NCBI GenBank assembly: GCA_018969685.1
Contig: JAGWXX010000002.1
Location: 1-64,000, forward strand
DNA length: 64,000 nucleotides
Direction of reading: 5' to 3'
DNA from: Acidobacteriota bacterium
Lineage (GTDB): Bacteria; Actinomycetota; Acidimicrobiia; Acidimicrobiales; Ilumatobacteraceae
A program made the translations under genes and the position numbers. The notes under the pieces are model-generated. The model made no database searches, was not told where the DNA came from, and was given only the letters and a program-made list of their open reading frames with translations. Shown here one piece after another: positions 1-64,000 of the stretch. Numbering within the stretch: the first letter of the stretch is position 1; each line of letters opens with the position of its first letter.

Positions 1-107
1 TCCAGCACCTCAAGCCGGTGCTGCGGCGCGGCACGCGGCTCGACCCGCCGATCGTCTACCCGCCGTACTCGGAGCGGAAGATGAAGCTGCTCCGCAAGGC
101 GCTCTAG
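1..107 (+). CDS. 3' end of an unidentified CDS (…QHLKPVLRRGTRLDPPIVYPPYSERKMKLLRKAL*)
   Basis: Open frame from the window start to TAG at 105-107; truncated at 5' end. Confidence 0.5.
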   Translation, partial: QHLKPVLRRGTRLDPPIVYPPYSERKMKLLRKAL

Positions 108-120
108 CGCCGCTCGGGGA

Positions 121-1182
121 CTACGTCGGCCGATTCACCCAGACGAGGTGTGCCTCGTTGATCGTCGTCTCACCCGACCAGCGGTAGGCCGCGAGCGGGT
201 TCAATTCTTCGGCGGCGCTCAGGTCCACGCAGATCATCCTCGGGTCGTGGATGAGGTCGTCTTCCTTCGACCAGTAGTGCCCGACGACTACCGGTATCTC
301 GTCGGTGTACGACGGCACCTTCCATACTCTGACGTCGTCCTTGGTGACCGGATCGTCAGGGAGCAACGAAAACGGCTGACGCTCGGGGGTCCGCGAACCC
401 GGCGGGATCAGCGCGGCGCGCCGGAAGGTGGACGTATCGGCGCGCCACCATGCGATGCGTGCCTCCGTACGCACGTGGTCGCTCTTGTCGAGGTACGCCC
501 ACCCATTCGGCAGCCTGACCTCCGGACCCTTGAGCAGGCACTCGAGCGCGTCGTACTCGGGAGCGCCATCGGTGCTCGCCAGCAGTACCGCTGTGGCATC
601 CAGGAACCACGATCCGCCGCGCTGCTGCGCCAGCGGTCGCAGCACATCCATGGACGGCTGGTGCCAGCAGGCGTGCACGACGCGGAGACCGTCGAGATCC
701 AGCCACAACGGCAGGGTGCGGAACCATTCGATCCACTCGCGGTGGACGCCGGATTCTGCACCCACGGCCCTGAGAAACGCGGCGTGCTGTGCGTAGTTCT
801 TGGGGCCCTTCTTCCCGAGTCTCGGGCGCAGGAAGTCGCCGTTCGTCGGGTGCGGCGTCGCCCAGGCGATCGCGTTGAACTCGTGGTTGCCCATCACGAT
901 GAGCGCCGTGCCGGCCTCGACCATGCGCCGCACCGTCGTCAGCACCTCGAGCTGGCCGTTCCCGCGGTCGATCAGGTCGCCGACGAAGACCGCCCGTCGC
1001 GTCGCGTGGCTCCACAGGCCATCGCGTTCCCTGTAGCCGAGGAATCGAAGCAACTCCACGAGCTTGTCATGCTGCCCGTGCACGTCGCCGATGACGTCGT
1101 ATCCCGGATCGTCGTGGTGCACCGATGGGACGCCCTTCACACCCGCACCATACCCGTCGGGTGCAGCAGGGAACCCGGCCAC
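121..1182 (-). CDS. Metallophosphoesterase (calcineurin-like, PrpA/Ap4A-hydrolase type)
   Basis: GDVHG…GDLIDRG…GNHE motifs; exact start uncertain. Confidence 0.85.
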   Translation of the reverse strand: MAGFPAAPDGYGAGVKGVPSVHHDDPGYDVIGDVHGQHDKLVELLRFLGYRERDGLWSHATRRAVFVGDLIDRGNGQLEVLTTVRRMVEAGTALIVMGNHEFNAIAWATPHPTNGDFLRPRLGKKGPKNYAQHAAFLRAVGAESGVHREWIEWFRTLPLWLDLDGLRVVHACWHQPSMDVLRPLAQQRGGSWFLDATAVLLASTDGAPEYDALECLLKGPEVRLPNGWAYLDKSDHVRTEARIAWWRADTSTFRRAALIPPGSRTPERQPFSLLPDDPVTKDDVRVWKVPSYTDEIPVVVGHYWSKEDDLIHDPRMICVDLSAAEELNPLAAYRWSGETTINEAHLVWVNRPT

Positions 1183-2049
1183 CTACGCCCCGAGCAGCCG
1201 CTCCACCTCCGCACGTGTGGGCAGCGACGGCACCGCCCCGCGGCGCGTCGTCGCCAGCGCCCCCGCAGCCGCGGCGGTGCGGGACGCCACGGCGACGTCG
1301 ACACCGCGCGACAACTCGGCGCACAGCGCCCCGATGAACGCGTCCCCGGCGCCGGTGGTGTCCACCGGCGACACCGCGAACGGCGCCACCGTCACCGTGC
1401 CGGCGCGCACGGCGACCGTCGCGCCACGGGCGCCCAGCGTGGTCACCACGGCCGTCACCCCGAGCGCGTGCAGCCGGTCGGCGCCGCCGAGCGCAGCCGC
1501 CTCCCCCTCGTTCGGAACGACGACGTCGCACAGCGACAGCAGGTCGTCGGGGAGGTCGCGCGCGGGCGCGGGATTGAGCACGGTCGTCGAGCCGCGGGCA
1601 CGGGCGGCGCGGAACGCCGCAACGACCGCGTCCAACGGCACCTCCAGCTGCGCCAGCACGACGCCCGCCGCGGGAAGCGACCCGGCGACGGATGCACCAG
1701 TCCGCGCATTCGCGCCGGGCACGACGACGATCGAATTCTCGGCGCGTGCATCCACGTTGATGAGCGCGCGCCCCGTCGGCACGCCGCGCAGGACGCGCAG
1801 CCCCGAGACGTCGATGCCCTCGTCGCGCATCACCTCCGCGAGGATCCCCCCTGCGGCGTCGTCGCCGATCGAGCCGACGAACGCCACCGCGGCACCGAGG
1901 CGCGCGGCGGCGACCGCCTGGTTCAACCCCTTGCCGCCGGCGTGCTCGGCATAGTCCGTCGCGAGCACCGTCGCGCCCGGCGCGGGCAGCGACGCCACGC
2001 TGGCGACGAGGTCGAGGTTCGCGCTCCCGACGACGCAGACGTCGGCCAT
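1183..2049 (-). CDS. Ribokinase / PfkB-family carbohydrate kinase
   Basis: MADVCVVGSANLDLVASV…GGKGLNQAVAAARLG…PVDTTGAGDAFIGAL. Confidence 0.88.
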   Translation of the reverse strand: MADVCVVGSANLDLVASVASLPAPGATVLATDYAEHAGGKGLNQAVAAARLGAAVAFVGSIGDDAAGGILAEVMRDEGIDVSGLRVLRGVPTGRALINVDARAENSIVVVPGANARTGASVAGSLPAAGVVLAQLEVPLDAVVAAFRAARARGSTTVLNPAPARDLPDDLLSLCDVVVPNEGEAAALGGADRLHALGVTAVVTTLGARGATVAVRAGTVTVAPFAVSPVDTTGAGDAFIGALCAELSRGVDVAVASRTAAAAGALATTRRGAVPSLPTRAEVERLLGA

Positions 2050-2060
2050 GCCCGGCTCCG

Positions 2061-3053
2061 TCAGCCGTTGACGAGTGCGGCGAGCTGGCGCCGCCACTCG
2101 ACCGAGCACTTGTCGGCCTGCACCGACACGAGGGAGGTCTGGTCGAGCGGGAGGACGCCGTCGAGCGTCTCCAGCATCCGCTTGTCCTCGGCGCCGATCG
2201 CACGGTCGAACACGATCACCTCGTCGGCGGGCACGGAGAAGTCGTCGTTGCGCCAGACCACGAACGAGAAGTAGCTGGTCACGTCGTCGATCGGCGTGGA
2301 CACCAGCAGCAGGACGTGCGCGAGACCCGTGTCGTACTCGATGGTCGACCTGCAGAGGAACGGCAGCGAGAACCCCGACGTCATGCGCCGGTGCACGACG
2401 CCGCCGCTCTGGCCGCTGGCGACCGTGCCGGCGTCCTCGTTGTTGGCGAACACCTCGTACGCGTACCCGTAGAAGCCGCCGTCGAGCGGCCCCAGCTCGA
2501 CCTTCGGCACCGTCGTCTCCTGGCCGCGGCCGAAGGTGCCGACGTGCACGAAGGGGAAGTGGGTGATGTCGAGGAAGTTGTCGGCCATCCGGGTCGCCGA
2601 CGTGCGCCACACCTCGAGGTCGGTGTTGATCCGGCGGAACGACGGGTCGGAGTCCTGGGCGACGTCGGGCAGGGGTGCCGCCGGCTCGCCGAGGCACACC
2701 CAGACGAGGCCGAACTTCTCCGTCGCCCGGTGCGCCGCGAGGTGCGCCTTCGGCGGCACCGGCACTCCCGGCGTCGCCGACGGGACGTGGGTGCAGGTGC
2801 CGTCGGCGGCGAATTGCCAGCCGTGGTACGGGCACTCGATGCAGCCGTCCTTCACCGCGCCGAGCGACAGCTTCGCCTCGCGGTGCGAGCATCGGTCGGG
2901 CAGCGCCGACACGCGGTGCTGGCCGTCGCGCCACAGCACCACGTGCTCACCGAGGAGCGTGCGGCGGATCGGCGCACCGCCGACCTCGTTGCTGCGGGCG
3001 ACCGCGTGCCACCGGTTGCGCAGTGCCGCATTGCCGCAGAGGATCGCGCCCAC
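2061..3053 (-). CDS. Rieske (2Fe-2S) aromatic ring-hydroxylating oxygenase
   Basis: CSHREAKLSLG…CPYHGWQF Rieske centre; DNFLDITHFPFVH mononuclear iron region; GTG start at 3053. Confidence 0.88.
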   Translation of the reverse strand: MGAILCGNAALRNRWHAVARSNEVGGAPIRRTLLGEHVVLWRDGQHRVSALPDRCSHREAKLSLGAVKDGCIECPYHGWQFAADGTCTHVPSATPGVPVPPKAHLAAHRATEKFGLVWVCLGEPAAPLPDVAQDSDPSFRRINTDLEVWRTSATRMADNFLDITHFPFVHVGTFGRGQETTVPKVELGPLDGGFYGYAYEVFANNEDAGTVASGQSGGVVHRRMTSGFSLPFLCRSTIEYDTGLAHVLLLVSTPIDDVTSYFSFVVWRNDDFSVPADEVIVFDRAIGAEDKRMLETLDGVLPLDQTSLVSVQADKCSVEWRRQLAALVNG

Positions 3054-3077
3054 TGCGCGGAGCGTAGCATCGGCTGC

Positions 3078-4424
3078 ATGGCCGCCTTCCTCGTGCGCGG
3101 CCGCCGCATCGTCACCATGGACGCCGCGCGCACGGTGGTCGACGACGGCGCGGTGCTCGTCGATGGCGCGCGCATCGCCGCCGTCGGTGCGTGGTCCGAT
3201 CTCCGGCGAAGCCACCCCGATGCCGGGGTCACCGAGGGGATCGCCGAGATCCTCGTGCCCGGCTTCGTCAACGCGCACCAGCACCTCACCGGCGACCGCC
3301 TCATGCACTCGCGCATCCCCGACCGCATCGACTCGCAGGAGGCGATCTTCGGATGGGCGGTCCCGCTGCACGCCGCCCACACCGAGGAGGACGACCACCT
3401 CTCCGCGACGCTCGCGCTCGCGGCGTCGCTCGCCAACGGCGTCACCACCACCGTCGAAGCCGGCACCGTGGCGCATCCGGCCGCCGTGCTGCGCGCCCAG
3501 CACGAGATCGGGGCGCGCGGCACGCTCGGTTCCTGGGGGTGGGACGTGCCGGACGGCCCGTGGGCCGGATCGGTCGGCGAGGTGCTCGACCGCCAGCGCG
3601 AGGTGCTCGCACTGGCGCCACCGGGAGGGCTCGTCGAAGGGTGGGTCACGCTCGTCGGACACGACCTCATGAGCGACGAGCTCGTCGCCGCCGCCTCCGA
3701 CCTCGCGCGCACCAGCGGCACGCACATGACCTTCCACCTCTCGCCCCACGACGGCGACGCGGCCGCGTACCTGTCGCGCACCGGCCGGCGCCCGGCGGTG
3801 CACCTGCACGAACTTGGCGTGCTCGGTCCGCACGTGCTCGTCGCGCACGGGGTGCACCTCGACGACGACGAGGTGGATGCGATCGTCGCAACGGGAGCCG
3901 CGATCGCCGCGTGTCCGTGGGCCTACCTCCGGCTCGCGCAGGGCGTCACGCGCGCCGGACGCTACGACGCGGTGCTCGCGCGCGGCGGCCGCGTGGCGCT
4001 CGGCTGCGACGCCGAGAACGCGGGCGACGCGATCGACATCCTGCGCACCGCCGCGCTGTTCGCCGGGCTGCTGCGGGACCGCTCCGGCGACCCGGCGTCG
4101 TTCACCGCGCTCGACGCGCTCGCGCTCGCCACCATCGACGGCGCTCGTGCGATCGGCATGGGCGAGCGGATCGGCTCCATCGAGGTCGGCAAGGAGGCCG
4201 ACCTCGTCGCCTTCGACGGCACCGGCTACGAGTGGCTGCCCCTCGGCGCCGACCCCTACCTGCAGCTGGTGTGGGGCACCGACGGCCGGTCCGTCCGCGA
4301 CGTCTGGGTGGCCGGCCGGCAGGTCGTCCGCGCAGGCCGCATCGTCACCGTGGACGTCGAGGCGGCCGCAGCGGCTGCCTCCGCCCGCGCCGAGCGTCTT
4401 GGTCAGACCATCAGACCATTGTGA
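3078..4424 (+). CDS. Amidohydrolase (TrzN/SsnA/cytosine-deaminase-like)
   Basis: PGFVNAHQHLTGD, TFHLSPHDGD, VAHGVHLDDDEV, GCDAEN metal ligands. Confidence 0.88.
   Translation: MAAFLVRGRRIVTMDAARTVVDDGAVLVDGARIAAVGAWSDLRRSHPDAGVTEGIAEILVPGFVNAHQHLTGDRLMHSRIPDRIDSQEAIFGWAVPLHAAHTEEDDHLSATLALAASLANGVTTTVEAGTVAHPAAVLRAQHEIGARGTLGSWGWDVPDGPWAGSVGEVLDRQREVLALAPPGGLVEGWVTLVGHDLMSDELVAAASDLARTSGTHMTFHLSPHDGDAAAYLSRTGRRPAVHLHELGVLGPHVLVAHGVHLDDDEVDAIVATGAAIAACPWAYLRLAQGVTRAGRYDAVLARGGRVALGCDAENAGDAIDILRTAALFAGLLRDRSGDPASFTALDALALATIDGARAIGMGERIGSIEVGKEADLVAFDGTGYEWLPLGADPYLQLVWGTDGRSVRDVWVAGRQVVRAGRIVTVDVEAAAAAASARAERLGQTIRPL
4400..4418. promoter_or_regulatory. Putative FadR-type GntR operator TGGTCAGACCATCAGACCA
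   Basis: Closely matches 23365-23383; sits directly upstream of the -10 of the VOC gene at 4437. Confidence 0.6.
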
Positions 4425-4436
4425 TAGGTTCGCGTC

Positions 4437-4928
4437 ATGGCTTATCCCAACACGCTGATCTTCGTCGACCTGCCATCCGACGACCCTGCCGCGTCCGCGC
4501 GGTTCTACGCCGAGGTCTTCGGCTGGGACGTCGAGGGGCGCCCCGAAGGGGTCTTCCACCGGTGCGTCCCGGGGCAGAACTTCAAGGTGGATGACGGGTC
4601 GCAGGGCCCCACCGGCAACCTGCACCTCGGCATCTACAACGTCGGCAACGCCCGCCCGCACCCGGATCCGAAGGGCGTCGAGCCGAGGACGCTCTCGCGC
4701 GACGGACGCACCGTGCGCACCTGGATCCTCGTCAGCGAGGACGACTCGCAGGAGCGGATCCTCTCGACGGCTGAGCGCCTCGGCGCCACCATCCTGTGGC
4801 GCAATCACTTCTGGAAGGAGTTCAACGGCTTCAACAGCGCGTTCCTCGACCCGTGGGGCAACACGCTGGTGCTGTGGAGCAAGGGCGGCGACGACCCGCA
4901 GATCCCCGCGGACCACACCCGTGAGTGA
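4437..4928 (+). CDS. VOC family (glyoxalase/bleomycin-resistance-like) protein
   Basis: MAYPNTLIFVDLPSDDPAASARFYAEVFGW… FLDPWGNTLVLW. Confidence 0.82.
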   Translation: MAYPNTLIFVDLPSDDPAASARFYAEVFGWDVEGRPEGVFHRCVPGQNFKVDDGSQGPTGNLHLGIYNVGNARPHPDPKGVEPRTLSRDGRTVRTWILVSEDDSQERILSTAERLGATILWRNHFWKEFNGFNSAFLDPWGNTLVLWSKGGDDPQIPADHTRE

Positions 4929-5391
4929 GCACGCCGACACCTACGCGCTCCACCCGCCGAAGGCGCGCTGGACGCACATCGCCCTGCCCTCGACCAACAT
5001 CGACGCATCGATCGCCTGGTACGAGAAGTTCACCCCGCTGAAGCTGCTCGACCGCCGCGAGGACGCGGACGGCTACGGCGCGTGGCTCGGACACGACGAC
5101 CAGTCGGACAAGCCGTTCATCCTCGTCCTGGTCTCGTTCTTCCGCGACCAGGACAAGGGCCGGCAGCCGATCATGGCGCCCTTCGCCCACATCGGCATCG
5201 AGCTCACCAGCCGCGAGGAGGTCGAGCGCACCGCCGAGCTGGGCAAGGCGGACGGCTGCCTCGCGTGGCCGCCCACCGACATGCCGCCGCCGATCGGCTA
5301 CATCTGCGCGCTGACCGACCCTGACGGGAACATGATCGAGTTCTCGTACGACCAGGGCGTCTACGCAAAGGCGAAGGAAGTCTGGGGCTGA
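4921..5391 (+). CDS. VOC family protein
   Basis: RWTHIALPSTNIDASIAWYEKFTPLK…ALTDPDGNMIEFSYDQG; GTG start overlaps upstream stop by 8 nt. Confidence 0.85.
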   Translation: MSEHADTYALHPPKARWTHIALPSTNIDASIAWYEKFTPLKLLDRREDADGYGAWLGHDDQSDKPFILVLVSFFRDQDKGRQPIMAPFAHIGIELTSREEVERTAELGKADGCLAWPPTDMPPPIGYICALTDPDGNMIEFSYDQGVYAKAKEVWG

Positions 5392-5774
5392 GCGCGTCCG
5401 GCGACCTCTGTCGCCGGTACCTCGAGTCGTTCGCGTCGGGCGATCCCGACGCGGTCGCCGCGTTCGTCGCCCACGACTTCGTCAACGACCACACCGCCGC
5501 GCTCGGCAGCAGCTGCGAGGGCCGCGACGAGTACCGGCGCCGGCTCCCGGGCTTCATCTCGTCGATGCCGGGTCTGCGCTACGAGGTGCGCGACGTCGTC
5601 GCCGACGGCGACCAGGTCTGCGCCTCCTACGTGCTGCACGCCCGGGTCAACGACCGCGACGTCGCCGTGCGCGGGATGATGCACTTCACGGTGCGCGACG
5701 GCGCGATCGCGCGCCGCACCGACTACTGGGACAGCGCGGTGTTCCTGCGGCAGGCCGGGCTCGACGGGTCCTAG
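5388..5774 (+). CDS. SnoaL-like / NTF2-fold protein, non-canonical start (CTG?)
   Basis: CRRYLESFASGDPDAVAAFVAHDFVNDHT…GRDEYRRRLPGFISSMPGLRYEV; no ATG/GTG/TTG upstream of the domain. Confidence 0.65.
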   Translation: MSASGDLCRRYLESFASGDPDAVAAFVAHDFVNDHTAALGSSCEGRDEYRRRLPGFISSMPGLRYEVRDVVADGDQVCASYVLHARVNDRDVAVRGMMHFTVRDGAIARRTDYWDSAVFLRQAGLDGS

Positions 5775-6811
5775 CCGCGCGACGCGCGCAGCCCGCCGAG
5801 CACGGAGCCGAATCCGGCGATCGTGTCGGCGAGGCCGCGGTGCATGCCCGCGCCGACCGCGAAGCTGAGGTTCATGCTGATGCTCGTGAACCCGAGGTCG
5901 AGGATCCCCTCGGCCATGTCGCGGCACTCGGACGGCGTGCCCGCAATGGCGAACTTCTGCACCAGCGAGTCGGGGATGAGCGAGAAGATCTCGGGGTCGT
6001 CGTGGCGGTCGTGGTCGAAGTACCAGCCCGTCGACCGCGCCAGGGCGGCCTCCACGCGCGCATACCACGTCCCGTCGTAGCCGAGCTCGGCCGGGCGGAT
6101 CAGCGCGACGTAGTGCGCGACGTAGCGCTTGACGCTGCGCCGGGCGAGCTCGCCGTCCTCCGAGGTGCACAGGGTGACGCGGGGTGCCACCTCCACCGAC
6201 GACGCGGGCCTGCCCGCGCGGGCCGCTCCCTCGGCGATCCACGACCGGTAGTCGGCGGCGAGCGACGGCGAGAGGTACCTGCCGCCAACCAGAGCGATGT
6301 CGGCGACCTCGCCGGCGAGGCGCATGACCTGGGGGCTGCGCGTCCCGATCGAGATCGGCACGCGGGCCGGGCCGTGCTGCAGCCGCGCACCGTGCAGCGA
6401 CACGGTCTCGCCCGCGAGGTCGACCGTGCCCCCTTCGAGCAGCGCGCGCACCGCCGCGACGCACTCGCGGAGGTGGGCGACCGGCCGGGGGGATCCGCCG
6501 CCGATCGCCTCGAGCCCCGCTCCGGCCCCGATGCCGAGGAAGAAGCGGCCACCGGACGCGTCGTGCAGCGTCGCCGCGATGCCCGCGAGCACGGCCGGGT
6601 GCCGCGTGTAGGGGTTCGTGACCATCGGGCCGATCCCGATCCGCGAGGTCTCGCGGGCGACGATGCCGAGGAGCACGAAGCAGTCCTGCCAGAGCACGAC
6701 GTCCGAGATGCCGAGCCGGTCGAACCCGGCGTCCTCCACCATCCGCGCCAGTTCGACGACCTCGTGCACCGGCATGCCGGGCGTGATCTCGGCCTCGACG
6801 GTCAACGGCAT
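5771..6811 (-). CDS. LLM-class flavin-dependent oxidoreductase
   Basis: ETSRIGIGPMVTNPYTRHPAVLAGIAATLHDASGGRFFLGIGAG. Confidence 0.88.
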   Translation of the reverse strand: MPLTVEAEITPGMPVHEVVELARMVEDAGFDRLGISDVVLWQDCFVLLGIVARETSRIGIGPMVTNPYTRHPAVLAGIAATLHDASGGRFFLGIGAGAGLEAIGGGSPRPVAHLRECVAAVRALLEGGTVDLAGETVSLHGARLQHGPARVPISIGTRSPQVMRLAGEVADIALVGGRYLSPSLAADYRSWIAEGAARAGRPASSVEVAPRVTLCTSEDGELARRSVKRYVAHYVALIRPAELGYDGTWYARVEAALARSTGWYFDHDRHDDPEIFSLIPDSLVQKFAIAGTPSECRDMAEGILDLGFTSISMNLSFAVGAGMHRGLADTIAGFGSVLGGLRASRG

Positions 6812-8205
6812 CAGAGCACCGGGTACTTGGCCTTGTCGGGCAGGCCGGACCGTGTGGCGATCGCCTCGCCCGCCTCCTGGCACCTCGCCCAGAATCGCTC
6901 CTCGTCGATCGTCGTCATCCGCCCGTCCTCGACGACCTTCCGGCCGTCGACGAAGACGGTGTGGACGCCGCGGCCGTCCGCGGACCAGACGAGCTGGTTC
7001 ATCACGTTCAGCAGCGGCCGCCACTCCGGGCGGTCGGTGTCGTGCAGCACCACGTCGGCCTTCTTGCCCGGCTCGAGCGACCCGATCTCGTCCTCGGCGC
7101 ACATCGCCTTGGCCCCGCCGAGCGTCGCCATCTCGTAGGCCTTCTCGGCCGGGAACATCTGGGGGTCGGTGCGAGAGTCCTTGAAGAGGCCCGCAACGAG
7201 GTACGTCGCGCGCATGAGGTCGCTGTAGTTCGACGCGTTGTTGCCGTCGGTGCCGATGCCCAGGTTGATGCCCGCCATCGCCATCTCCGGCATCTTGCCC
7301 ACCTGCGTCACGCCGTAGCTGACCTTCAACGCGGTGGTCGGGCAGTGCGCCACGGACACGCCGGCCTCGGCCATCACTCCCAGCTCGACGTTGTCCACCT
7401 GCACGCAGTGCGTGATGGCGACGTCGGGTCCCAGCACGCCGAGCTCGGCGAGGTGCACCATCGGCCGCTGGCCGAACTCCGCGAGGAACCCCTCCGGGTC
7501 GAGCTTCGCCGGCGACATGTGGAAGCTCATCCCCGTGCCGTACTGGTCGGCGAATGCGCGCGCCGCCTTCCAGAGCGGGTCGGAGCACGTCGTGTGCCCG
7601 ACGAGGATCGACCACGACTGGATCCGTCCGTCGGCGACCGAGCGGTGCGACGTGATCGACTGCTCCAGGTTGCGGATCGCCTCGTCGGTGTCCTGCTTGT
7701 AGACGTCCGGCTCGGGCGGCAGGTCCCAGATCCACCTGCCGACGCGGCCGCGGATGCCGACGTCCACGAGCCCCTCCACCACCTCGTCGAGGAAGCGGAT
7801 CGTGCCCGCCTCGAGGAACGAGGTCGTGCCGCTCTTGAGCATCTCGATCGACGCGAGCTGCGCGGACAGCCGCTCATCCTCGGCCCGGAACGTCGCGTAC
7901 AGCGGGCACAGCCACGCGAACACGTTCTCCTCGAACGGCGTGTCGTCCGGCACGTACCCGCGCGTCAACGGCTCGCCCGTGACGTGGATGTGCGAGTTGA
8001 CCATCCCCGGGGTGACGACGAAGCGGTCGCCCCCGACGGTCTCGCGCGCCGTGTACCGGGCCTCGAGGTCGGACGCCTTGCCGACGTCCACGATCGACCC
8101 GCCGCGGATCGCGACCGCGCCGTTGCGGATGATGTCGCGGTCGCGGTTCATCGTGACCACGTACCAGCCCTTGATCAGGGTGTCGATTGCCTCGGGCATG
8201 TCCAT
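6811..8205 (-). CDS. Amidohydrolase (SsnA/TrzN/atrazine-chlorohydrolase-like)
   Basis: TPGMVNSHIHVTGE, SFHMSPAKL, ITHCVQVDN, AHCPTTALKV, GTDGNNASN. Confidence 0.9.
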   Translation of the reverse strand: MDMPEAIDTLIKGWYVVTMNRDRDIIRNGAVAIRGGSIVDVGKASDLEARYTARETVGGDRFVVTPGMVNSHIHVTGEPLTRGYVPDDTPFEENVFAWLCPLYATFRAEDERLSAQLASIEMLKSGTTSFLEAGTIRFLDEVVEGLVDVGIRGRVGRWIWDLPPEPDVYKQDTDEAIRNLEQSITSHRSVADGRIQSWSILVGHTTCSDPLWKAARAFADQYGTGMSFHMSPAKLDPEGFLAEFGQRPMVHLAELGVLGPDVAITHCVQVDNVELGVMAEAGVSVAHCPTTALKVSYGVTQVGKMPEMAMAGINLGIGTDGNNASNYSDLMRATYLVAGLFKDSRTDPQMFPAEKAYEMATLGGAKAMCAEDEIGSLEPGKKADVVLHDTDRPEWRPLLNVMNQLVWSADGRGVHTVFVDGRKVVEDGRMTTIDEERFWARCQEAGEAIATRSGLPDKAKYPVL

Positions 8206-8225
8206 CCTCCTCGTTTCCGTGCCGC

Positions 8226-9305
8226 TCAGCGCGGCTTCTCCGCCACGTACATCTGGTTGAAGCCGATCGGCTCGACCAGCCGGATGCCGCGGAACCCCGC
8301 GTCCCGGATCCACTCCGAGACCTCCTCGTTGGTGAAGGTCCCGCCGCGACGCGTCGCCGCCACCATCGTCAGCCCCATCAGCACGCCGAACGGGTTGAAC
8401 TTCCGCGTGTTGTCACGGAAGTAGTCGGCCACCACCACGCGGCCCTCGGGCTTCAGCGCCTCGAACGCGCGCGCGATCAGGTGCCGCGCGCCGTCGTCGC
8501 CCTCGGTGCGGATCACGTGGCCGAGCACCACCATGTCGTACGCGCCCGGCTCGATCTCCACCTCGTGGAAGTCGCCGGGCAGCCACGTCACCCGGTCGGC
8601 GACGCCGAGCCGCCCCAGCGTGCGCTCCGCCGCGCCGATCACGCCCGGCAGGTCGTTCACGGTGCTCGTCGCCGCCGGATCCTTCTGCAGCACCGCGGCG
8701 GTCCACGGTCCGCACCCGGCGCCGAGGTCGAGCAGTCGCGTGCCACGCCGGCGGCTGTAGCCGATCTTCAGGTCGGCACGCGTGGCGGCGCGGAGGATCG
8801 TGGGGAACGTCGCCTCCACGAGCGGCAGGTAGAAGCCCGGTGCATCGTCCTCGATCGGCGTCGCCGGCGTGCCGCGGCGGAAGGTGTCGGCGAGGTCGGT
8901 CCAGTTCTCGAGCGGCCCCGGTGCGACGGCGATGAGGTCGGCCATCGAGGCCGGTCCGTCGGTGGTGAGGTAGCGCGTCGCGAGGTCGCCCAACTTGTAC
9001 TCGTCGCGGTACTGCTCGATCATGCCGATCGCCACGAGCCCGTCCATGAGGAAGAGGCCCGTGCGCTCGGGCACGCCGAGCTCGCCGCAGATCGCTGCGA
9101 GCCGGCAGGGCTGGAGCCGCTGCAGCGCGTCGAACACCCCGAGCTGCACGGCCGACACCAGCAGCCAGTAATTGCCGTAGCCCTGGATCACGCCCCACAC
9201 CGGTGCGGAGGCCGGCGGTTTGTGGTCGCTCCACGGCGTCCCGACGTGGGCCGCCGTGTGCGTCTTCTTGAGCTCGGGATACGGCGCGTCGCGCTCGGTC
9301 GCCAC
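8226..9305 (-). CDS. SAM-dependent O-methyltransferase (acetylserotonin-type)
   Basis: N-terminal winged-helix dimerisation segment then LLDLGAGCGPWTAAVLQKDP…VVLGHVIRTEGDDGARHLI; GTG start. Confidence 0.85.
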   Translation of the reverse strand: MATERDAPYPELKKTHTAAHVGTPWSDHKPPASAPVWGVIQGYGNYWLLVSAVQLGVFDALQRLQPCRLAAICGELGVPERTGLFLMDGLVAIGMIEQYRDEYKLGDLATRYLTTDGPASMADLIAVAPGPLENWTDLADTFRRGTPATPIEDDAPGFYLPLVEATFPTILRAATRADLKIGYSRRRGTRLLDLGAGCGPWTAAVLQKDPAATSTVNDLPGVIGAAERTLGRLGVADRVTWLPGDFHEVEIEPGAYDMVVLGHVIRTEGDDGARHLIARAFEALKPEGRVVVADYFRDNTRKFNPFGVLMGLTMVAATRRGGTFTNEEVSEWIRDAGFRGIRLVEPIGFNQMYVAEKPR

Positions 9306-9310
9306 GTGGG

Positions 9311-10345
9311 TCAGGGCTTCAGCAGGATCTTGCCGACGACGTCGTTGTTCTGCATCTTGTCCTGCGCCGCGCCCGCCTCGGCGAGCGGGAACGACGAGTC
9401 GACGACGACCTGGTAGCCGCCGCGGCAGAACTCCTGCCACGCGGGGGCGAACTCCTCCGGACGGTACGGGTCGCTGCCGAGGAGCTGGATGCCCATGTGG
9501 AACATGAACCCGAGCGAGGGGATCGTCGCGGTGTCGCCCGTCGTGTTGCCGCAATTGACGAGCCGTCCCCGCGGCTTGAGGGAAAACATCGACTGCGCCC
9601 ACAGGGCGGGCCCGACGTGGTCGAACACCATGTCGACGCCCGCACCCCTCGTCTGCGCGCGCGCGAAGCCCGTCACGTCCTCGGTGCGGTTGTTGCACGC
9701 GGCTGCCGCGCCGAGCTCGACCGCGCGACGGCACTTCTCGTCCGTGCCCGCGGTCGCGAGCACGGTCGCCCCGCGCTTCGCCGCGAGCTGGATGGCCGCG
9801 ACGCTCACGCCGCTGCCCGCCGCGTGGATCATGACCGTCTCGCCCGGCTGGAGCCGGCCGACCTCGAAGATCGCGTGCCACGCGGTGAGGTAGCAGGTCG
9901 GGAAGGTGACCGCATCGTCGAACGACATCCCGTCGGGGATCCGGTGCACGTGGGTCGCCGGCGCGACGCAGTACTCCGCATAGCCGCCGGGCACCGTGCC
10001 GCCGATGATGCCGAGCTCTCCGTAGAGGTCGCCCATGCCGGCGTAGCGCGAACCCTCGGCGACGCCCGCCAACGACGGATCGACGACGACCCGGTCCCCT
10101 ACCGACACGCCGGACGCCTTCGACCCCACCTCCACGACCTCGCCGGCGACGTCCATCCCCGCGACGTGCGGGAACGAGAACCCCGGCATCGTGAACCAGC
10201 CGTTGCGCTGCACGATGTCGAGGTGGTTCAGCGCGGTGGCCGCCACCTTGACCACGACGTCGTGCGTGCCCGCCGAAGGATCCGGCAGGTCGCCGTACTG
10301 CAGCACCTCCGGTCCGCCCTGGCGCTCGTAGAACACCGCCTTCAT
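9311..10345 (-). CDS. Zinc-type alcohol dehydrogenase / quinone oxidoreductase
   Basis: MKAVFYERQGGPEVLQYGDLPDP…HVAGMDVAGEVVEVG…VMIHAAGSGVSVAAIQLA. Confidence 0.9.
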   Translation of the reverse strand: MKAVFYERQGGPEVLQYGDLPDPSAGTHDVVVKVAATALNHLDIVQRNGWFTMPGFSFPHVAGMDVAGEVVEVGSKASGVSVGDRVVVDPSLAGVAEGSRYAGMGDLYGELGIIGGTVPGGYAEYCVAPATHVHRIPDGMSFDDAVTFPTCYLTAWHAIFEVGRLQPGETVMIHAAGSGVSVAAIQLAAKRGATVLATAGTDEKCRRAVELGAAAACNNRTEDVTGFARAQTRGAGVDMVFDHVGPALWAQSMFSLKPRGRLVNCGNTTGDTATIPSLGFMFHMGIQLLGSDPYRPEEFAPAWQEFCRGGYQVVVDSSFPLAEAGAAQDKMQNNDVVGKILLKP

Positions 10346-10373
10346 GTGGTCCTCCCCCTGGTTCCGTGGTCCG

Positions 10374-11303
10374 TCACTTCAATCCCCGCACGAACGGCCG
10401 CGCCAGTGCGACGGGCTGGCGGGTGTGCTTCGCGAACAGCAGCATCACCACGATCGTCGCGAGGAACGGCAGCGACGCCAGGAGCTGGCTGTTCAGGCTG
10501 TATCCGAGGATCGTCGGCAGGTTGAGCCGCAGCGCGTCGACGTAGCCGAAGAGCAGGCATCCGGCCACCGCCCCGCGCAGGGTCCATCCGCCGAAGATCA
10601 CGGCCGCGATCGCGATGATGCCCTTGCCGCCGATGTTGCCGCTCTCGAAGCGGCCGACCTGCCCGAACAGGTAGACCGCGCCGCCGATTCCCGAGAGCAG
10701 GCCCGCGTAGAGGATCGCCTGCCGCCGGCGCGCATTGACCCGGATGCCCGAGACGTCGGCCGCCTGCGGATCCTCGCCGACGGCGCGCACCTCGAGGCCC
10801 CAGTTCGTCCGCATCACGAGCCACCACGTCAGCGGCACCAGCGCGTAGATGACGTACATCGGCCAGCGCTGTCCGAACAGCGCCGGCCCGAGCACGGGGA
10901 TGTCGGCGAGCAGGGGGATCGACGTCACGCCGGCGAGGCGCGTGTCGAGGTCGAAGCGCGGCTGGAGGAACGCGGCGAGTCCGAGCAGGAGGATGTTCAG
11001 CGTCAACCCGATGCCGAATTGGTCGGCGGTGAGGTAGTGGCTCAGCCATGCCTGCAGCGCGGCGACGGACACGCCGACCATCCCGCCCACCGCGATGGCG
11101 AGCACGAAGTTGGGCGACGCCGTGAACGCGATGGCCGCGCCGAAGTGCCCGCCGAGCAGCATGGCCTCGACCGAGATGTTGATGGTGCCCGCCCGCTCGG
11201 CGACCCATTCGCCGACGGCGGCGAACGCGAGCACCGCCGCCAGGCGGAAGGTGCTCTCGTAGAGCGGTCCGTCGGTGAGCACGTTCCCGAGGAAACCCAG
11301 CAC
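10374..11303 (-). CDS. ABC transporter permease (BMP/nucleoside-type)
   Basis: AVLAFAAVGEWVAERAGTINISVEAMLLGGHFGA; GTG start. Confidence 0.88.
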   Translation of the reverse strand: MLGFLGNVLTDGPLYESTFRLAAVLAFAAVGEWVAERAGTINISVEAMLLGGHFGAAIAFTASPNFVLAIAVGGMVGVSVAALQAWLSHYLTADQFGIGLTLNILLLGLAAFLQPRFDLDTRLAGVTSIPLLADIPVLGPALFGQRWPMYVIYALVPLTWWLVMRTNWGLEVRAVGEDPQAADVSGIRVNARRRQAILYAGLLSGIGGAVYLFGQVGRFESGNIGGKGIIAIAAVIFGGWTLRGAVAGCLLFGYVDALRLNLPTILGYSLNSQLLASLPFLATIVVMLLFAKHTRQPVALARPFVRGLK

Positions 11304-11305
11304 GG

Positions 11306-12421
11306 TCAGGTCCTCTCCGTCAGGCTGGCCAGCGCGCGCCGCTTGCGGCGGAGGTCGCTGATGGCCGGCGGGATGAACAGGGCGACCACGAGCAGCGCGC
11401 GGACCACGTCGACGAGCACCGCCTCGATGCCGGCCACCGACAGGAACGTGGAGCCGCTGCGGAGCGCCGCGAACACGACCGCCACCGGCACCGCGAGGAG
11501 CGGGCTGTTGCGCGCGACCAGCGCGACGAGCAGTCCGTCCCACCCGACGCTCGACGAGAAGCCCGACGAGAACTTGTACTGCGACTCGCCGCCCGCGAGC
11601 ATCATCGCCCCCGCCATGCCGGCCGTCGCCCCCGACACGAGGATCGCCGACATGCCGTAGCGGACGTCGGAGACGCCGGCGCGCTGCGCGGTCCGGGGGT
11701 TGAGCCCGAGCACCTTCAGGCGGAAGCCCCACGTGGTGCGCGACAGGAGCCAGCCGAAGCCGAGCGCCATCGCGAGGGCGACGGGCACCGACAGGGGGAA
11801 GCGGTTGCCGAAGACCTCGATGATCCCGAGCCGCGAACCCGGTGCGACCTCTGCGCTCTGCAGGAGCCGGTTCGGCTCGCCCGGCACCACGTTCAGCAGC
11901 AGCTCGCCCCGGGTGAGCGTGAACGCCGCCATCTGCGACGAGAGGTAGACGAGCAGCAGCGTCGACAGCACGATCGGGATGCGGCGCCAGTACCAGAGGG
12001 CGCCTGCGAGGCCGGCCCAGAGCGCGCCTGCCGCGGCACCGAGCGCGATGCCGAGCACGAGCATGAGCGGATTGCCGGGCTGCACGAGGGTGAGGATGAA
12101 CGCCCCGCCCATCGCCCCGACGAGCAGCTGGCCCTCCTGGCCGATGTTGATGATGCCGGCCTTCGTCGCCACCACGCTGCCCACTGCGACGACCAGCAGC
12201 GGGGCGGTGCGCCGCAGCGTCTCGCCCCAGCGCCCTGGGTTCTGGAACGCGCCGTCGACCAGCGCGTTCACCGCGCGGGTCCACGACGACCCGTTGACCT
12301 CGATCAGCAGCAGCGACACCAGCAGCGCGCCCACGAGGCACGCGACGTAGAGCAGCGCGAGCTCGCGCTGGTCGCGGCCGAGCCGCAGGCGGCCGATCGC
12401 CGATCGCAGCACCACCCTCAC
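11306..12421 (-). CDS. ABC transporter permease (BMP/nucleoside-type)
   Basis: RRTAPLLVVAVGSVVATKAGIINIGQEGQLLVGAMGGAF; GTG start overlaps ATPase stop (GTGA). Confidence 0.88.
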   Translation of the reverse strand: MRVVLRSAIGRLRLGRDQRELALLYVACLVGALLVSLLLIEVNGSSWTRAVNALVDGAFQNPGRWGETLRRTAPLLVVAVGSVVATKAGIINIGQEGQLLVGAMGGAFILTLVQPGNPLMLVLGIALGAAAGALWAGLAGALWYWRRIPIVLSTLLLVYLSSQMAAFTLTRGELLLNVVPGEPNRLLQSAEVAPGSRLGIIEVFGNRFPLSVPVALAMALGFGWLLSRTTWGFRLKVLGLNPRTAQRAGVSDVRYGMSAILVSGATAGMAGAMMLAGGESQYKFSSGFSSSVGWDGLLVALVARNSPLLAVPVAVVFAALRSGSTFLSVAGIEAVLVDVVRALLVVALFIPPAISDLRRKRRALASLTERT

Positions 12422-13977
12422 GCCGCGCCGCCGATCAGCATGCCGAGGCGCGCCATGTCGACCGCCTCGTTGGGCATCTCGCCCACGATCGCGCCCTTGT
12501 AGATGACGACGATCCGGTCGGCGAGATGGAGGATCTCGTCCAGCTCGCTCGAGATCAGCAGCACGCCGACGCCGTCGGCGGCGGCCTCGCGCAGCCGGTC
12601 GCCCATGTATTCGATCGCGCTCACGTCGAGCCCGCGGGTGGGTTGCGCGGCCACGAGCACCTTCGGCCGCACCGACAGCTCCCGCGCCAGCACGACGCGC
12701 TGCTGGTTGCCGCCGGACAGCGTCCACATCGGCACGTCGGGGGACGGACAGGACACGCCGAACTGCGCGATCAGCCGCTCGGCGGACTCGCGCATGGCGG
12801 GGAGGTCGAGCGCACCGCGGCTCGACACCCTGTCGAGCGACGTCAGCGCGAGGTTCTCCGCGACCGTCATGTCGAGCACGCATCCGGAATCGTGCCGGTC
12901 CTCGGGCACCACGCCGATCCCGGCAGCCGCCATCGCACCGGCGCGCCCCGTGTCGACGGCCGCACCCCCGACCTCGACCGTCCCCGACGTCACCCTGCGG
13001 AGGCTCGACAGCACGTCGGCCAGCACGCGCTGGCCGTTGCCCTCCGCCCCCGCGACGCCGACGATCTCCCCCGCGCGCACCGTCAACGAGAGCCCGTCGA
13101 GCTCGGTGCCGCCGCGGCGGCTCCTCACGGTCACGCCGGACAGCCGAAGCGCCACGTCGCCGTCCGTGCCGGCGCCGCTGCGCATGTGGTGGGCGTCGCT
13201 CGTGCGCAGCCGCACGTCCCGACCCACCATCGCGCGCGCCAGCTCGTCGGGCGAGGTGCCGGACGTCGGCATCTCCGCCACGACGCGTCCGTCGCGCATG
13301 ATCACCACGTCGTCCGTGGCCTTCAAGACCTCCTCGAGCCGGTGGCTCACCAGCGCCACCGTGCCGCCCTCGTCGCGCACCACCTGGCGCAGCACGCCGA
13401 ACAGCTGCTCGCTCTCCTCCATCGTCAGCACCGACGTCGGCTCGTCGAAGATGAGCACGCGCGGGTTGCGGCGGAGGCACTTGACGATCTCGACGCGCTG
13501 GCGCTGGCCCGCGGTCAGGGTTCCGACGCGAGCGTCCGGATCGATGCCCAGCCCGTACCTCCCGCCGATCTCGGCGACGAGCGCGCGCGCCCTGTCCGCG
13601 TCGAGGCGGCTGCTGCGGTCGCCGAGCACGACGTTCTCCCACACCGTCAGCGCGTCGACGAGGCTGAAGTGCTGGTGGACCATGCCGATGCCGAGGTCGG
13701 CGGCCTGCTGCGGGCTCGTCACCTGCACCCGCTCGCCCGCGAGGTGGATCTCCCCCGAATCGGGCGTCACCAGCCCGATCAGGATCTTCATCAGCGTCGA
13801 TTTTCCGGCGCCGTTCTGGCCGAGGATCCCGTGGATCCGTCCGGCTTGGAGCACCATCGACACGTCGTCGCAGGCGCGCAGCGCGCCGTACGACTTCGTG
13901 ATCGACCTGATGGCGACGGCCGGTGAGGGGGCTTTCGCCCCCCCACCAACCACCACCGTGACGTCAGGTTGCGTCAC
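12418..13977 (-). CDS. ABC transporter, fused double ATP-binding protein (BMP/sugar-type)
   Basis: GQNGAGKSTLMKIL, LTAGQRQRVEIVKCL, second LSGGNQQRVVLARELS. Confidence 0.92.
   Translation of the reverse strand: MTQPDVTVVVGGGAKAPSPAVAIRSITKSYGALRACDDVSMVLQAGRIHGILGQNGAGKSTLMKILIGLVTPDSGEIHLAGERVQVTSPQQAADLGIGMVHQHFSLVDALTVWENVVLGDRSSRLDADRARALVAEIGGRYGLGIDPDARVGTLTAGQRQRVEIVKCLRRNPRVLIFDEPTSVLTMEESEQLFGVLRQVVRDEGGTVALVSHRLEEVLKATDDVVIMRDGRVVAEMPTSGTSPDELARAMVGRDVRLRTSDAHHMRSGAGTDGDVALRLSGVTVRSRRGGTELDGLSLTVRAGEIVGVAGAEGNGQRVLADVLSSLRRVTSGTVEVGGAAVDTGRAGAMAAAGIGVVPEDRHDSGCVLDMTVAENLALTSLDRVSSRGALDLPAMRESAERLIAQFGVSCPSPDVPMWTLSGGNQQRVVLARELSVRPKVLVAAQPTRGLDVSAIEYMGDRLREAAADGVGVLLISSELDEILHLADRIVVIYKGAIVGEMPNEAVDMARLGMLIGGAA
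13927..13942 (-). promoter_or_regulatory. GC hairpin with GAAA tetraloop at SBP/ATPase junction
   Basis: Minus strand GGGGGC-GAAA-GCCCCC, about 40 nt after SBP stop and inside the first codons of the ATPase. Confidence 0.5.
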
Positions 13978-13980
13978 TGA

Positions 13981-15108
13981 TCAGCCTGCGTAGGCCTTGC
14001 CCTTGATCTCGCCAAAGGCCGCGGCGAACTCGCCGGCCTGGATCTTGGCGTAGACCTCCTGCATCGCGGCGTCCTGCTCGGGCGTCGGGCTGCAGATGAA
14101 GGCGCCGGGCGAGCCGTTCGGGCCGACGTTGTCGCCGGGGCGGAACGTGAGCTTCTCGCCCTCCTTGAACGTGCCCTCGACGATCCGCTTCATGGCCTCG
14201 ACGATGTAGTCGCCGCCGTCGAACCGGACCTCGATCTGGTACGCCAGGTCGGTGCGCTCGCACCCGTCGGCCTTGCCCGCGGTCATCGTGATGATGCCAT
14301 CGGTGTTGGCCAGCTGGACGATCGCCTCGTGTGCGCCGTCGAGGTACGGGTTGACCGCGCCGAGACCCGCCGCCTTGGCCGCGTTGTACGCCTCGGTGGC
14401 GCCGGCCGTGTTGGCGAAGTCGTACGGGTATGCGCCCGTCGGGACGTAGCTGAACGTCGCCTCGGGCAGCGCGTCCTTCAGTCCGAGCTCGTAGGCCAGG
14501 TAGGCCTCCTTCTCGAACGGCAGGTCGCAGCAGCCGAGGAAGACGACCGACTTGTTCTCCGAGTCGGCGAGCAGGAGACCGGTCGCATAACCGGCGGTGT
14601 AGCTGATCTCCGAGGAGTCGTCGAGCGTCTGCGCGAGGCCCGGGATGTCCTTGCCGTATCCGGCGCCGCAGTTGCAGTACCAGAAGATGTCGGCGTACGT
14701 CTCGGTCAGCGTCTCGAGCGGACCGGCGATCTCGCTGGCCGCCACCACGATGACGTCGGCACCCTGCTGGGCGATCGCCTCGAGCTTCTCGGCGGACTGC
14801 TCCGCCTCGATCTTGTCGACGACGATCGGCTCGGGCTGCCCGTACTGCGCCGCGACGGCCTTCACGCCGTCCACGGTCGCCTGCACGTAGGCCCCGTCGT
14901 TCGCCGGACCGGCCGCGGCGACGGCAAACTGGATGACGCCGTCACCGTTCGCGTCGAGCGCGAGGAGGCCCGCCGGAACGGTCTCCTCGGTCGCCGCTTC
15001 GGTGGTCTCGGTGGCCTCGTCCGTGGCGCCATCGTCGCCACCGCACGCGGCCGCGACGAGGGCGAGCACGGCTGCCGCCGCGAACCCCCTGATCATGGAT
15101 TGCTTCAC
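13981..15108 (-). CDS. BMP-family ABC transporter substrate-binding lipoprotein
   Basis: Lipobox LVAAAC; BMP-family-like periplasmic fold, next to cognate ATPase and permeases. Confidence 0.87.
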   Translation of the reverse strand: MKQSMIRGFAAAAVLALVAAACGGDDGATDEATETTEAATEETVPAGLLALDANGDGVIQFAVAAAGPANDGAYVQATVDGVKAVAAQYGQPEPIVVDKIEAEQSAEKLEAIAQQGADVIVVAASEIAGPLETLTETYADIFWYCNCGAGYGKDIPGLAQTLDDSSEISYTAGYATGLLLADSENKSVVFLGCCDLPFEKEAYLAYELGLKDALPEATFSYVPTGAYPYDFANTAGATEAYNAAKAAGLGAVNPYLDGAHEAIVQLANTDGIITMTAGKADGCERTDLAYQIEVRFDGGDYIVEAMKRIVEGTFKEGEKLTFRPGDNVGPNGSPGAFICSPTPEQDAAMQEVYAKIQAGEFAAAFGEIKGKAYAG

Positions 15109-15213
15109 GTTTCCCCCTTCGTTGGAATCGCTGTGGTTGTCACGCCGTGCGTCCGGACGTTCCGGTCCCTGTGGACCCTCCCGACCGTTGCACGCCGTGG
15201 TTCCGTTGTCGCG

Positions 15214-15375
15214 TCACCCCCTGAGGACTGCCACGACATCGGCCTTGTAGCGGTAGGCGGTCGAGAGCGGCTCGCCTCCCGCGAGCGCCTCCTCCACCCG
15301 AGCCTCCGCGGCGGCGTACCGCGCGGAGTCCGCGAGATTCTTCCCGTCATGTCCGGATGCGCAGGTCATCGTCAT
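15214..15375 (-). CDS. Small 53-aa hypothetical protein coupled to Rieske oxygenase
   Basis: ATG overlaps Rieske TGA (ATGA, 15372-15375); MTMTCASGHDGKNLADSARYAAAEARVEEALAGGEPLSTAYRYKADVVAVLRG. Confidence 0.5.
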   Translation of the reverse strand: MTMTCASGHDGKNLADSARYAAAEARVEEALAGGEPLSTAYRYKADVVAVLRG

Positions 15376-16565
15376 CCGGCCTCTGACACCACCTGCACGC
15401 GACGACCCGGCCAGTGGCTGGCGTAGCGCTGCACGAGCCAGCGGTTGAACTGGACGTGGCTCTCCTCCTGCCAGGAGTACCGGCCGCGCGCCGCGAAGCG
15501 CGACTTCATGCCGCGCTGCACCTTGGTCGTCGCGTCCTGGTCCTGCTTCACGAACACCTGCACGCCCGCGTCGCTCATCTGGAAGAGGTGCTCGAACATC
15601 GGGTGCTCGAGCGCGGACGGGTGGAAGAGGTAGCCGATCTCGACGTCGATCGTGTCCGGCGTCTTCGGCCGGACGATGAAGAAGAACGCCTGGTCCGGCG
15701 CGGTGCCGAAGCAGAGGCTCGGCGGCATCAGCGCGAACGTCGAGCGCCAGCGCTCCTCCTCCGTGAGCTTCGGGAACACCGGCATCAGGGCCTTGGTCGT
15801 GGCGTTGAAGCCGCCGTCGATGTGCGTGTAGCCGTTGGTGCGGAACATCACGTTCGACGCGTCGTCCCACGGCACCGGGAACGCCGCCAGGTTGCTCGGG
15901 CAGAAGTCCTGGATGGTGTGGTGGAGGCGGTTGGCGTGGTAGCCGTCGTTGAAGTTCTCCATCATGACCTTCCAGTTCCACGGAAGGTCGGTGAGGGTGA
16001 AGGTGCCGGGGCACACCGTGTTCTCGAGGTCGTAGTTGGCGAGGAACGGCTCGTAGCGGGACATGGTCGGCGCGAACGGCGCCGCGTCGCGGTCGAAGTT
16101 GACCATGATGAACCCCTGCCACAGCTCGACCTTCAGGTTCGGCAACCCGTAGTCCTTCTTCTCGAAGCCCTCCGTGCGCTCCATCGCAGGCGCGCCGAGC
16201 AGGCGCCCGTCGAGTCCGTACGACCAGTGGTGGTACGGGCAGGTGAAGGTGCCGCAGTTGCCCTTGTCGTCGCAGATCTGCATGCCGCGGTGCTGGCAGA
16301 TCGAGGAGAACACGCGCACCTGCGAGTCCTTCCCGCGGGCCACGATCACCTGCTCGTCGTTGACCACGGTCGTGAAGTAGTCGCCGTTGTCGGGGATCGT
16401 GCTCGCGCGGCCGACGCAGAGCCACTCGTGGCTGAACAGCGTGCGGCGCTCGAAGTCGAGGAACTCCTGCGTCGTGTAGCACTCCGTCGGCAGGGTCTTC
16501 GCCCTCGCGACGTCCTGCGTCGACTCGGACATCGACGCGAGCAGGTCCGGCGTGAAGATGGTCAT
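15372..16565 (-). CDS. Rieske aromatic ring-hydroxylating dioxygenase, alpha subunit
   Basis: CQHRGMQIC…CPYHHWSYGLDG; WKVMMENFNDGYHANRLHH iron site. Confidence 0.92.
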   Translation of the reverse strand: MTIFTPDLLASMSESTQDVARAKTLPTECYTTQEFLDFERRTLFSHEWLCVGRASTIPDNGDYFTTVVNDEQVIVARGKDSQVRVFSSICQHRGMQICDDKGNCGTFTCPYHHWSYGLDGRLLGAPAMERTEGFEKKDYGLPNLKVELWQGFIMVNFDRDAAPFAPTMSRYEPFLANYDLENTVCPGTFTLTDLPWNWKVMMENFNDGYHANRLHHTIQDFCPSNLAAFPVPWDDASNVMFRTNGYTHIDGGFNATTKALMPVFPKLTEEERWRSTFALMPPSLCFGTAPDQAFFFIVRPKTPDTIDVEIGYLFHPSALEHPMFEHLFQMSDAGVQVFVKQDQDATTKVQRGMKSRFAARGRYSWQEESHVQFNRWLVQRYASHWPGRRVQVVSEAG

Positions 16566-18103
16566 GATGCTCCCTCCATGGCGCGTGGCCGATCGTGTTC
16601 CTTCAGCATGAACTTGCGGATCTTGCCGACGCTGGTCCGCGGCAGCTCGTCGACGAACGTGATGTCGCGCGGCAGCTTCGCCCGGCTCAGGCGCTGCGCG
16701 CACCAGTCGTGCAGCTCGCCGACCGTCGGCGGCGCCGCGGGGTCGCGGGCGACCACGAAGGCGACGGGAACCTCGTCGCGCACCGGATCGGGCCTGCCGA
16801 CGACCGCGGCCTCGAGCAGGCCCGGGTGACCCGACAGCACCTGCTCGACCTCGACGATCGACACGTTCTCCCCCGACACCTTGAGGACGTCGGCGCGGCG
16901 GCCGTCGAACCAGTGCCGTCCCGCGGGGTCGCGCACCGCGCGGTCGCCGGTGAGGAACCAGTCGCCACGGAAGCTGCGTGCGGTGGTGTCGGGATCGTCG
17001 AGGTAGCCGTCGAAGAGCGTGATCCCCGGCACCCCCCGCACGACGATCTCGCCGACCTCGCCGTCCGACGACCTGACGCCGCCCGGGCCCTGCAGGTCGA
17101 CCTCGCAGGCCGGCGAGACGTACCCCATGCAGTCCGCGACCGGCGCCGCCTTCGAGTCCGTCAGCACCGCCGGGATCGTCTCCGTCATGCCGTAGAGCTG
17201 GCGCGGGCGGCACCCCACCAGCGCGGCGAACTCCTCGTACTGGCCGTCGGCGAGGTTCATCGCGTACCAGCAGTGCTGCAGCGCGAGACCGGGGACGGGC
17301 GTCGCGCCCCTGGCGAGGATCATGCGGATCGGCGCGGCGAAGAGGCTGGCGTGGGTCGCGCCGTGGCGCAGCGCCTGCCCGAGGAACCGGCTCGCCGAGA
17401 ACGTGTGCATCAACGCGACGGACGCGCCCACCGCGATGGCGCTGGCGAAGCTGTAGTACTGCGCATTGGCGTGGAAGAGGGGCAGCACGACGATCTGCCG
17501 GTGCTCCTCGCGCAGCTCGGACGCGGCCGCCATCACCTGGCCGGCGAACGAGTAGTTGGCCTGCGTCACCACGACGCCCTTCGGGCGCCCGGTCGTCCCG
17601 GACGTGAACATCACCGCCGCACGGTCGCGCGGTGCGACCCCGGGCCACGCCGCATGCCGGTCGGCGCCGAACACCTCGAGTGTGCAGTCGTCCTCGTCGA
17701 CCTCGATGACGGGCATTGCGCCCGACGCGCCGCGGTAGTCGTCGCGACGGTGGACGGAGCAGATGCCGACCTTCGCGCCGGTGCGCGAGAGGTGCTCGAC
17801 GAGCTCCTGGGTGCGCGACATCGGGTCCGACGGCACGATCCACGCGCCGAGCCGGACGGCTGCGATCCACGCGGCGACGAACGCGGGGGAGTTCGTCAGC
17901 GCGAGGCTGACGCTGTCGCCCGCACGCACGCCGTTGCGCACCAGTGCCGCGGCGCACCTGCCGACGAGGTCGTCGAACTCGCCGTACGTCCACGAGGCCG
18001 TGGAGCCGTCGGAGCGCTCGAACACGAGGAAGGGCGCACCGGCGCGTCGTGCGACCGCGCGGTCCCACAACGATGCGAATGCGACGCCCCCCACGTCGAT
18101 CAC
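16562..18103 (-). CDS. AMP-dependent acyl-CoA synthetase/ligase
   Basis: AVMFTSGTTGRPKGVVVTQ…GDWFLTGDRAVRDPAGRHWFDGRRADVLKVSGENVS…PRTSVGKIRK; GTG start. Confidence 0.92.
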   Translation of the reverse strand: MIDVGGVAFASLWDRAVARRAGAPFLVFERSDGSTASWTYGEFDDLVGRCAAALVRNGVRAGDSVSLALTNSPAFVAAWIAAVRLGAWIVPSDPMSRTQELVEHLSRTGAKVGICSVHRRDDYRGASGAMPVIEVDEDDCTLEVFGADRHAAWPGVAPRDRAAVMFTSGTTGRPKGVVVTQANYSFAGQVMAAASELREEHRQIVVLPLFHANAQYYSFASAIAVGASVALMHTFSASRFLGQALRHGATHASLFAAPIRMILARGATPVPGLALQHCWYAMNLADGQYEEFAALVGCRPRQLYGMTETIPAVLTDSKAAPVADCMGYVSPACEVDLQGPGGVRSSDGEVGEIVVRGVPGITLFDGYLDDPDTTARSFRGDWFLTGDRAVRDPAGRHWFDGRRADVLKVSGENVSIVEVEQVLSGHPGLLEAAVVGRPDPVRDEVPVAFVVARDPAAPPTVGELHDWCAQRLSRAKLPRDITFVDELPRTSVGKIRKFMLKEHDRPRAMEGAS

Positions 18104-18110
18104 GTCGGAC

Positions 18111-19682
18111 CTACCCCTCCGTCCCGCAGCCGCCGCCGCCGGGCAGGTCGAGCCGCACCCGGTCGCCCTCGTGCAGCGAGATGCGCGCCTGCGTGCGTAC
18201 CGGCTCGCCGTTGACGGAGAACCCGCCCGCGGCGCCCTCGCCGCCGCCGAAGATGCCTTGCGGCGGCACCGCGAGCCGCGACGTGACGGCATTGAGCTGC
18301 CAGCCGTGGGGCGCCTCCGACACGGTGAACTCGATCGTCTGTCCGAGCCCGCCGATCGTGCGTCCCGCGCCGCCCGATCCGCGCCGCAGCTCCTTGCGGT
18401 AGAAGCGGATCGGCGCCGACGCCTCCACCACCTCCACCGGCACCGCCGCGACGCCGGTCGGGTACGAGCACGCCGACAGGCCGGGCTTCGTCGCCCGCGC
18501 GCCGACGCCACCCGCGTAGGTGAACATCGAGGTGATGAACGGACTGCCGTCTCCGTGCTTGCCGCTCACCTGCATCGTCCAGACCGCACCCGACCCCTCG
18601 GCCATCGCCTGGTCCGGCTTGATCTGCGCCAGCGCCTTGAGCAGCGCATTCGGCAGGAACATGCCGACGACGTGGCGGGCCGTGCAGGGCTGCGGCGACA
18701 CGGCATTGACGATGGAGCCCTCGGGCGCCTCGACGAGGATCGGCGCCAGGCTCCCGTGGTTGTTCGGCAGGTCGGGGTTGAGCACCGACCGGATCGTGAA
18801 CGTCGTGTACGCGTGGGTGTAGTTGCGCACGACGTTGATGCCGTACGGGCTCGCGCCGGACGAACCCGCGTAGTCGACGAGGATCTCGCCCTTGTCCGTG
18901 TCGACGGTGAGCGCGCAGTGGATGTGGATGCGGCTGCCGTCGGCCAGGTCGAGCTCGGCGCTCGACCGGTAGGTGCCGCCGGGGAGCGACCGGATCACCG
19001 CGCGCGTCGCGGCCTCGCTGCGGTCGATGATCTCGTCGGCGAGGTCCTCGATGTCGTCGAGCCCGTACTGCGACAGCAGGTCGAGCAGGCGGCGCGCGCC
19101 GACCTCGCCCGACGCCATCTGCGCCTGCAGGTCGCCCGCCATGTGGTCGGGCTGCCGCACGTTCGAGAGGATGAACCTCCACACGTCGGGGTTCCTCATT
19201 CCGCGCACCATCAGGCGGCAGATCGGGATCCAGATGCCCTCCTCGAACACGTCGCGCGCACCTGCACCGATGCCGTACCCGCCGACGTCGGTGTGGTGGA
19301 TGGTCGACCCGAAGAACGCGACGACGCGGTCGCCCTTGAACACCGGGCACAGCACCGTGACGTCGAGCAGCTGCCCCGCCGTCTTGTAGGGGTCGTTCGT
19401 GATGAGCACGTCACCGGGGTGCAGCTCGGCGATCGGGTACTCCGCGAGGATCGCCGACGCCGCGCGGGCGAGCGAGTTGATGTGGCCGGGGGTCCCCGTG
19501 ACGGCCTGCGCGACCATGCGGCCGCGACGGTCGAAGACGGCGTTCGCGAGGTCGCCCGCCTCGCGCACGATCGGCGAGAAGGCGGCGCGCTGCAGCGCCC
19601 GCGCCTGCTCGTTCACCGTCGCAATCAGGCTCTGCCAGAGCACCTCGAGTTCGATCGGGTCGAACGTGCGTCGTGCGGTCAT
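18111..19682 (-). CDS. hyuB: Hydantoinase/oxoprolinase B subunit
   Basis: FDPIELEVLWQSLIATVNEQARALQRAAFSPIVREAGDLANAVFD…HPGDVLITNDPY. Confidence 0.92.
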   Translation of the reverse strand: MTARRTFDPIELEVLWQSLIATVNEQARALQRAAFSPIVREAGDLANAVFDRRGRMVAQAVTGTPGHINSLARAASAILAEYPIAELHPGDVLITNDPYKTAGQLLDVTVLCPVFKGDRVVAFFGSTIHHTDVGGYGIGAGARDVFEEGIWIPICRLMVRGMRNPDVWRFILSNVRQPDHMAGDLQAQMASGEVGARRLLDLLSQYGLDDIEDLADEIIDRSEAATRAVIRSLPGGTYRSSAELDLADGSRIHIHCALTVDTDKGEILVDYAGSSGASPYGINVVRNYTHAYTTFTIRSVLNPDLPNNHGSLAPILVEAPEGSIVNAVSPQPCTARHVVGMFLPNALLKALAQIKPDQAMAEGSGAVWTMQVSGKHGDGSPFITSMFTYAGGVGARATKPGLSACSYPTGVAAVPVEVVEASAPIRFYRKELRRGSGGAGRTIGGLGQTIEFTVSEAPHGWQLNAVTSRLAVPPQGIFGGGEGAAGGFSVNGEPVRTQARISLHEGDRVRLDLPGGGGCGTEG

Positions 19683-21763
19683 CGTGCGCTCCTCTCCGCG
19701 ATCAGCGAGCCGTCGGGTGCGACCGTGACCGTCCAGCCCGGACGGATGACGCACGTGGTCTCGCGCTCCTCGACGATCACCGGACCGTCGACGACCTGGC
19801 CGACGCCCATCTCCTGCCGGCGGTAGACGGGGGTCGGCACCGCATCCGAACCGCGCACGAACCTCACGGGGCGCGTCGCGTGCGGCGACGCCGCACCGGA
19901 GCCGAACGTCGTCTGCGGGTTGACGTCGCGCGCGGGTGCGAACGCGGACAGCCTCCACGTCACGACCTCGATGCCCATGTCGGGGATCGTGAGGCCGTAC
20001 ACGCGGCGGTACTCCTCCTCGAACACCTTGCGGACCACGTCCGCCGACGCGGGCCATCGGTCGCCCTCGCCGAGCCACACGGTGATCTCGTTGCCCTGAC
20101 CGACGTATCGCGAGTCGACGCCGTACCGGAACCGCACCTCGGAGGACGACACGCCGGCGGACGCGAGCACGCGGCGCCCCTCCGCGCGCAACTCGTCCAG
20201 CAGCCGGTCGCGCTCGGACTCGTCGATCCCGTCGATCGGCCGGACCATGCTGCGCGCCAGGTCGATGCGCACCGGCGACACGAGCGTGCCGAACGCCGAG
20301 AGCACGCTGGCATTCACGGGGAAGATGACCCTCGGCGACTCGAGCATCTCGGCGACGCCGCACGCGTGCACCGGGCCCGCGCCACCGAACGCCAGCAGCG
20401 TCACGCCACGGAGGTCGGCGCCGAGCTCGACAGCGTGCATCCGCGACGACGCCGCCATGTTCTGATTGACCAGCTCGTGCACGCCCGCGGCGGTCTCGCC
20501 GACCGCGAGGCCGAGCGACGACGCCACGCCGCCGATCGCCGACTCCGCCGCGCCGAGGTCGAGCGGCATGTCGCCGCCGAGGAAGAACGACGCGTCGAGC
20601 ATGCCGAGCACGAGGTCGGTGTCGGTGACGGCCGGCTTCGTGCCGCCCCGCCCGTAGCACGCGGGACCGGGCACGGCGCCCGTCGACTCGGGGCCGACCT
20701 TCAACAGCCCGAGGTCGTCCACCCACGCCTGGCTGCCGCCGCCGGCTCCGATCTCCACGAGGTCGACGCTCGGCACGGAGACGGGGAACCCCGAGCCCTT
20801 CTTGAACCGGTAGATGCGCGCCACCTCGAACGTGTTGGTGAGCTCGGGTTCGCCGTCGACGATGAGGCACGACTTGGCCGTCGTGCCCCCCATGTCGAAG
20901 CACATCAGTCGCTGCTCACCCATGCGGCGCGCGAACCAGCTTCCGGCGAGCGCGCCGGCGGCGGGGCCGGACTCGACGAGGCGGATGGGCGTCCGCGCGG
21001 CATCCTCGACCGAGACGACGCCACCGTTGGACAGCATCATGAGCACCGAGCCGCCGAAGCCCTCCGACTTCAGCCAGCGCGTGAGCTCCTCGAGGTACGG
21101 CCCGATCACCGGCATGGTCGACGCATTGCACGCAGTGGTGATCATCCGCGGGTACTCGCGGATCTGCGGCGACACCTCGGACGAGACGCACACCGGCACG
21201 CCGAGCGCCGACCGCAGGTGGTCGGCGACCGCCCGCTCGTTCGCCGGGTTGGCGTAGGAGTTGATCAGCGTCACGCCCACCGACTCGACGCCGAGCGAGG
21301 ACAGCTCCGCGGCGATCCGGTCGAGCTGCTCCCGCGACGGGGCCGCCTCGACCTCGCCCTTCGCCGACGTGCGCTCGTCGATCTCGACGATCCGCTCCCG
21401 CGGCACCGGCGGCTCGGGGAACTCGATCTGCAGGTCGTACATGTCGTAGCGGTGCTCGTCGCGGATCAGGAGCGTGTCGCCGAAGCCCGCCGTGGTGACG
21501 AGGCCCGCCCTGCCCACCTTGCCCTCGATGAGCGCGTTCGTGATCAGCGTCGTCGCGTGCACGATCGGCGCCACGATGTCCGCCGGCGCGACGCCGGCCT
21601 TCGCGAGCAGCTGACGCACCCCCGTGCGCACGCCCTCGAGCGGAGCGGCCGGCGTCGTCAGGGTCTTGTCGACGACGACACGGCCCGACGCCGCATCGAG
21701 CAGGACCACGTCGGTGAAGGTGCCGCCGATGTCGACGGCGAGGCGCCAGTCGGGTGCTGCCAT
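19679..21763 (-). CDS. hyuA: Hydantoinase/oxoprolinase A subunit
   Basis: LAVDIGGTFTDVVLLD…HATTLITNALIEGK…SGPAAGALAGSWFA…CFDMGGTTAKSCLI. Confidence 0.93.
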   Translation of the reverse strand: MAAPDWRLAVDIGGTFTDVVLLDAASGRVVVDKTLTTPAAPLEGVRTGVRQLLAKAGVAPADIVAPIVHATTLITNALIEGKVGRAGLVTTAGFGDTLLIRDEHRYDMYDLQIEFPEPPVPRERIVEIDERTSAKGEVEAAPSREQLDRIAAELSSLGVESVGVTLINSYANPANERAVADHLRSALGVPVCVSSEVSPQIREYPRMITTACNASTMPVIGPYLEELTRWLKSEGFGGSVLMMLSNGGVVSVEDAARTPIRLVESGPAAGALAGSWFARRMGEQRLMCFDMGGTTAKSCLIVDGEPELTNTFEVARIYRFKKGSGFPVSVPSVDLVEIGAGGGSQAWVDDLGLLKVGPESTGAVPGPACYGRGGTKPAVTDTDLVLGMLDASFFLGGDMPLDLGAAESAIGGVASSLGLAVGETAAGVHELVNQNMAASSRMHAVELGADLRGVTLLAFGGAGPVHACGVAEMLESPRVIFPVNASVLSAFGTLVSPVRIDLARSMVRPIDGIDESERDRLLDELRAEGRRVLASAGVSSSEVRFRYGVDSRYVGQGNEITVWLGEGDRWPASADVVRKVFEEEYRRVYGLTIPDMGIEVVTWRLSAFAPARDVNPQTTFGSGAASPHATRPVRFVRGSDAVPTPVYRRQEMGVGQVVDGPVIVEERETTCVIRPGWTVTVAPDGSLIAERSAR

Positions 21764-21765
21764 GG

Positions 21766-22137
21766 TCAGACGTCCTTCCTGGGGGGCGAGAAGACGTCGA
21801 GGATCCACACCTCGTTCAGTTCGTCGTCGCCGATGAAATTGCTGTCGCCGTGCCACACGCCGGCTGGCGCGAGGTAGATCTCGCCCTCGCGGAGGGTCAC
21901 GCGCGACTGGTCGTCCCTGTCGCCGATCCGGAAGTCGAGCGCGCCGCGCACGACGATGCCGAGCTGCTCGGCGTCCTCGTGGCGGTGGATGACGGAGCCC
22001 GTCGAGCCGCCGGTGATGCGCCAGAACCAGAGCTGCAGGCGGTCGCCCGTGACCACGCGGCGGCGGAAGCCGGGGCGGTCGGTCTCGACGAATGCGGACT
22101 CGTCGAAGAAGTGGCAGTACTGGTTGGTCAGGTTCAT
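21766..22137 (-). CDS. Cupin-domain protein
   Basis: GSVIHRHEDAEQLGIVVRGALDFRIGD…LAPAGVWHGD. Confidence 0.85.
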   Translation of the reverse strand: MNLTNQYCHFFDESAFVETDRPGFRRRVVTGDRLQLWFWRITGGSTGSVIHRHEDAEQLGIVVRGALDFRIGDRDDQSRVTLREGEIYLAPAGVWHGDSNFIGDDELNEVWILDVFSPPRKDV

Positions 22138-22148
22138 CGGCGCACCTC

Positions 22149-22856
22149 CTACGACAGCTGCTCGATCATCCGGCGCTCCACGTCGGACAGGTGGACGTTC
22201 ACCGCGCTCTCCGTCGCGGGACGGTCGCGGTCGCACAGCGCCCGCGCGATCTCGACGTGGGCGGCGCTGGACGAGCAGATGATGTTGGCCACCTCGCCGG
22301 CGTTCGCGTCGTCGTACAGCAGCGACGAGAACTCGTCCGAGCGGAACAGCGCCGCAAGCGCCTTGGAGTACACCTCGGCCAGCAGGTCGTTGCCGCACGA
22401 TGCCGCGATGAGCGAGTGGAACTGGCTGTCGATCCTGCGGAACTCGTCGATGGACTGGGTTCGCAGGTTGGCGATCCGCCAGATCTCGGCGCACGCCTCG
22501 TCCGTCGCGCGCTCGGACGCGAGCCCCGCGAGCACCGGCTCGATCACGCGCCGGACCTCGAACAACTTGCGCACCGTCGCCTTGCGGCGGTCGCTGCCGT
22601 CGATGGTCACCTCGGGGAGGCGCTCGACGACGACCATGCGGTTGCCGCGACGCTGCACCCATCCCGCCGATGCGAGGCCCTGGATGGCCTCGCGCACCGA
22701 GGTGCGGCCGACCTGGAAGCGCGTGCAGAGCTCGCGCTCCGCGGGGATCGGCTCGCCGGGCGCGATCTCGCCGCGCCGGATGGCGTCGACCAGCCGCTCG
22801 CGAACCGTCTCGGCGACGGTGCGGCGCTCGGCGGGAACGTAGGTGTCCTGCGTCAC
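22149..22856 (-). CDS. GntR-family transcriptional regulator, FadR/FCD subfamily
   Basis: AIRRGEIAPGEPIPAERELCTRFQVGRTSVREAIQGLASAGWVQRR + FCD domain; GTGA overlap with VOC stop. Confidence 0.92.
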   Translation of the reverse strand: MTQDTYVPAERRTVAETVRERLVDAIRRGEIAPGEPIPAERELCTRFQVGRTSVREAIQGLASAGWVQRRGNRMVVVERLPEVTIDGSDRRKATVRKLFEVRRVIEPVLAGLASERATDEACAEIWRIANLRTQSIDEFRRIDSQFHSLIAASCGNDLLAEVYSKALAALFRSDEFSSLLYDDANAGEVANIICSSSAAHVEIARALCDRDRPATESAVNVHLSDVERRMIEQLS

Positions 22857-23338
22857 ACCAGCCCGAACTGTGCGAAGTGGCGGCGATCGGCGGCGATGTC
22901 GAGCGGCTCGACGATCGCCTCGTGGGCCATCGTCCCCCAGTGCTCCTCGGGCACGAGCCACATCACCTCGAACTCGATGCCGTCGGGGTCGCGCGAATAG
23001 AGGCTCTTGTTGACGCCGTGGTCGCTGGCCCCGATCAGCGCGCCCGCGGCGGAGAGGCGCTCGCGCATCTGCTCGAGCTCCTCCAGGGTCGGCACCTCCC
23101 AGGCGATGTGGTACAGCCCCACGGTGGCCCGGCCCGCCTCGCTCGGTGCCGCTCCGGACCCGATCGCGAAGAAGGCGATGTCGTGGTGGTTCGACGAGCC
23201 TCCAGCACGCATAAAGAGGTATCGGCCCGCCGGGTCCTCGATCATGGGCTGGAACCCCAGCACCTCCTGGTAGAACCGCTTCGTCACCGAGACGTCACGG
23301 ACGTAGAGCACGGCGTGGTTCATGCGGGTGATCGCCAC
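22853..23338 (-). CDS. VOC family protein
   Basis: MNHAVLYVRDVSVTKRFYQEVLGF…GLYHIAWEVPTLEEL…YSRDPDGIEFEVMW. Confidence 0.88.
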   Translation of the reverse strand: MAITRMNHAVLYVRDVSVTKRFYQEVLGFQPMIEDPAGRYLFMRAGGSSNHHDIAFFAIGSGAAPSEAGRATVGLYHIAWEVPTLEELEQMRERLSAAGALIGASDHGVNKSLYSRDPDGIEFEVMWLVPEEHWGTMAHEAIVEPLDIAADRRHFAQFGLV

Positions 23339-23364
23339 GGGCTCCTCCTTGGGCTCGTCCGCGT

Positions 23365-23383
23365 TGGTCTGACTGTCAGACCA
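23365..23383. promoter_or_regulatory. Putative GntR operator TGGTCTGACTGTCAGACCA
   Basis: Perfect 9-bp arms around 1 nt, upstream of VOC-gntR operon; matches 4400-4418. Confidence 0.65.
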
Positions 23384-23476
23384 TAGCAAGCCCCTCCCCG
23401 TGCGGGAAATCGCCCCGGGGCGCAGCCCGTCCCCGGGCGCTCCAACCCCTTCACACCCCCTCGGTACCTTCTTCCG

Positions 23477-24655
23477 ATGGATCTCCTGCTCGTCATCCTG
23501 CTCCTCGCGGTGCTCGCCGCCGTGGGAGTGCTCCTCGTCGTGCTCACCCGGCGCACCGCCGCCCCCGATCTGGCCGGCGCCGTGCAGCAGGCCACTGCAC
23601 GGGCCGTTGCCGAGGCGATCGCATCCGTCAACGAGCAGATCATCAAGGGACAGGCAACCGCCCAGGAGAACGCGGCGTCGCTCGTCGCCACCATGGGAAG
23701 CCAGGAATTCGGCAAGCAGGCAAAGGCCATCGACACGCGCCTCGATGCCGTCGTCGGCAACCTTGCATCGCGGATCGGCGATCTCGATGCCCGGCTCCGC
23801 GAACTCGGCGAGTTCAACGCGAGCCAGTACTCGGCCGTGCAGGAGGCCGTCACGCTCCTGAGCAAGCGGACGGAGAACCTCAACGAGATCCTCTCCAACT
23901 CCCAGAAGCGGGGACAGTGGGGTGAGCGTCTGGCCGAGGACATGCTGCGTGCGGTCGGCCTGAAGCTCGGCATCAACTACCGGAAGCAGGCAACCGACGA
24001 ATCTGGCGGCCGGCCCGACTACACGTTCCTCATGCCGCCGAACCGCGTCCTCCTGATGGACGTCAAGTTCCCGCTCGACAAGTACGCCGAATACGTCAAC
24101 GCGACGACCGACGGGGACCGCACACGGACTCAGAAGGAGTTCGTCAAGGCGGTCAAGTTCCACGTCGATTCGCTCTCGAAGCGCGAATACACCGAGAAGG
24201 GCGAGGCGGCGATCGACTACGTCCTCATGTTCATCCCGAACGAGGGCATCAGCGGGTTCGTCCACGACTCCGACCCCGAGCTCATCGACTATGCGCTCGG
24301 CAAGAAGGTCGTGCTCTGCTCGCCCCTGACGCTGTACGCCTTCCTGGTGGTCGTGCGCCAGGCGACCGACAGCTTCCATACCGAGCAAGCCGCAGCGTCG
24401 ATCATGCAGGAGATCAACAAGTTCTCCAGCGAGTGGAAGAAGTACGTCGAGGCCGTGGACGAGGTCAGGAAGCAGTTCGGCAAGATGACCGAGCAGCTCG
24501 ACGTCATCGGGACGGGCGGAACCCGGTTCAAGAAGCTCAACGTGCCCGTGAAGGCAATCGAGAAGATGCGCACCGCCCAGGGGATTCCCGAGCTGCCCAT
24601 GGGTCCCGCACGGGACGACGGCCCCGACGATGCAGTCGAGGACGACGCCGAGTAG
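23477..24655 (+). CDS. rmuC: DNA recombination protein RmuC
   Basis: GQWGERLAEDMLRAVGL…RPDYTFLMP…LLMDVKFPLDKY…VLMFIPNEG. Confidence 0.95.
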   Translation: MDLLLVILLLAVLAAVGVLLVVLTRRTAAPDLAGAVQQATARAVAEAIASVNEQIIKGQATAQENAASLVATMGSQEFGKQAKAIDTRLDAVVGNLASRIGDLDARLRELGEFNASQYSAVQEAVTLLSKRTENLNEILSNSQKRGQWGERLAEDMLRAVGLKLGINYRKQATDESGGRPDYTFLMPPNRVLLMDVKFPLDKYAEYVNATTDGDRTRTQKEFVKAVKFHVDSLSKREYTEKGEAAIDYVLMFIPNEGISGFVHDSDPELIDYALGKKVVLCSPLTLYAFLVVVRQATDSFHTEQAAASIMQEINKFSSEWKKYVEAVDEVRKQFGKMTEQLDVIGTGGTRFKKLNVPVKAIEKMRTAQGIPELPMGPARDDGPDDAVEDDAE

Positions 24656-24661
24656 CGCCCG

Positions 24662-24949
24662 TCAGTCGACGAGCGCCGAGACCTGCATCGTCGGCGAGGA
24701 GTTCGTGTAGTTGCCGAGGTCGGCGAGGATGTCGCCCATCTTCGGCGTCGACATGGCCGCCTGCATGGCCTCCATGCTCTCGAAGTAGAAGGCGACCGAG
24801 GCGAGGTTCGGCCCGTTGAGGCCGCGCTCCAGCTCGATGCGCGCCGGCTTGAAGGCCGCCGCGCACATCGGCACGTGCGTGCCGGCGTAGTAGTCGTGGT
24901 CGAAGGTGATGCCCTCGCCACCCGGGTAGCTGACGGTGACCTTGATCAT
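24662..24949 (-). CDS. EthD-family protein
   Basis: MIKVTVSYPGGEGITFDHDYYAGTHVPMCAAAFKP. Confidence 0.82.
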   Translation of the reverse strand: MIKVTVSYPGGEGITFDHDYYAGTHVPMCAAAFKPARIELERGLNGPNLASVAFYFESMEAMQAAMSTPKMGDILADLGNYTNSSPTMQVSALVD

Positions 24950-24980
24950 TCCGGCACGCTACCTCTCGAGTCCGACCGAC

Positions 24981-25946
24981 TCAGACCGCTGGAGCCGCTG
25001 TCGGCAGTTCGCAGAACCACGCAATCACCGGGGGCGGCGGTGCACCAGGTGGCGGCCGGCGCCCACCGGGAGGAGGTGGCGGCATGCCACTTGCTGGCGG
25101 CATGCCACTTGCTGGCGGCATTTGCATCGGCGCCGCTGCCGCACCCTGCTGGCGCGTCGGGGTCCCCGCATAGCAGCCGATCACGTACGGGAAGGACTCG
25201 GTCACGTAGTACCGGTACGAACCGTTCGGCATCCTCCTGCCGTTGCATGCGTCGAGCGAGTCCGATGCACCTCCGACGTACGTGTACGCGCTCCACGAGT
25301 TCGACGTGGGGTCGCCGGTGCGCACCCAGCCGCTCCTCCACCGTCCACCCGGATTCGAGTAGATCGGAAAGCCGTCCAGCGCCCACCCCACCACCGTCTC
25401 GTCCAGGTAGCAACGCGCCTCCGCGAGGATCGCGTGGTAGTGGTAGTCGGCATTGAACCCCGTGTGCCCCAGGCACGCATCGAGGATGCCGTTGTACACC
25501 GGGTCGCCGAACGCCGATTGCGGGGGCACCGGGCCCTCCGTCGGTCCGTAGATGGGGACACCGGTGACGGTGAACGCGAGCGTCCCCAGTTGATTGACGA
25601 TCGAGGTCGTCCGTGCCGCGACCTTCGGAGCCGTCGGCACCTTCCACGTAAACGCCTGCGCGCGCAGCCCATTGGGCGTGTGCGCGACGAACTCGTAGGC
25701 GATCATGCCGTTCGACACGACGGTGAGGGTGCCCTTGGCACACGAGACCGCGACCTTTGGCGCGGCGTATCCGGCGCCCGCTCCAGGTGCGGACGAGAGG
25801 TCGGGAAACACATATCGGGCATCGCAACCCGGGCTGGGGAGCCGTCGGTCTGCGCGAGGGGCCGCGGACGCCGTCCTGGCGGGTACCACGGGGAGCACGG
25901 CGACCAGCGCAACCCCAGCCCACCAGACGCCCTTCACGTGCCTCAC
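24981..25946 (-). CDS. Secreted YHYH-domain protein
   Basis: Signal peptide; GFNADYHYHAILAEARC…GWALDGFPIYSNPGG; Pro-rich C-terminal tail. Confidence 0.85.
   Translation of the reverse strand: MRHVKGVWWAGVALVAVLPVVPARTASAAPRADRRLPSPGCDARYVFPDLSSAPGAGAGYAAPKVAVSCAKGTLTVVSNGMIAYEFVAHTPNGLRAQAFTWKVPTAPKVAARTTSIVNQLGTLAFTVTGVPIYGPTEGPVPPQSAFGDPVYNGILDACLGHTGFNADYHYHAILAEARCYLDETVVGWALDGFPIYSNPGGRWRSGWVRTGDPTSNSWSAYTYVGGASDSLDACNGRRMPNGSYRYYVTESFPYVIGCYAGTPTRQQGAAAAPMQMPPASGMPPASGMPPPPPGGRRPPPGAPPPPVIAWFCELPTAAPAV
25081..25121. repeat. 18-bp tandem repeat (GGCATGCCACTTGCTGGC x2 plus 5 nt)
   Basis: Two identical copies seen directly; encodes repeated PPASGM. Confidence 0.85.
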
Positions 25947-26253
25947 GTCCGCATTCCTATCCGACGTGGGTAAGTGGGCGGTAAGAATGCCGCCGCGATT
26001 CGCAGGACCTCGTCGCCACCCGGCCGTCGCCGAGTCTGCGGATCGCACGGACGCGCAATCAGCACCCCGTAACGGGCGCCCGAATCCACGAGCACGGCGA
26101 ACTCCGACTCCAACGCACGCAACACGGCGCCGTCCACCGCACACCACGCCTGCGCACCAGTCACCGCGCCCGAGGGTTTGGACGGGGTGACGCAACGGCC
26201 TGGTCCAACCGTCCGGGCGCCGTGCCACGAGTCCCACCTGCCACCATCGCGGG

Positions 26254-27501
26254 GTGACCCCGCGTGCAGCAGCGAATCGCGACCGCCTCCCATGGGCGTT
26301 CTGGCGCCAGTTCGCCGCGTCGACGATGTCGAACTTTGGCGACGGCATCGTCGCGGCGGCCGGTCCACTCCTTGCACTCTCCCTCACCGACGATGCCCGG
26401 ATGATCGCCGCTGTGAACGTCGCGGCGATGCTGCCGTGGCTGGTGCTCTCGCTTCCCGCAGGCGTCCTGATCGACCGGTTCGAACGGCGGAGGATCCTCG
26501 CGGTTGCGAACGTGGTCAGGGCGGTGCTCTTCGGGGCGCTCGCAGTGGGCGTCGCCACCGGGGTGGTCACCATCTGGGTGCTCGTGGTCGTGATGGGGCT
26601 CGTCGCCGTGTGCGAGGTGTTCTTCGACATGTCGGCGCAGGCGTTCCTGCCCGAAATCGTGGACACGCACCAACTCGAACGGGCCAACGGGCGTCTCTAC
26701 GCCGCCGAGTTCACCGCCAACTCGTTCCTCGGCCTCCCCCTCGGTGCGTGGCTGTTCGTCGTCGCAGCGTCGGCTCCGTTCGGCGTGCATGCGGCGGCGC
26801 TCGCCATCGCGGCGGTGCTGGTCGCGGGCATCGCGACCCGATCGGCATCGGACGGCGCCGCACGCCCTGCTGGCGGCAGCAATGGGATGTCCGCCGACAT
26901 CCGGGAGGGCATCGGTTGGCTGTGGTCGAATCCGCTCCTCAGGCTGCTCGCACTGATGCTGGGCGCAGTGAACATGTGCCAGATGTTCGGACAGGCCGTG
27001 TTCGCAAAGTACGCACGGGACGAACTCGGTCTCGGGCCGCGAGGGTTCGGTTTCCTGCTCGTGGCGATGTCGGTCGGGTCCATCGTCGGCGGCCTCGCGG
27101 GCGACCGTGTGGCCCGACGACTCGGTCCCGCCGTGGCCGTCGTCGGCGCATACGCCACGTTCGCCACCCTCGAGGTGGTGCCAGCGGTGATGCCCGTCAC
27201 CTGGGCCGTCGCTGCATCGGGGGTCGCCATGTCGATCGCGGGGACCGTGTGGAACGTGGTGACGGTGAGCCTGCGCCAGCGCCTGATCCCGGCCGAGCTG
27301 TTCGGCCGCGTCAACTCGGTGTACCGCTTCATCGGCACGGGCACCATGGCGATCGGAGCCGTGATCGGCGGACAGATCGCGTACTTCGCGGGACTGCGCG
27401 CGACCTACGCGTCCTCGGCCGCGATCCTCCTCGGCGTGCTCGTGGTCGGGGCCCCCAGACTGGTCGCGGCGTTCCGGTCCGCGGCGGCGCCCGACGGTTG
27501 A
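26254..27501 (+). CDS. MFS transporter (MFS_3/enterobactin-exporter-like)
   Basis: 12-TM hydrophobic pattern; FGDGIVAAAGPLLALSLT…LPAGVLIDRFERRRIL. Confidence 0.87.
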   Translation: MTPRAAANRDRLPWAFWRQFAASTMSNFGDGIVAAAGPLLALSLTDDARMIAAVNVAAMLPWLVLSLPAGVLIDRFERRRILAVANVVRAVLFGALAVGVATGVVTIWVLVVVMGLVAVCEVFFDMSAQAFLPEIVDTHQLERANGRLYAAEFTANSFLGLPLGAWLFVVAASAPFGVHAAALAIAAVLVAGIATRSASDGAARPAGGSNGMSADIREGIGWLWSNPLLRLLALMLGAVNMCQMFGQAVFAKYARDELGLGPRGFGFLLVAMSVGSIVGGLAGDRVARRLGPAVAVVGAYATFATLEVVPAVMPVTWAVAASGVAMSIAGTVWNVVTVSLRQRLIPAELFGRVNSVYRFIGTGTMAIGAVIGGQIAYFAGLRATYASSAAILLGVLVVGAPRLVAAFRSAAAPDG

Positions 27502-27514
27502 CGCGCCGGTCGGT

Positions 27515-27925
27515 TCAGCGCGAGCTTCTCAATTCGACCGACGCGGTCTCGGGTGCCGTATTCGGCGCGTCCTCCAGGACGGTGTACCACTCCCACGGCA
27601 CCTCTCCGCCGTGGATCCACACCTTGTCCTGCACCGCGTAGCAGCACGTCTCTGCCTGCGACACCGCGACCTCGAACCCCTTCGACACCGCGTCCTCGAT
27701 CTTCGCCGCGACCTCGTCCGGGCCGTCGAGCTCGACGCCGACGTGGTTCATCGTGCCGGGCTCTCCCGAGCCCTCGATGAGCACCAGCTTCAGGGGCGGG
27801 TCGGCCACGACGAAGTTGGCGTATCCGTCCCGGACCTTTGCGGGACCGACGCCGAACATCCTGGTGTAGTGGTCGATGGCCGCATCGAGATCGCCGACGT
27901 TCAGGGCCAACTGCACTCGCGACAT
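27515..27925 (-). CDS. ArsI/CadI-type VOC metalloenzyme
   Basis: MSRVQLALNVGDLDAAIDHYTRMFGVGPAKVRDGYANFVVADPPLKLVL…AETCCYAVQDKVWIHGGEVPWEWYTVL. Confidence 0.83.
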   Translation of the reverse strand: MSRVQLALNVGDLDAAIDHYTRMFGVGPAKVRDGYANFVVADPPLKLVLIEGSGEPGTMNHVGVELDGPDEVAAKIEDAVSKGFEVAVSQAETCCYAVQDKVWIHGGEVPWEWYTVLEDAPNTAPETASVELRSSR

Positions 27926-27962
27926 GGGGTCCTCCTTGCTCGCCGGAGAGGGTATTGGACGC

Positions 27963-28577
27963 TCAGCGTCCCGCGCCGAGGCCCATCGCCTCGGCCTGCT
28001 GCTCGACCATCGCCGACATCAGGTCGACGACGTCCCCGATGTGCGCGTTCAACGGCACCGCGGGATCGAGCTTCATCGCCAGGGGCCCGTCGAGCAGCAG
28101 CGTCGCGAAACCGTGTGCCGACGACCACATCAGCGACGACCACGCGGCGGCCGTCCGCCGATCGGCGGTGGCCCCGATCGTCCGCTGCACGAGTTGCTGC
28201 AGCCGTCCGTACGCCGCATCGGCTGCGATCCGCGCCACGGCGTGCGTCGTGACGCCGCACAGGTCGGCGCGAAACATGATGCGGAAGTGCCCGGGGTACT
28301 CGAGCGCCGTGCGCAGGTACGCCTCGAAGCAACGGCGCGCGGGGCGGTCGTCGCCGTCGAGCGCCTCCTCGAAGCGCGACCCGAGCAGGTCGAATCCCTC
28401 GGCTGCAATGGCCGCGAAGATGCCGGACCGGTCGGTGAAGTGGTGGTACGGGGCCTGGTGGCTGACGCCCGCCCTCCTCGCCACCTCGCGCATCGACACG
28501 CTGTCCGGACCGCCGCCGGCCACCATGGCGACCGCTGCATCGAGCACGGCGCGACGGGTGTCCACGGGACGGATCAT
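27963..28577 (-). CDS. TetR/AcrR-family regulator
   Basis: ILDAAVAMVAGGGPDSVSMREVARRAGVSHQAPYHHFTDRSGIFAAIA-like N-terminal HTH. Confidence 0.9.
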   Translation of the reverse strand: MIRPVDTRRAVLDAAVAMVAGGGPDSVSMREVARRAGVSHQAPYHHFTDRSGIFAAIAAEGFDLLGSRFEEALDGDDRPARRCFEAYLRTALEYPGHFRIMFRADLCGVTTHAVARIAADAAYGRLQQLVQRTIGATADRRTAAAWSSLMWSSAHGFATLLLDGPLAMKLDPAVPLNAHIGDVVDLMSAMVEQQAEAMGLGAGR

Positions 28578-28593
28578 ACGCCGAGCGCTACTT

Positions 28594-28625
28594 GACAGTG
28601 TCCAGCCCGCGGGCTAGACACTGTC
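28594..28625. promoter_or_regulatory. 32-bp near-perfect palindromic operator between tetR and MFS gene
   Basis: GACAGTGTCCAGCCCGCGGGCTAGACACTGTC, one mismatched pair. Confidence 0.8.
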
Positions 28626-28644
28626 TACCCACCAGGAGGTCACC

Positions 28645-30195
28645 GTGTCCACACGTACAGACGCACAACCCGCCGCCTATGCCCGCCGCTGGTGGGTGCT
28701 GCTCGTCCTCAGCGCGAGCGTCTTTCTCGTCGTCGTCGACAACCTCATCATCAACGTCGCGCTCCCCACCCTGCAGCGCGAACTCGACGCTGGCACGTCG
28801 GCGCTGCAGTGGATCGTCGACGCCTACGCGCTCGTCTTCGCCTGCCTGCTGCTCGCCGGCGGCGGCATCGGCGACCGGCTCGGCAGGAAGCGGACGATGC
28901 AGATCGGGCTGCTGATCTTCGCCGCGTGCAGCGGTGCGGCCGCGCTCGCCTCGACCAGCGGCCAGCTGATCTTCTGGCGCGGCGCGATGGGCGTCGGTGC
29001 GGCGCTCATCTTCCCCGCCACGCTCGCGATCATCACCAATCTCTTCACCGATCCCGTCGAGCGCGCGAAGGCAATCGGCATCTGGTCGGCGGTGTCGGGC
29101 ATGGCAGTGGCCTTCGGTCCGATCGCCGGCGGCTTCCTGCTGGAGCACTTCTGGTGGGGGTCGGTGTTCCTCATCAACCTCCCGATCGTCGCCGCCGCTC
29201 TCGTCGCCGGCGCCGTGCTCGTCCCCGAGTCGAAGGCCGCCGAGTCGGGACGAATCGACACGGTCGGACTGGTGCTGTCCTTCGTCGGCATCGCCGCACT
29301 CGTGTTCACGGTCATCGAGTCCCCCCACTGGGGATGGGGCAGCGCACGGTCGAACCTCGGATTCGCCCTGTCGGTGGCGGTGCTCGCCGCATTCGTCAGG
29401 TGGGAGTCCCGGCGCGAGCACCCCCTGCTGGACGTCAGGTTCTTCCGCAACGCCCGGTTCAGCGCGGCCACCGGCTCCATCGGCATCGCCTTCTTCAGCC
29501 TGTTCGGATTCACCTTCCTCGTCACCCAGTACTTCCAGTTCGTCCGTGGCTACGACCCGCTCGAGTCCGGCGTCCGCACGCTGCCGTTCGCGCTGGGAGC
29601 CGGCATCACCGCACCCATCGCTGCGCGCGCCGCGCTGCGGTGGGGAACCAAGCGGGTGGTGGCGCTCGGGCTGTTCCTGATGTCGACGGGCTTCTTCATC
29701 GTGGGCACGATCGACGCCGACGCCGCCTACTTCGGGCCGATCATCGCGTCGATGGTGATCATGGCGATGGGCCTGTCGCTCGTCACCTCGCCCAGCACCG
29801 ACGCGGTCATGGGCACGCTTCCGCTCGACAAGGCCGGCGTGGGGTCGGCAGTGAACGACCTCTCGCGGGAGGTGGGTGGCACGCTCGGCGTCGCCGTCAC
29901 CGGATCGGTGTTCGTCAGCCTCTACGGGCCGCGCCTCACCGAGCGGTTCGGCGAGATCCCGGGCCTCGCGCAGGCGCTCCCGCCCGAGGTCGTCGAGGTG
30001 GCGAGCAACTCGGTCGGTGCGGCCTATGCGGTGGTGCAGCAGGCGCCGGCGGATGCCGTGGAGCCGATGCTGCTGGCCGTGAGCGATTCGTTCATGCGCG
30101 GCTTCGGCACGGCCTGTCTCGTCGTCTCGGGAGTCGCGCTGGTCGGCTCGCTCGCAGCACTCCGGTTCCTGCCGGCACGGCCAGCCAAGGAGTAA
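28645..30195 (+). CDS. MFS drug exporter, DHA2 (EmrB/QacA) family, 14-TM
   Basis: VVDNLIINVALPTLQRELDAGTSALQWIVDAYALVFACLLLAGGGIGDRLGRKR; RBS AGGAGG, GTG start. Confidence 0.92.
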   Translation: MSTRTDAQPAAYARRWWVLLVLSASVFLVVVDNLIINVALPTLQRELDAGTSALQWIVDAYALVFACLLLAGGGIGDRLGRKRTMQIGLLIFAACSGAAALASTSGQLIFWRGAMGVGAALIFPATLAIITNLFTDPVERAKAIGIWSAVSGMAVAFGPIAGGFLLEHFWWGSVFLINLPIVAAALVAGAVLVPESKAAESGRIDTVGLVLSFVGIAALVFTVIESPHWGWGSARSNLGFALSVAVLAAFVRWESRREHPLLDVRFFRNARFSAATGSIGIAFFSLFGFTFLVTQYFQFVRGYDPLESGVRTLPFALGAGITAPIAARAALRWGTKRVVALGLFLMSTGFFIVGTIDADAAYFGPIIASMVIMAMGLSLVTSPSTDAVMGTLPLDKAGVGSAVNDLSREVGGTLGVAVTGSVFVSLYGPRLTERFGEIPGLAQALPPEVVEVASNSVGAAYAVVQQAPADAVEPMLLAVSDSFMRGFGTACLVVSGVALVGSLAALRFLPARPAKE

Positions 30196-30275
30196 CGAGC
30201 CAGCGGTGCGCGACGCCTCGCCGCCTGCCACGATGTGGCGGGCGTTCGGTACTCCGACCCGTCACCCGCACCGAC

Positions 30276-30971
30276 ATGACTGCACCGACGCACGCCCAGT
30301 GGGAGCAACTCCGGCGGCTGATCCACGCCATCGACGCGCGGCTGCCGTTCGCAGGCGCACCGCCCGAGCTGGTCGCGCTGCGACACATGCTTCCCGCGCT
30401 CGGGCTCGTCGGCAGGGAGTTCGCGACCGACCCGCGCGACCAGACGCTCCGTGACCGCACGGTGGGCACGCTCGACGCCGTCGAGGTGCGCCAGGCGCTC
30501 ACGCGGGTGCTGCACCACGACCAGTTCATCGCGGGCAAGTTCCGGTCGCTCGTCAACAGCGGCGCGGTGCAGCGGCTGTGCCGCCGTGCACATGCGATTG
30601 CGCTCACCGACGACGGCTGGCCGATCGCGCTCGCGGTCGACGACGACGGTCGCATCCCCATTGGCATGGTGGTGCGCAGCCTGGGCAGCGGCATCGAGGG
30701 ACGCACGACCGGTGGCCGGCGCCGTTGCCCCCACGCGCACTGCGGCGGCTGGGACGTCTCGGTGGCGTGGGAGACGGGACAGGACACCCGGATCTGCACC
30801 GAGGGTTGGCACTTCGACCCCGTGTCGCGCGAACTGCGCATCGTCGGCGGGGGGGAGATCACGGCGCGGGTGCCCGTCGATCCCTCGGCAGAGGTGCTCC
30901 CGTTGCCACGCCCCAAGTGGCCGACGAGGGAGCTGCTCCTCACGCACCCCGCGTGGTGGGCGGCCGGATAG
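30276..30971 (+). CDS. Hypothetical protein with CPHAHC metal-site-like motif
   Basis: 231-aa ORF with high GC3; no family recognised. Confidence 0.65.
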   Translation: MTAPTHAQWEQLRRLIHAIDARLPFAGAPPELVALRHMLPALGLVGREFATDPRDQTLRDRTVGTLDAVEVRQALTRVLHHDQFIAGKFRSLVNSGAVQRLCRRAHAIALTDDGWPIALAVDDDGRIPIGMVVRSLGSGIEGRTTGGRRRCPHAHCGGWDVSVAWETGQDTRICTEGWHFDPVSRELRIVGGGEITARVPVDPSAEVLPLPRPKWPTRELLLTHPAWWAAG

Positions 30972-30987
30972 CCGTCCGTTCAGCACG

Positions 30988-31019
30988 ACACCCGGGCAGT
31001 GCCCGACCCGGGACGGGTG
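30988..31019. terminator. Possible bidirectional terminator hairpin between convergent genes
   Basis: CACCCGGG…CCCGGGACGGGTG nested inverted repeat, no U-tract. Confidence 0.4.
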
Positions 31020-31029
31020 CGGCCGCTTG

Positions 31030-31803
31030 CTACGCGACCACGAAGCTCGTCATCGAGATCGAGCCGAGCGCGCATCCGCCCGACACGATCCGCGCGGCAC
31101 TGCCTGACTCGCGGGCCACGCCCGCGACGTAGAGCGCGGGGACGAAGTGGTCGGGCGTCGGGTGCGCGAGCGTGAAGTCGCGGCGCTCGCGGGCGGACGC
31201 CAGCCTCGACGGGTCGTCGACGAGCACCTCCCGCGTCCACGCGTCGAACTCCACCGCCCACGCGTGCCCTCCCTCGTCGTTCGACCAGTCGATGCGGCCG
31301 AGGTTGTGCACGAGGTTGCCGCTGCCGAGGATCAGCACGCCCTCGTCGCGCAGCGCGTCGAGCGATGCGCCGATGCGGACGTGTTCGTCGAACCCCAGCC
31401 GTGCGTCGATGGACAACTGCACGACGGGCACGTCCGCCGCGGGATACATGTGCACCAGCACCGACCACGTGCCGTGGTCGAGACCCCACGCCGAGTCGTC
31501 GTGGACGACCCCGAGCGGAGCCAGTACCTCCGCCGTCCGCGAGGCGAGCCACGCGCTGCCTGGCGCGGGGTACTGCACGGCGAACAGCTCGGGAGGGAAC
31601 CCCGAGAAGTCGTGGATCGTGCGCGGCGACGCCATCGACGTCACGGCGGTTGCCCCGACGTACCAATGTGCCGAGATGGCGAGGATGGCCCGCGGTACCG
31701 GCATTGATCGGGCGGCATCGGCCCATGCCATGGTGTGCCGGCTCGGCTGGAGTGCGTTCATCGGGCTCCCGTGGCCGACGAAGAGCGCGGGCACGCGTTC
31801 CAT
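31030..31803 (-). CDS. DODA-type extradiol dioxygenase (LigB/YgiD family)
   Basis: ALFVGHGSPMNAL…AISAHWY…HDFSGFPPELFAVQYPAPG…GLDHGTWSVLVHMYP…GSGNLVHNL. Confidence 0.92.
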   Translation of the reverse strand: MERVPALFVGHGSPMNALQPSRHTMAWADAARSMPVPRAILAISAHWYVGATAVTSMASPRTIHDFSGFPPELFAVQYPAPGSAWLASRTAEVLAPLGVVHDDSAWGLDHGTWSVLVHMYPAADVPVVQLSIDARLGFDEHVRIGASLDALRDEGVLILGSGNLVHNLGRIDWSNDEGGHAWAVEFDAWTREVLVDDPSRLASARERRDFTLAHPTPDHFVPALYVAGVARESGSAARIVSGGCALGSISMTSFVVA

Positions 31804-31810
31804 GGCAGAG

Positions 31811-31836
31811 AAGATAGTTGCGTCCGCAACTATCTT
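31811..31836. promoter_or_regulatory. Perfect 12-bp-arm palindrome in divergent intergenic region
   Basis: AAGATAGTTGCG-TC-CGCAACTATCTT. Confidence 0.8.
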
Positions 31837-31887
31837 GCAACTCCTCCGGGTGGGGCGCTTCCCGTCGATCGTCCTAGCGTCACGGAC

Positions 31888-32760
31888 GTGACGGACTGGA
31901 GCGACCTGACGCGACGCGCCGCCTTTGCCTCCCACCGGCTGGTCGGATGGATTTTCTGGGATCCCGGTGCCAAGGCGAACCTCGCGTCGCTCGGAGTCCC
32001 CGACGGCCTCGGCCACTACATCGTGAACCGCGCCGCACCCCTCGCCGCCGCAGGCCCGGAGGTGGTCACCGCCGCGTTCTTCTCGATCGCACCCGAGCTC
32101 GTCAGGTTCGCACTCGACCACGCCGCGCCGCACGTGTCGTGGCGGGACGCGACCGTGGCGCGCGACGCGGCCGTGGTCGGGGGTCTGCGACGGATGGCAC
32201 CGGAGGTGGTCGCACCTCTCGAATCGCTCGCCGACCAGCTGTGGAGGACGGTCGACGCGCTCCCGGTGGCCGGCCGGGCGCTCTTCGCGGCACACAGGGC
32301 GTGGCCGCGTCCCGACGATCCGCTCGCATCGGCGTGGAACGCCGTGAACGCCATCCGCGAATGGCGCGGCGACGTGCACTGGGCGATCCTCGTCGCCGAG
32401 GAAATCGGACCCATCGAGGCCGGACTGCTCCACGACGCGTGGATGGGGTACCCCGACCACTGGCTGCCGAAGAGCCGCGGCGCGAGCGAGGTGCAGATCG
32501 CCGACGCGCTCGCTTCGCTCGCAGCGCGCGGGCTCGCCGATTCCGGGCGGGTGAACGACCGCGGCGTCGCGTGGCGCCAGGAGATCGAGGAGCGCACGGA
32601 CCGGCTCTGCACCGTCGCGTGGCGCGAACTCGGCGAGACGAACGTCCTCGCGTTCCTCGGTGCGGTGGAACCCGTCAGCGAGCGGTTCCTCGCGCACATC
32701 GACGCCACGGCCGGCGACCTCTGGATGCCCGCCGCACGTACCCGCAGGCCGCGCAAGTAG
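31888..32760 (+). CDS. SCO6745-like / SalK-type HTH-related protein
   Basis: FASHRLVGWIFWDPGAKANLASLG…GDVHWAILVAEEIGPIEAGLLHDAWMGY. Confidence 0.7.
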   Translation: MTDWSDLTRRAAFASHRLVGWIFWDPGAKANLASLGVPDGLGHYIVNRAAPLAAAGPEVVTAAFFSIAPELVRFALDHAAPHVSWRDATVARDAAVVGGLRRMAPEVVAPLESLADQLWRTVDALPVAGRALFAAHRAWPRPDDPLASAWNAVNAIREWRGDVHWAILVAEEIGPIEAGLLHDAWMGYPDHWLPKSRGASEVQIADALASLAARGLADSGRVNDRGVAWRQEIEERTDRLCTVAWRELGETNVLAFLGAVEPVSERFLAHIDATAGDLWMPAARTRRPRK

Positions 32761-32776
32761 CCTTTCCACCCGCGAC

Positions 32777-33754
32777 ATGACGACATCACCCTCCACCGAC
32801 ACGTCCGTCCGCGCGACCGGCCTCGTCAAGCGATATGGCGACGTCACCGCGCTCGACGGCCTCGACCTCGTGGTCGAGGGTGGCACGGTGCTCGGACTGC
32901 TCGGCCCCAACGGTGCCGGCAAGACCACCGCGGTGTCGATCCTCACGACGCTCGTCAAGCCCGATGCGGGAACGGCAACCGTGGCCGGCGTCGACCTCGT
33001 CGCGGATCCGCGCGGGGTGCGCAACCGGATCGGACTCTCCGGCCAGTACGCCGCGGTCGACGAGCACCTGACCGCGACCGAGAACCTCGAGATGATCGGC
33101 TGCCTCTACGGCATGCCGCGTCGCGAGGCGCGTCGCCGCGCCCACGAGCTGATCGAGCAGTTCCGGCTCTCGGAGGCTGCGAACCGTCCGCTGAAGACGT
33201 TCTCCGGCGGCATGCGCCGGCGCATCGACCTCGCGGGGGCGCTCATCGCCGATCCGCCCGTGCTGTTCCTGGACGAGCCGACGACGGGGCTCGATCCCCG
33301 CAGCCGCGGGGAGCTGTGGGACTCGATCCGCGACCGCGTGCGCGGCGGCACCACGGTGCTGCTGACGACGCAGTACCTCGAGGAGGCCGACCAGCTGGCC
33401 GACGAGATCGTCGTCATCGACCACGGCCGCGCCATCGCGCGCGGCACGGCGTCGGAACTGAAGCGCCGCGTCGGCGGCGAGCACCTGGACGTGCACGTGC
33501 GCCCGGGGGCCGACGTTGCGACGGTGCGCGAGGTGCTCGCAGCGGTGGCGACGGGTCCCCTCCGCGTGCACGCCGAGGACGGCGAGGTGTCCGCACCCGT
33601 CGCAAACGGCGTCGAGGCGCTTCGCACCGTGCTGAAGTCGCTGGAGGAGCGCCGCATCGACATCGCCGACATCGGCCTCCGCCGGCCGACGCTCGACGAC
33701 GTGTTCATGGAGCTCACCGGCCACGAGGCAAGCGACGCGGAGGTGGCGGGGTGA
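32777..33754 (+). CDS. ABC transporter ATP-binding protein, DrrA-like
   Basis: GLLGPNGAGKTTAVSILTTL…FSGGMRRRIDLAGAL…LFLDEPTTGLDPRSR. Confidence 0.93.
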   Translation: MTTSPSTDTSVRATGLVKRYGDVTALDGLDLVVEGGTVLGLLGPNGAGKTTAVSILTTLVKPDAGTATVAGVDLVADPRGVRNRIGLSGQYAAVDEHLTATENLEMIGCLYGMPRREARRRAHELIEQFRLSEAANRPLKTFSGGMRRRIDLAGALIADPPVLFLDEPTTGLDPRSRGELWDSIRDRVRGGTTVLLTTQYLEEADQLADEIVVIDHGRAIARGTASELKRRVGGEHLDVHVRPGADVATVREVLAAVATGPLRVHAEDGEVSAPVANGVEALRTVLKSLEERRIDIADIGLRRPTLDDVFMELTGHEASDAEVAG

Positions 33755-34542
33755 GCGTGCTCCGCGACGCCGTGATCGTGGCGCGGCGGAACGTCATCCG
33801 CATCCGTCGGGTGCCCGAGGTGATGACGTTCGTCCTCATCCAGCCGCTCATGTTCGTGCTGCTCTTCGCCTACGTCTTCGGCGGATCGATCGACATCCCC
33901 GGCGGCAGCTACCGCGAGTTCCTGATGGCCGGCATCTTCGCCCAGACCGTGGTGTTCGGCGCGACCTTCACCGGCGCCGGCCTCGCCGAGGACATGCAGA
34001 AGGGCCTGATCAACCGGTTCCGTTCGCTGCCGATGTCGCGGGCCGCCGTGGTCGCGGGGCGCACCGCCAGCGACGTCATCTACAACGCGCTCTCGATCAC
34101 CACCATGTCGCTCGCCGGGCTCGTCGTGGGGTGGCGCATCCGCGGGTCGCTCCTCGACGCTGTGACGGGGTATGCCCTGCTGCTGTTCTTTTCGTACGCA
34201 TTCTCGTGGGTGATGGCCTGCATCGGACTCGTGGTCCCCACGCCGGAGGTGGTGAACAACGCCTCGTTCGTCGTGCTGTTCCCGATGACGTTCATCGCCA
34301 ACACGTTCGTGCCGTCGAGCAACCTGCCCGGCGTGCTGCGCCACTTCGCCGAGTGGAACCCCGTGTCGGCGCTGACGCAGGCGGCACGGGAATTGTTCGG
34401 CAACATCCCGGCGGGCACGCCGGCAGAGACGTCGTGGCCGATGCGCAACAGCGCGCTGTACTGCCTCGTCTGGGCGGTGGCGCTGGTGGTGGTGTTCGCA
34501 CCATTGGCGACGCGGCTCTACCGCCGCGCCGGCACCCGCTGA
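33751..34542 (+). CDS. ABC-2 type permease, DrrB-like
   Basis: IQPLMFVLLFAYVFGG…GLINRFRSLPMSRAAVV; GTGA overlap. Confidence 0.92.
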   Translation: MSVLRDAVIVARRNVIRIRRVPEVMTFVLIQPLMFVLLFAYVFGGSIDIPGGSYREFLMAGIFAQTVVFGATFTGAGLAEDMQKGLINRFRSLPMSRAAVVAGRTASDVIYNALSITTMSLAGLVVGWRIRGSLLDAVTGYALLLFFSYAFSWVMACIGLVVPTPEVVNNASFVVLFPMTFIANTFVPSSNLPGVLRHFAEWNPVSALTQAARELFGNIPAGTPAETSWPMRNSALYCLVWAVALVVVFAPLATRLYRRAGTR

Positions 34543-34611
34543 CCCGCAGGTCACGGACACGCTCCACCGGTGCGTCACCCTGGTGACACCATCGTCACCC
34601 GAGGAGGACGC

Positions 34612-34866
34612 ATGACCCAGGATCGACAGACCTGCCCCACCTGCCAGACCGACACCGTGGTGCCGGTCGTCTACGGATTCCCCATCGACGACACCTTCGA
34701 GGCGGCCGGTCGCGGCGAGGTGGTGCTGGGCGGATGCGTCATCGACGACGTCCCGTGGGAGCACCGCGGACAACAGGAGATGCGGTGCACTTCGTGCGGC
34801 AAGACCACGTGGGTCGGGCGCGCCCGCCACGGTTCGAGGGGTGGCACGACGGAGGATCCGGCCTGA
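34612..34866 (+). CDS. Small zinc-ribbon protein
   Basis: CPTC…CTSC; YGFPIDDTFEAAGRGEVVLGGCVI; RBS GAGGAGG. Confidence 0.75.
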   Translation: MTQDRQTCPTCQTDTVVPVVYGFPIDDTFEAAGRGEVVLGGCVIDDVPWEHRGQQEMRCTSCGKTTWVGRARHGSRGGTTEDPA

Positions 34867-34891
34867 ACGCCGCGTATAGCGTGCGGCACTG

Positions 34892-35986
34892 ATGCCCGAT
34901 CCGGTCGGATTCCTCATCGGCACGCTGTTCGGCGCCGTCATCGGCGTGGTCGCGGACCGGACGCTCGGGCCGCGCATCGACGCCCTCCAGCGCCGGACCC
35001 GCAATTGGTCGCGCCGGAGGCGCGCCGCACACACCACGGTCGACCGAGCGATCCGCGTGGGAGGCACCACCCTCGTCGTCCGCTGCGCGGACATCGCGTC
35101 CGGCTGGCGCCCGTCGCAGGTGCGCATCCGGTCGCACGGTGACCGGCCACCCATCGCCGACGTCGCTGCAACGTCGGACGTCGCCGCCGTCCTCCCGGCG
35201 ACCGACGTGCTCGACCGGGAGATCGAGGACCTGCGCCGCCGCATGAACGGCGAGGACGACGCGCAGTGGAACAGCGACCACCTCGGCCCACGACGCATCG
35301 ACGAGTCACGGGACGACAACGGCTCCTACGTGCGCATCGACACGGACGTCCACGACTGGGCCACCCACCGCGTCCTCCGCGCGCACTTCGCGCAGCGTGG
35401 CCAGAGCCTGTTCCACGCCGATCCGCTCGCTGCGAAGAATTCCATCGACCGGCTCATGTCGACGACGCTGCGCATCTTCCTGCAGGTCGTCACCGCCGAC
35501 GGGAAGCTGGTGATCGGCCGCCGGGGAACCAAGGAGGGCATCGACCAGCCGTCGACGATGTGCACCGCGCTCGAGGCCTGGGTGCTCGCGCGGCACGTCG
35601 ACAACGGCGCAGTGCGGATCGAGGACGTCGTCTCGTCCGCGCTCGAGGAGCAGCTCGGCATCGGCCGCGACCAAGATGGCGTGCTCGACGACCTGCTCTT
35701 CCACACGATCCTGCTGAACCTCGGGACGCGCAACTGGTCGATCCACGGCGTCCTCGATCTCGGCAGGGCCGGCATCACCGGCGCCGACCTCGCGTCCAGC
35801 CGTTCGATCGCGCCGGGGAACCTCCATTGGCTCGCCGACCCGCTCGAGTTCGTGCCGCTGCGCCGGAAGGACGTGCAGCGCATCGCCGGCTCGGGATTCA
35901 CGGGATGGATGCCCGAAGCCGTGGTGTGCCTGCGGAACTCGCTGGCCCTGCACGCGCCGGGGCTGCTGGAACGGAGTGGAGCATGA
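34892..35986 (+). CDS. Membrane-anchored protein with degenerate Nudix-like domain
   Basis: N-terminal TM FLIGTLFGAVIGVVAD; LQVVTADGKLVIGRRG…SSALEEQLGIG resembles a Nudix box lacking catalytic residues. Confidence 0.6.
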   Translation: MPDPVGFLIGTLFGAVIGVVADRTLGPRIDALQRRTRNWSRRRRAAHTTVDRAIRVGGTTLVVRCADIASGWRPSQVRIRSHGDRPPIADVAATSDVAAVLPATDVLDREIEDLRRRMNGEDDAQWNSDHLGPRRIDESRDDNGSYVRIDTDVHDWATHRVLRAHFAQRGQSLFHADPLAAKNSIDRLMSTTLRIFLQVVTADGKLVIGRRGTKEGIDQPSTMCTALEAWVLARHVDNGAVRIEDVVSSALEEQLGIGRDQDGVLDDLLFHTILLNLGTRNWSIHGVLDLGRAGITGADLASSRSIAPGNLHWLADPLEFVPLRRKDVQRIAGSGFTGWMPEAVVCLRNSLALHAPGLLERSGA

Positions 35987-37266
35987 CCGAGGGCGATCCG
36001 CTGGAACGGGTGTTGGACTGGTTCCGTGCCGCGGGCGGCGACGTTGAGGAGGCGCCCGACGAGCCGCGCGAGGTGCACCTGTTGGACAGCATCTTCTACG
36101 TGGGAGAGCGCGAACTCGTGCCGCTCGTCATCGAGGTGTCCGTCCTGCTCTCCGTCTGCGACATCGACCCCGACGACGATCCCGAGTTCCTGCCCACGCT
36201 CGTCGAGGAATTGACCGCCGCGGCGCCGGACGGCGTCTCCATCGACGCGGGCCACTCCCATTTCGACGACATCTGGGCGGCGGTCCGGCTCGGCGCCGAC
36301 GACCTGGGACCCGCGGCCCTGCCCGAGCGCCTCCGATCCTTCGTCGACTACTCGTTGCAGACGGCCCGAGACGTGCAGGACCGCATCCACCCCCTCGACG
36401 TGGTGAAGCCCGATCCGGACGGTGGCCCGCTCGCGGGGCTCCGACTCCTCGTCGGCCTCGACGACCTCATTGCACGCGCGGAGGAGATGGTGTCGCTCGC
36501 CACCGTCAACGTCATGCGCCGCAGGGAGGGACTGAAGGCGACCGACACCAGCCCACACCTCGTCTTCACCGGAAACCCCGGCACCGGCAAGACCACGGTG
36601 GCGCGCCTGATGGGTGGGCTCTACAAGCAGATCGGCCTGCTCGAGTCAGGTCACCTCGTCGAGGCCCGGAGGTCGGACCTCATTGGCCGGTACGTCGGGC
36701 AGACGACACCCCGCACGGAGCGCATGATCCAGAAGGCCATGGGCGGGGTGCTGTTCATCGACGAGGCGTACACGCTCGTGGAGGACATGCACGGTGGCAA
36801 GAGCTACGGCGACGAGTGCATCGCCACGCTGCTGCTCGCCATGGAGAACCACCGTGGCAAGTTCGCCGTCATCGTCGCCGGCTACCCGGAGGAGATGAGG
36901 TTCTTCCTCGACAGCAACCCCGGCCTGCGCAGCAGGTTCGACCAGACGTGGCACTTCCGCGACTACACCACCGACGAGCTGGTCGAGATCGTCCATGGCT
37001 ACGTGGACAAGAACGATTTCGTGCTTGCCGAGGGCTGCGACCAGCGGCTGCGCGAGGTCTTCGACGCGGTGCCACGCAACCGGTTCTTCGCCAACGCGCG
37101 GCTGGCGCGCGATACCTTCCAGGCGATGCGCAGGCGCCAGGCCTCGCGCATCGTCGGCCAAGGGCTCTCCGGCCGCGCACATCTGATGATGATCCTGCCC
37201 GACGACATCGTCCCCCCGACGAAGGCCCGTCCGCGTCCACCGATGGGGTTCACCTCACAGGGATAG
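35983..37266 (+). CDS. CbxX/CfxQ-type AAA+ ATPase with unique N-terminal domain
   Basis: LVFTGNPGTGKTTVARLMGGLYKQIG…VLFIDEAYTLVED…VIVAGYPEEMRFFLDSNPGLRSRF; ATGA overlap with upstream gene. Confidence 0.92.
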   Translation: MTEGDPLERVLDWFRAAGGDVEEAPDEPREVHLLDSIFYVGERELVPLVIEVSVLLSVCDIDPDDDPEFLPTLVEELTAAAPDGVSIDAGHSHFDDIWAAVRLGADDLGPAALPERLRSFVDYSLQTARDVQDRIHPLDVVKPDPDGGPLAGLRLLVGLDDLIARAEEMVSLATVNVMRRREGLKATDTSPHLVFTGNPGTGKTTVARLMGGLYKQIGLLESGHLVEARRSDLIGRYVGQTTPRTERMIQKAMGGVLFIDEAYTLVEDMHGGKSYGDECIATLLLAMENHRGKFAVIVAGYPEEMRFFLDSNPGLRSRFDQTWHFRDYTTDELVEIVHGYVDKNDFVLAEGCDQRLREVFDAVPRNRFFANARLARDTFQAMRRRQASRIVGQGLSGRAHLMMILPDDIVPPTKARPRPPMGFTSQG

Positions 37267-37325
37267 CGGGGCGGGGTCGCGACGCAGCATCGGGCGCACC
37301 TCGCGACCCTCGGTATCGTTGCGCC

Positions 37326-38126
37326 GTGGCAGGGCACCCGCTGATCGACGGTGCGATGGCCGACGACTTCGAGCGCGACGGCGCCGTCGTGGTGAAGGGA
37401 TTGTTCGCACCGTTCGTCGAGCTGCTCCGCACGGGCATCCAGCGGAACATGGACGAGCCCGGCCCGTACGCCAGCGAGAACTTCAAGCCGGGCGACACCG
37501 GGCGGTTCTTCGACGACTACTGCAACTGGCGGCGGATCGACGAGTTCGAGCGGGTCGTGCGCGACCCGCGCATCGCCGGCGCGGCTGCGGCGCTCATGCG
37601 CTCGAAGACCGTGCAGCTGTTCCATGACCACGTGCTCGTCAAGGAGCCCGGCACGTCGCGTGCCACGCCGTGGCACCAGGACGCGCCGTACTACTTCGTA
37701 GAGGGCCGGCAGACCGTGAGCTTCTGGGTGCCGCTCGACCCCGTCACCGACGCGACGCTGCGGTGCGTGGCCGGATCGCACCGGTGGGAGAAGCCCGTGC
37801 TGCCGATCCGCTGGGTGTCCGAGGAGGCCTTCTACGCCGACCCCAATGCGTACCTCCCGATCCCCGACCCCGACGCCGAGGGCATGCGCGTGCTCGAGTG
37901 GCCGATGGAGCCGGGCGACGCCGTCGCCTTCCACTTCTCCACGCTCCACGGCGCGCGAGCCAACACGGGCGCATCGCGCCGCCGCGCGTTCTCAGTCCGG
38001 CTCGTCGGCGACGACGCCCGCTACGTGCAGCGGCCAGGCCGCACCTCGCCGCCCTTCCCCGACCACGGCATGGTCGAGGGCCAGCGCCTCCGCGAGGACT
38101 GGTTCCCCGCCCTCACTCTGTCGTGA
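37326..38126 (+). CDS. Phytanoyl-CoA dioxygenase-family (PhyH) protein
   Basis: PWHQDAPYYFVEGRQTVSFWVPLDPVTDATLRCVAGSH…FHFSTLHGARAN. Confidence 0.9.
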   Translation: MAGHPLIDGAMADDFERDGAVVVKGLFAPFVELLRTGIQRNMDEPGPYASENFKPGDTGRFFDDYCNWRRIDEFERVVRDPRIAGAAAALMRSKTVQLFHDHVLVKEPGTSRATPWHQDAPYYFVEGRQTVSFWVPLDPVTDATLRCVAGSHRWEKPVLPIRWVSEEAFYADPNAYLPIPDPDAEGMRVLEWPMEPGDAVAFHFSTLHGARANTGASRRRAFSVRLVGDDARYVQRPGRTSPPFPDHGMVEGQRLREDWFPALTLS

Positions 38127-38133
38127 CGAGGGG

Positions 38134-38277
38134 CTAGGCGCCGCTGCTGCGGCTCGCCGTCCGCTTCTCGTCGCGCACGGTCCATGCGCGGAACGAGTAC
38201 ATGGCGTAGACGAAGATGCCGCCAAACACGAGCATCGACACCCCGCCGCCGAGCACGAAGAGCGTTCCGTCGCTCAT
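38134..38277 (-). CDS. Small single-TM protein (47 aa)
   Basis: MSDGTLFVLGGGVSMLVFGGIFVYAMYSFRAWTVRDEKR; ATGA overlap with next. Confidence 0.7.
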   Translation of the reverse strand: MSDGTLFVLGGGVSMLVFGGIFVYAMYSFRAWTVRDEKRTASRSSGA

Positions 38278-38471
38278 TGCCCGCTCCTCGGTGATCCGGC
38301 GAGGATCAGGGCGCCGAGCGCGAGGATCGACGGCACCCAGATGCCGACGTAGATCCCGTTCAAGCGGCCCAGCACGTCGTCGCCTGCGCGGAAGTAGATC
38401 GTCACGCTGAGGACGAAACTTGCGAATGCCGCGATGAGCATCGCCGCCTTGAGGATGAGTTGAGGTTTCAT
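38274..38471 (-). CDS. Small two-TM protein (65 aa)
   Basis: MKPQLILKAAMLIAAFASFVLSVTIYF…IYVGIWVPSILALGALIL. Confidence 0.75.
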   Translation of the reverse strand: MKPQLILKAAMLIAAFASFVLSVTIYFRAGDDVLGRLNGIYVGIWVPSILALGALILAGSPRSGQ

Positions 38472-38589
38472 CTCTGCACCCTACGTCGGATCGGGCCGAA
38501 GCGCCGCGATGCGGTACGTCTGGATCGGACTTCTCCCTCTCCTTCCGAGCCTCGTCCGACGGGTCCCGCTCGCGCCCTAAGGTGAGGAG

Positions 38590-39360
38590 ATGAAGGATCT
38601 GTTCTCGTTGAAGGGCCGTGTCGCACTGGTGACCGGCGGGTCGCGCGGCATCGGCGCGATGATCGTGCAGGGGTTCCTCGAGCACGGGTGCTCGCGCGTC
38701 TACATCTCGGCGCGCAAGGCCGCGCAGTGCGATGCCGCCGCCAAGGAGCTCTCCCAGTACGGCGAGTGCATCTCGATTCCCGCCGACGTGTCGACGATGG
38801 AGGGCATCGCCGCCCTCGTCGCGAAGATCGGCGAGCGCGAGACGTCGCTCGACATCCTCGTGAACAACGCCGGCGCGGCATGGGGCGAGGAATTCGACAC
38901 GTTCCCCGAGAACGGCTGGGACAAGGTCGTCGACCTGAACCTCAAGACGCCGTTCTTCCTGACGCAGCAGCTCGCGCCGCTGCTCCGCGCCTCGGCAGCT
39001 GGCGGCCGGCTCGCCAAGGTGATCAACATCGCCTCGATCGACGGCATCTCCATCAACCCGCTCGAGACGTACTCCTACGCGGGCAGCAAGGCCGGCCTCA
39101 TCCACATGACGAAGCGCATGGCACTGCGCCTCGTGAAGGACGGCATCGTCGTCAGCGCCATTGCGCCAGGCGCGTTCGCCAGCGAGATGAACAAGGCGGC
39201 GCGCGACCACGGCGATGCAATCGCGCCGATGATCCCGTCGGGGCGCATCGGCACGCCCGAGGACATGGCCGGCGCGGCGATCTACCTGGCCTCGCGGGCC
39301 GGCGACTACGTGGTCGGCTCGACGGTCGTCGTCGACGGCGGCGTCACCTACGCGCGCTAG
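38590..39360 (+). CDS. SDR-family oxidoreductase
   Basis: ALVTGGSRGIGAMI…NNAGAAWG…YSYAGSKAGL. Confidence 0.92.
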   Translation: MKDLFSLKGRVALVTGGSRGIGAMIVQGFLEHGCSRVYISARKAAQCDAAAKELSQYGECISIPADVSTMEGIAALVAKIGERETSLDILVNNAGAAWGEEFDTFPENGWDKVVDLNLKTPFFLTQQLAPLLRASAAGGRLAKVINIASIDGISINPLETYSYAGSKAGLIHMTKRMALRLVKDGIVVSAIAPGAFASEMNKAARDHGDAIAPMIPSGRIGTPEDMAGAAIYLASRAGDYVVGSTVVVDGGVTYAR

Positions 39361-40541
39361 GGGTTCGTGGACGCCGACGTTTCGGCAACGACGAATCCCT
39401 CGAGAATCTCCTGCGTCCGTTCCAGTGACGCGCGGGCGTCCGCACCGAGGCGCGCAGCGGACTGTGGCGTGAGCACACGGATCGTCCAGCCGGCCCGTTT
39501 GTCCACCCAGGTCGGGTAGGCAACGGGCCGCGCGACGGCGACGCCTGCGGGCCCCACCGTCACCGCCACCTCCACCAGCGCCGCATCCTGGCTTGCCGCC
39601 GGCCAACGGGAGTCGACCGGCATGTTCGACACGAGGTTCGACAGGCCGTAGAGCACCCACTTCCCGTTCACCTGCTCGATCGGCTGCAGCACGTGCGCGT
39701 GGTGGCCGACGATCAGGTCGACGCCACCCGGCACCGTGACGGCGCGCGCCACGCGCCGCTGTTCGTCGCTCGGCACGTGGCTGCGCTCGATGCCCCAGTG
39801 CAGGCTCGCCACCACCACCTGCGCACCGCGGGCCCGGGCGGTCGCCGCGTCGCGCAGGATCCGAGCAGGGTCGATGAGGTTCGAGCGCCACGGCTCGCCC
39901 GCAGGCGGACGGATGCCGTTGTACCCGTAGGTGTAGGAGAGCAGCGCGACCTGCACCCCTGCGACGTCGCGGATGAAGGGCTCGGCACCCGACTCGTCGC
40001 TCGCCATGCCCGACTGGGTGATGCCCGCGCGCCCGAGCGCCGCCATCGTCGCCTCGATGCCGGCGACGCCGCGGTCGAGCACGTGGTTGCTCGCGGTGCT
40101 GCAGTGTCCAAAGCCGGCGTCGGCGAGCGCCGGCACCACCTCGCGCGGCACGCCAAACAACGGGTACGTGCTGAGGCGCTCGCCCGGCGGCGCCACCGGC
40201 GTCTCGAGGTGGCACACCGCCAGATCCGCCGCGCCCAGCATCCCGCGCACGTCGTCGAACATCGGACGGAAGTCGAGGCCCGATCGTCCAGCGTCGCGGG
40301 CATTGCGTGCCGCCTGCCGCCACAGCGGCGAGTGCATCAGGACGTCGCCGCCGAAGACGAGCCGAATCGTCGTGGACTCCTGCGCGGGCCGGGCGTCGAC
40401 GGCGCCGTGCGGCGCGCCACGATCCGCCGACACCGAGGCGACAGCAGCCAGGGGCACCGCGCCGACGACTGCGATGCACGCGAGCGCCGACCAGCGGGCA
40501 CGCCGTGGATACGACGGGCGATCCGTCCGGCGTCGTTGCAC
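39357..40541 (-). CDS. CapA-family (poly-gamma-glutamate/metallophosphatase-fold) exported protein
   Basis: FGGDVLMHSPLW…DLAVCHLETPVAPPG…GADLIVGHHAHVLQP-like GGVDLIVGHHAHVLQP. Confidence 0.9.
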   Translation of the reverse strand: MQRRRTDRPSYPRRARWSALACIAVVGAVPLAAVASVSADRGAPHGAVDARPAQESTTIRLVFGGDVLMHSPLWRQAARNARDAGRSGLDFRPMFDDVRGMLGAADLAVCHLETPVAPPGERLSTYPLFGVPREVVPALADAGFGHCSTASNHVLDRGVAGIEATMAALGRAGITQSGMASDESGAEPFIRDVAGVQVALLSYTYGYNGIRPPAGEPWRSNLIDPARILRDAATARARGAQVVVASLHWGIERSHVPSDEQRRVARAVTVPGGVDLIVGHHAHVLQPIEQVNGKWVLYGLSNLVSNMPVDSRWPAASQDAALVEVAVTVGPAGVAVARPVAYPTWVDKRAGWTIRVLTPQSAARLGADARASLERTQEILEGFVVAETSASTNP

Positions 40542-40543
40542 GG

Positions 40544-41731
40544 TCAGCGGGCCTCCTTCCGCAGTGCGGCGACGAGCCGCTCCATGTCGGACCGGTCGTT
40601 GTAGATCTGCGCCGAGATCCGCAGGCGCAGGCCCTCCGTGTCGCCGAACACGGGGACCTCGATGCCGTGGACGGCGAGGAGGCGCCGCTGCAGCGCCACC
40701 GCCTCGTCCTTCGTCGTGCCGAAGCGGTGCGGCACTCCGACGTTGACCATCGGACCGAACAGCTCCTCGGGCGTGCGTAGCGCGCGACCGAACTCAGCCT
40801 CCACCATGCGGGCGCCCTCCATCGCGAGGTCGTGGTTGTGGCGACGCAGCAGGGGGCCGCCCCACTCCTCCACGAGGTCGAGCGCGAACGGTGCTGCGAG
40901 GAACGGTGCCGGATCCCGCGTGCCGAGCAGGTCGAACTCGGCTGCGATGCCGTTGCCGAGGCCCCACGAGATCACCGTCGGGTGCAGCGACGCGTGGTGC
41001 TCGGGGCGCGCCCAGAGGATGCCGCAGCTGCGCGGCGCGAAGCCCCACTTGTGCAGGTTGGCGGTGTACCAGTCGACGCCGTACGACTCGATGTCGACGT
41101 CGATGGCGCCCGGCGAGTGCGCGGCGTCGACCAGCACCAGCGCACCCTTCGCCCGGCACGCGGCGGCGATGCGCGCGAGTGGCAGCACCAGCGCCGTCTG
41201 CGACGTGATGTGGTCGACGAGCACGATTCGCGTGCGCGGTCCGACCGCGGCGGCGACGAGGTCGACGTAGTCGTCCGGCGTCGCGTCGTGCGGCGGCAGG
41301 TCGACCGTGGCGACGGTGCAGCCGTGCTCGCGCGCGACGTATCGCGCCGTCGACGTGACCGCCCCGTACCCGAGGCTGGTCACGAGGATCTCGTCGCCCG
41401 CCCCGAACGGAAACGATCGCAGCACGGCGTTCACCCCCGTCGTCGCGTTGTCGACGAACACGAGGTCGTCCGCCCGGCAGCCGAGGTGCCGCGCGACGCC
41501 CTCGGCGGCGACGCGCATGTGCGGCCGCGACGGGTCGCCGCGGCCCTCGACGTCGGCGAGCTCGCGCAGCTGGAACTGCGCCGGCTGCCGCTCGATGGCG
41601 TCCTGGATGCGCCGGTACTCGGCCATCACCCTGCGCGGCGTGGCGCCCACCGTGCCGTGGTTGAGGTAGGCGACCGATGGATCGAGCATCCATTCGGCGA
41701 GGAGGTGGCGACCGTAGTGCCCGGTGTTCAC
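40544..41731 (-). CDS. Aminotransferase class V (isopenicillin-N-epimerase-like)
   Basis: LNHGTVGATPRRV…DHITSQTALVLPLARIAAACRAKGALVLVDAAHSPG…YTANLHKWGFAPRSCG. Confidence 0.9.
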   Translation of the reverse strand: MNTGHYGRHLLAEWMLDPSVAYLNHGTVGATPRRVMAEYRRIQDAIERQPAQFQLRELADVEGRGDPSRPHMRVAAEGVARHLGCRADDLVFVDNATTGVNAVLRSFPFGAGDEILVTSLGYGAVTSTARYVAREHGCTVATVDLPPHDATPDDYVDLVAAAVGPRTRIVLVDHITSQTALVLPLARIAAACRAKGALVLVDAAHSPGAIDVDIESYGVDWYTANLHKWGFAPRSCGILWARPEHHASLHPTVISWGLGNGIAAEFDLLGTRDPAPFLAAPFALDLVEEWGGPLLRRHNHDLAMEGARMVEAEFGRALRTPEELFGPMVNVGVPHRFGTTKDEAVALQRRLLAVHGIEVPVFGDTEGLRLRISAQIYNDRSDMERLVAALRKEAR

Positions 41732-42762
41732 GAGGTTCCTCCGGCCGCGATCACAGCCGGTGCCGGACGGTGCACCAATTCGGTGGTCACGTACCGCTGC
41801 ACCGTGTCGAAACCGAGCGACCGGTAGAGGTGCGACGCACCGGTCGGACTGTCGCCGTCGACGCTGATCATCGCGTGGGTCAGGCCATCGGCCGCGTAGC
41901 GGTGCATCGCCTCGGTGATCAGCGCGGTCGCGAGTCCCCTGCCCCGCCACCCGCGCACGGTGCCGAGCTTGTCGATCCAGGCCTGGGTCCGCCCGAGGAG
42001 CGCGTCGTCGGCGGGGAACCTGTGCGACAGGAGCATCGCCACCACGCGGCCATCCGCCGCATCGCGCGCGACGAAGGACAGGTCGGGGCGCCCGCCGAAG
42101 CCCTGCACCAGCTCCTTCCATCCCTCGGGTGTCGTCGGCGAGGAGCCCCAGTGGTCGGCGAAGGCGTCGTTCTTCGCGCAACGGATGCCGTCGTCCAGCG
42201 GGTCGTCGAGCGGCCACGGCTCGATCACCGCGCCATCCACCGCGCGGCGGGGCGGGAGCGGGTCGAGCGGCCGGAGGAGGTCGTCGAACCAGCGGACCTG
42301 CGCGAACCCCAGCGACGCGAACAGTTCGATCGACCGCGCGTCGTCGGCCTGGTGGCTCACACGGATGACCTGTGCCCGCGGGCCCGGCCGCGCATCGTGC
42401 AGCCCGCGCGCGTGTGCGACGCCCCACTCGGCCAGCACCCGGCCGATGCCGCGCCCGGTGTGCAGCGGATCGACGCCACCGTTCACATAGCAGCGCTCGT
42501 CCGCGTCGTCGCTCGGCAGGTGGATCGTCCACACGAAGCCCACGATGAGGCCGTCGCCGTCCACCGCGAGCCGGCTGTCGCGATCCATCACGGTGAGCGA
42601 CGACTGCAGTTCCTCGGCCAGCTCGTCGGGCTGCACCTGGATCATCGTCCCCGCCGCGTGGTTCACGCGGTTCACGAGCACGACGAGCGCGGGCAGGTCG
42701 GCCATCGTGGCGGGGCGAAGCACGGTGTCCACGTCCGGGCGCACGCTACCGCTGTACGTCAT
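41728..42762 (-). CDS. GNAT acetyltransferase with two tandem GNAT domains
   Basis: [18 protein letters not shown]… and [21 protein letters not shown]. Confidence 0.87.
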
Positions 42763-42808
42763 TACGATGACCGTCGTCCAGCCGCCGAACCGACGCGAGG
42801 AGCACCCG

Positions 42809-43834
42809 TTGCGAGCCCTGTACAAGCCGTCCGCGGCGCCCGGACTCGAGCTGATCGAGTGCCCCGAGCCGGTCGCCGGTCCCGGTGAGGTGAAGATCCG
42901 CGTCGAGCGCACCGGCATCTGCGGCACCGACCTCCACATCGAGTCGTGGGACGCGTGGGCCGCGTCTGCGGTGAACGCGCCGCTCATCATCGGCCACGAG
43001 TTCTCCGGGCGCATCGTCGAACTGGGCGAGGGTGTGACGTCGCTCGAGGTCGGAGCGCTGGTGTCCGGCGAGGGGCACGTCATCTGCGGCACCTGCCGCA
43101 ACTGCCGGGCCGGGCGCCGCCACATGTGCAAGAACACCTCCAGCGTGGGCGTCAACCGCAACGGCGCCTTCGCCGACTACGTCGTCATCCCCGCGAGCAA
43201 CGTGTGGGTGCACTCCGACGCCGTCGACGCGGAGCTCGGCGCCATCTTCGATCCGTTCGGCAACGCCGTGCACACCGCGCTCCAGTTCCCCCTCGCAGGC
43301 GAGGACGTGCTGATCACGGGCGCCGGCCCCATCGGCCTCATGGCGGCAAAGGTGGCCCGGCACGTCGGCGCCCGGTACGTCGTGATCAGCGACATCAACG
43401 AGACGCGCCTGGCGCTCGCGCGCAGGATGGGCGTCGACGTCGCGGTCAACCCGGTCACGTCGTCGATCGCCGAGGTGCAGCGTCAGCTCGGCATGAAGGA
43501 GGGGTTCGACGTCGCGTTCGAGATGAGCGGCGCGCCGACCGCGCTGCCGGACATCCTCGACAACCTCGCGCACGGCGGCCGCATCGCGGTGCTCGGCCTG
43601 CCAAGCAAGGAGATCTCGATCAACTGGGCGAAGCTCGTGACCCACATGATCACCATCAAGGGCATCTACGGACGCGAGATGTACGAGACGTGGTATGCGA
43701 TGAACGCGCTCATCCAGACCGGTCTCGATATCCGCGACGTCATCACCGACCGGTTCCCCGCCACCGACTGGCAGTCGGCGTTCGCCGCCGCACGCTCGTC
43801 GAACGCGGGCAAGGTCGTCATGGACTGGAGCTGA
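42809..43834 (+). CDS. tdh: L-threonine 3-dehydrogenase
   Basis: [16 protein letters not shown]…[15 protein letters not shown]…[21 protein letters not shown] start preferred. Confidence 0.93.
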
Positions 43835-43835
43835 C

Positions 43836-45017
<1,182 letters not shown>

Positions 45018-45028
45018 CCCACCGGGCC

Positions 45029-45066
45029 CGGCGGTTCAGAACTCCGGCGGTTCAGCACTCCGGCGG
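45029..45066. repeat. 16-bp tandem repeat (CGGCGGTTCAGMACTC x2.4)
   Basis: Directly visible between kbl stop and ridA promoter. Confidence 0.85.
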
Positions 45067-45098
45067 GGGCACCTCCGCGCGCTCCGTAGGATCGGACC

Positions 45099-45491
45099 GT
45101 GGCCGACTACATCTCCGACGTTCCGGGGCTCTGCCCTCCTCCAGAGCCCTACTCCTACGCCGTCCGGCACGGCGACACGCTCTACCTCGCGGGCCAGGTT
45201 GCGCTCGACGAGCACATGCGCGTCGTCGGGGCGACCCTCGCCGAGCAGGGCGAGCAGATCTGGAGCAACATCGCCGCGGTCCTCGAGCGCTGCGGATCCG
45301 GGCTCCGCGACATCCTCAAGGTGACGTATTTCCTGCGCGACATCCGCGAGTTGCCGGCCGAGATCGAGATCCGCAAGCGCCTCTTTCCCGACGGGCGCTT
45401 TCCCGCCGTCACGGCGGTCCAAGCCGGCGCACTCGGGCTGCCGGGCCTGATGATGGAGGTCGACGTCATCGCGGCGGTCACCCGTGGATGA
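45099..45491 (+). CDS. RidA/YjgF-family enamine/imine deaminase
   Basis: YAVRHGDTLYLAGQVALDEHMRVVG…AVTAVQAGALGLPGLMMEVDVIAA. Confidence 0.88.
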   Translation: MADYISDVPGLCPPPEPYSYAVRHGDTLYLAGQVALDEHMRVVGATLAEQGEQIWSNIAAVLERCGSGLRDILKVTYFLRDIRELPAEIEIRKRLFPDGRFPAVTAVQAGALGLPGLMMEVDVIAAVTRG

Positions 45492-45663
45492 CGCGGTCGC
45501 ACGTCGCCTCGCCGCTGCCGGCCTGGTATCGCCGGTCCTCGATGCCGCCGCCATCGGGGCGGATGCGACCATGCGGGACGAGCTCGATTCCTCCCTTGAC
45601 CAATTGATCGGCGCGGGGGACGTGCCGGAGCAGCCCCCGTTCGACCCGAGGAACCCATCGTGA
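45484..45663 (+). CDS. Small AtzG/GatC-like protein preceding amidase (missed by ORF track)
   Basis: [62 protein letters not shown] start in ridA 3' end, TGA overlaps amidase GTG. Confidence 0.6.
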   Translation: MDDAVARRLAAAGLVSPVLDAAAIGADATMRDELDSSLDQLIGAGDVPEQPPFDPRNPS

Positions 45664-47021
45664 ACCGCTCCATCGCTGCGCTCGGCGCCGCACTCCGGTC
45701 CGGCGAGACGACCTCGCGCGCGCTCGTCGAGGCGTTCCTCCAGCGCCGGCTCGCCGTCGACGGACGGCTCGGCAGCTTCGTCTCCGTCGACCCCGACAGT
45801 GCGCTCGCCGAGGCCGACCGTGCCGACCTACAGCGTGCGGCCGGCACCGATCTGGGGCCGCTGCACGGGATACCCATCGGGGTCAAGGACATCGTCGACG
45901 TCGCCGGCTACCCCACGCGGTGCGGCTCCCCGCTCTATTCCGACGCGCCCGCGGCGACCGACGCGGAGGTGGTCACCAACCTGCGGCGCGCCGGCGCCGT
46001 CGTCGCCGGCAAGACCACGACCCACGAACTCGCGTGCGGCGTGGTCAGTGCTCCTGCGTCGAATCCCTACGACACCGACCGCGTGCCGGGCGGATCGAGC
46101 GGGGGCTCTGCGGCCGCCGTATCGGCGGGACTCGTGCCCGTCGCCCTCGGATCGGACACCGGTGGATCGATCCGCATCCCAGCGGCGCTGTGCGGAATCG
46201 TCGGATTGAAGCCGACGTACGGACTCGTCTCGGTGCGCGGCGTCGAGCCACTGTCGACCTCGCTCGACCACCTCGGACCGCTCGGCAGCACGGTGCTCGA
46301 CTGCGCCCACGCGCTCGACGCCCTCACCGGCGGCGGCGCGCGGTACGCGTCGGGCATCGACGGAGGAATCGCGGGAATGCGACTCGGGGTCCTCACCGAC
46401 CCGCCGTTTGCACCGATGCAGCCCGACGTCGAGCGCTCCTTCCATGCGGCCGTCTCGGTGCTCGAAGAACTCGGGGCGACGTGCGTGCCACTGCACATTC
46501 GGGAACTCGACCACACCCTCGCCGCGGAATTTGGCATCATCCCGTTGGAGGCGTTCCGCCACCATGCCCTCTCGCTGCGCGAGAGGCCCGAGCTCATCGA
46601 CCCGTCGATCCGCACCCTGCTCGTCGCCGGCGCCGTCATCCCGGAGTCGATCTTCCGTCGTGCCTGCAAGGCGCGCTCCGTGATTGCACGGGCGATCATC
46701 TCCGCGATGGATGGAGCGCAACTGGACGGTCTCGTGAGTCCGGCGCTGCCCGCGACCGCCTCAACCAAGGCCGACCAGGACCTCGTGTATGGCGACGTCA
46801 CCGAGCACATCTCCGTGTCGTTCGTCCGCACGACCGCGCCCTTCAACCTGTCCGGACAGCCGGCGATCAGCGTGCCCTGCGGAACCGACCGCGACGGCCT
46901 GCCGATCGGGCTGCAGCTCTCCACCCGCGCCGGCGAGGATGCGCTCGTCCTGCGGATTGCCGCCGCGTTCGAGGCCGCCACCCGCGGATCAGTGCCGCCA
47001 CCCGCGCTCTACACTCGATAG
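45660..47021 (+). CDS. Amidase signature family (GatA/AtzE-like)
   Basis: [21 protein letters not shown]…[45 protein letters not shown]. Confidence 0.94.
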
Positions 47022-47057
47022 GGGCGGGGGTAGCCAAGTGGCGGTTCGTGGGAGCAG

Positions 47058-47726
47058 GTGACGATGCAGCTCGTTGAGCGTGGATTCACCGTGGACGAGG
47101 TGCTGAAGCGCGTGCGCCACGACATCATCACGGGTCGGTACCCCCCGGAGTCCCAGATCTACCCCAAGGCCATCGCGGTGGAGCTCGGCACGAGTTTCAT
47201 CCCGGTGCGGGAGGCCCTGCGGATCCTCGAATCCGAGGGGTTTGTCACCTTCGTCAACAACCGCGGCACCTGGGTGACTCCGCTCTCCCTCGAGGACGCC
47301 AACGACCTGTACTCCACCCGCATCGAGCTCGAGTCCCAGGTGGTTCGCATGTCCGAGCCGTTTTCCCCGGCCGAGCTGGACGAACTCGACGGGCTCCTCG
47401 ACGAACTCGGTGGAGCACTCATGGCCGGCGAGACGAGGCGCGTCGTCGAATTGAACCGCGAATTCCACTTCTCGCTCTATCGGAAGTCGCGGTCGCCCCG
47501 GCGCATCAGGCTGATCGAACACCTGTGGCTCCATTCCCAGCGGTACCAGGCGCTGTCGGTCGAGCAGCGCGACGACGCCGGCGACCGAGAGCACCGCGAC
47601 ATCCTGACTGCACTCCGGCGCGGCGACCACGGCAGGGCAGGGGATCTCCTCGGTGAGCACCTCCGGACCACGATCGTCCTCATCAACCGCGAGTACGCCG
47701 GACGCCGCGGGGCGCCGACCCCCTAG
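47058..47726 (+). CDS. GntR-family regulator (FCD)
   Basis: RVRHDIITGRYPPESQIYPKAIAVELGTSFIPVREALRILESEGFV. Confidence 0.9.
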   Translation: MTMQLVERGFTVDEVLKRVRHDIITGRYPPESQIYPKAIAVELGTSFIPVREALRILESEGFVTFVNNRGTWVTPLSLEDANDLYSTRIELESQVVRMSEPFSPAELDELDGLLDELGGALMAGETRRVVELNREFHFSLYRKSRSPRRIRLIEHLWLHSQRYQALSVEQRDDAGDREHRDILTALRRGDHGRAGDLLGEHLRTTIVLINREYAGRRGAPTP

Positions 47727-47730
47727 CGCG

Positions 47731-48504
47731 ATGACCGGCGGCCCCTACCCGTTCGACGAGTTCGAGGCCCGCGGATTCTGCGTGGTTCCGGCCTCGCGAC
47801 CCGACGTGCTCGACGGACTGCGATCCCACATTTGGAGCGTCGCGATGCGGCTGGTCGGAGTCCCGGCAGCCGACGCCGACTCCGACCTCAATGGACTCCA
47901 CCGCCACGTTCCGGGCGGCGACGAGGCGACGCGCTTCCGTCTGGCGCTGACCAAGGCGATGTCCGAGGGCTACGACGTCGGCGCAACGGTCTTCAACGCG
48001 TTCGAGGGATACCTTTCCCGCCTCGTCGGCACCGACGTGCTGTCGCAGCGGATCCCGAACGTCGTCTTCCAACCCCCGGGCGACCCGCACCCCACCGAAC
48101 TGCACCGGGATGCACCTGCCAACTCGCCATACGAGGTCGTGGTGTGGCTGCCCCTCGTCGACTGCTTCGGCACCAAGAGCATGTACGTGCTTGACCGGAC
48201 GGCCACCGCCGACGCCCTCGAGGCGTACCGCCGCAATCCCGGGGACCGGTCGGGCTTCCAATCGCTGCTCGAGGAGCGCTCGGTGCAGATGTCCGTACCC
48301 TACGGAAGCGCACTGCTGTTCTGGTCGGCGCTGTTCCACGGATCCGTGGTCAACCGGGAGCCCGAGTCGCGGATCTCCCTGAACACGAGGTTCAAGAACC
48401 TCTTCGCCCCGCTCGGCATGAAGGATCCGTTCCGGTACTTCTCGATCCTGCACACCACCCCGCTGACGCGGATGGGCATGCGATTCCAGCAGGACGAGGC
48501 GTGA
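47731..48504 (+). CDS. 2OG-Fe(II) oxygenase-like (PhyH superfamily; possible sporadic-carbohydrate-cluster type)
   Basis: PTELHRDAPANSPYEVVVWLPLVDCFGTKSMYVLD…ALLFWSALFHGSVVN. Confidence 0.7.
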   Translation: MTGGPYPFDEFEARGFCVVPASRPDVLDGLRSHIWSVAMRLVGVPAADADSDLNGLHRHVPGGDEATRFRLALTKAMSEGYDVGATVFNAFEGYLSRLVGTDVLSQRIPNVVFQPPGDPHPTELHRDAPANSPYEVVVWLPLVDCFGTKSMYVLDRTATADALEAYRRNPGDRSGFQSLLEERSVQMSVPYGSALLFWSALFHGSVVNREPESRISLNTRFKNLFAPLGMKDPFRYFSILHTTPLTRMGMRFQQDEA

Positions 48505-48959
48505 GCGGCCGGGTCTACCTCGGCATCGCCATGGAGTATGCGACGCCGGTCAATCCGGAGCCCGGAATTCGGCGTGCGCCCACGATCGACGAACAGGCGC
48601 GCGCGCTCAGCCGCGCCGCGGCGACCCGCGGTGGCGCGCTCGTCGAGGGAGTGGTGACCGCCCGGCAGAACGAGGGCATCGGCAGGGAGGTTCTCGGGTC
48701 CCTCGGCGCGGCGGGAGCGACCGGCGCGTATTGCCTCACGGTGGACGTCTTCCGTCGCGGCGACCTCATCGACCGCGCCCTTCTCACGGACGTGTGGTCG
48801 GCGACCGGCTCCCTCGGATTCCTGATCGAGGACGTCCACCTCGAGGACGACGAGGCCTTCCTGGGTTGGCTCGACATGGTCAGGGCCGTCAACTCGGTTC
48901 GTACGAGGGATGCGTCCGATCAGTGGCGGAGCCTCGTATCCGGGGGTGCTGGCGCATGA
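48501..48959 (+). CDS. Uncharacterised 152-aa protein coupled to 2OG oxygenase (LIC12192-like?)
   Basis: GTGA overlap with 47731 gene; layout resembles LIC12192/TIGR04323-type proteins by recall only. Confidence 0.6.
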   Translation: MSGRVYLGIAMEYATPVNPEPGIRRAPTIDEQARALSRAAATRGGALVEGVVTARQNEGIGREVLGSLGAAGATGAYCLTVDVFRRGDLIDRALLTDVWSATGSLGFLIEDVHLEDDEAFLGWLDMVRAVNSVRTRDASDQWRSLVSGGAGA

Positions 48960-49636
48960 CGCGTCGCCGGAAGGTCATTGCAACGGCGGCCGCCGCGCTG
49001 GCGATCATGGTCCTCGGCGGTCCGGCGCTCTACGCCGCACTCAACCGGGCGCCGGCCCGACTGGACGACCGGCCGCTCGGCGATGGCACGGCCATCCGTG
49101 CCGCCGACTTGAACGGTGCGTGGACCGCGACGGACGGATCGATCGTCGGCTACCGGGTCGAGGAGCAGATCGCCCTCGCGAAGACCGAGAGCGTCGGGCG
49201 CACGTCGGACGTCTCCGGACGGTTCACCGTCGAGGGCGGCACGCTCGTTGCAGCGGAGTTCGAGGTGCAGCTGGCCACGCTCGCCAGCGACCGGTCGCAA
49301 CGGGACCAGCAGGTCAGGACGAGGATCCTCGACGTCGCGGCCCACCCGGTCGCGACCTTCGTCCTCGCCGGGCCTGTTCCGATCCCGGACGCGACCGACA
49401 CCGCCACCATGGAGCCGTTCGTCGCGTCGGGGGACTTGACCATCCGCGGGACGACGAAGCGCGTCGATGCCCCGATCCTCGCATCCCTCGACGACGGGAG
49501 ACTGCGCCTGACCGGATCGATCGAGATCGTCTTCTCCGAGTGGGGCATCCCCAATCCGTCCATCCCCGCGGCACTGATCTTCACGAAGGACCGCGGGACG
49601 CTCGAATTCGACCTGCTCTTCCATCCGACCGACTGA
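48956..49636 (+). CDS. YceI-family exported protein
   Basis: N-terminal TM; GSIVGYRVEEQI…FEVQLATLASDRSQRDQQVRTRILDVAAHPVATFVL. Confidence 0.88.
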   Translation: MTRRRKVIATAAAALAIMVLGGPALYAALNRAPARLDDRPLGDGTAIRAADLNGAWTATDGSIVGYRVEEQIALAKTESVGRTSDVSGRFTVEGGTLVAAEFEVQLATLASDRSQRDQQVRTRILDVAAHPVATFVLAGPVPIPDATDTATMEPFVASGDLTIRGTTKRVDAPILASLDDGRLRLTGSIEIVFSEWGIPNPSIPAALIFTKDRGTLEFDLLFHPTD

Positions 49637-49652
49637 CGAAGGAGGGACCCAA

Positions 49653-50474
49653 GTGCCGCGCACCACCCTGCCCACCGGCATGGACATGTACTACGAAGTC
49701 GAGGGCTCCGGGCCGCCCCTGCTGCTGATCATGGGCACGGCGTCGGGGCACGAGACGTGGGCCGGACAGGTGGCCGCCTACCGCCGCGAATTCACGGTCG
49801 TCACCTACGACGCGCGCGGCACGGGCCAGTCGACCCACGCGCCGGACCCGACCGGGTACACCATGGCGTCGCTGGCGGACGACGCGGCGGCCCTCATCCG
49901 GCACCTCGGGCTCGGGCCCGTGCACGTGTCGGGCCTCTCCCTCGGCTCTGCGACCGCGCAGGAGCTCGTGCTCCGCCACCCCGACCTCGTTGCGACGGTC
50001 CAGCTGCACTGCACCTGGGGCCGCTCGGACGAGTGGTTCTGCCGCATGATCGACACGATGGAGGTTCCGGTCGCAGCCGGCGACATGCGGATGTACATCA
50101 GGCTCGCGATGATGTGGGTCTCGAGCCCGCACTTCGTCAACGAGCGCCCGGACGACGTGGAGGCGTTCGAGCGCGGGTTCCTCCTCGACAATCCCCACCC
50201 CGCCTCGCGCGAGGGCATCCTCGGGCACTTCCATGCCGACAAGACCCACGATGCGCTCGACCGCCTCGGCAGGATCGCGGTCCCCACGCTGGTCACCTCC
50301 GGCGAAGTGGACTGGCAGGTTCCCGCCCGCTATGGACGGGAAGTCCACTCCCGCATTCCCGGAGCGGAGTTCCACATGTTCACCGGCCCACGGTCGAGCC
50401 ACATCGCATTCCACGAAATGGCGGAGGAGTGGAACGCGTTCACCCTCGCATGGATGAGGGAGAAGAGCCGCTAG
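49653..50474 (+). CDS. Alpha/beta hydrolase
   Basis: PPLLLIMGTASGHETWAGQ…DARGTGQSTHAP…VSGLSLGSATAQELVLRHP. Confidence 0.9.
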   Translation: MPRTTLPTGMDMYYEVEGSGPPLLLIMGTASGHETWAGQVAAYRREFTVVTYDARGTGQSTHAPDPTGYTMASLADDAAALIRHLGLGPVHVSGLSLGSATAQELVLRHPDLVATVQLHCTWGRSDEWFCRMIDTMEVPVAAGDMRMYIRLAMMWVSSPHFVNERPDDVEAFERGFLLDNPHPASREGILGHFHADKTHDALDRLGRIAVPTLVTSGEVDWQVPARYGREVHSRIPGAEFHMFTGPRSSHIAFHEMAEEWNAFTLAWMREKSR

Positions 50475-51733
50475 GCGCCCTCGGAGAGGTACCGCACGGC
50501 CGACAGCGCGTAGATCATCGCCGCCTCGGCTGCACCACTGCTGTTCATCGCCTCGTTCGGGCTGTGCGCCCGCGGCAGCATCCCCGGCCCGAACGACGCG
50601 ATGCACGGAATCCCGGCCGCCGTCTGGATGAACGCCGCGTCGGTTGCGCCGGGGAACGCGTCGAGCCGAGGGCGCCTGTCGAGCACGGCGAAGGCCGCGT
50701 CGCTGAGGTGCCGCACCACCGGGTCGCCGCCGTCGATCTCGGTCGCGCCGACCATGAGGTTCCAGTCGAGGGTCGCGTCGAGCTCGGGGTCCTCCTTCAT
50801 GGCGTCGTCCAGGAAGCGCTGGATGTCGGCCTTCACCTGCGCCTCGGTCATGCCCGGCACGGTGCGGATGTCGGATGCGAACTCCGCCCGACCCGGGTAC
50901 ACGCCGTAGGTGACGCCTGCCTGGGCCATGACGCCGACGTTCACCGTCGGGCCCATCCTGCAGTACTCGTGCCGGTCGAAGGTGAGGTAGTCGCGCAGCT
51001 CCCGCTGCATCTTGATCGCGAGCGCGGCCATCTTCAGGGTCGCGTTCACGGCCGGCAGCTGGTCGGAGATCGACGAATGCATCTGTGTGCCGAGCACGAC
51101 GACCTTGAACAGCGCGCAACCGCGCGACACGAGGTGGATCGACTCCCACTCGTCCGTGACCCCGGCCGGCTCGCCGATCACGCAGACGTCGGCCTCGAGG
51201 TGGCCCTCTGCGGCGAGCCACTTCGAGCCGTACACCGAACCGTTCTCCTCGTCGGCCGTGAGCGCCAGCGAGAGGCGGCCGGGGAAGTCGCCGAGGTCGC
51301 GCAGTGCGGCGGCGGCGTACGTCATCGCTGCGATCGCAGCCTTCATGTCGCCCGACCCGAGGCCGATCAGCTTGCCGTCCTTGAGGGTGGGCTCCCATGG
51401 ATCGGTCTTCCACTCGTCCATGTTCCCCGCGGGCTTCGTGTCGATGTGGCCGGAGAGCATCAAGGTCCTCCCGGGACGGGAACCCGGAACGGTGGCCACG
51501 ACGTTGGGCCGGTCCTCCTTGACTGCAAGGACCCTCGCGTCGTCGATGCCCAGGCGCGCGAGCCGATCCATGATGACGCGGCTCACCGCGACCTCATTCC
51601 CCGGAGGATTCACGGAGGGGGTCCGGATGAGGTCGCAGGTGAAGTCCAGGATCTCGTCGGCCCGATCCGCGATGTATCGCGCCACTCGGCGCTCGGCATC
51701 CGTCTGCAGCCTGGATTCGAGTCCTTCAAACAC
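50471..51733 (-). CDS. M20-family metallopeptidase/deacylase (ArgE/DapE-like)
   Basis: LMLSGHIDTKPAG…LGSGDMKAAIAAM…LTADEENGSVYGS. Confidence 0.93.
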   Translation of the reverse strand: MFEGLESRLQTDAERRVARYIADRADEILDFTCDLIRTPSVNPPGNEVAVSRVIMDRLARLGIDDARVLAVKEDRPNVVATVPGSRPGRTLMLSGHIDTKPAGNMDEWKTDPWEPTLKDGKLIGLGSGDMKAAIAAMTYAAAALRDLGDFPGRLSLALTADEENGSVYGSKWLAAEGHLEADVCVIGEPAGVTDEWESIHLVSRGCALFKVVVLGTQMHSSISDQLPAVNATLKMAALAIKMQRELRDYLTFDRHEYCRMGPTVNVGVMAQAGVTYGVYPGRAEFASDIRTVPGMTEAQVKADIQRFLDDAMKEDPELDATLDWNLMVGATEIDGGDPVVRHLSDAAFAVLDRRPRLDAFPGATDAAFIQTAAGIPCIASFGPGMLPRAHSPNEAMNSSGAAEAAMIYALSAVRYLSEGA

Positions 51734-51838
51734 ATCACGCCCCTTGCCGCCGTGCAGGGGCGAATTGCCCCTCGCCGCGGGCGATTATAACCTTCGCCCC
51801 GGGGACAGTCGGCTGGTCCGACAAGGGGGCAATGGGTC

Positions 51839-52624
51839 ATGGGGCGACTCGACGGCAAGAACGTCTTCATCACGGGCGCGGGAAGCGGCTTCGGCCAGCG
51901 AACCGCCGAGTTGTTCGCGCAGGAAGGCGCGAAGAACGTCTACATCGTCGACCGGCTGGCGGAGCGGCTGGAGAAGACCGCGTCGCTCGTCGTTGCAGCC
52001 GGTGGAAATCCGGTGCCGATCTGCTGCGACCTCGGCGTGATGGCCAACTGCACCGGGGCGATCGAGACCGCGCTCGGCCACGATCCGAAGCTCGACGTGA
52101 TGATCAGCAATGCGGCGGCGTGGGCGAACGAGCACTTCCTCGACATGACCGAGGCCTCGTGGCGGCGGGTCATGTCCGTCGACCTCGATGCGTACTTCAT
52201 GCTCGCCAACAGGGCGGCGCGCGCCATGAAGGACACGGGCGGCGGATCCATCCTGTTCACTTCGTCCATCAGTTCGCTCGGGCACGGCCGCGGCTGGACG
52301 TCCTACGCCGTGGCAAAGGCGGCGCTCATCTCGCTCGCCAAGGCGATCGCCGTCGAATGCGCGCAGTGGAACATCCGCGCCAACTGCGTCAGCCCCGGAC
52401 CGGGAGACACCCAGCAGTCGGTCGACATCACGAGCGAGGAGCTCATGGCCAAGTGGCGCAAGGAGGGGTTCCCCGTCGTCCCGCTGAACCGCCTCGCCTC
52501 CACCGACGACATCGCCCACGCGTTCCTGTACCTCGCCTCCGACGAGGCCCGGTACGTGTCCGGCATCAACCTGATCGTCGACGGGGCGCTCACCGCGCAG
52601 GCATACGACGTTCCCGAGAAGTAG
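51839..52624 (+). CDS. SDR-family oxidoreductase
   Basis: NVFITGAGSGFGQRTAELFAQEGA…SYAVAKAALISLAK. Confidence 0.92.
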   Translation: MGRLDGKNVFITGAGSGFGQRTAELFAQEGAKNVYIVDRLAERLEKTASLVVAAGGNPVPICCDLGVMANCTGAIETALGHDPKLDVMISNAAAWANEHFLDMTEASWRRVMSVDLDAYFMLANRAARAMKDTGGGSILFTSSISSLGHGRGWTSYAVAKAALISLAKAIAVECAQWNIRANCVSPGPGDTQQSVDITSEELMAKWRKEGFPVVPLNRLASTDDIAHAFLYLASDEARYVSGINLIVDGALTAQAYDVPEK

Positions 52625-52648
52625 CCCACCAGCAGAACTGAGGCGGAC

Positions 52649-52987
52649 ATGATCAAGACCATTGGCACGGCGTACCGGCGCGAGGACTTCTCGCGCGAGG
52701 CCTTCTTCGACTACTGGCTCAACGTCCATGCCCCGATCAGCAAGGAGGCGCCCGGCATCCGCGGCTACGTCGTCAGCGAGGTCGTGCGGAAGATCGCGGG
52801 CGGGCTCGAGGTGGATGCATTCGTCGAACAGTGGTTCGACGACGAGGAGGCCCTAGCGGAGGCGACGGCCTCGCCGGCCGGCCAAGCCGCGTGGGCGGAC
52901 GTCGCCAATTACGCGAAGACGACCGGCACCTTCTGGGTCGCCAAGCAGCACATCATCGTCCCCCCACCCGACACCCGGCGGGCGTAG
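52649..52987 (+). CDS. EthD-family protein
   Basis: MIKTIGTAYRREDFSREAFFDYWLNVHAPISKEAPGIRGYV. Confidence 0.88.
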   Translation: MIKTIGTAYRREDFSREAFFDYWLNVHAPISKEAPGIRGYVVSEVVRKIAGGLEVDAFVEQWFDDEEALAEATASPAGQAAWADVANYAKTTGTFWVAKQHIIVPPPDTRRA

Positions 52988-53039
52988 CAGCCCGACGGGG
53001 CACTCCAGGATCGCACGACACCAACGGAAAGGAACGGAC

Positions 53040-53588
53040 ATGACGGAGAGCTGGAGGGGAAGGATCGGGGCGATGGATCCCGCGAGGAGGGATTTCTACC
53101 TCGAAGGAGGGGCGATCGTCCGCATCGCGGCGCTCGACGACGACGGGTACCCGCACGTCATCCCCGCCTGGTACCACTGGGACGGCACCAGCTTCTGGTT
53201 CGTGCTCCGCGAGCGCTCCGAGCTCGCGCTCCTCATGAAGAAGCGCCCGCGGATCGGATTCGTCATCGACGAGGGCTCCGTGAAGGACGAGGCTGCGAAC
53301 CGGTTCTTCGAAATGCCCAAGGTCTTCGCGAAGGGCGACGTGGAGGTCGTCGAGGAACCCAACACCGGCGGCCAGTGGGTCGAGATCGCCAAGAAGATGG
53401 CCGTTCGCTACCTCGGACCTCACGGCCCCGAGTACATCAGCGCGAACATCCACCAGCCACGCTGGTTGTTCCGCATCACCCCCACCGAGATGAAGACGTG
53501 GGAGGGCACCGCCTGGGCGAAGAAGTACTGGGTCGACAACGACAAGACAAAGTCCTACGAGGAAGCCCACGGACTCAACAAGTCCTGA
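53040..53588 (+). CDS. Pyridoxamine-5'-phosphate-oxidase-like / F420-dependent family protein
   Basis: IVRIAALDDDGYPHVIPAWYHWDGTSFWFVLRERSELALLMKKRPRIGFVID. Confidence 0.88.
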   Translation: MTESWRGRIGAMDPARRDFYLEGGAIVRIAALDDDGYPHVIPAWYHWDGTSFWFVLRERSELALLMKKRPRIGFVIDEGSVKDEAANRFFEMPKVFAKGDVEVVEEPNTGGQWVEIAKKMAVRYLGPHGPEYISANIHQPRWLFRITPTEMKTWEGTAWAKKYWVDNDKTKSYEEAHGLNKS

Positions 53589-53595
53589 GCGCCAC

Positions 53596-54363
53596 GTGAT
53601 CCGCCCCCTCCTCGACCTCTCCGGGCGCACCGCGCTCGTCACCGGCGGCTCCCGCGGGCTCGGCGTGACGATCGCCACCGCGCTCGCGGAGGCCGGAGCC
53701 GACGTCGTCGTCACCAGCACCCGGCGGGACGAGATCGAGGCGTCGGCGGCGCGCATCGCCGCCACGACGGGCCGGCGGGTCATCGGACTCGCCGGCGACG
53801 TGTCAGTCGAGGCCGACTGCACGGCGATCGTGGGAGCGACCGAGTCCGCCTTCGGCCGACTCGACATCCTCGTCAACAACGCGGGGGTGAACCTGCGCGG
53901 CGCGGTGGACGAGCTGCCGCTCGCCGACTTCGAGCGCTCGCTCGCCGTGAACGTCACCGGCACGTGGCTGATGTGCCGGACCGCGAAGCGGCTGCTCGAG
54001 CGGTCCCCGGCTGCCCGGGTCGTGAACATGGGCTCGTCGTTCGGCACCATCGCCGCTGCCAACCGCACCTCGTACACGGCGGCCAAGGGTGCGGTGCACC
54101 AGATCACCCGGGCTCTGGCGGTGGAGTGGGCGGGCATCCCGATCAACGTCAATGCCCTCGCACCCGGGCCGTTCCTGACCGACATGAACGTGCCGCACCA
54201 GCACTCGGAGCACGCCGTGCGCGTCATCGGCCAGGAGATCCTCCTGCGCCGCTGGGCGGAGCTCCACGAGATCGTCGGACCGCTGCTCATGCTCGCGTCC
54301 GACGCTTCCAGCTACGTCACGGGGGCGATCATTCCCGTCGACGGCGGGTGGACGGCCCACTAG
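53596..54363 (+). CDS. SDR-family oxidoreductase
   Basis: ALVTGGSRGLGVTIATALAEAGADV…NNAGVNLRG…SYTAAKGAVHQI. Confidence 0.93.
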   Translation: MIRPLLDLSGRTALVTGGSRGLGVTIATALAEAGADVVVTSTRRDEIEASAARIAATTGRRVIGLAGDVSVEADCTAIVGATESAFGRLDILVNNAGVNLRGAVDELPLADFERSLAVNVTGTWLMCRTAKRLLERSPAARVVNMGSSFGTIAAANRTSYTAAKGAVHQITRALAVEWAGIPINVNALAPGPFLTDMNVPHQHSEHAVRVIGQEILLRRWAELHEIVGPLLMLASDASSYVTGAIIPVDGGWTAH

Positions 54364-54388
54364 CAACGACCACGAACGGGGAGGTTCC

Positions 54389-55207
54389 ATGGCGGAGATT
54401 GCGGCGATCAACGGGACGAGGATCTGGTTCGACCTCGTCGGCAGCGGCGATACGGTGGTGCAGATCGGCGGCGCCGTCAGCGCCCACGAGGGCTACGACC
54501 CCGTCACCCCCGACCTCTCCCGCCACTTCGAGGTCCTCAACTACGACCACCGTGGGTACGGCCACAGCGACCGCCCCGAGCAGCGCTACACCATCGACGT
54601 CTGGTGCGACGACCTCGTCGCGCTGCTCGACCACGTCGGGCGCGGCCGGGTGCACGTGCACGGCGGCTCGATGGGAAGCTTCGTGGCGATCGCCTTCGCG
54701 CTGAAGTACCCCGAGCGGGTGGACAAGCTGCTGCTCGGAGCGGGAGCCGTCGCGAAGTGCGACGCCATGGGCGTCTCCCACTTCCGCGTCTGGCAGTACC
54801 TGGCCCGTGCCTACGGCGTCGGTTCGCGGGAGGTCGGCGAGGAGCTCGTCAACAAGGCCTTTTCGCGCCGCTACATCGACGAGATGGGTCTCGACGCCCT
54901 GACCGACGCGATGGTCGACACGGCGTCGCGCAACGCGAGCACCCATGTCTTCATCGACGCGTGCCAGGTCATGATCGACGCCGACGTCCGCGCGCAGCTG
55001 CCGCACCTGGCAGCGCCGACGCTCGTGATGGTCGGCTCGGAGGACGTCCTCACGCCGCTCGACGCCGGTCCCGGCGGGGTCGGCGCACGCGACGTCGCCA
55101 AGATGATCCCCGGTGCGACCCTGAAGGTCTTCGAGGGCGCCGGCCACGGCCACTACGGCGAGCAGACCGCCGAGTCGGTGCGCGCCATCCTCGACTTTCT
55201 GGCCTGA
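54389..55207 (+). CDS. Alpha/beta hydrolase
   Basis: NYDHRGYGHSDRPEQRYTI…VHGGSMGSFVAIAFALKYPERV. Confidence 0.9.
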   Translation: MAEIAAINGTRIWFDLVGSGDTVVQIGGAVSAHEGYDPVTPDLSRHFEVLNYDHRGYGHSDRPEQRYTIDVWCDDLVALLDHVGRGRVHVHGGSMGSFVAIAFALKYPERVDKLLLGAGAVAKCDAMGVSHFRVWQYLARAYGVGSREVGEELVNKAFSRRYIDEMGLDALTDAMVDTASRNASTHVFIDACQVMIDADVRAQLPHLAAPTLVMVGSEDVLTPLDAGPGGVGARDVAKMIPGATLKVFEGAGHGHYGEQTAESVRAILDFLA

Positions 55208-55223
55208 CTGATACCCTCCGCCC

Positions 55224-56003
55224 GTGCCATTTCCCGACGTCACCGCCGACAACCGCTTCAAGGGTGCGCTCGCCGCAGGCTCCCCCGTCGCGGGGTCGTT
55301 CATCATGGTGGGCGGGCCGGAGGTCGTCGAGATCGGCGGCGCCACTGGGCTCGACTTCGTGATCCTGGACACCGAGCACACTGCAACCGGCTGGGAGAAG
55401 TTGTCGTCCATGTGCCTCTCGGCGACCTACTCGGGCACGTTCCCGCTCGTAAGGATCGCCACCACGGCTCGCGACGTCGTGACCCGTGCCCTCGACATCG
55501 GCGCGCGGGGAATCATGTTCGCGCAGATCCAGAACGCCGACGAGGCGATGCAGGCGTCGCGCGCCTGCCGTTACCCCCCGCTCGGCAACCGCGGTGCGGC
55601 CATGGGACGCAATGCGGGATGGGGGGTCGGACGGGACCTCGGCGCCTACGTCGATAGCGCGAACGCGAGCGTCGTCTGCGTGGTGCAGGTGGAGACCCGC
55701 GAATCGGTCGCCGACGTGGCCGCCATCGCGGCGGTGCCGGGCATCGACTGCCTCTTCGTCGGACTATCCGACCTCAGCGTCGACCTCGGCGTCGCCGGGC
55801 AGGTCCGCCACCCCGACGTCGAGGCGGCACTCGACCTCGTGATCGCGGCCGCGAAGTCGCACGGCATCGCCGTCGGCGTGCCGCTCGCCGACACTTCCCT
55901 CGTCGCCGACTACCGGCGCCGAGGAGTGTCGTTCTTCGCCACCACCGACCGCGGCACGCTCGCCGCGGGCTACGGCGCCTACCGCACCGCGGTTACTTCC
56001 TGA
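55224..56003 (+). CDS. HpcH/HpaI-family aldolase
   Basis: DFVILDTEHTATGW…PLVRIATTARDVVTRALDIGARGIMFAQIQNADEA…RGAAMGRNAGWG. Confidence 0.92.
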   Translation: MPFPDVTADNRFKGALAAGSPVAGSFIMVGGPEVVEIGGATGLDFVILDTEHTATGWEKLSSMCLSATYSGTFPLVRIATTARDVVTRALDIGARGIMFAQIQNADEAMQASRACRYPPLGNRGAAMGRNAGWGVGRDLGAYVDSANASVVCVVQVETRESVADVAAIAAVPGIDCLFVGLSDLSVDLGVAGQVRHPDVEAALDLVIAAAKSHGIAVGVPLADTSLVADYRRRGVSFFATTDRGTLAAGYGAYRTAVTS

Positions 56004-56541
56004 GCCCGTGGGCCTCCTCGAACGAGGGGCCCCCGCTCGACTCGACCCAGTAGCGCTTCGCCCAGCCGACGCCCTTCCAGGTCTTCATCTCGTCGGGGGT
56101 GAGACGGATGAGCCACCTCGGCTGCTTGAGCGTCGACTCGAGGTACGACGGGCCGTTTGGTCCGAGGTAGCGCACCGCCATCTTCGCGGCAATGTCCACC
56201 CACTGACCGCCGACGTTCGGCGTCTCGACGACCTCCGCGCGGCCCGAGGTCATGACCTTCGGGATCTGCGCCATCTCGCCGCTGGAGTTGTCGGGGCGAC
56301 CGTGCTCCTTGTCGATGACGACCGCAATCCGGCCGTCCTTCTGGATGTACCGGCACCACTCCGACCGCTCGCGGCCGACGAACCACAGGCTGCGGCCGTC
56401 CCACTGGTACCAGATCGGCACGACGTACGGCCAGCCATCCTCGCGCAGGCACGCCACCCGGGCGAGCGCGTCCCCCGCAAGGAACGCATCCAACTCGGCC
56501 TGCTCGAGGCCACCCATTGCACCGCGATATTCCTCGCTCAT
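55993..56541 (-). CDS. Pyridoxamine-5'-phosphate-oxidase-like protein, paralog of 53040-53588
   Basis: VACLREDGWPYVVPIWYQWDGRSLWFVGRERSEWCRYI; overlaps aldolase 3' end by 11 nt. Confidence 0.88.
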   Translation of the reverse strand: MSEEYRGAMGGLEQAELDAFLAGDALARVACLREDGWPYVVPIWYQWDGRSLWFVGRERSEWCRYIQKDGRIAVVIDKEHGRPDNSSGEMAQIPKVMTSGRAEVVETPNVGGQWVDIAAKMAVRYLGPNGPSYLESTLKQPRWLIRLTPDEMKTWKGVGWAKRYWVESSGGPSFEEAHGLRK

Positions 56542-56596
56542 CGCCCCTCCTTACGGGATTCCCCTGTCCTTCCGCCGAGGTTATAACATCCGGAAG

Positions 56597-57625
56597 ATGG
56601 GGACCACACGGACGGCCACTGCCGTCGCTACGCCGGCACTGTCGATCAAGGACGTCGTCCATTCCTACGCCCAGCGCTCCGTCCTCGGGGTCGGGAAGGC
56701 GAAGCGGACGGACGTGCTCAAGGGCATTTCGCTCGACATCCCGCAGGGCACGACGCTCGGCCTCGTCGGAGAGTCGGGGTGCGGCAAGACGACGCTCGTC
56801 AAGTCGATCCTCCGCCTGATCGAGCCGACCTCCGGACAGATCCTCCTCGGCACGGAGTCCGGCCAGGAGGACGTGCTCGCACTCCCGAAGTCCGAGCTGA
56901 CGCGGGTGCGCCGCAAACTTCAGGTCGTCTTCCAGGACCCGTACGGATCGCTCAACCCCCGCATGACCGTGTTTCAGACGGTCTCCGAGCCCCTGAGGGT
57001 GCACCTAAAGATGGATGAGGCGGCGTGCAAGGACCGCGTGCGCGACCTGCTCGAGCTCGTCGGGCTGGATCCCAAGATGGCGAACCGCTACCCGCACGAG
57101 TTCTCCGGCGGCCAGCGCCAGCGGGTCGGCATCGCGAGGGCGCTCGCATTCGAGCCATCGGTCCTGATCCTCGACGAACCGGTGTCGGCACTCGACGTGT
57201 CGGTGCAGGCCCAGATCCTCAACCTCATCATCGGCCTGCAGAAGAAGCTGGACCTGACCTATCTGTTCGTGTCCCACGACCTCGCGGTGATCGAGCACGT
57301 CGCCGACGCCGTCGCGGTGATGTACCTCGGGCGGATCGTCGAGCACGGGAAGACGGAGTCGATCTTCAGCAACCCGGCGCACCCGTACACGCAGGCGCTG
57401 CTCTCGGCCAGCCCGATCCCCGACGTCACGGCCGAGCGCCAACGGACGCGGATCGTGCTCCGTGGCGACATCAGTTCGTCCAGCGCCGGCACGGGGTGCC
57501 AGTTCCACCCCCGCTGCCCGGTCGGCGAAGGCAAGGAGCGCTGCGCCGCGGAATCGCCCGCGCTCGCCGAGGTCCGTCCCGGCCAGCTCGCCGCCTGCCA
57601 CTTCCCGACGGGCTCGGCCAAGTGA
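56597..57625 (+). CDS. Peptide-type ABC transporter ATP-binding protein (OppF/DppF-like)
   Basis: LVGESGCGKTTLVKSILRLIEPTSG…VFQDPYGSLNPRMTV…FSGGQRQRVGIARAL…C-terminal CxFHPRCP. Confidence 0.94.
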   Translation: MGTTRTATAVATPALSIKDVVHSYAQRSVLGVGKAKRTDVLKGISLDIPQGTTLGLVGESGCGKTTLVKSILRLIEPTSGQILLGTESGQEDVLALPKSELTRVRRKLQVVFQDPYGSLNPRMTVFQTVSEPLRVHLKMDEAACKDRVRDLLELVGLDPKMANRYPHEFSGGQRQRVGIARALAFEPSVLILDEPVSALDVSVQAQILNLIIGLQKKLDLTYLFVSHDLAVIEHVADAVAVMYLGRIVEHGKTESIFSNPAHPYTQALLSASPIPDVTAERQRTRIVLRGDISSSSAGTGCQFHPRCPVGEGKERCAAESPALAEVRPGQLAACHFPTGSAK

Positions 57626-58782
57626 GCGCGCCCCGTCCCGCCGACTCGATGGCGCGGCTGCCGCGCTCCGGCATCCGCCGCGTCTTCGACGAAGCGTCCA
57701 AGTACCCGGACTGCATCCGCCTCGAGGTCGGTGAACCGAGCTTCCCCACTCCCGAGCACGTGAAGGCGGCGGCACGGGAGGCGATGTCGTCGAACTTCAC
57801 CCGGTACACGCCGAACGCGGGCATCCTCGACCTCCGCGAGGCCATCGTGGAGAAGGTCGCGCGCAGGAACGACATCACCGCGACCACCGACGACGTCGTG
57901 GTCACGAACGGCGGCGTCGAGGCGGTGTTCACGACCCTCAGTGCGATGGTCAACCCCGGCGACGAGGTCCTGATCTCCGACCCCAGCTGGCCGAACTACC
58001 TGCAGATGACCGTGCTGCTGGGCGTCCAGGCGGTCTACTACCCGCTTCGCCTGGAGCACGACCTCGTCCCCACGGTGGAGGACATCGAGTCGCGCATCAC
58101 CCCGCGGACCAAGGTGCTGCTCCTCAACTCGCCGGGCAACCCGACTGGATCCTCGATCCCCGCCCAGCGGCTGCGCGAGATCCTCGACATGGCGCGCAGG
58201 CACGACCTATGGGTCGTCTCGGACGAGGTCTACGACGAGATCTACTTCGACGAGCCCCCCGTCTCGACGCAGGCGCTCGACACCGACGGCCGGACCGTGA
58301 CGGTCTTCAGCTTCTCGAAGACGTACGCGATGACGGGATGGCGGGTCGGGTACCTGGTCGGCCCGCGCGACATCGTGAGCCATATCCTGCGCATCCAGGA
58401 ACCCGTCACGTCCTGCGTCAACTCCGTCGCCCAGAAGGCCGCGGTCGCCGCGCTCACCGGCGACCAGACCTGCGTCGCCGAGATGCGTGCCGCGTACGCC
58501 TCGCGGGCTGGGCTCGTGACCGGCATCCTCGACCGCCACGGAATCCCCTACGCCCGTCCCTCCGGCGCGTTCTACACCATGGTCGACGTCACCCGGTCCG
58601 GGATGTCCGACGTCGACTTCGTCTCGCGGATGATCTCCGAGAAGCGCGTGTCGGTGGTGCCGGGCTCCGCGTTCGGTCCCGGCTCCGGCGCATTCGTGCG
58701 GGTCTCGCTCGCCTCGCACGAGGACGACTTGAATGCCGGCGTGACGCGCCTCGCCGAGGCTCTGGACTCCTGGGGAAGCTGA
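57622..58782 (+). CDS. Class I/II pyridoxal-phosphate aminotransferase
   Basis: NSPGNPTGSSIPAQRL…FSFSKTYAMTGWRVGYLVGP; GTGA overlap with ATPase stop. Confidence 0.93.
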   Translation: MSAPRPADSMARLPRSGIRRVFDEASKYPDCIRLEVGEPSFPTPEHVKAAAREAMSSNFTRYTPNAGILDLREAIVEKVARRNDITATTDDVVVTNGGVEAVFTTLSAMVNPGDEVLISDPSWPNYLQMTVLLGVQAVYYPLRLEHDLVPTVEDIESRITPRTKVLLLNSPGNPTGSSIPAQRLREILDMARRHDLWVVSDEVYDEIYFDEPPVSTQALDTDGRTVTVFSFSKTYAMTGWRVGYLVGPRDIVSHILRIQEPVTSCVNSVAQKAAVAALTGDQTCVAEMRAAYASRAGLVTGILDRHGIPYARPSGAFYTMVDVTRSGMSDVDFVSRMISEKRVSVVPGSAFGPGSGAFVRVSLASHEDDLNAGVTRLAEALDSWGS

Positions 58783-58783
58783 C

Positions 58784-59656
58784 CTAGAAGCGGAAGAGCC
58801 GGAGCGCGGTGCCACCCCGGATCATCGAGCGCTCTTCGACGGTGAGGTTCGGCAGGTGCCGGTCCACCACTTCGAGCACCTGGCGGTAGCCCGGCTCCAC
58901 CTCGATCCACGGCCAGTCGGAAGCCATGACCATCCGGTGCGCGCCGAAGGCCGCGCGCAAACGGACCGCGACGTCCGCGAGGTCGTCGTAGGGATACGGG
59001 CGCTTCGTGAACGCATAGTGACCCGAGAAGTGGACGTAGACGTGCTCGTGCTCGGCGGCGAGCCGCTCCACGAGCGGCAGGCCCGCCGGCGGAAGGTCCA
59101 CGTCGAAGTGGGGCCGCACAAACTCGTCCACCTGCATCTCGGCGTGGATGTCGGGGAGGAATCCGAGGTGGTTCATCACGACCCGCAGCGACGGGAGCCT
59201 CCGCAGCACGAGATCGAGCGCCCGCACCTGATCCTCGTCGCCGTAGAACCACATCACGAGGCCGCGCTCGGCCATCAACTCCAGCACCGGGAGCACCGCG
59301 AGGTCCTCCGGCTGCGATCCCGGCTTGGCACCGATGCCGAAGAACCGGAGACCCTGCAGGTCGCACGCGCCCAGGCGGCGCTTCACGCCGTCGACGCCGT
59401 CCGGCGCCTCCAGGTCGTAGACGCCGACGCCGGCGAAGCGGGACGGATGTTGCCGAAGGACGTCGCGGAGATAGTCGTCGTGGCGCGACAGTGGCACGAC
59501 GATGGCATGATCCACGCCCGCCGCAGCCATCTGCGCCAGCAGCTTCTCCGCCAGCTCCTCACGATCGGCTTCCGCCATGACGGGGTAGACCGTGCGCGGG
59601 TACTGCGCACTCTCCCCCCTGAACAGGTGCAGGTGCCCGTCGACCACCTTCGTCAT
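58784..59656 (-). CDS. Amidohydrolase-2-type TIM-barrel hydrolase/decarboxylase
   Basis: VDGHLHLF…VVMNHLGFLPD…HVYVHFSGHYAF…MVMASDWPW. Confidence 0.88.
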   Translation of the reverse strand: MTKVVDGHLHLFRGESAQYPRTVYPVMAEADREELAEKLLAQMAAAGVDHAIVVPLSRHDDYLRDVLRQHPSRFAGVGVYDLEAPDGVDGVKRRLGACDLQGLRFFGIGAKPGSQPEDLAVLPVLELMAERGLVMWFYGDEDQVRALDLVLRRLPSLRVVMNHLGFLPDIHAEMQVDEFVRPHFDVDLPPAGLPLVERLAAEHEHVYVHFSGHYAFTKRPYPYDDLADVAVRLRAAFGAHRMVMASDWPWIEVEPGYRQVLEVVDRHLPNLTVEERSMIRGGTALRLFRF

Positions 59657-59678
59657 GCCACGTCCCCCTTCCGTTCGG

Positions 59679-60290
59679 CTACTTCAGGTACCGCTTGAAG
59701 AACGTCTGTACGTGGACGAGGAGCGCGTGCTCCTCGACGACGCCGACGGTGCCCCGCTTCATCACGGGGTTGTGGACGAGCATCTTCTCGCCCAACTGCA
59801 TCTGAAAGAACTTCTGCACCGGGGTGCCGACGAGGTTCTCCCCGTCCCCGTGTAGGACCATCCTCGTCGCCTGTGCACGCGTTCCCTGTGCAAGGATCGA
59901 CTCGTCGACCACGGGATTGACCACGACGTGCGCCACCACTCCGTCGGGACGCCCGATGGTGGTCGACAGGTTTGCCATGGCCCCGGACACGAACAGACCG
60001 AGCGGCCTTCCGGCGCCTGCGAGTTCGCCGAGAACCCCCATCACGTCGCGGCGCAGCGAGCCCGGCTCCGGCTCCTCGCCGTCGGACAGGCCGTGGCCCG
60101 GCAGGTCGATGCACACGACGTCGAAGCCGTGGCGCGACAGCACCTCGGGAATCTGCCCGAACTCGTCGAGGTCGGCACCGAGGTCGTGCACGAACAGGAT
60201 CGTGCCGCGCGGTTCATCCGGCACGGTGCGGACGCCCCGTACGGTGCGCTCAGGTGCGAGCAGGGCCTCGAACGGCGAGCGGGTCGTCAC
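59679..60290 (-). CDS. Alpha/beta hydrolase
   Basis: GTILFVHDLGADLDEFGQI…DLPGHGLSDG; GTGA overlap with downstream ATPase stop. Confidence 0.8.
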   Translation of the reverse strand: MTTRSPFEALLAPERTVRGVRTVPDEPRGTILFVHDLGADLDEFGQIPEVLSRHGFDVVCIDLPGHGLSDGEEPEPGSLRRDVMGVLGELAGAGRPLGLFVSGAMANLSTTIGRPDGVVAHVVVNPVVDESILAQGTRAQATRMVLHGDGENLVGTPVQKFFQMQLGEKMLVHNPVMKRGTVGVVEEHALLVHVQTFFKRYLK

Positions 60291-61255
60291 GAGACGGGAT
60301 TGAAGCAACGGACCTGGACGCGGCCCCTCACGGTGATGTCCGGCCTCGTCGCCCTGCAGGAGTCGACGACCCGGGAACAACGGTCGGCAAAGGTGCAGCC
60401 CGCCGGCAGCTCGTCGGGCTGCGGGACGCGCCCGGGGATCGGCACGAGATCCGATGCCCCGGCTCCGAGCCTCGGCACGGCGCCGAGCAGGCCCGTCGTA
60501 TAGGGGTGCTGGGGCTTCGCGAAGACGTCGGACACGGCACCCATCTCGACGACCTCACCGGCGTACATCACCGCCATGCGGTCGGCCACCGACGCAACGA
60601 CGCCGAGGTTGTGGGTGATCAGCATGATGCTCATGCCCCGCTCGTTCTTCAGCGCGCGGAGGCGATCGAGGATCTGGGCCTGCACCGTGACGTCGAGCGC
60701 CGTGGTCGGCTCGTCCGCGATGATGAGCTTCGGACTGTTGACGAGGGCAAGCGCGATCATCGCCCTCTGGGAGACGCCCCCGGAGAGTTGGAATGGGTAT
60801 TCGGCGAACCTGCGGCGGGGATCCTCGATGCCCGCATCCGCGAGTGCCTCGAGCGCGATCTTCTCGGCGACGTCCTTGGAGACGTCCTGGTGCGCGCGGA
60901 CCGCGGAGACCAGGACGGAGCCGATCGTGAACATCGGGTCGAGCGCGCTCATCGGATCCTGGAAGATCATCGCGATCTCACTGCCCCGGATCCCGCGCAT
61001 CTCCTTCTTCGTCTTCCTCACGAGGTCGCTGCCTCCGTACACCACGGAGCCGCCGGTGATCTGCAACGGCGGACTTGCGTGGAGCTGGAGGATCGACAGC
61101 GCCGTGAGCGACTTTCCGCAGCCGCTCTCGCCGACGATCGCGAGTATCTCGTTCTGGTCGACCGTCAGGCTGACGTTGCGCACGATGTCGTACGCCACCC
61201 CTCCCGCACGCAGGCCGACGGAGAGGTCGGAGACCTCGAGCAGTGGCGTTGTCAC
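60287..61255 (-). CDS. Peptide-type ABC transporter ATP-binding protein (OppD/DppD-like)
   Basis: IVGESGCGKSLTALSIL…IFQDPMSALDPMFTIGS…LSGGVSQRAMIALAL. Confidence 0.94.
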   Translation of the reverse strand: MTTPLLEVSDLSVGLRAGGVAYDIVRNVSLTVDQNEILAIVGESGCGKSLTALSILQLHASPPLQITGGSVVYGGSDLVRKTKKEMRGIRGSEIAMIFQDPMSALDPMFTIGSVLVSAVRAHQDVSKDVAEKIALEALADAGIEDPRRRFAEYPFQLSGGVSQRAMIALALVNSPKLIIADEPTTALDVTVQAQILDRLRALKNERGMSIMLITHNLGVVASVADRMAVMYAGEVVEMGAVSDVFAKPQHPYTTGLLGAVPRLGAGASDLVPIPGRVPQPDELPAGCTFADRCSRVVDSCRATRPDITVRGRVQVRCFNPVS

Positions 61256-62166
61256 TTGCGCAACCTCGGGTTGGCGAGCGTGTACCCGACGCTGGCGGCC
61301 AGGTTGCCGAGCGTCACCACGATGACCAGCAGCAGCGAGAAGAACTGGACGATCGGGTAGTCGCGCCGCAGCACGCCATTGACGAGAATCTGCCCCACTC
61401 CCGGCCAGCCGAAGATCGTCTCGACGACGAGCGCGTAGCCGATGATCTGTCCCACGCGGAGGCCAGCGAGCGAGATGATGGGCAGCAGCGAGTTGCGCAG
61501 AACGTGCTTGAAGTACACCCTGCTCTCGCTGAGTCCGGCGGCGCGCAGCGTTCGGACGAAATCTTGACCGACGTTCTCAAGCATCGCCGACCGGGTCATG
61601 CGCACCGTGAGCGCGATGCCCTCGGCGGCCAGCACCAGCGCCGGCAGCACGAGGTACTTGAAGCCTCCCGCCCCCGCCGGTGGGAACCATCCGAGCGTCG
61701 ATGAGAAGAGCCACACGACGAGCAGCGCGAGCCAGAAGTTCGGGATCGCCATTCCCGCGACCGCTGCAGAGCTGATGCTGGTGTCGAGCCACGTGTTGCG
61801 CCTGAACGCGGCGAGCATGCCCAGCGGGATGCCGATCCCGAACACCAGCACGATGGCCGCACCGCCGAGGATGAGGCTATTGCGGATCTTCTCGACGGCG
61901 AGCGTGCTGATCTTCGCGTTGTTCGTGAGCGAGTTGCCGAGGTCGCCGCGCACGACCTTGCCGAGGTAGTCGACGTACTGGGTGAGGATCGGCTGGTTGA
62001 GTCCGATCTGCTCGCGGAAGAGCTCGCGGTCCTCGGCGGTCGCAGAGGCGGGGAGCCTCGCCGCCGTCACGTCGCCGCCGGAGAGACGGATTGCGGCGAA
62101 CACCGCCAGTGACGACAGCTGCAGCAGCAGCAGCGTCAGGAGCACCCGCTTGACGACGGTGCTCAT
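61252..62166 (-). CDS. Peptide-type ABC permease (OppB/DppB-like)
   Basis: QIGLNQPILTQYVDYLGKVVRGDLGNSL…FVRTLRAAGLSESRVYFKHVLRNSLLPIISLAG. Confidence 0.94.
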   Translation of the reverse strand: MSTVVKRVLLTLLLLQLSSLAVFAAIRLSGGDVTAARLPASATAEDRELFREQIGLNQPILTQYVDYLGKVVRGDLGNSLTNNAKISTLAVEKIRNSLILGGAAIVLVFGIGIPLGMLAAFRRNTWLDTSISSAAVAGMAIPNFWLALLVVWLFSSTLGWFPPAGAGGFKYLVLPALVLAAEGIALTVRMTRSAMLENVGQDFVRTLRAAGLSESRVYFKHVLRNSLLPIISLAGLRVGQIIGYALVVETIFGWPGVGQILVNGVLRRDYPIVQFFSLLLVIVVTLGNLAASVGYTLANPRLRK

Positions 62167-63014
62167 GTCGCGCTCGCCCTCTCCACCGCGGTGCGGAGCC
62201 TCGGGTCGAGGAGGTCGCGGAGACCGTCGCCGATCAAGCTGACGCTCAGCACCATCACGAAGATCACGGCGCCGGGAATGGTCGCCTCCCAGTGGTTCAG
62301 GCGGATGAAGTTGCGGCCGTCGGACACCATCTGGCCGAGGCTCGGGAGGGGCGGCTGGGCGCCGAGCCCGACGAACGAGAGCGACGCCTCGGCGATGATC
62401 GAGACGGCGACGTAGTACGAGGAGAGCACCAGCGCGACGGGAATCACGTTGGGGACGATGTGCCGGAACACGATCCGCACCGACGAGTACCCGCCGGCCT
62501 TCGCCGCGACCACGAACTCGCGCTCGGAGATGCCGAGCACCTCGCCACGGACGACGCGGGCGATCGCGACGGTGTTCACCAATCCGACCGCGAGGATCAC
62601 CGGGACGAGGCCCGAGCCGATCGAGGCGGCAGCGAGCACTGCGACGAGGATGAGCGGGAAGCCCCACACGAAGTCGACGATCCAGCTGGTCACGGTGTCG
62701 ACCGCACCCTTGACGTAGCCGGCGATCAGGCCGATCGTCGTGCCGAGCACGACGGCGATGGCGGTCACCGACACTGCGACGAAGAGGCTGATGCGGATTC
62801 CGTAGGTTGCGCGGGCCGCGAGGTCGCGCCCGAGTGCATCGGTGCCGAAGGGGAAGCCGGGGGTGCCGACCGGCTTGTGCCCGAGGAGGAGATCCTGCGT
62901 GTCGTACGCACCGAAGATCAGCGGGCCGAACGCCCCGAGGGCGAGCACGACGAGACCCAGCACCGAACCAACGACGAGCTGCTTGTTCTTCAGAGCCCGC
63001 TGGAACAGGTTCAT
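62163..63014 (-). CDS. Peptide-type ABC permease (OppC/DppC-like)
   Basis: GTDALGRDLAARATYGIRISLFVAV…EFVVAAKAGGYSSVRIVFRHIVPNVIPVALV. Confidence 0.94.
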   Translation of the reverse strand: MNLFQRALKNKQLVVGSVLGLVVLALGAFGPLIFGAYDTQDLLLGHKPVGTPGFPFGTDALGRDLAARATYGIRISLFVAVSVTAIAVVLGTTIGLIAGYVKGAVDTVTSWIVDFVWGFPLILVAVLAAASIGSGLVPVILAVGLVNTVAIARVVRGEVLGISEREFVVAAKAGGYSSVRIVFRHIVPNVIPVALVLSSYYVAVSIIAEASLSFVGLGAQPPLPSLGQMVSDGRNFIRLNHWEATIPGAVIFVMVLSVSLIGDGLRDLLDPRLRTAVERASAT

Positions 63015-63073
63015 GGGGTTCGACCTACCCGCGCAATCCGGTGCAGTACGAGAAAAGAGTAGACCTGCGGGGC

Positions 63074-63100
63074 CGCCGCCGGACCGTGCGTCCGGCGGCG
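63074..63100 (-). terminator. Strong stem-loop between substrate-binding protein and permease genes
   Basis: CGCCGCCGGAC-CGTGC-GTCCGGCGGCG, perfect 11-bp arms, extended by CGGGG/CCCCG outside. Confidence 0.75.
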
Positions 63101-63133
63101 ACCCCGAGGTTCAGTCTCCCGAGGGGAGTCTGG

Positions 63134-64000
63134 TTACTTGTCCATCCAGACGTCGTTGTAGACCGGGTAGAGGTTCCACACGAACGGCTGCCAGTTCTTG
63201 ACGTAGTTCTGGTGAACGAACGTCGCGTACTGGTTCATGAGCGGGAGGTAGGGCAGCTTGTCCGCCCACTCCAGCTGGAACTTCGAGGACGCGACGACCG
63301 AGGCCTCCTCCGTGCCGGCGAGGCGCCACTCGTCGATGGCTGCATCGATCGTGGGCTCGACGGCGTGGCTGAAGTTCGGAACCGGGATGGTCTCCGACGA
63401 TCCGAAGATCACGAGGATGTCCAGCGGCACCGGCCACAGCCAGAAGAACAGCGCCATCGGCGCCGCCTTGCGGCCCTCACCCGAGGCCTGCTCGAACCAC
63501 ACGGAGCGGTCGACGACCTTCAGGTTGGCGATGACACCGACCTCCTTGAACTGCTGGGCCACGGCCTCGGCGACCTGCTTCTGCTCGGTGGTGTCCTCCA
63601 CCACGTAGTCGAACTCGAAGCGGGTTCCGTCGCGCTCCAGCACGCCGTCGGCGCCGGCGACCCAGCCGGCCTCGGCCAGCTTGGACTTCGCGAGCTCCAC
63701 GTCGTACTGGTTGTACTCCTCCACCTTGGGCTCGTACTGGCGGTCCGTCTTCGGGAAGGGACCGTACGTCGGGTCGCCGTTGCCGAAGAGGATCGCGTCC
63801 ACCATGCCCTGGCGGTTGAGTGCGTGCGACAGACCCTGGCGGGTGAGCTGGTCACCGAAGAACTCCGGGTAGTCCCGGTTCATCGTCAGGTGGTAGCCCG
63901 ACCACTCGGGGTGCTGGATCACGGTGAGGTCGGGGTTGCCGCGCAGACGCTCGAGATCGGCGAAGCTCGGCCCGATGAGGGTGTCGAGCTCCCCGCTCTC
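63134..64000 (-). CDS. Peptide-type ABC transporter substrate-binding protein (SBP_bac_5), 5' truncated by window end
   Basis: LTRQGLSHALNRQGMVDAILFGNGDPTYGPFP; frame stays open to 64000. Confidence 0.92.
   Translation of the reverse strand, partial: ESGELDTLIGPSFADLERLRGNPDLTVIQHPEWSGYHLTMNRDYPEFFGDQLTRQGLSHALNRQGMVDAILFGNGDPTYGPFPKTDRQYEPKVEEYNQYDVELAKSKLAEAGWVAGADGVLERDGTRFEFDYVVEDTTEQKQVAEAVAQQFKEVGVIANLKVVDRSVWFEQASGEGRKAAPMALFFWLWPVPLDILVIFGSSETIPVPNFSHAVEPTIDAAIDEWRLAGTEEASVVASSKFQLEWADKLPYLPLMNQYATFVHQNYVKNWQPFVWNLYPVYNDVWMDK

Follow-up and report, generated by a model that had tools for sequence, protein, structure and literature searches.

A 24-bp junction between two predicted leaderless genes reads as a single bidirectional promoter in an Ilumatobacteraceae genome

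We propose that the 24 bp separating a Rieske oxygenase gene from a divergent amidohydrolase gene form one bidirectional promoter, which would give leaderless mRNA in both directions, support low-level expression and admit one polymerase at a time; we put the probability of this reading at roughly 80%. The evidence that carries it is the layout of the junction, a leaderless promoter signal found across the genome, conservation of the divergent pair in relatives, and recurrence of the same interlocked arrangement at other loci.

Two -10 boxes share one TA between the start codons

The junction (positions 3051-3080, CACTGCGCGGAGCGTAGCATCGGCTGCATG) leaves 24 bp between the GTG of the Rieske gene at 3053 (minus strand) and the ATG of the amidohydrolase gene at 3078 (plus strand). 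The minus strand reads TACGCT-CCGCGCA-GTG (box 3066-3061, spacer 3060-3054, GTG 3053-3051) and the plus strand reads TAGCAT-CGGCTGC-ATG (box 3065-3070, spacer 3071-3077, ATG 3078-3080). The TA common to both hexamers is self-complementary, i.e., it reads TA on either strand. The initial annotation had described this gap, both boxes seven bases from their start codons and a 2-bp overlap between the boxes, and every one of these coordinates is exact in the sequence; once the gap is 24 bp and both spacers are N7, geometry dictates the 2-bp overlap, which should not be counted as a further coincidence.

Table 1 Features of the divergent junction and its two genes.
Feature	Position	Strand	Evidence or remark
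Rieske non-haem iron oxygenase, 330 aa	2064..3053	-	Pfam PF00355 2.6e-22 (Rieske), PF19112 1.1e-21 (VanA_C)
GTG start codon, Rieske oxygenase	3051..3053	-	Orthologue alignments begin at residue 1; TSS predicted at 3053 or an adjacent base
-10 box TACGCT, N7 before GTG	3061..3066	-	Preceded by TGC (extended -10, TGCTACGCT)
Self-complementary TA with which both -10 boxes begin	3065..3066		Unchanged in all six shared-TA species (three genera)
-10 box TAGCAT, N7 before ATG	3065..3070	+	Sequence; box at N6-8 in 15/33 orthologous pairs
ATG start codon, amidohydrolase	3078..3080	+	Orthologue alignments begin at residue 1; TSS predicted at 3078 or an adjacent base
Amidohydrolase, TRZ/ATZ / nucleoside-deaminase-like, 448 aa	3078..4424	+	Pfam PF01979 8.8e-40

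On both sides the box centre lies 10-11 bp upstream of the start, within the range described for leaderless genes of Mycobacterium tuberculosis, where TANNNT is centred 7-12 bp upstream and has no -35 partner (PMC3898074). The Rieske side carries an extended -10 (TGC) and the amidohydrolase side does not. Direct inspection of the sequence found no Shine-Dalgarno-like GGAGG 5-10 bases before either start, and no -35/-10 promoter of the TTGACA/TATAAT type was found in 2900-3250. A comparison by eye of the six loci that share the TA (see below) gave no convincing -35 hexamer upstream of either box, no operator or activator site was seen within the 24-bp gap, and an Rfam search of positions 1-20000 returned no RNA.

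A leaderless TANNNT signal runs through the genome and the family

Leaderless genes preceded by TANNNT have been reported for Actinobacteria in general (PMC3160421). In the window (the whole 64,000-nucleotide stretch analysed), TANNNT stood before ATG or GTG at a spacing of six bases nine times and of seven bases seven times (16 in total), against ~0.8 for each other spacing (P ~2e-11). A larger sample of the same genome (739 kb, 38% of it) gave 92, 81 and 44 occurrences at N6, N7 and N8 against 6-11 at N0-N5, so that 217 TANNNT motifs lay 6-8 bases before ATG or GTG where ~26 were expected. The control motifs AT...T, TT...A and TA...A had no comparable spacing peak in these 739 kb, and a peak similar to that of TANNNT was present in three other genera of the family (G012, G008 and G033, 400 kb sampled from each). 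Because the peak falls at N6-8 and the controls have none, the organism is predicted to use leaderless TANNNT promoters genome-wide.

The interlocked boxes are conserved beyond the genus

Many relatives, at ~50-70% protein identity, carry the two genes in the same divergent layout, and we compared 33 deduplicated loci. A Rieske-side box at N6-8 was present in 24 of the 33, as opposed to 3 at the control spacings N12-14; the corresponding counts on the amidohydrolase side were 15 and 0. The Rieske start codon is ATG in most relatives, with GTG also in L071. An orthologue of the Rieske gene, and hence the pair, was lacking in all 22 other genomes sampled from the genus but occurred in other genera of the family; this distribution suggests that the two genes are accessory or horizontally gained, and as a result the comparison contains no close relative.

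Both boxes share their TA in six species of three genera, with gaps of 24, 26 and 25 bp: our genome (genus g1), L064 (g3), and L065, L066, L067 and L072 (g22), where L072 is the locus of genome G056 and L065-L067 were assigned to g22 by their near-identical junctions. L064 has TATGCT-N8 and TAGTGT-N8, and the four g22 loci have TATGCT or TAGGCT-N7 and TAACCT-N8. Four of the six species are closely related, so they amount to about three independent lineages. In the six-species alignment, the only invariant gap columns were A3061, G3062, C3063, T3065, A3066 and T3070 (AGC-N-TA-NNN-T). These include all four box-defining letters (hypergeometric P 0.0014); the spacer bases varied, and spacer length was 7 or 8. 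L068-L071, which have a different gap or amidohydrolase start, keep the Rieske box and lack the one on the amidohydrolase side; a box on both sides is thus no universal feature of the pair.

Two of the public records compared, L067 and L108, are titled Bifidobacterium breve and Ferrithrix thermotolerans. These species names look wrong, because the loci are of the Ilumatobacteraceae type and the L067 junction is nearly identical to those of L066 and L072.

The shared-TA core recurs between divergent coding sequences

The core recurs elsewhere in our genome. In the own-genome sample, CAY-N-ANNNTANNNT-N-RTG matched 13 times when the arms were allowed 3-11 bases, and 8 of these matches were flanked by coding sequence leading away in both directions; TNNNATNNNA, a control specified to the same degree, matched 7 times, never between such coding pairs. 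The interlock was also found in two of the three other genera sampled; one such pair lies at 139256/139281 of the stretch taken from G012. Across the four genera (1.94 Mb) we counted 49 divergent pairs no more than 150 bp apart with a box at both coding starts. The shared-TA offset occurred six times among them, every other offset at most twice, and no offset from -10 to -5 occurred at all. Without the index case, 5 pairs had the shared-TA offset against 0.5-0.6 expected from neighbouring offsets (P ~2e-4 to 4e-4). Sharing the TA saves two letters relative to separate boxes, and part of the frequency of the arrangement reflects this economy, yet the control TNNNATNNNA has the same letter economy and gives no coding pairs. 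Counting the raw pattern CAY-N7-ANNNTANNNT-N7-RTG in 61 family genomes gave ~108 matches against ~98 for the reversed control, i.e., no enrichment, since the majority of matches have nothing to do with gene starts; we replaced this count by the coding-coupled one.

Three further divergent pairs with a shared TA lie in our genome, at L150:9157-9183, L158:2892-2916 and L162:13235-13258, with gaps of 25, 23 and 22 bp. Of three further own-genome pairs searched for domains, one encodes a FAD monooxygenase and a short-chain dehydrogenase, another MoaE and a protein of no family, and the remaining one has no domain match. Divergent pairs of leaderless type with other geometries were seen in G012 (sampled run b, 96558-96580, box offset +1, which is the 18-bp bidirectional geometry) and G033 (sampled run, 46969-46986, box offset +3). 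The G012 pair is among the next closest after the shared-TA ones.

These comparisons bear on an alternative in which a true leaderless promoter exists in the Rieske direction only, transcription of the amidohydrolase gene begins elsewhere (inside the Rieske gene), and the amidohydrolase-side box is a by-product of the self-complementary TA plus one T. The wider conservation of the Rieske-side box (24/33 vs 15/33) and the absence of an extended -10 on the plus strand would fit this, and once TANNNT is in place a single extra letter suffices for a match on the opposite strand; but the T of the amidohydrolase side is invariant in three genera along with the start codon and spacing, control spacings on that side gave 0/33, divergent coding pairs with the core recur where a control of the same economy gives none, and the ATG at 3078 has no Shine-Dalgarno sequence 5-10 bases before it. 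We consider a one-sided promoter unlikely. Back-to-back leaderless promoters, as the initial annotation had it, are the best reading of the sequence, given the genome-wide spacing statistics, the conservation of exactly the box letters across three genera and the recurrence, and given that neither a -35 pair nor a suitably spaced Shine-Dalgarno sequence is present.

The junction resembles known bidirectional promoters in a leaderless form

Bidirectional promoters with shared or symmetric -10 elements were described by Warman et al. (2021), whose work PMC12825309 and PMC10268837 cite and extend. They are defined as divergent pairs of transcription start sites 7-25 bp apart (PMC10268837), with preferred distances of 18, 10 and 23 bp and slight variation that follows from the variable distance between -10 element and start (PMC12825309). 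As in that class, the -10 elements of our junction overlap symmetrically on opposite strands and the predicted starts fall within 25 bp. By our own arithmetic, shared-TA geometry with the optimal 7-bp distance from -10 element to start yields 23 bp, one of the three common distances. Taking the first base of each start codon as the transcription start, the predicted distance here is 25 bp, i.e., 2 bp above the 23-bp mode and at the upper limit of the definition in PMC10268837, because the spacer is one base longer on each side. The reciprocal -7T/-11A of the commonest, 18-bp subclass is not found here; the box offset of -4 is that of the 23-bp arrangement. Unlike the described class, both genes at 3051-3080 are predicted to be leaderless, and the core plus two 7-bp spacers make up the whole intergenic region.

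The junction likewise matches leaderless actinobacterial TANNNT genes (PMC3160421, PMC3898074) in having TANNNT ~10 bp before the start, no -35 and no normally placed Shine-Dalgarno sequence, but differs from them in that two promoters are interlocked in one core. PMC3898074 also reports closely juxtaposed divergent promoters, and it describes prpD/Rv1129c as divergent genes that both yield leaderless mRNAs. The literature searched contained no paper on bidirectional promoters and leaderless genes in combination. On every testable feature, as read from the sequence, the locus is a putative member of the bidirectional promoter class in leaderless form and not a new kind.

A model for expression from the junction

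From this evidence we infer the transcription starts, sigma factor, steric exclusion and consequence for expression as follows. RNA polymerase with the housekeeping sigma factor would be able to bind the ANNNTANNNT core (3061-3070) facing either gene. Facing the amidohydrolase gene, it would melt the DNA at the shared TA and initiate at or next to 3078, giving leaderless amidohydrolase mRNA; facing the Rieske gene, it would initiate at or next to 3053 and give leaderless Rieske mRNA. Recognition would depend on the -10 boxes, as the -35 region of each promoter falls within the first codons of the other gene and offers no -35 partner. Because the boxes overlap, two polymerases should be unable to bind simultaneously. 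Basal activity would be low, probably leaving both enzymes in low constitutive supply from one minimal element, and interference would arise only upon strong activation of one direction.

The mutual exclusion predicted by the initial annotation follows for polymerases from the geometry, and PMC12825309 states for bidirectional promoters that two of them cannot bind together. Exclusion at the level of expression does not follow: at five bidirectional promoters of Escherichia coli, basal transcription was too weak for the two directions to compete, and they interfered only once one side had been strongly activated (PMC12825309). Because basal competition was negligible there and the 24-bp gap shows no activator site, we expect expression in both directions to be weak, independent and constitutive. 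The Rieske side is probably the stronger promoter, because of the TGC before TACGCT; in M. tuberculosis, promoters with an extended -10 tend to be more active (PMC3898074).

A true regulatory switch would go further and put polymerase exclusion to use, such that inducing one gene shuts off its neighbour. PMC12825309 states both the steric constraint and that activating one side can repress the other, but those five promoters had negligible basal competition, no site for an operator or activator is seen in the gap, and opposite regulation makes little sense for two genes that look like members of one catabolic cluster, which makes such a switch quite improbable. That the boxes are chance matches to TA...T, with both genes using other starts or upstream promoters, is very improbable even for a motif with merely three fixed letters, given the genome-wide spacing peak, the footprint across genera and the recurrence.

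Read as one bidirectional promoter, the junction is a clean, conserved natural case in which such a promoter would take up all of the space between two leaderless genes, and a minimal test-bed for the coupling of two enzymes' expression by the choice of polymerase orientation. Start-codon spacing alone would predict promoters of this kind, as divergent gaps of 22-26 bp containing ANNNTANNNT, so the class could be searched for by sequence without RNA data. More tentatively, interlocked leaderless promoter pairs might be a recurrent, selected architecture in this family, with gaps quantised at 22-26 bp as one TA serves both -10 boxes, and with two enzymes tied to a single choice of polymerase orientation that sets their ratio or noise.

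A putative operator accompanies the gene pair

Matches of the amidohydrolase to NCBIfam models fell below the curated cut-offs. Inside the 3' end of its gene lies a palindrome, TGGTCAGACCA (window positions 4400-4418), followed by a second half-site, TCAGACCA. Just after it, at 4437, begins a glyoxalase-like gene with a TAGGTT-N6-ATG of its own. The exact palindrome TGGTCNGACCA occurs in many orthologous loci (L064, L069, L070, L071, L075, L078, L095, L097, L099 and others), commonly at about this position or in the gap between the Rieske and amidohydrolase genes; the latter is the case in several orthologues with long gaps (e.g., L070, L071 and L098). It looks like a GntR/FadR-type operator of the catabolic cluster. 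Two regulator genes of the GntR family with FCD domains lie on the same contig, at 22185-22565 (minus strand) and 47304-47666 (plus strand), and their products are candidate binders of the palindrome.
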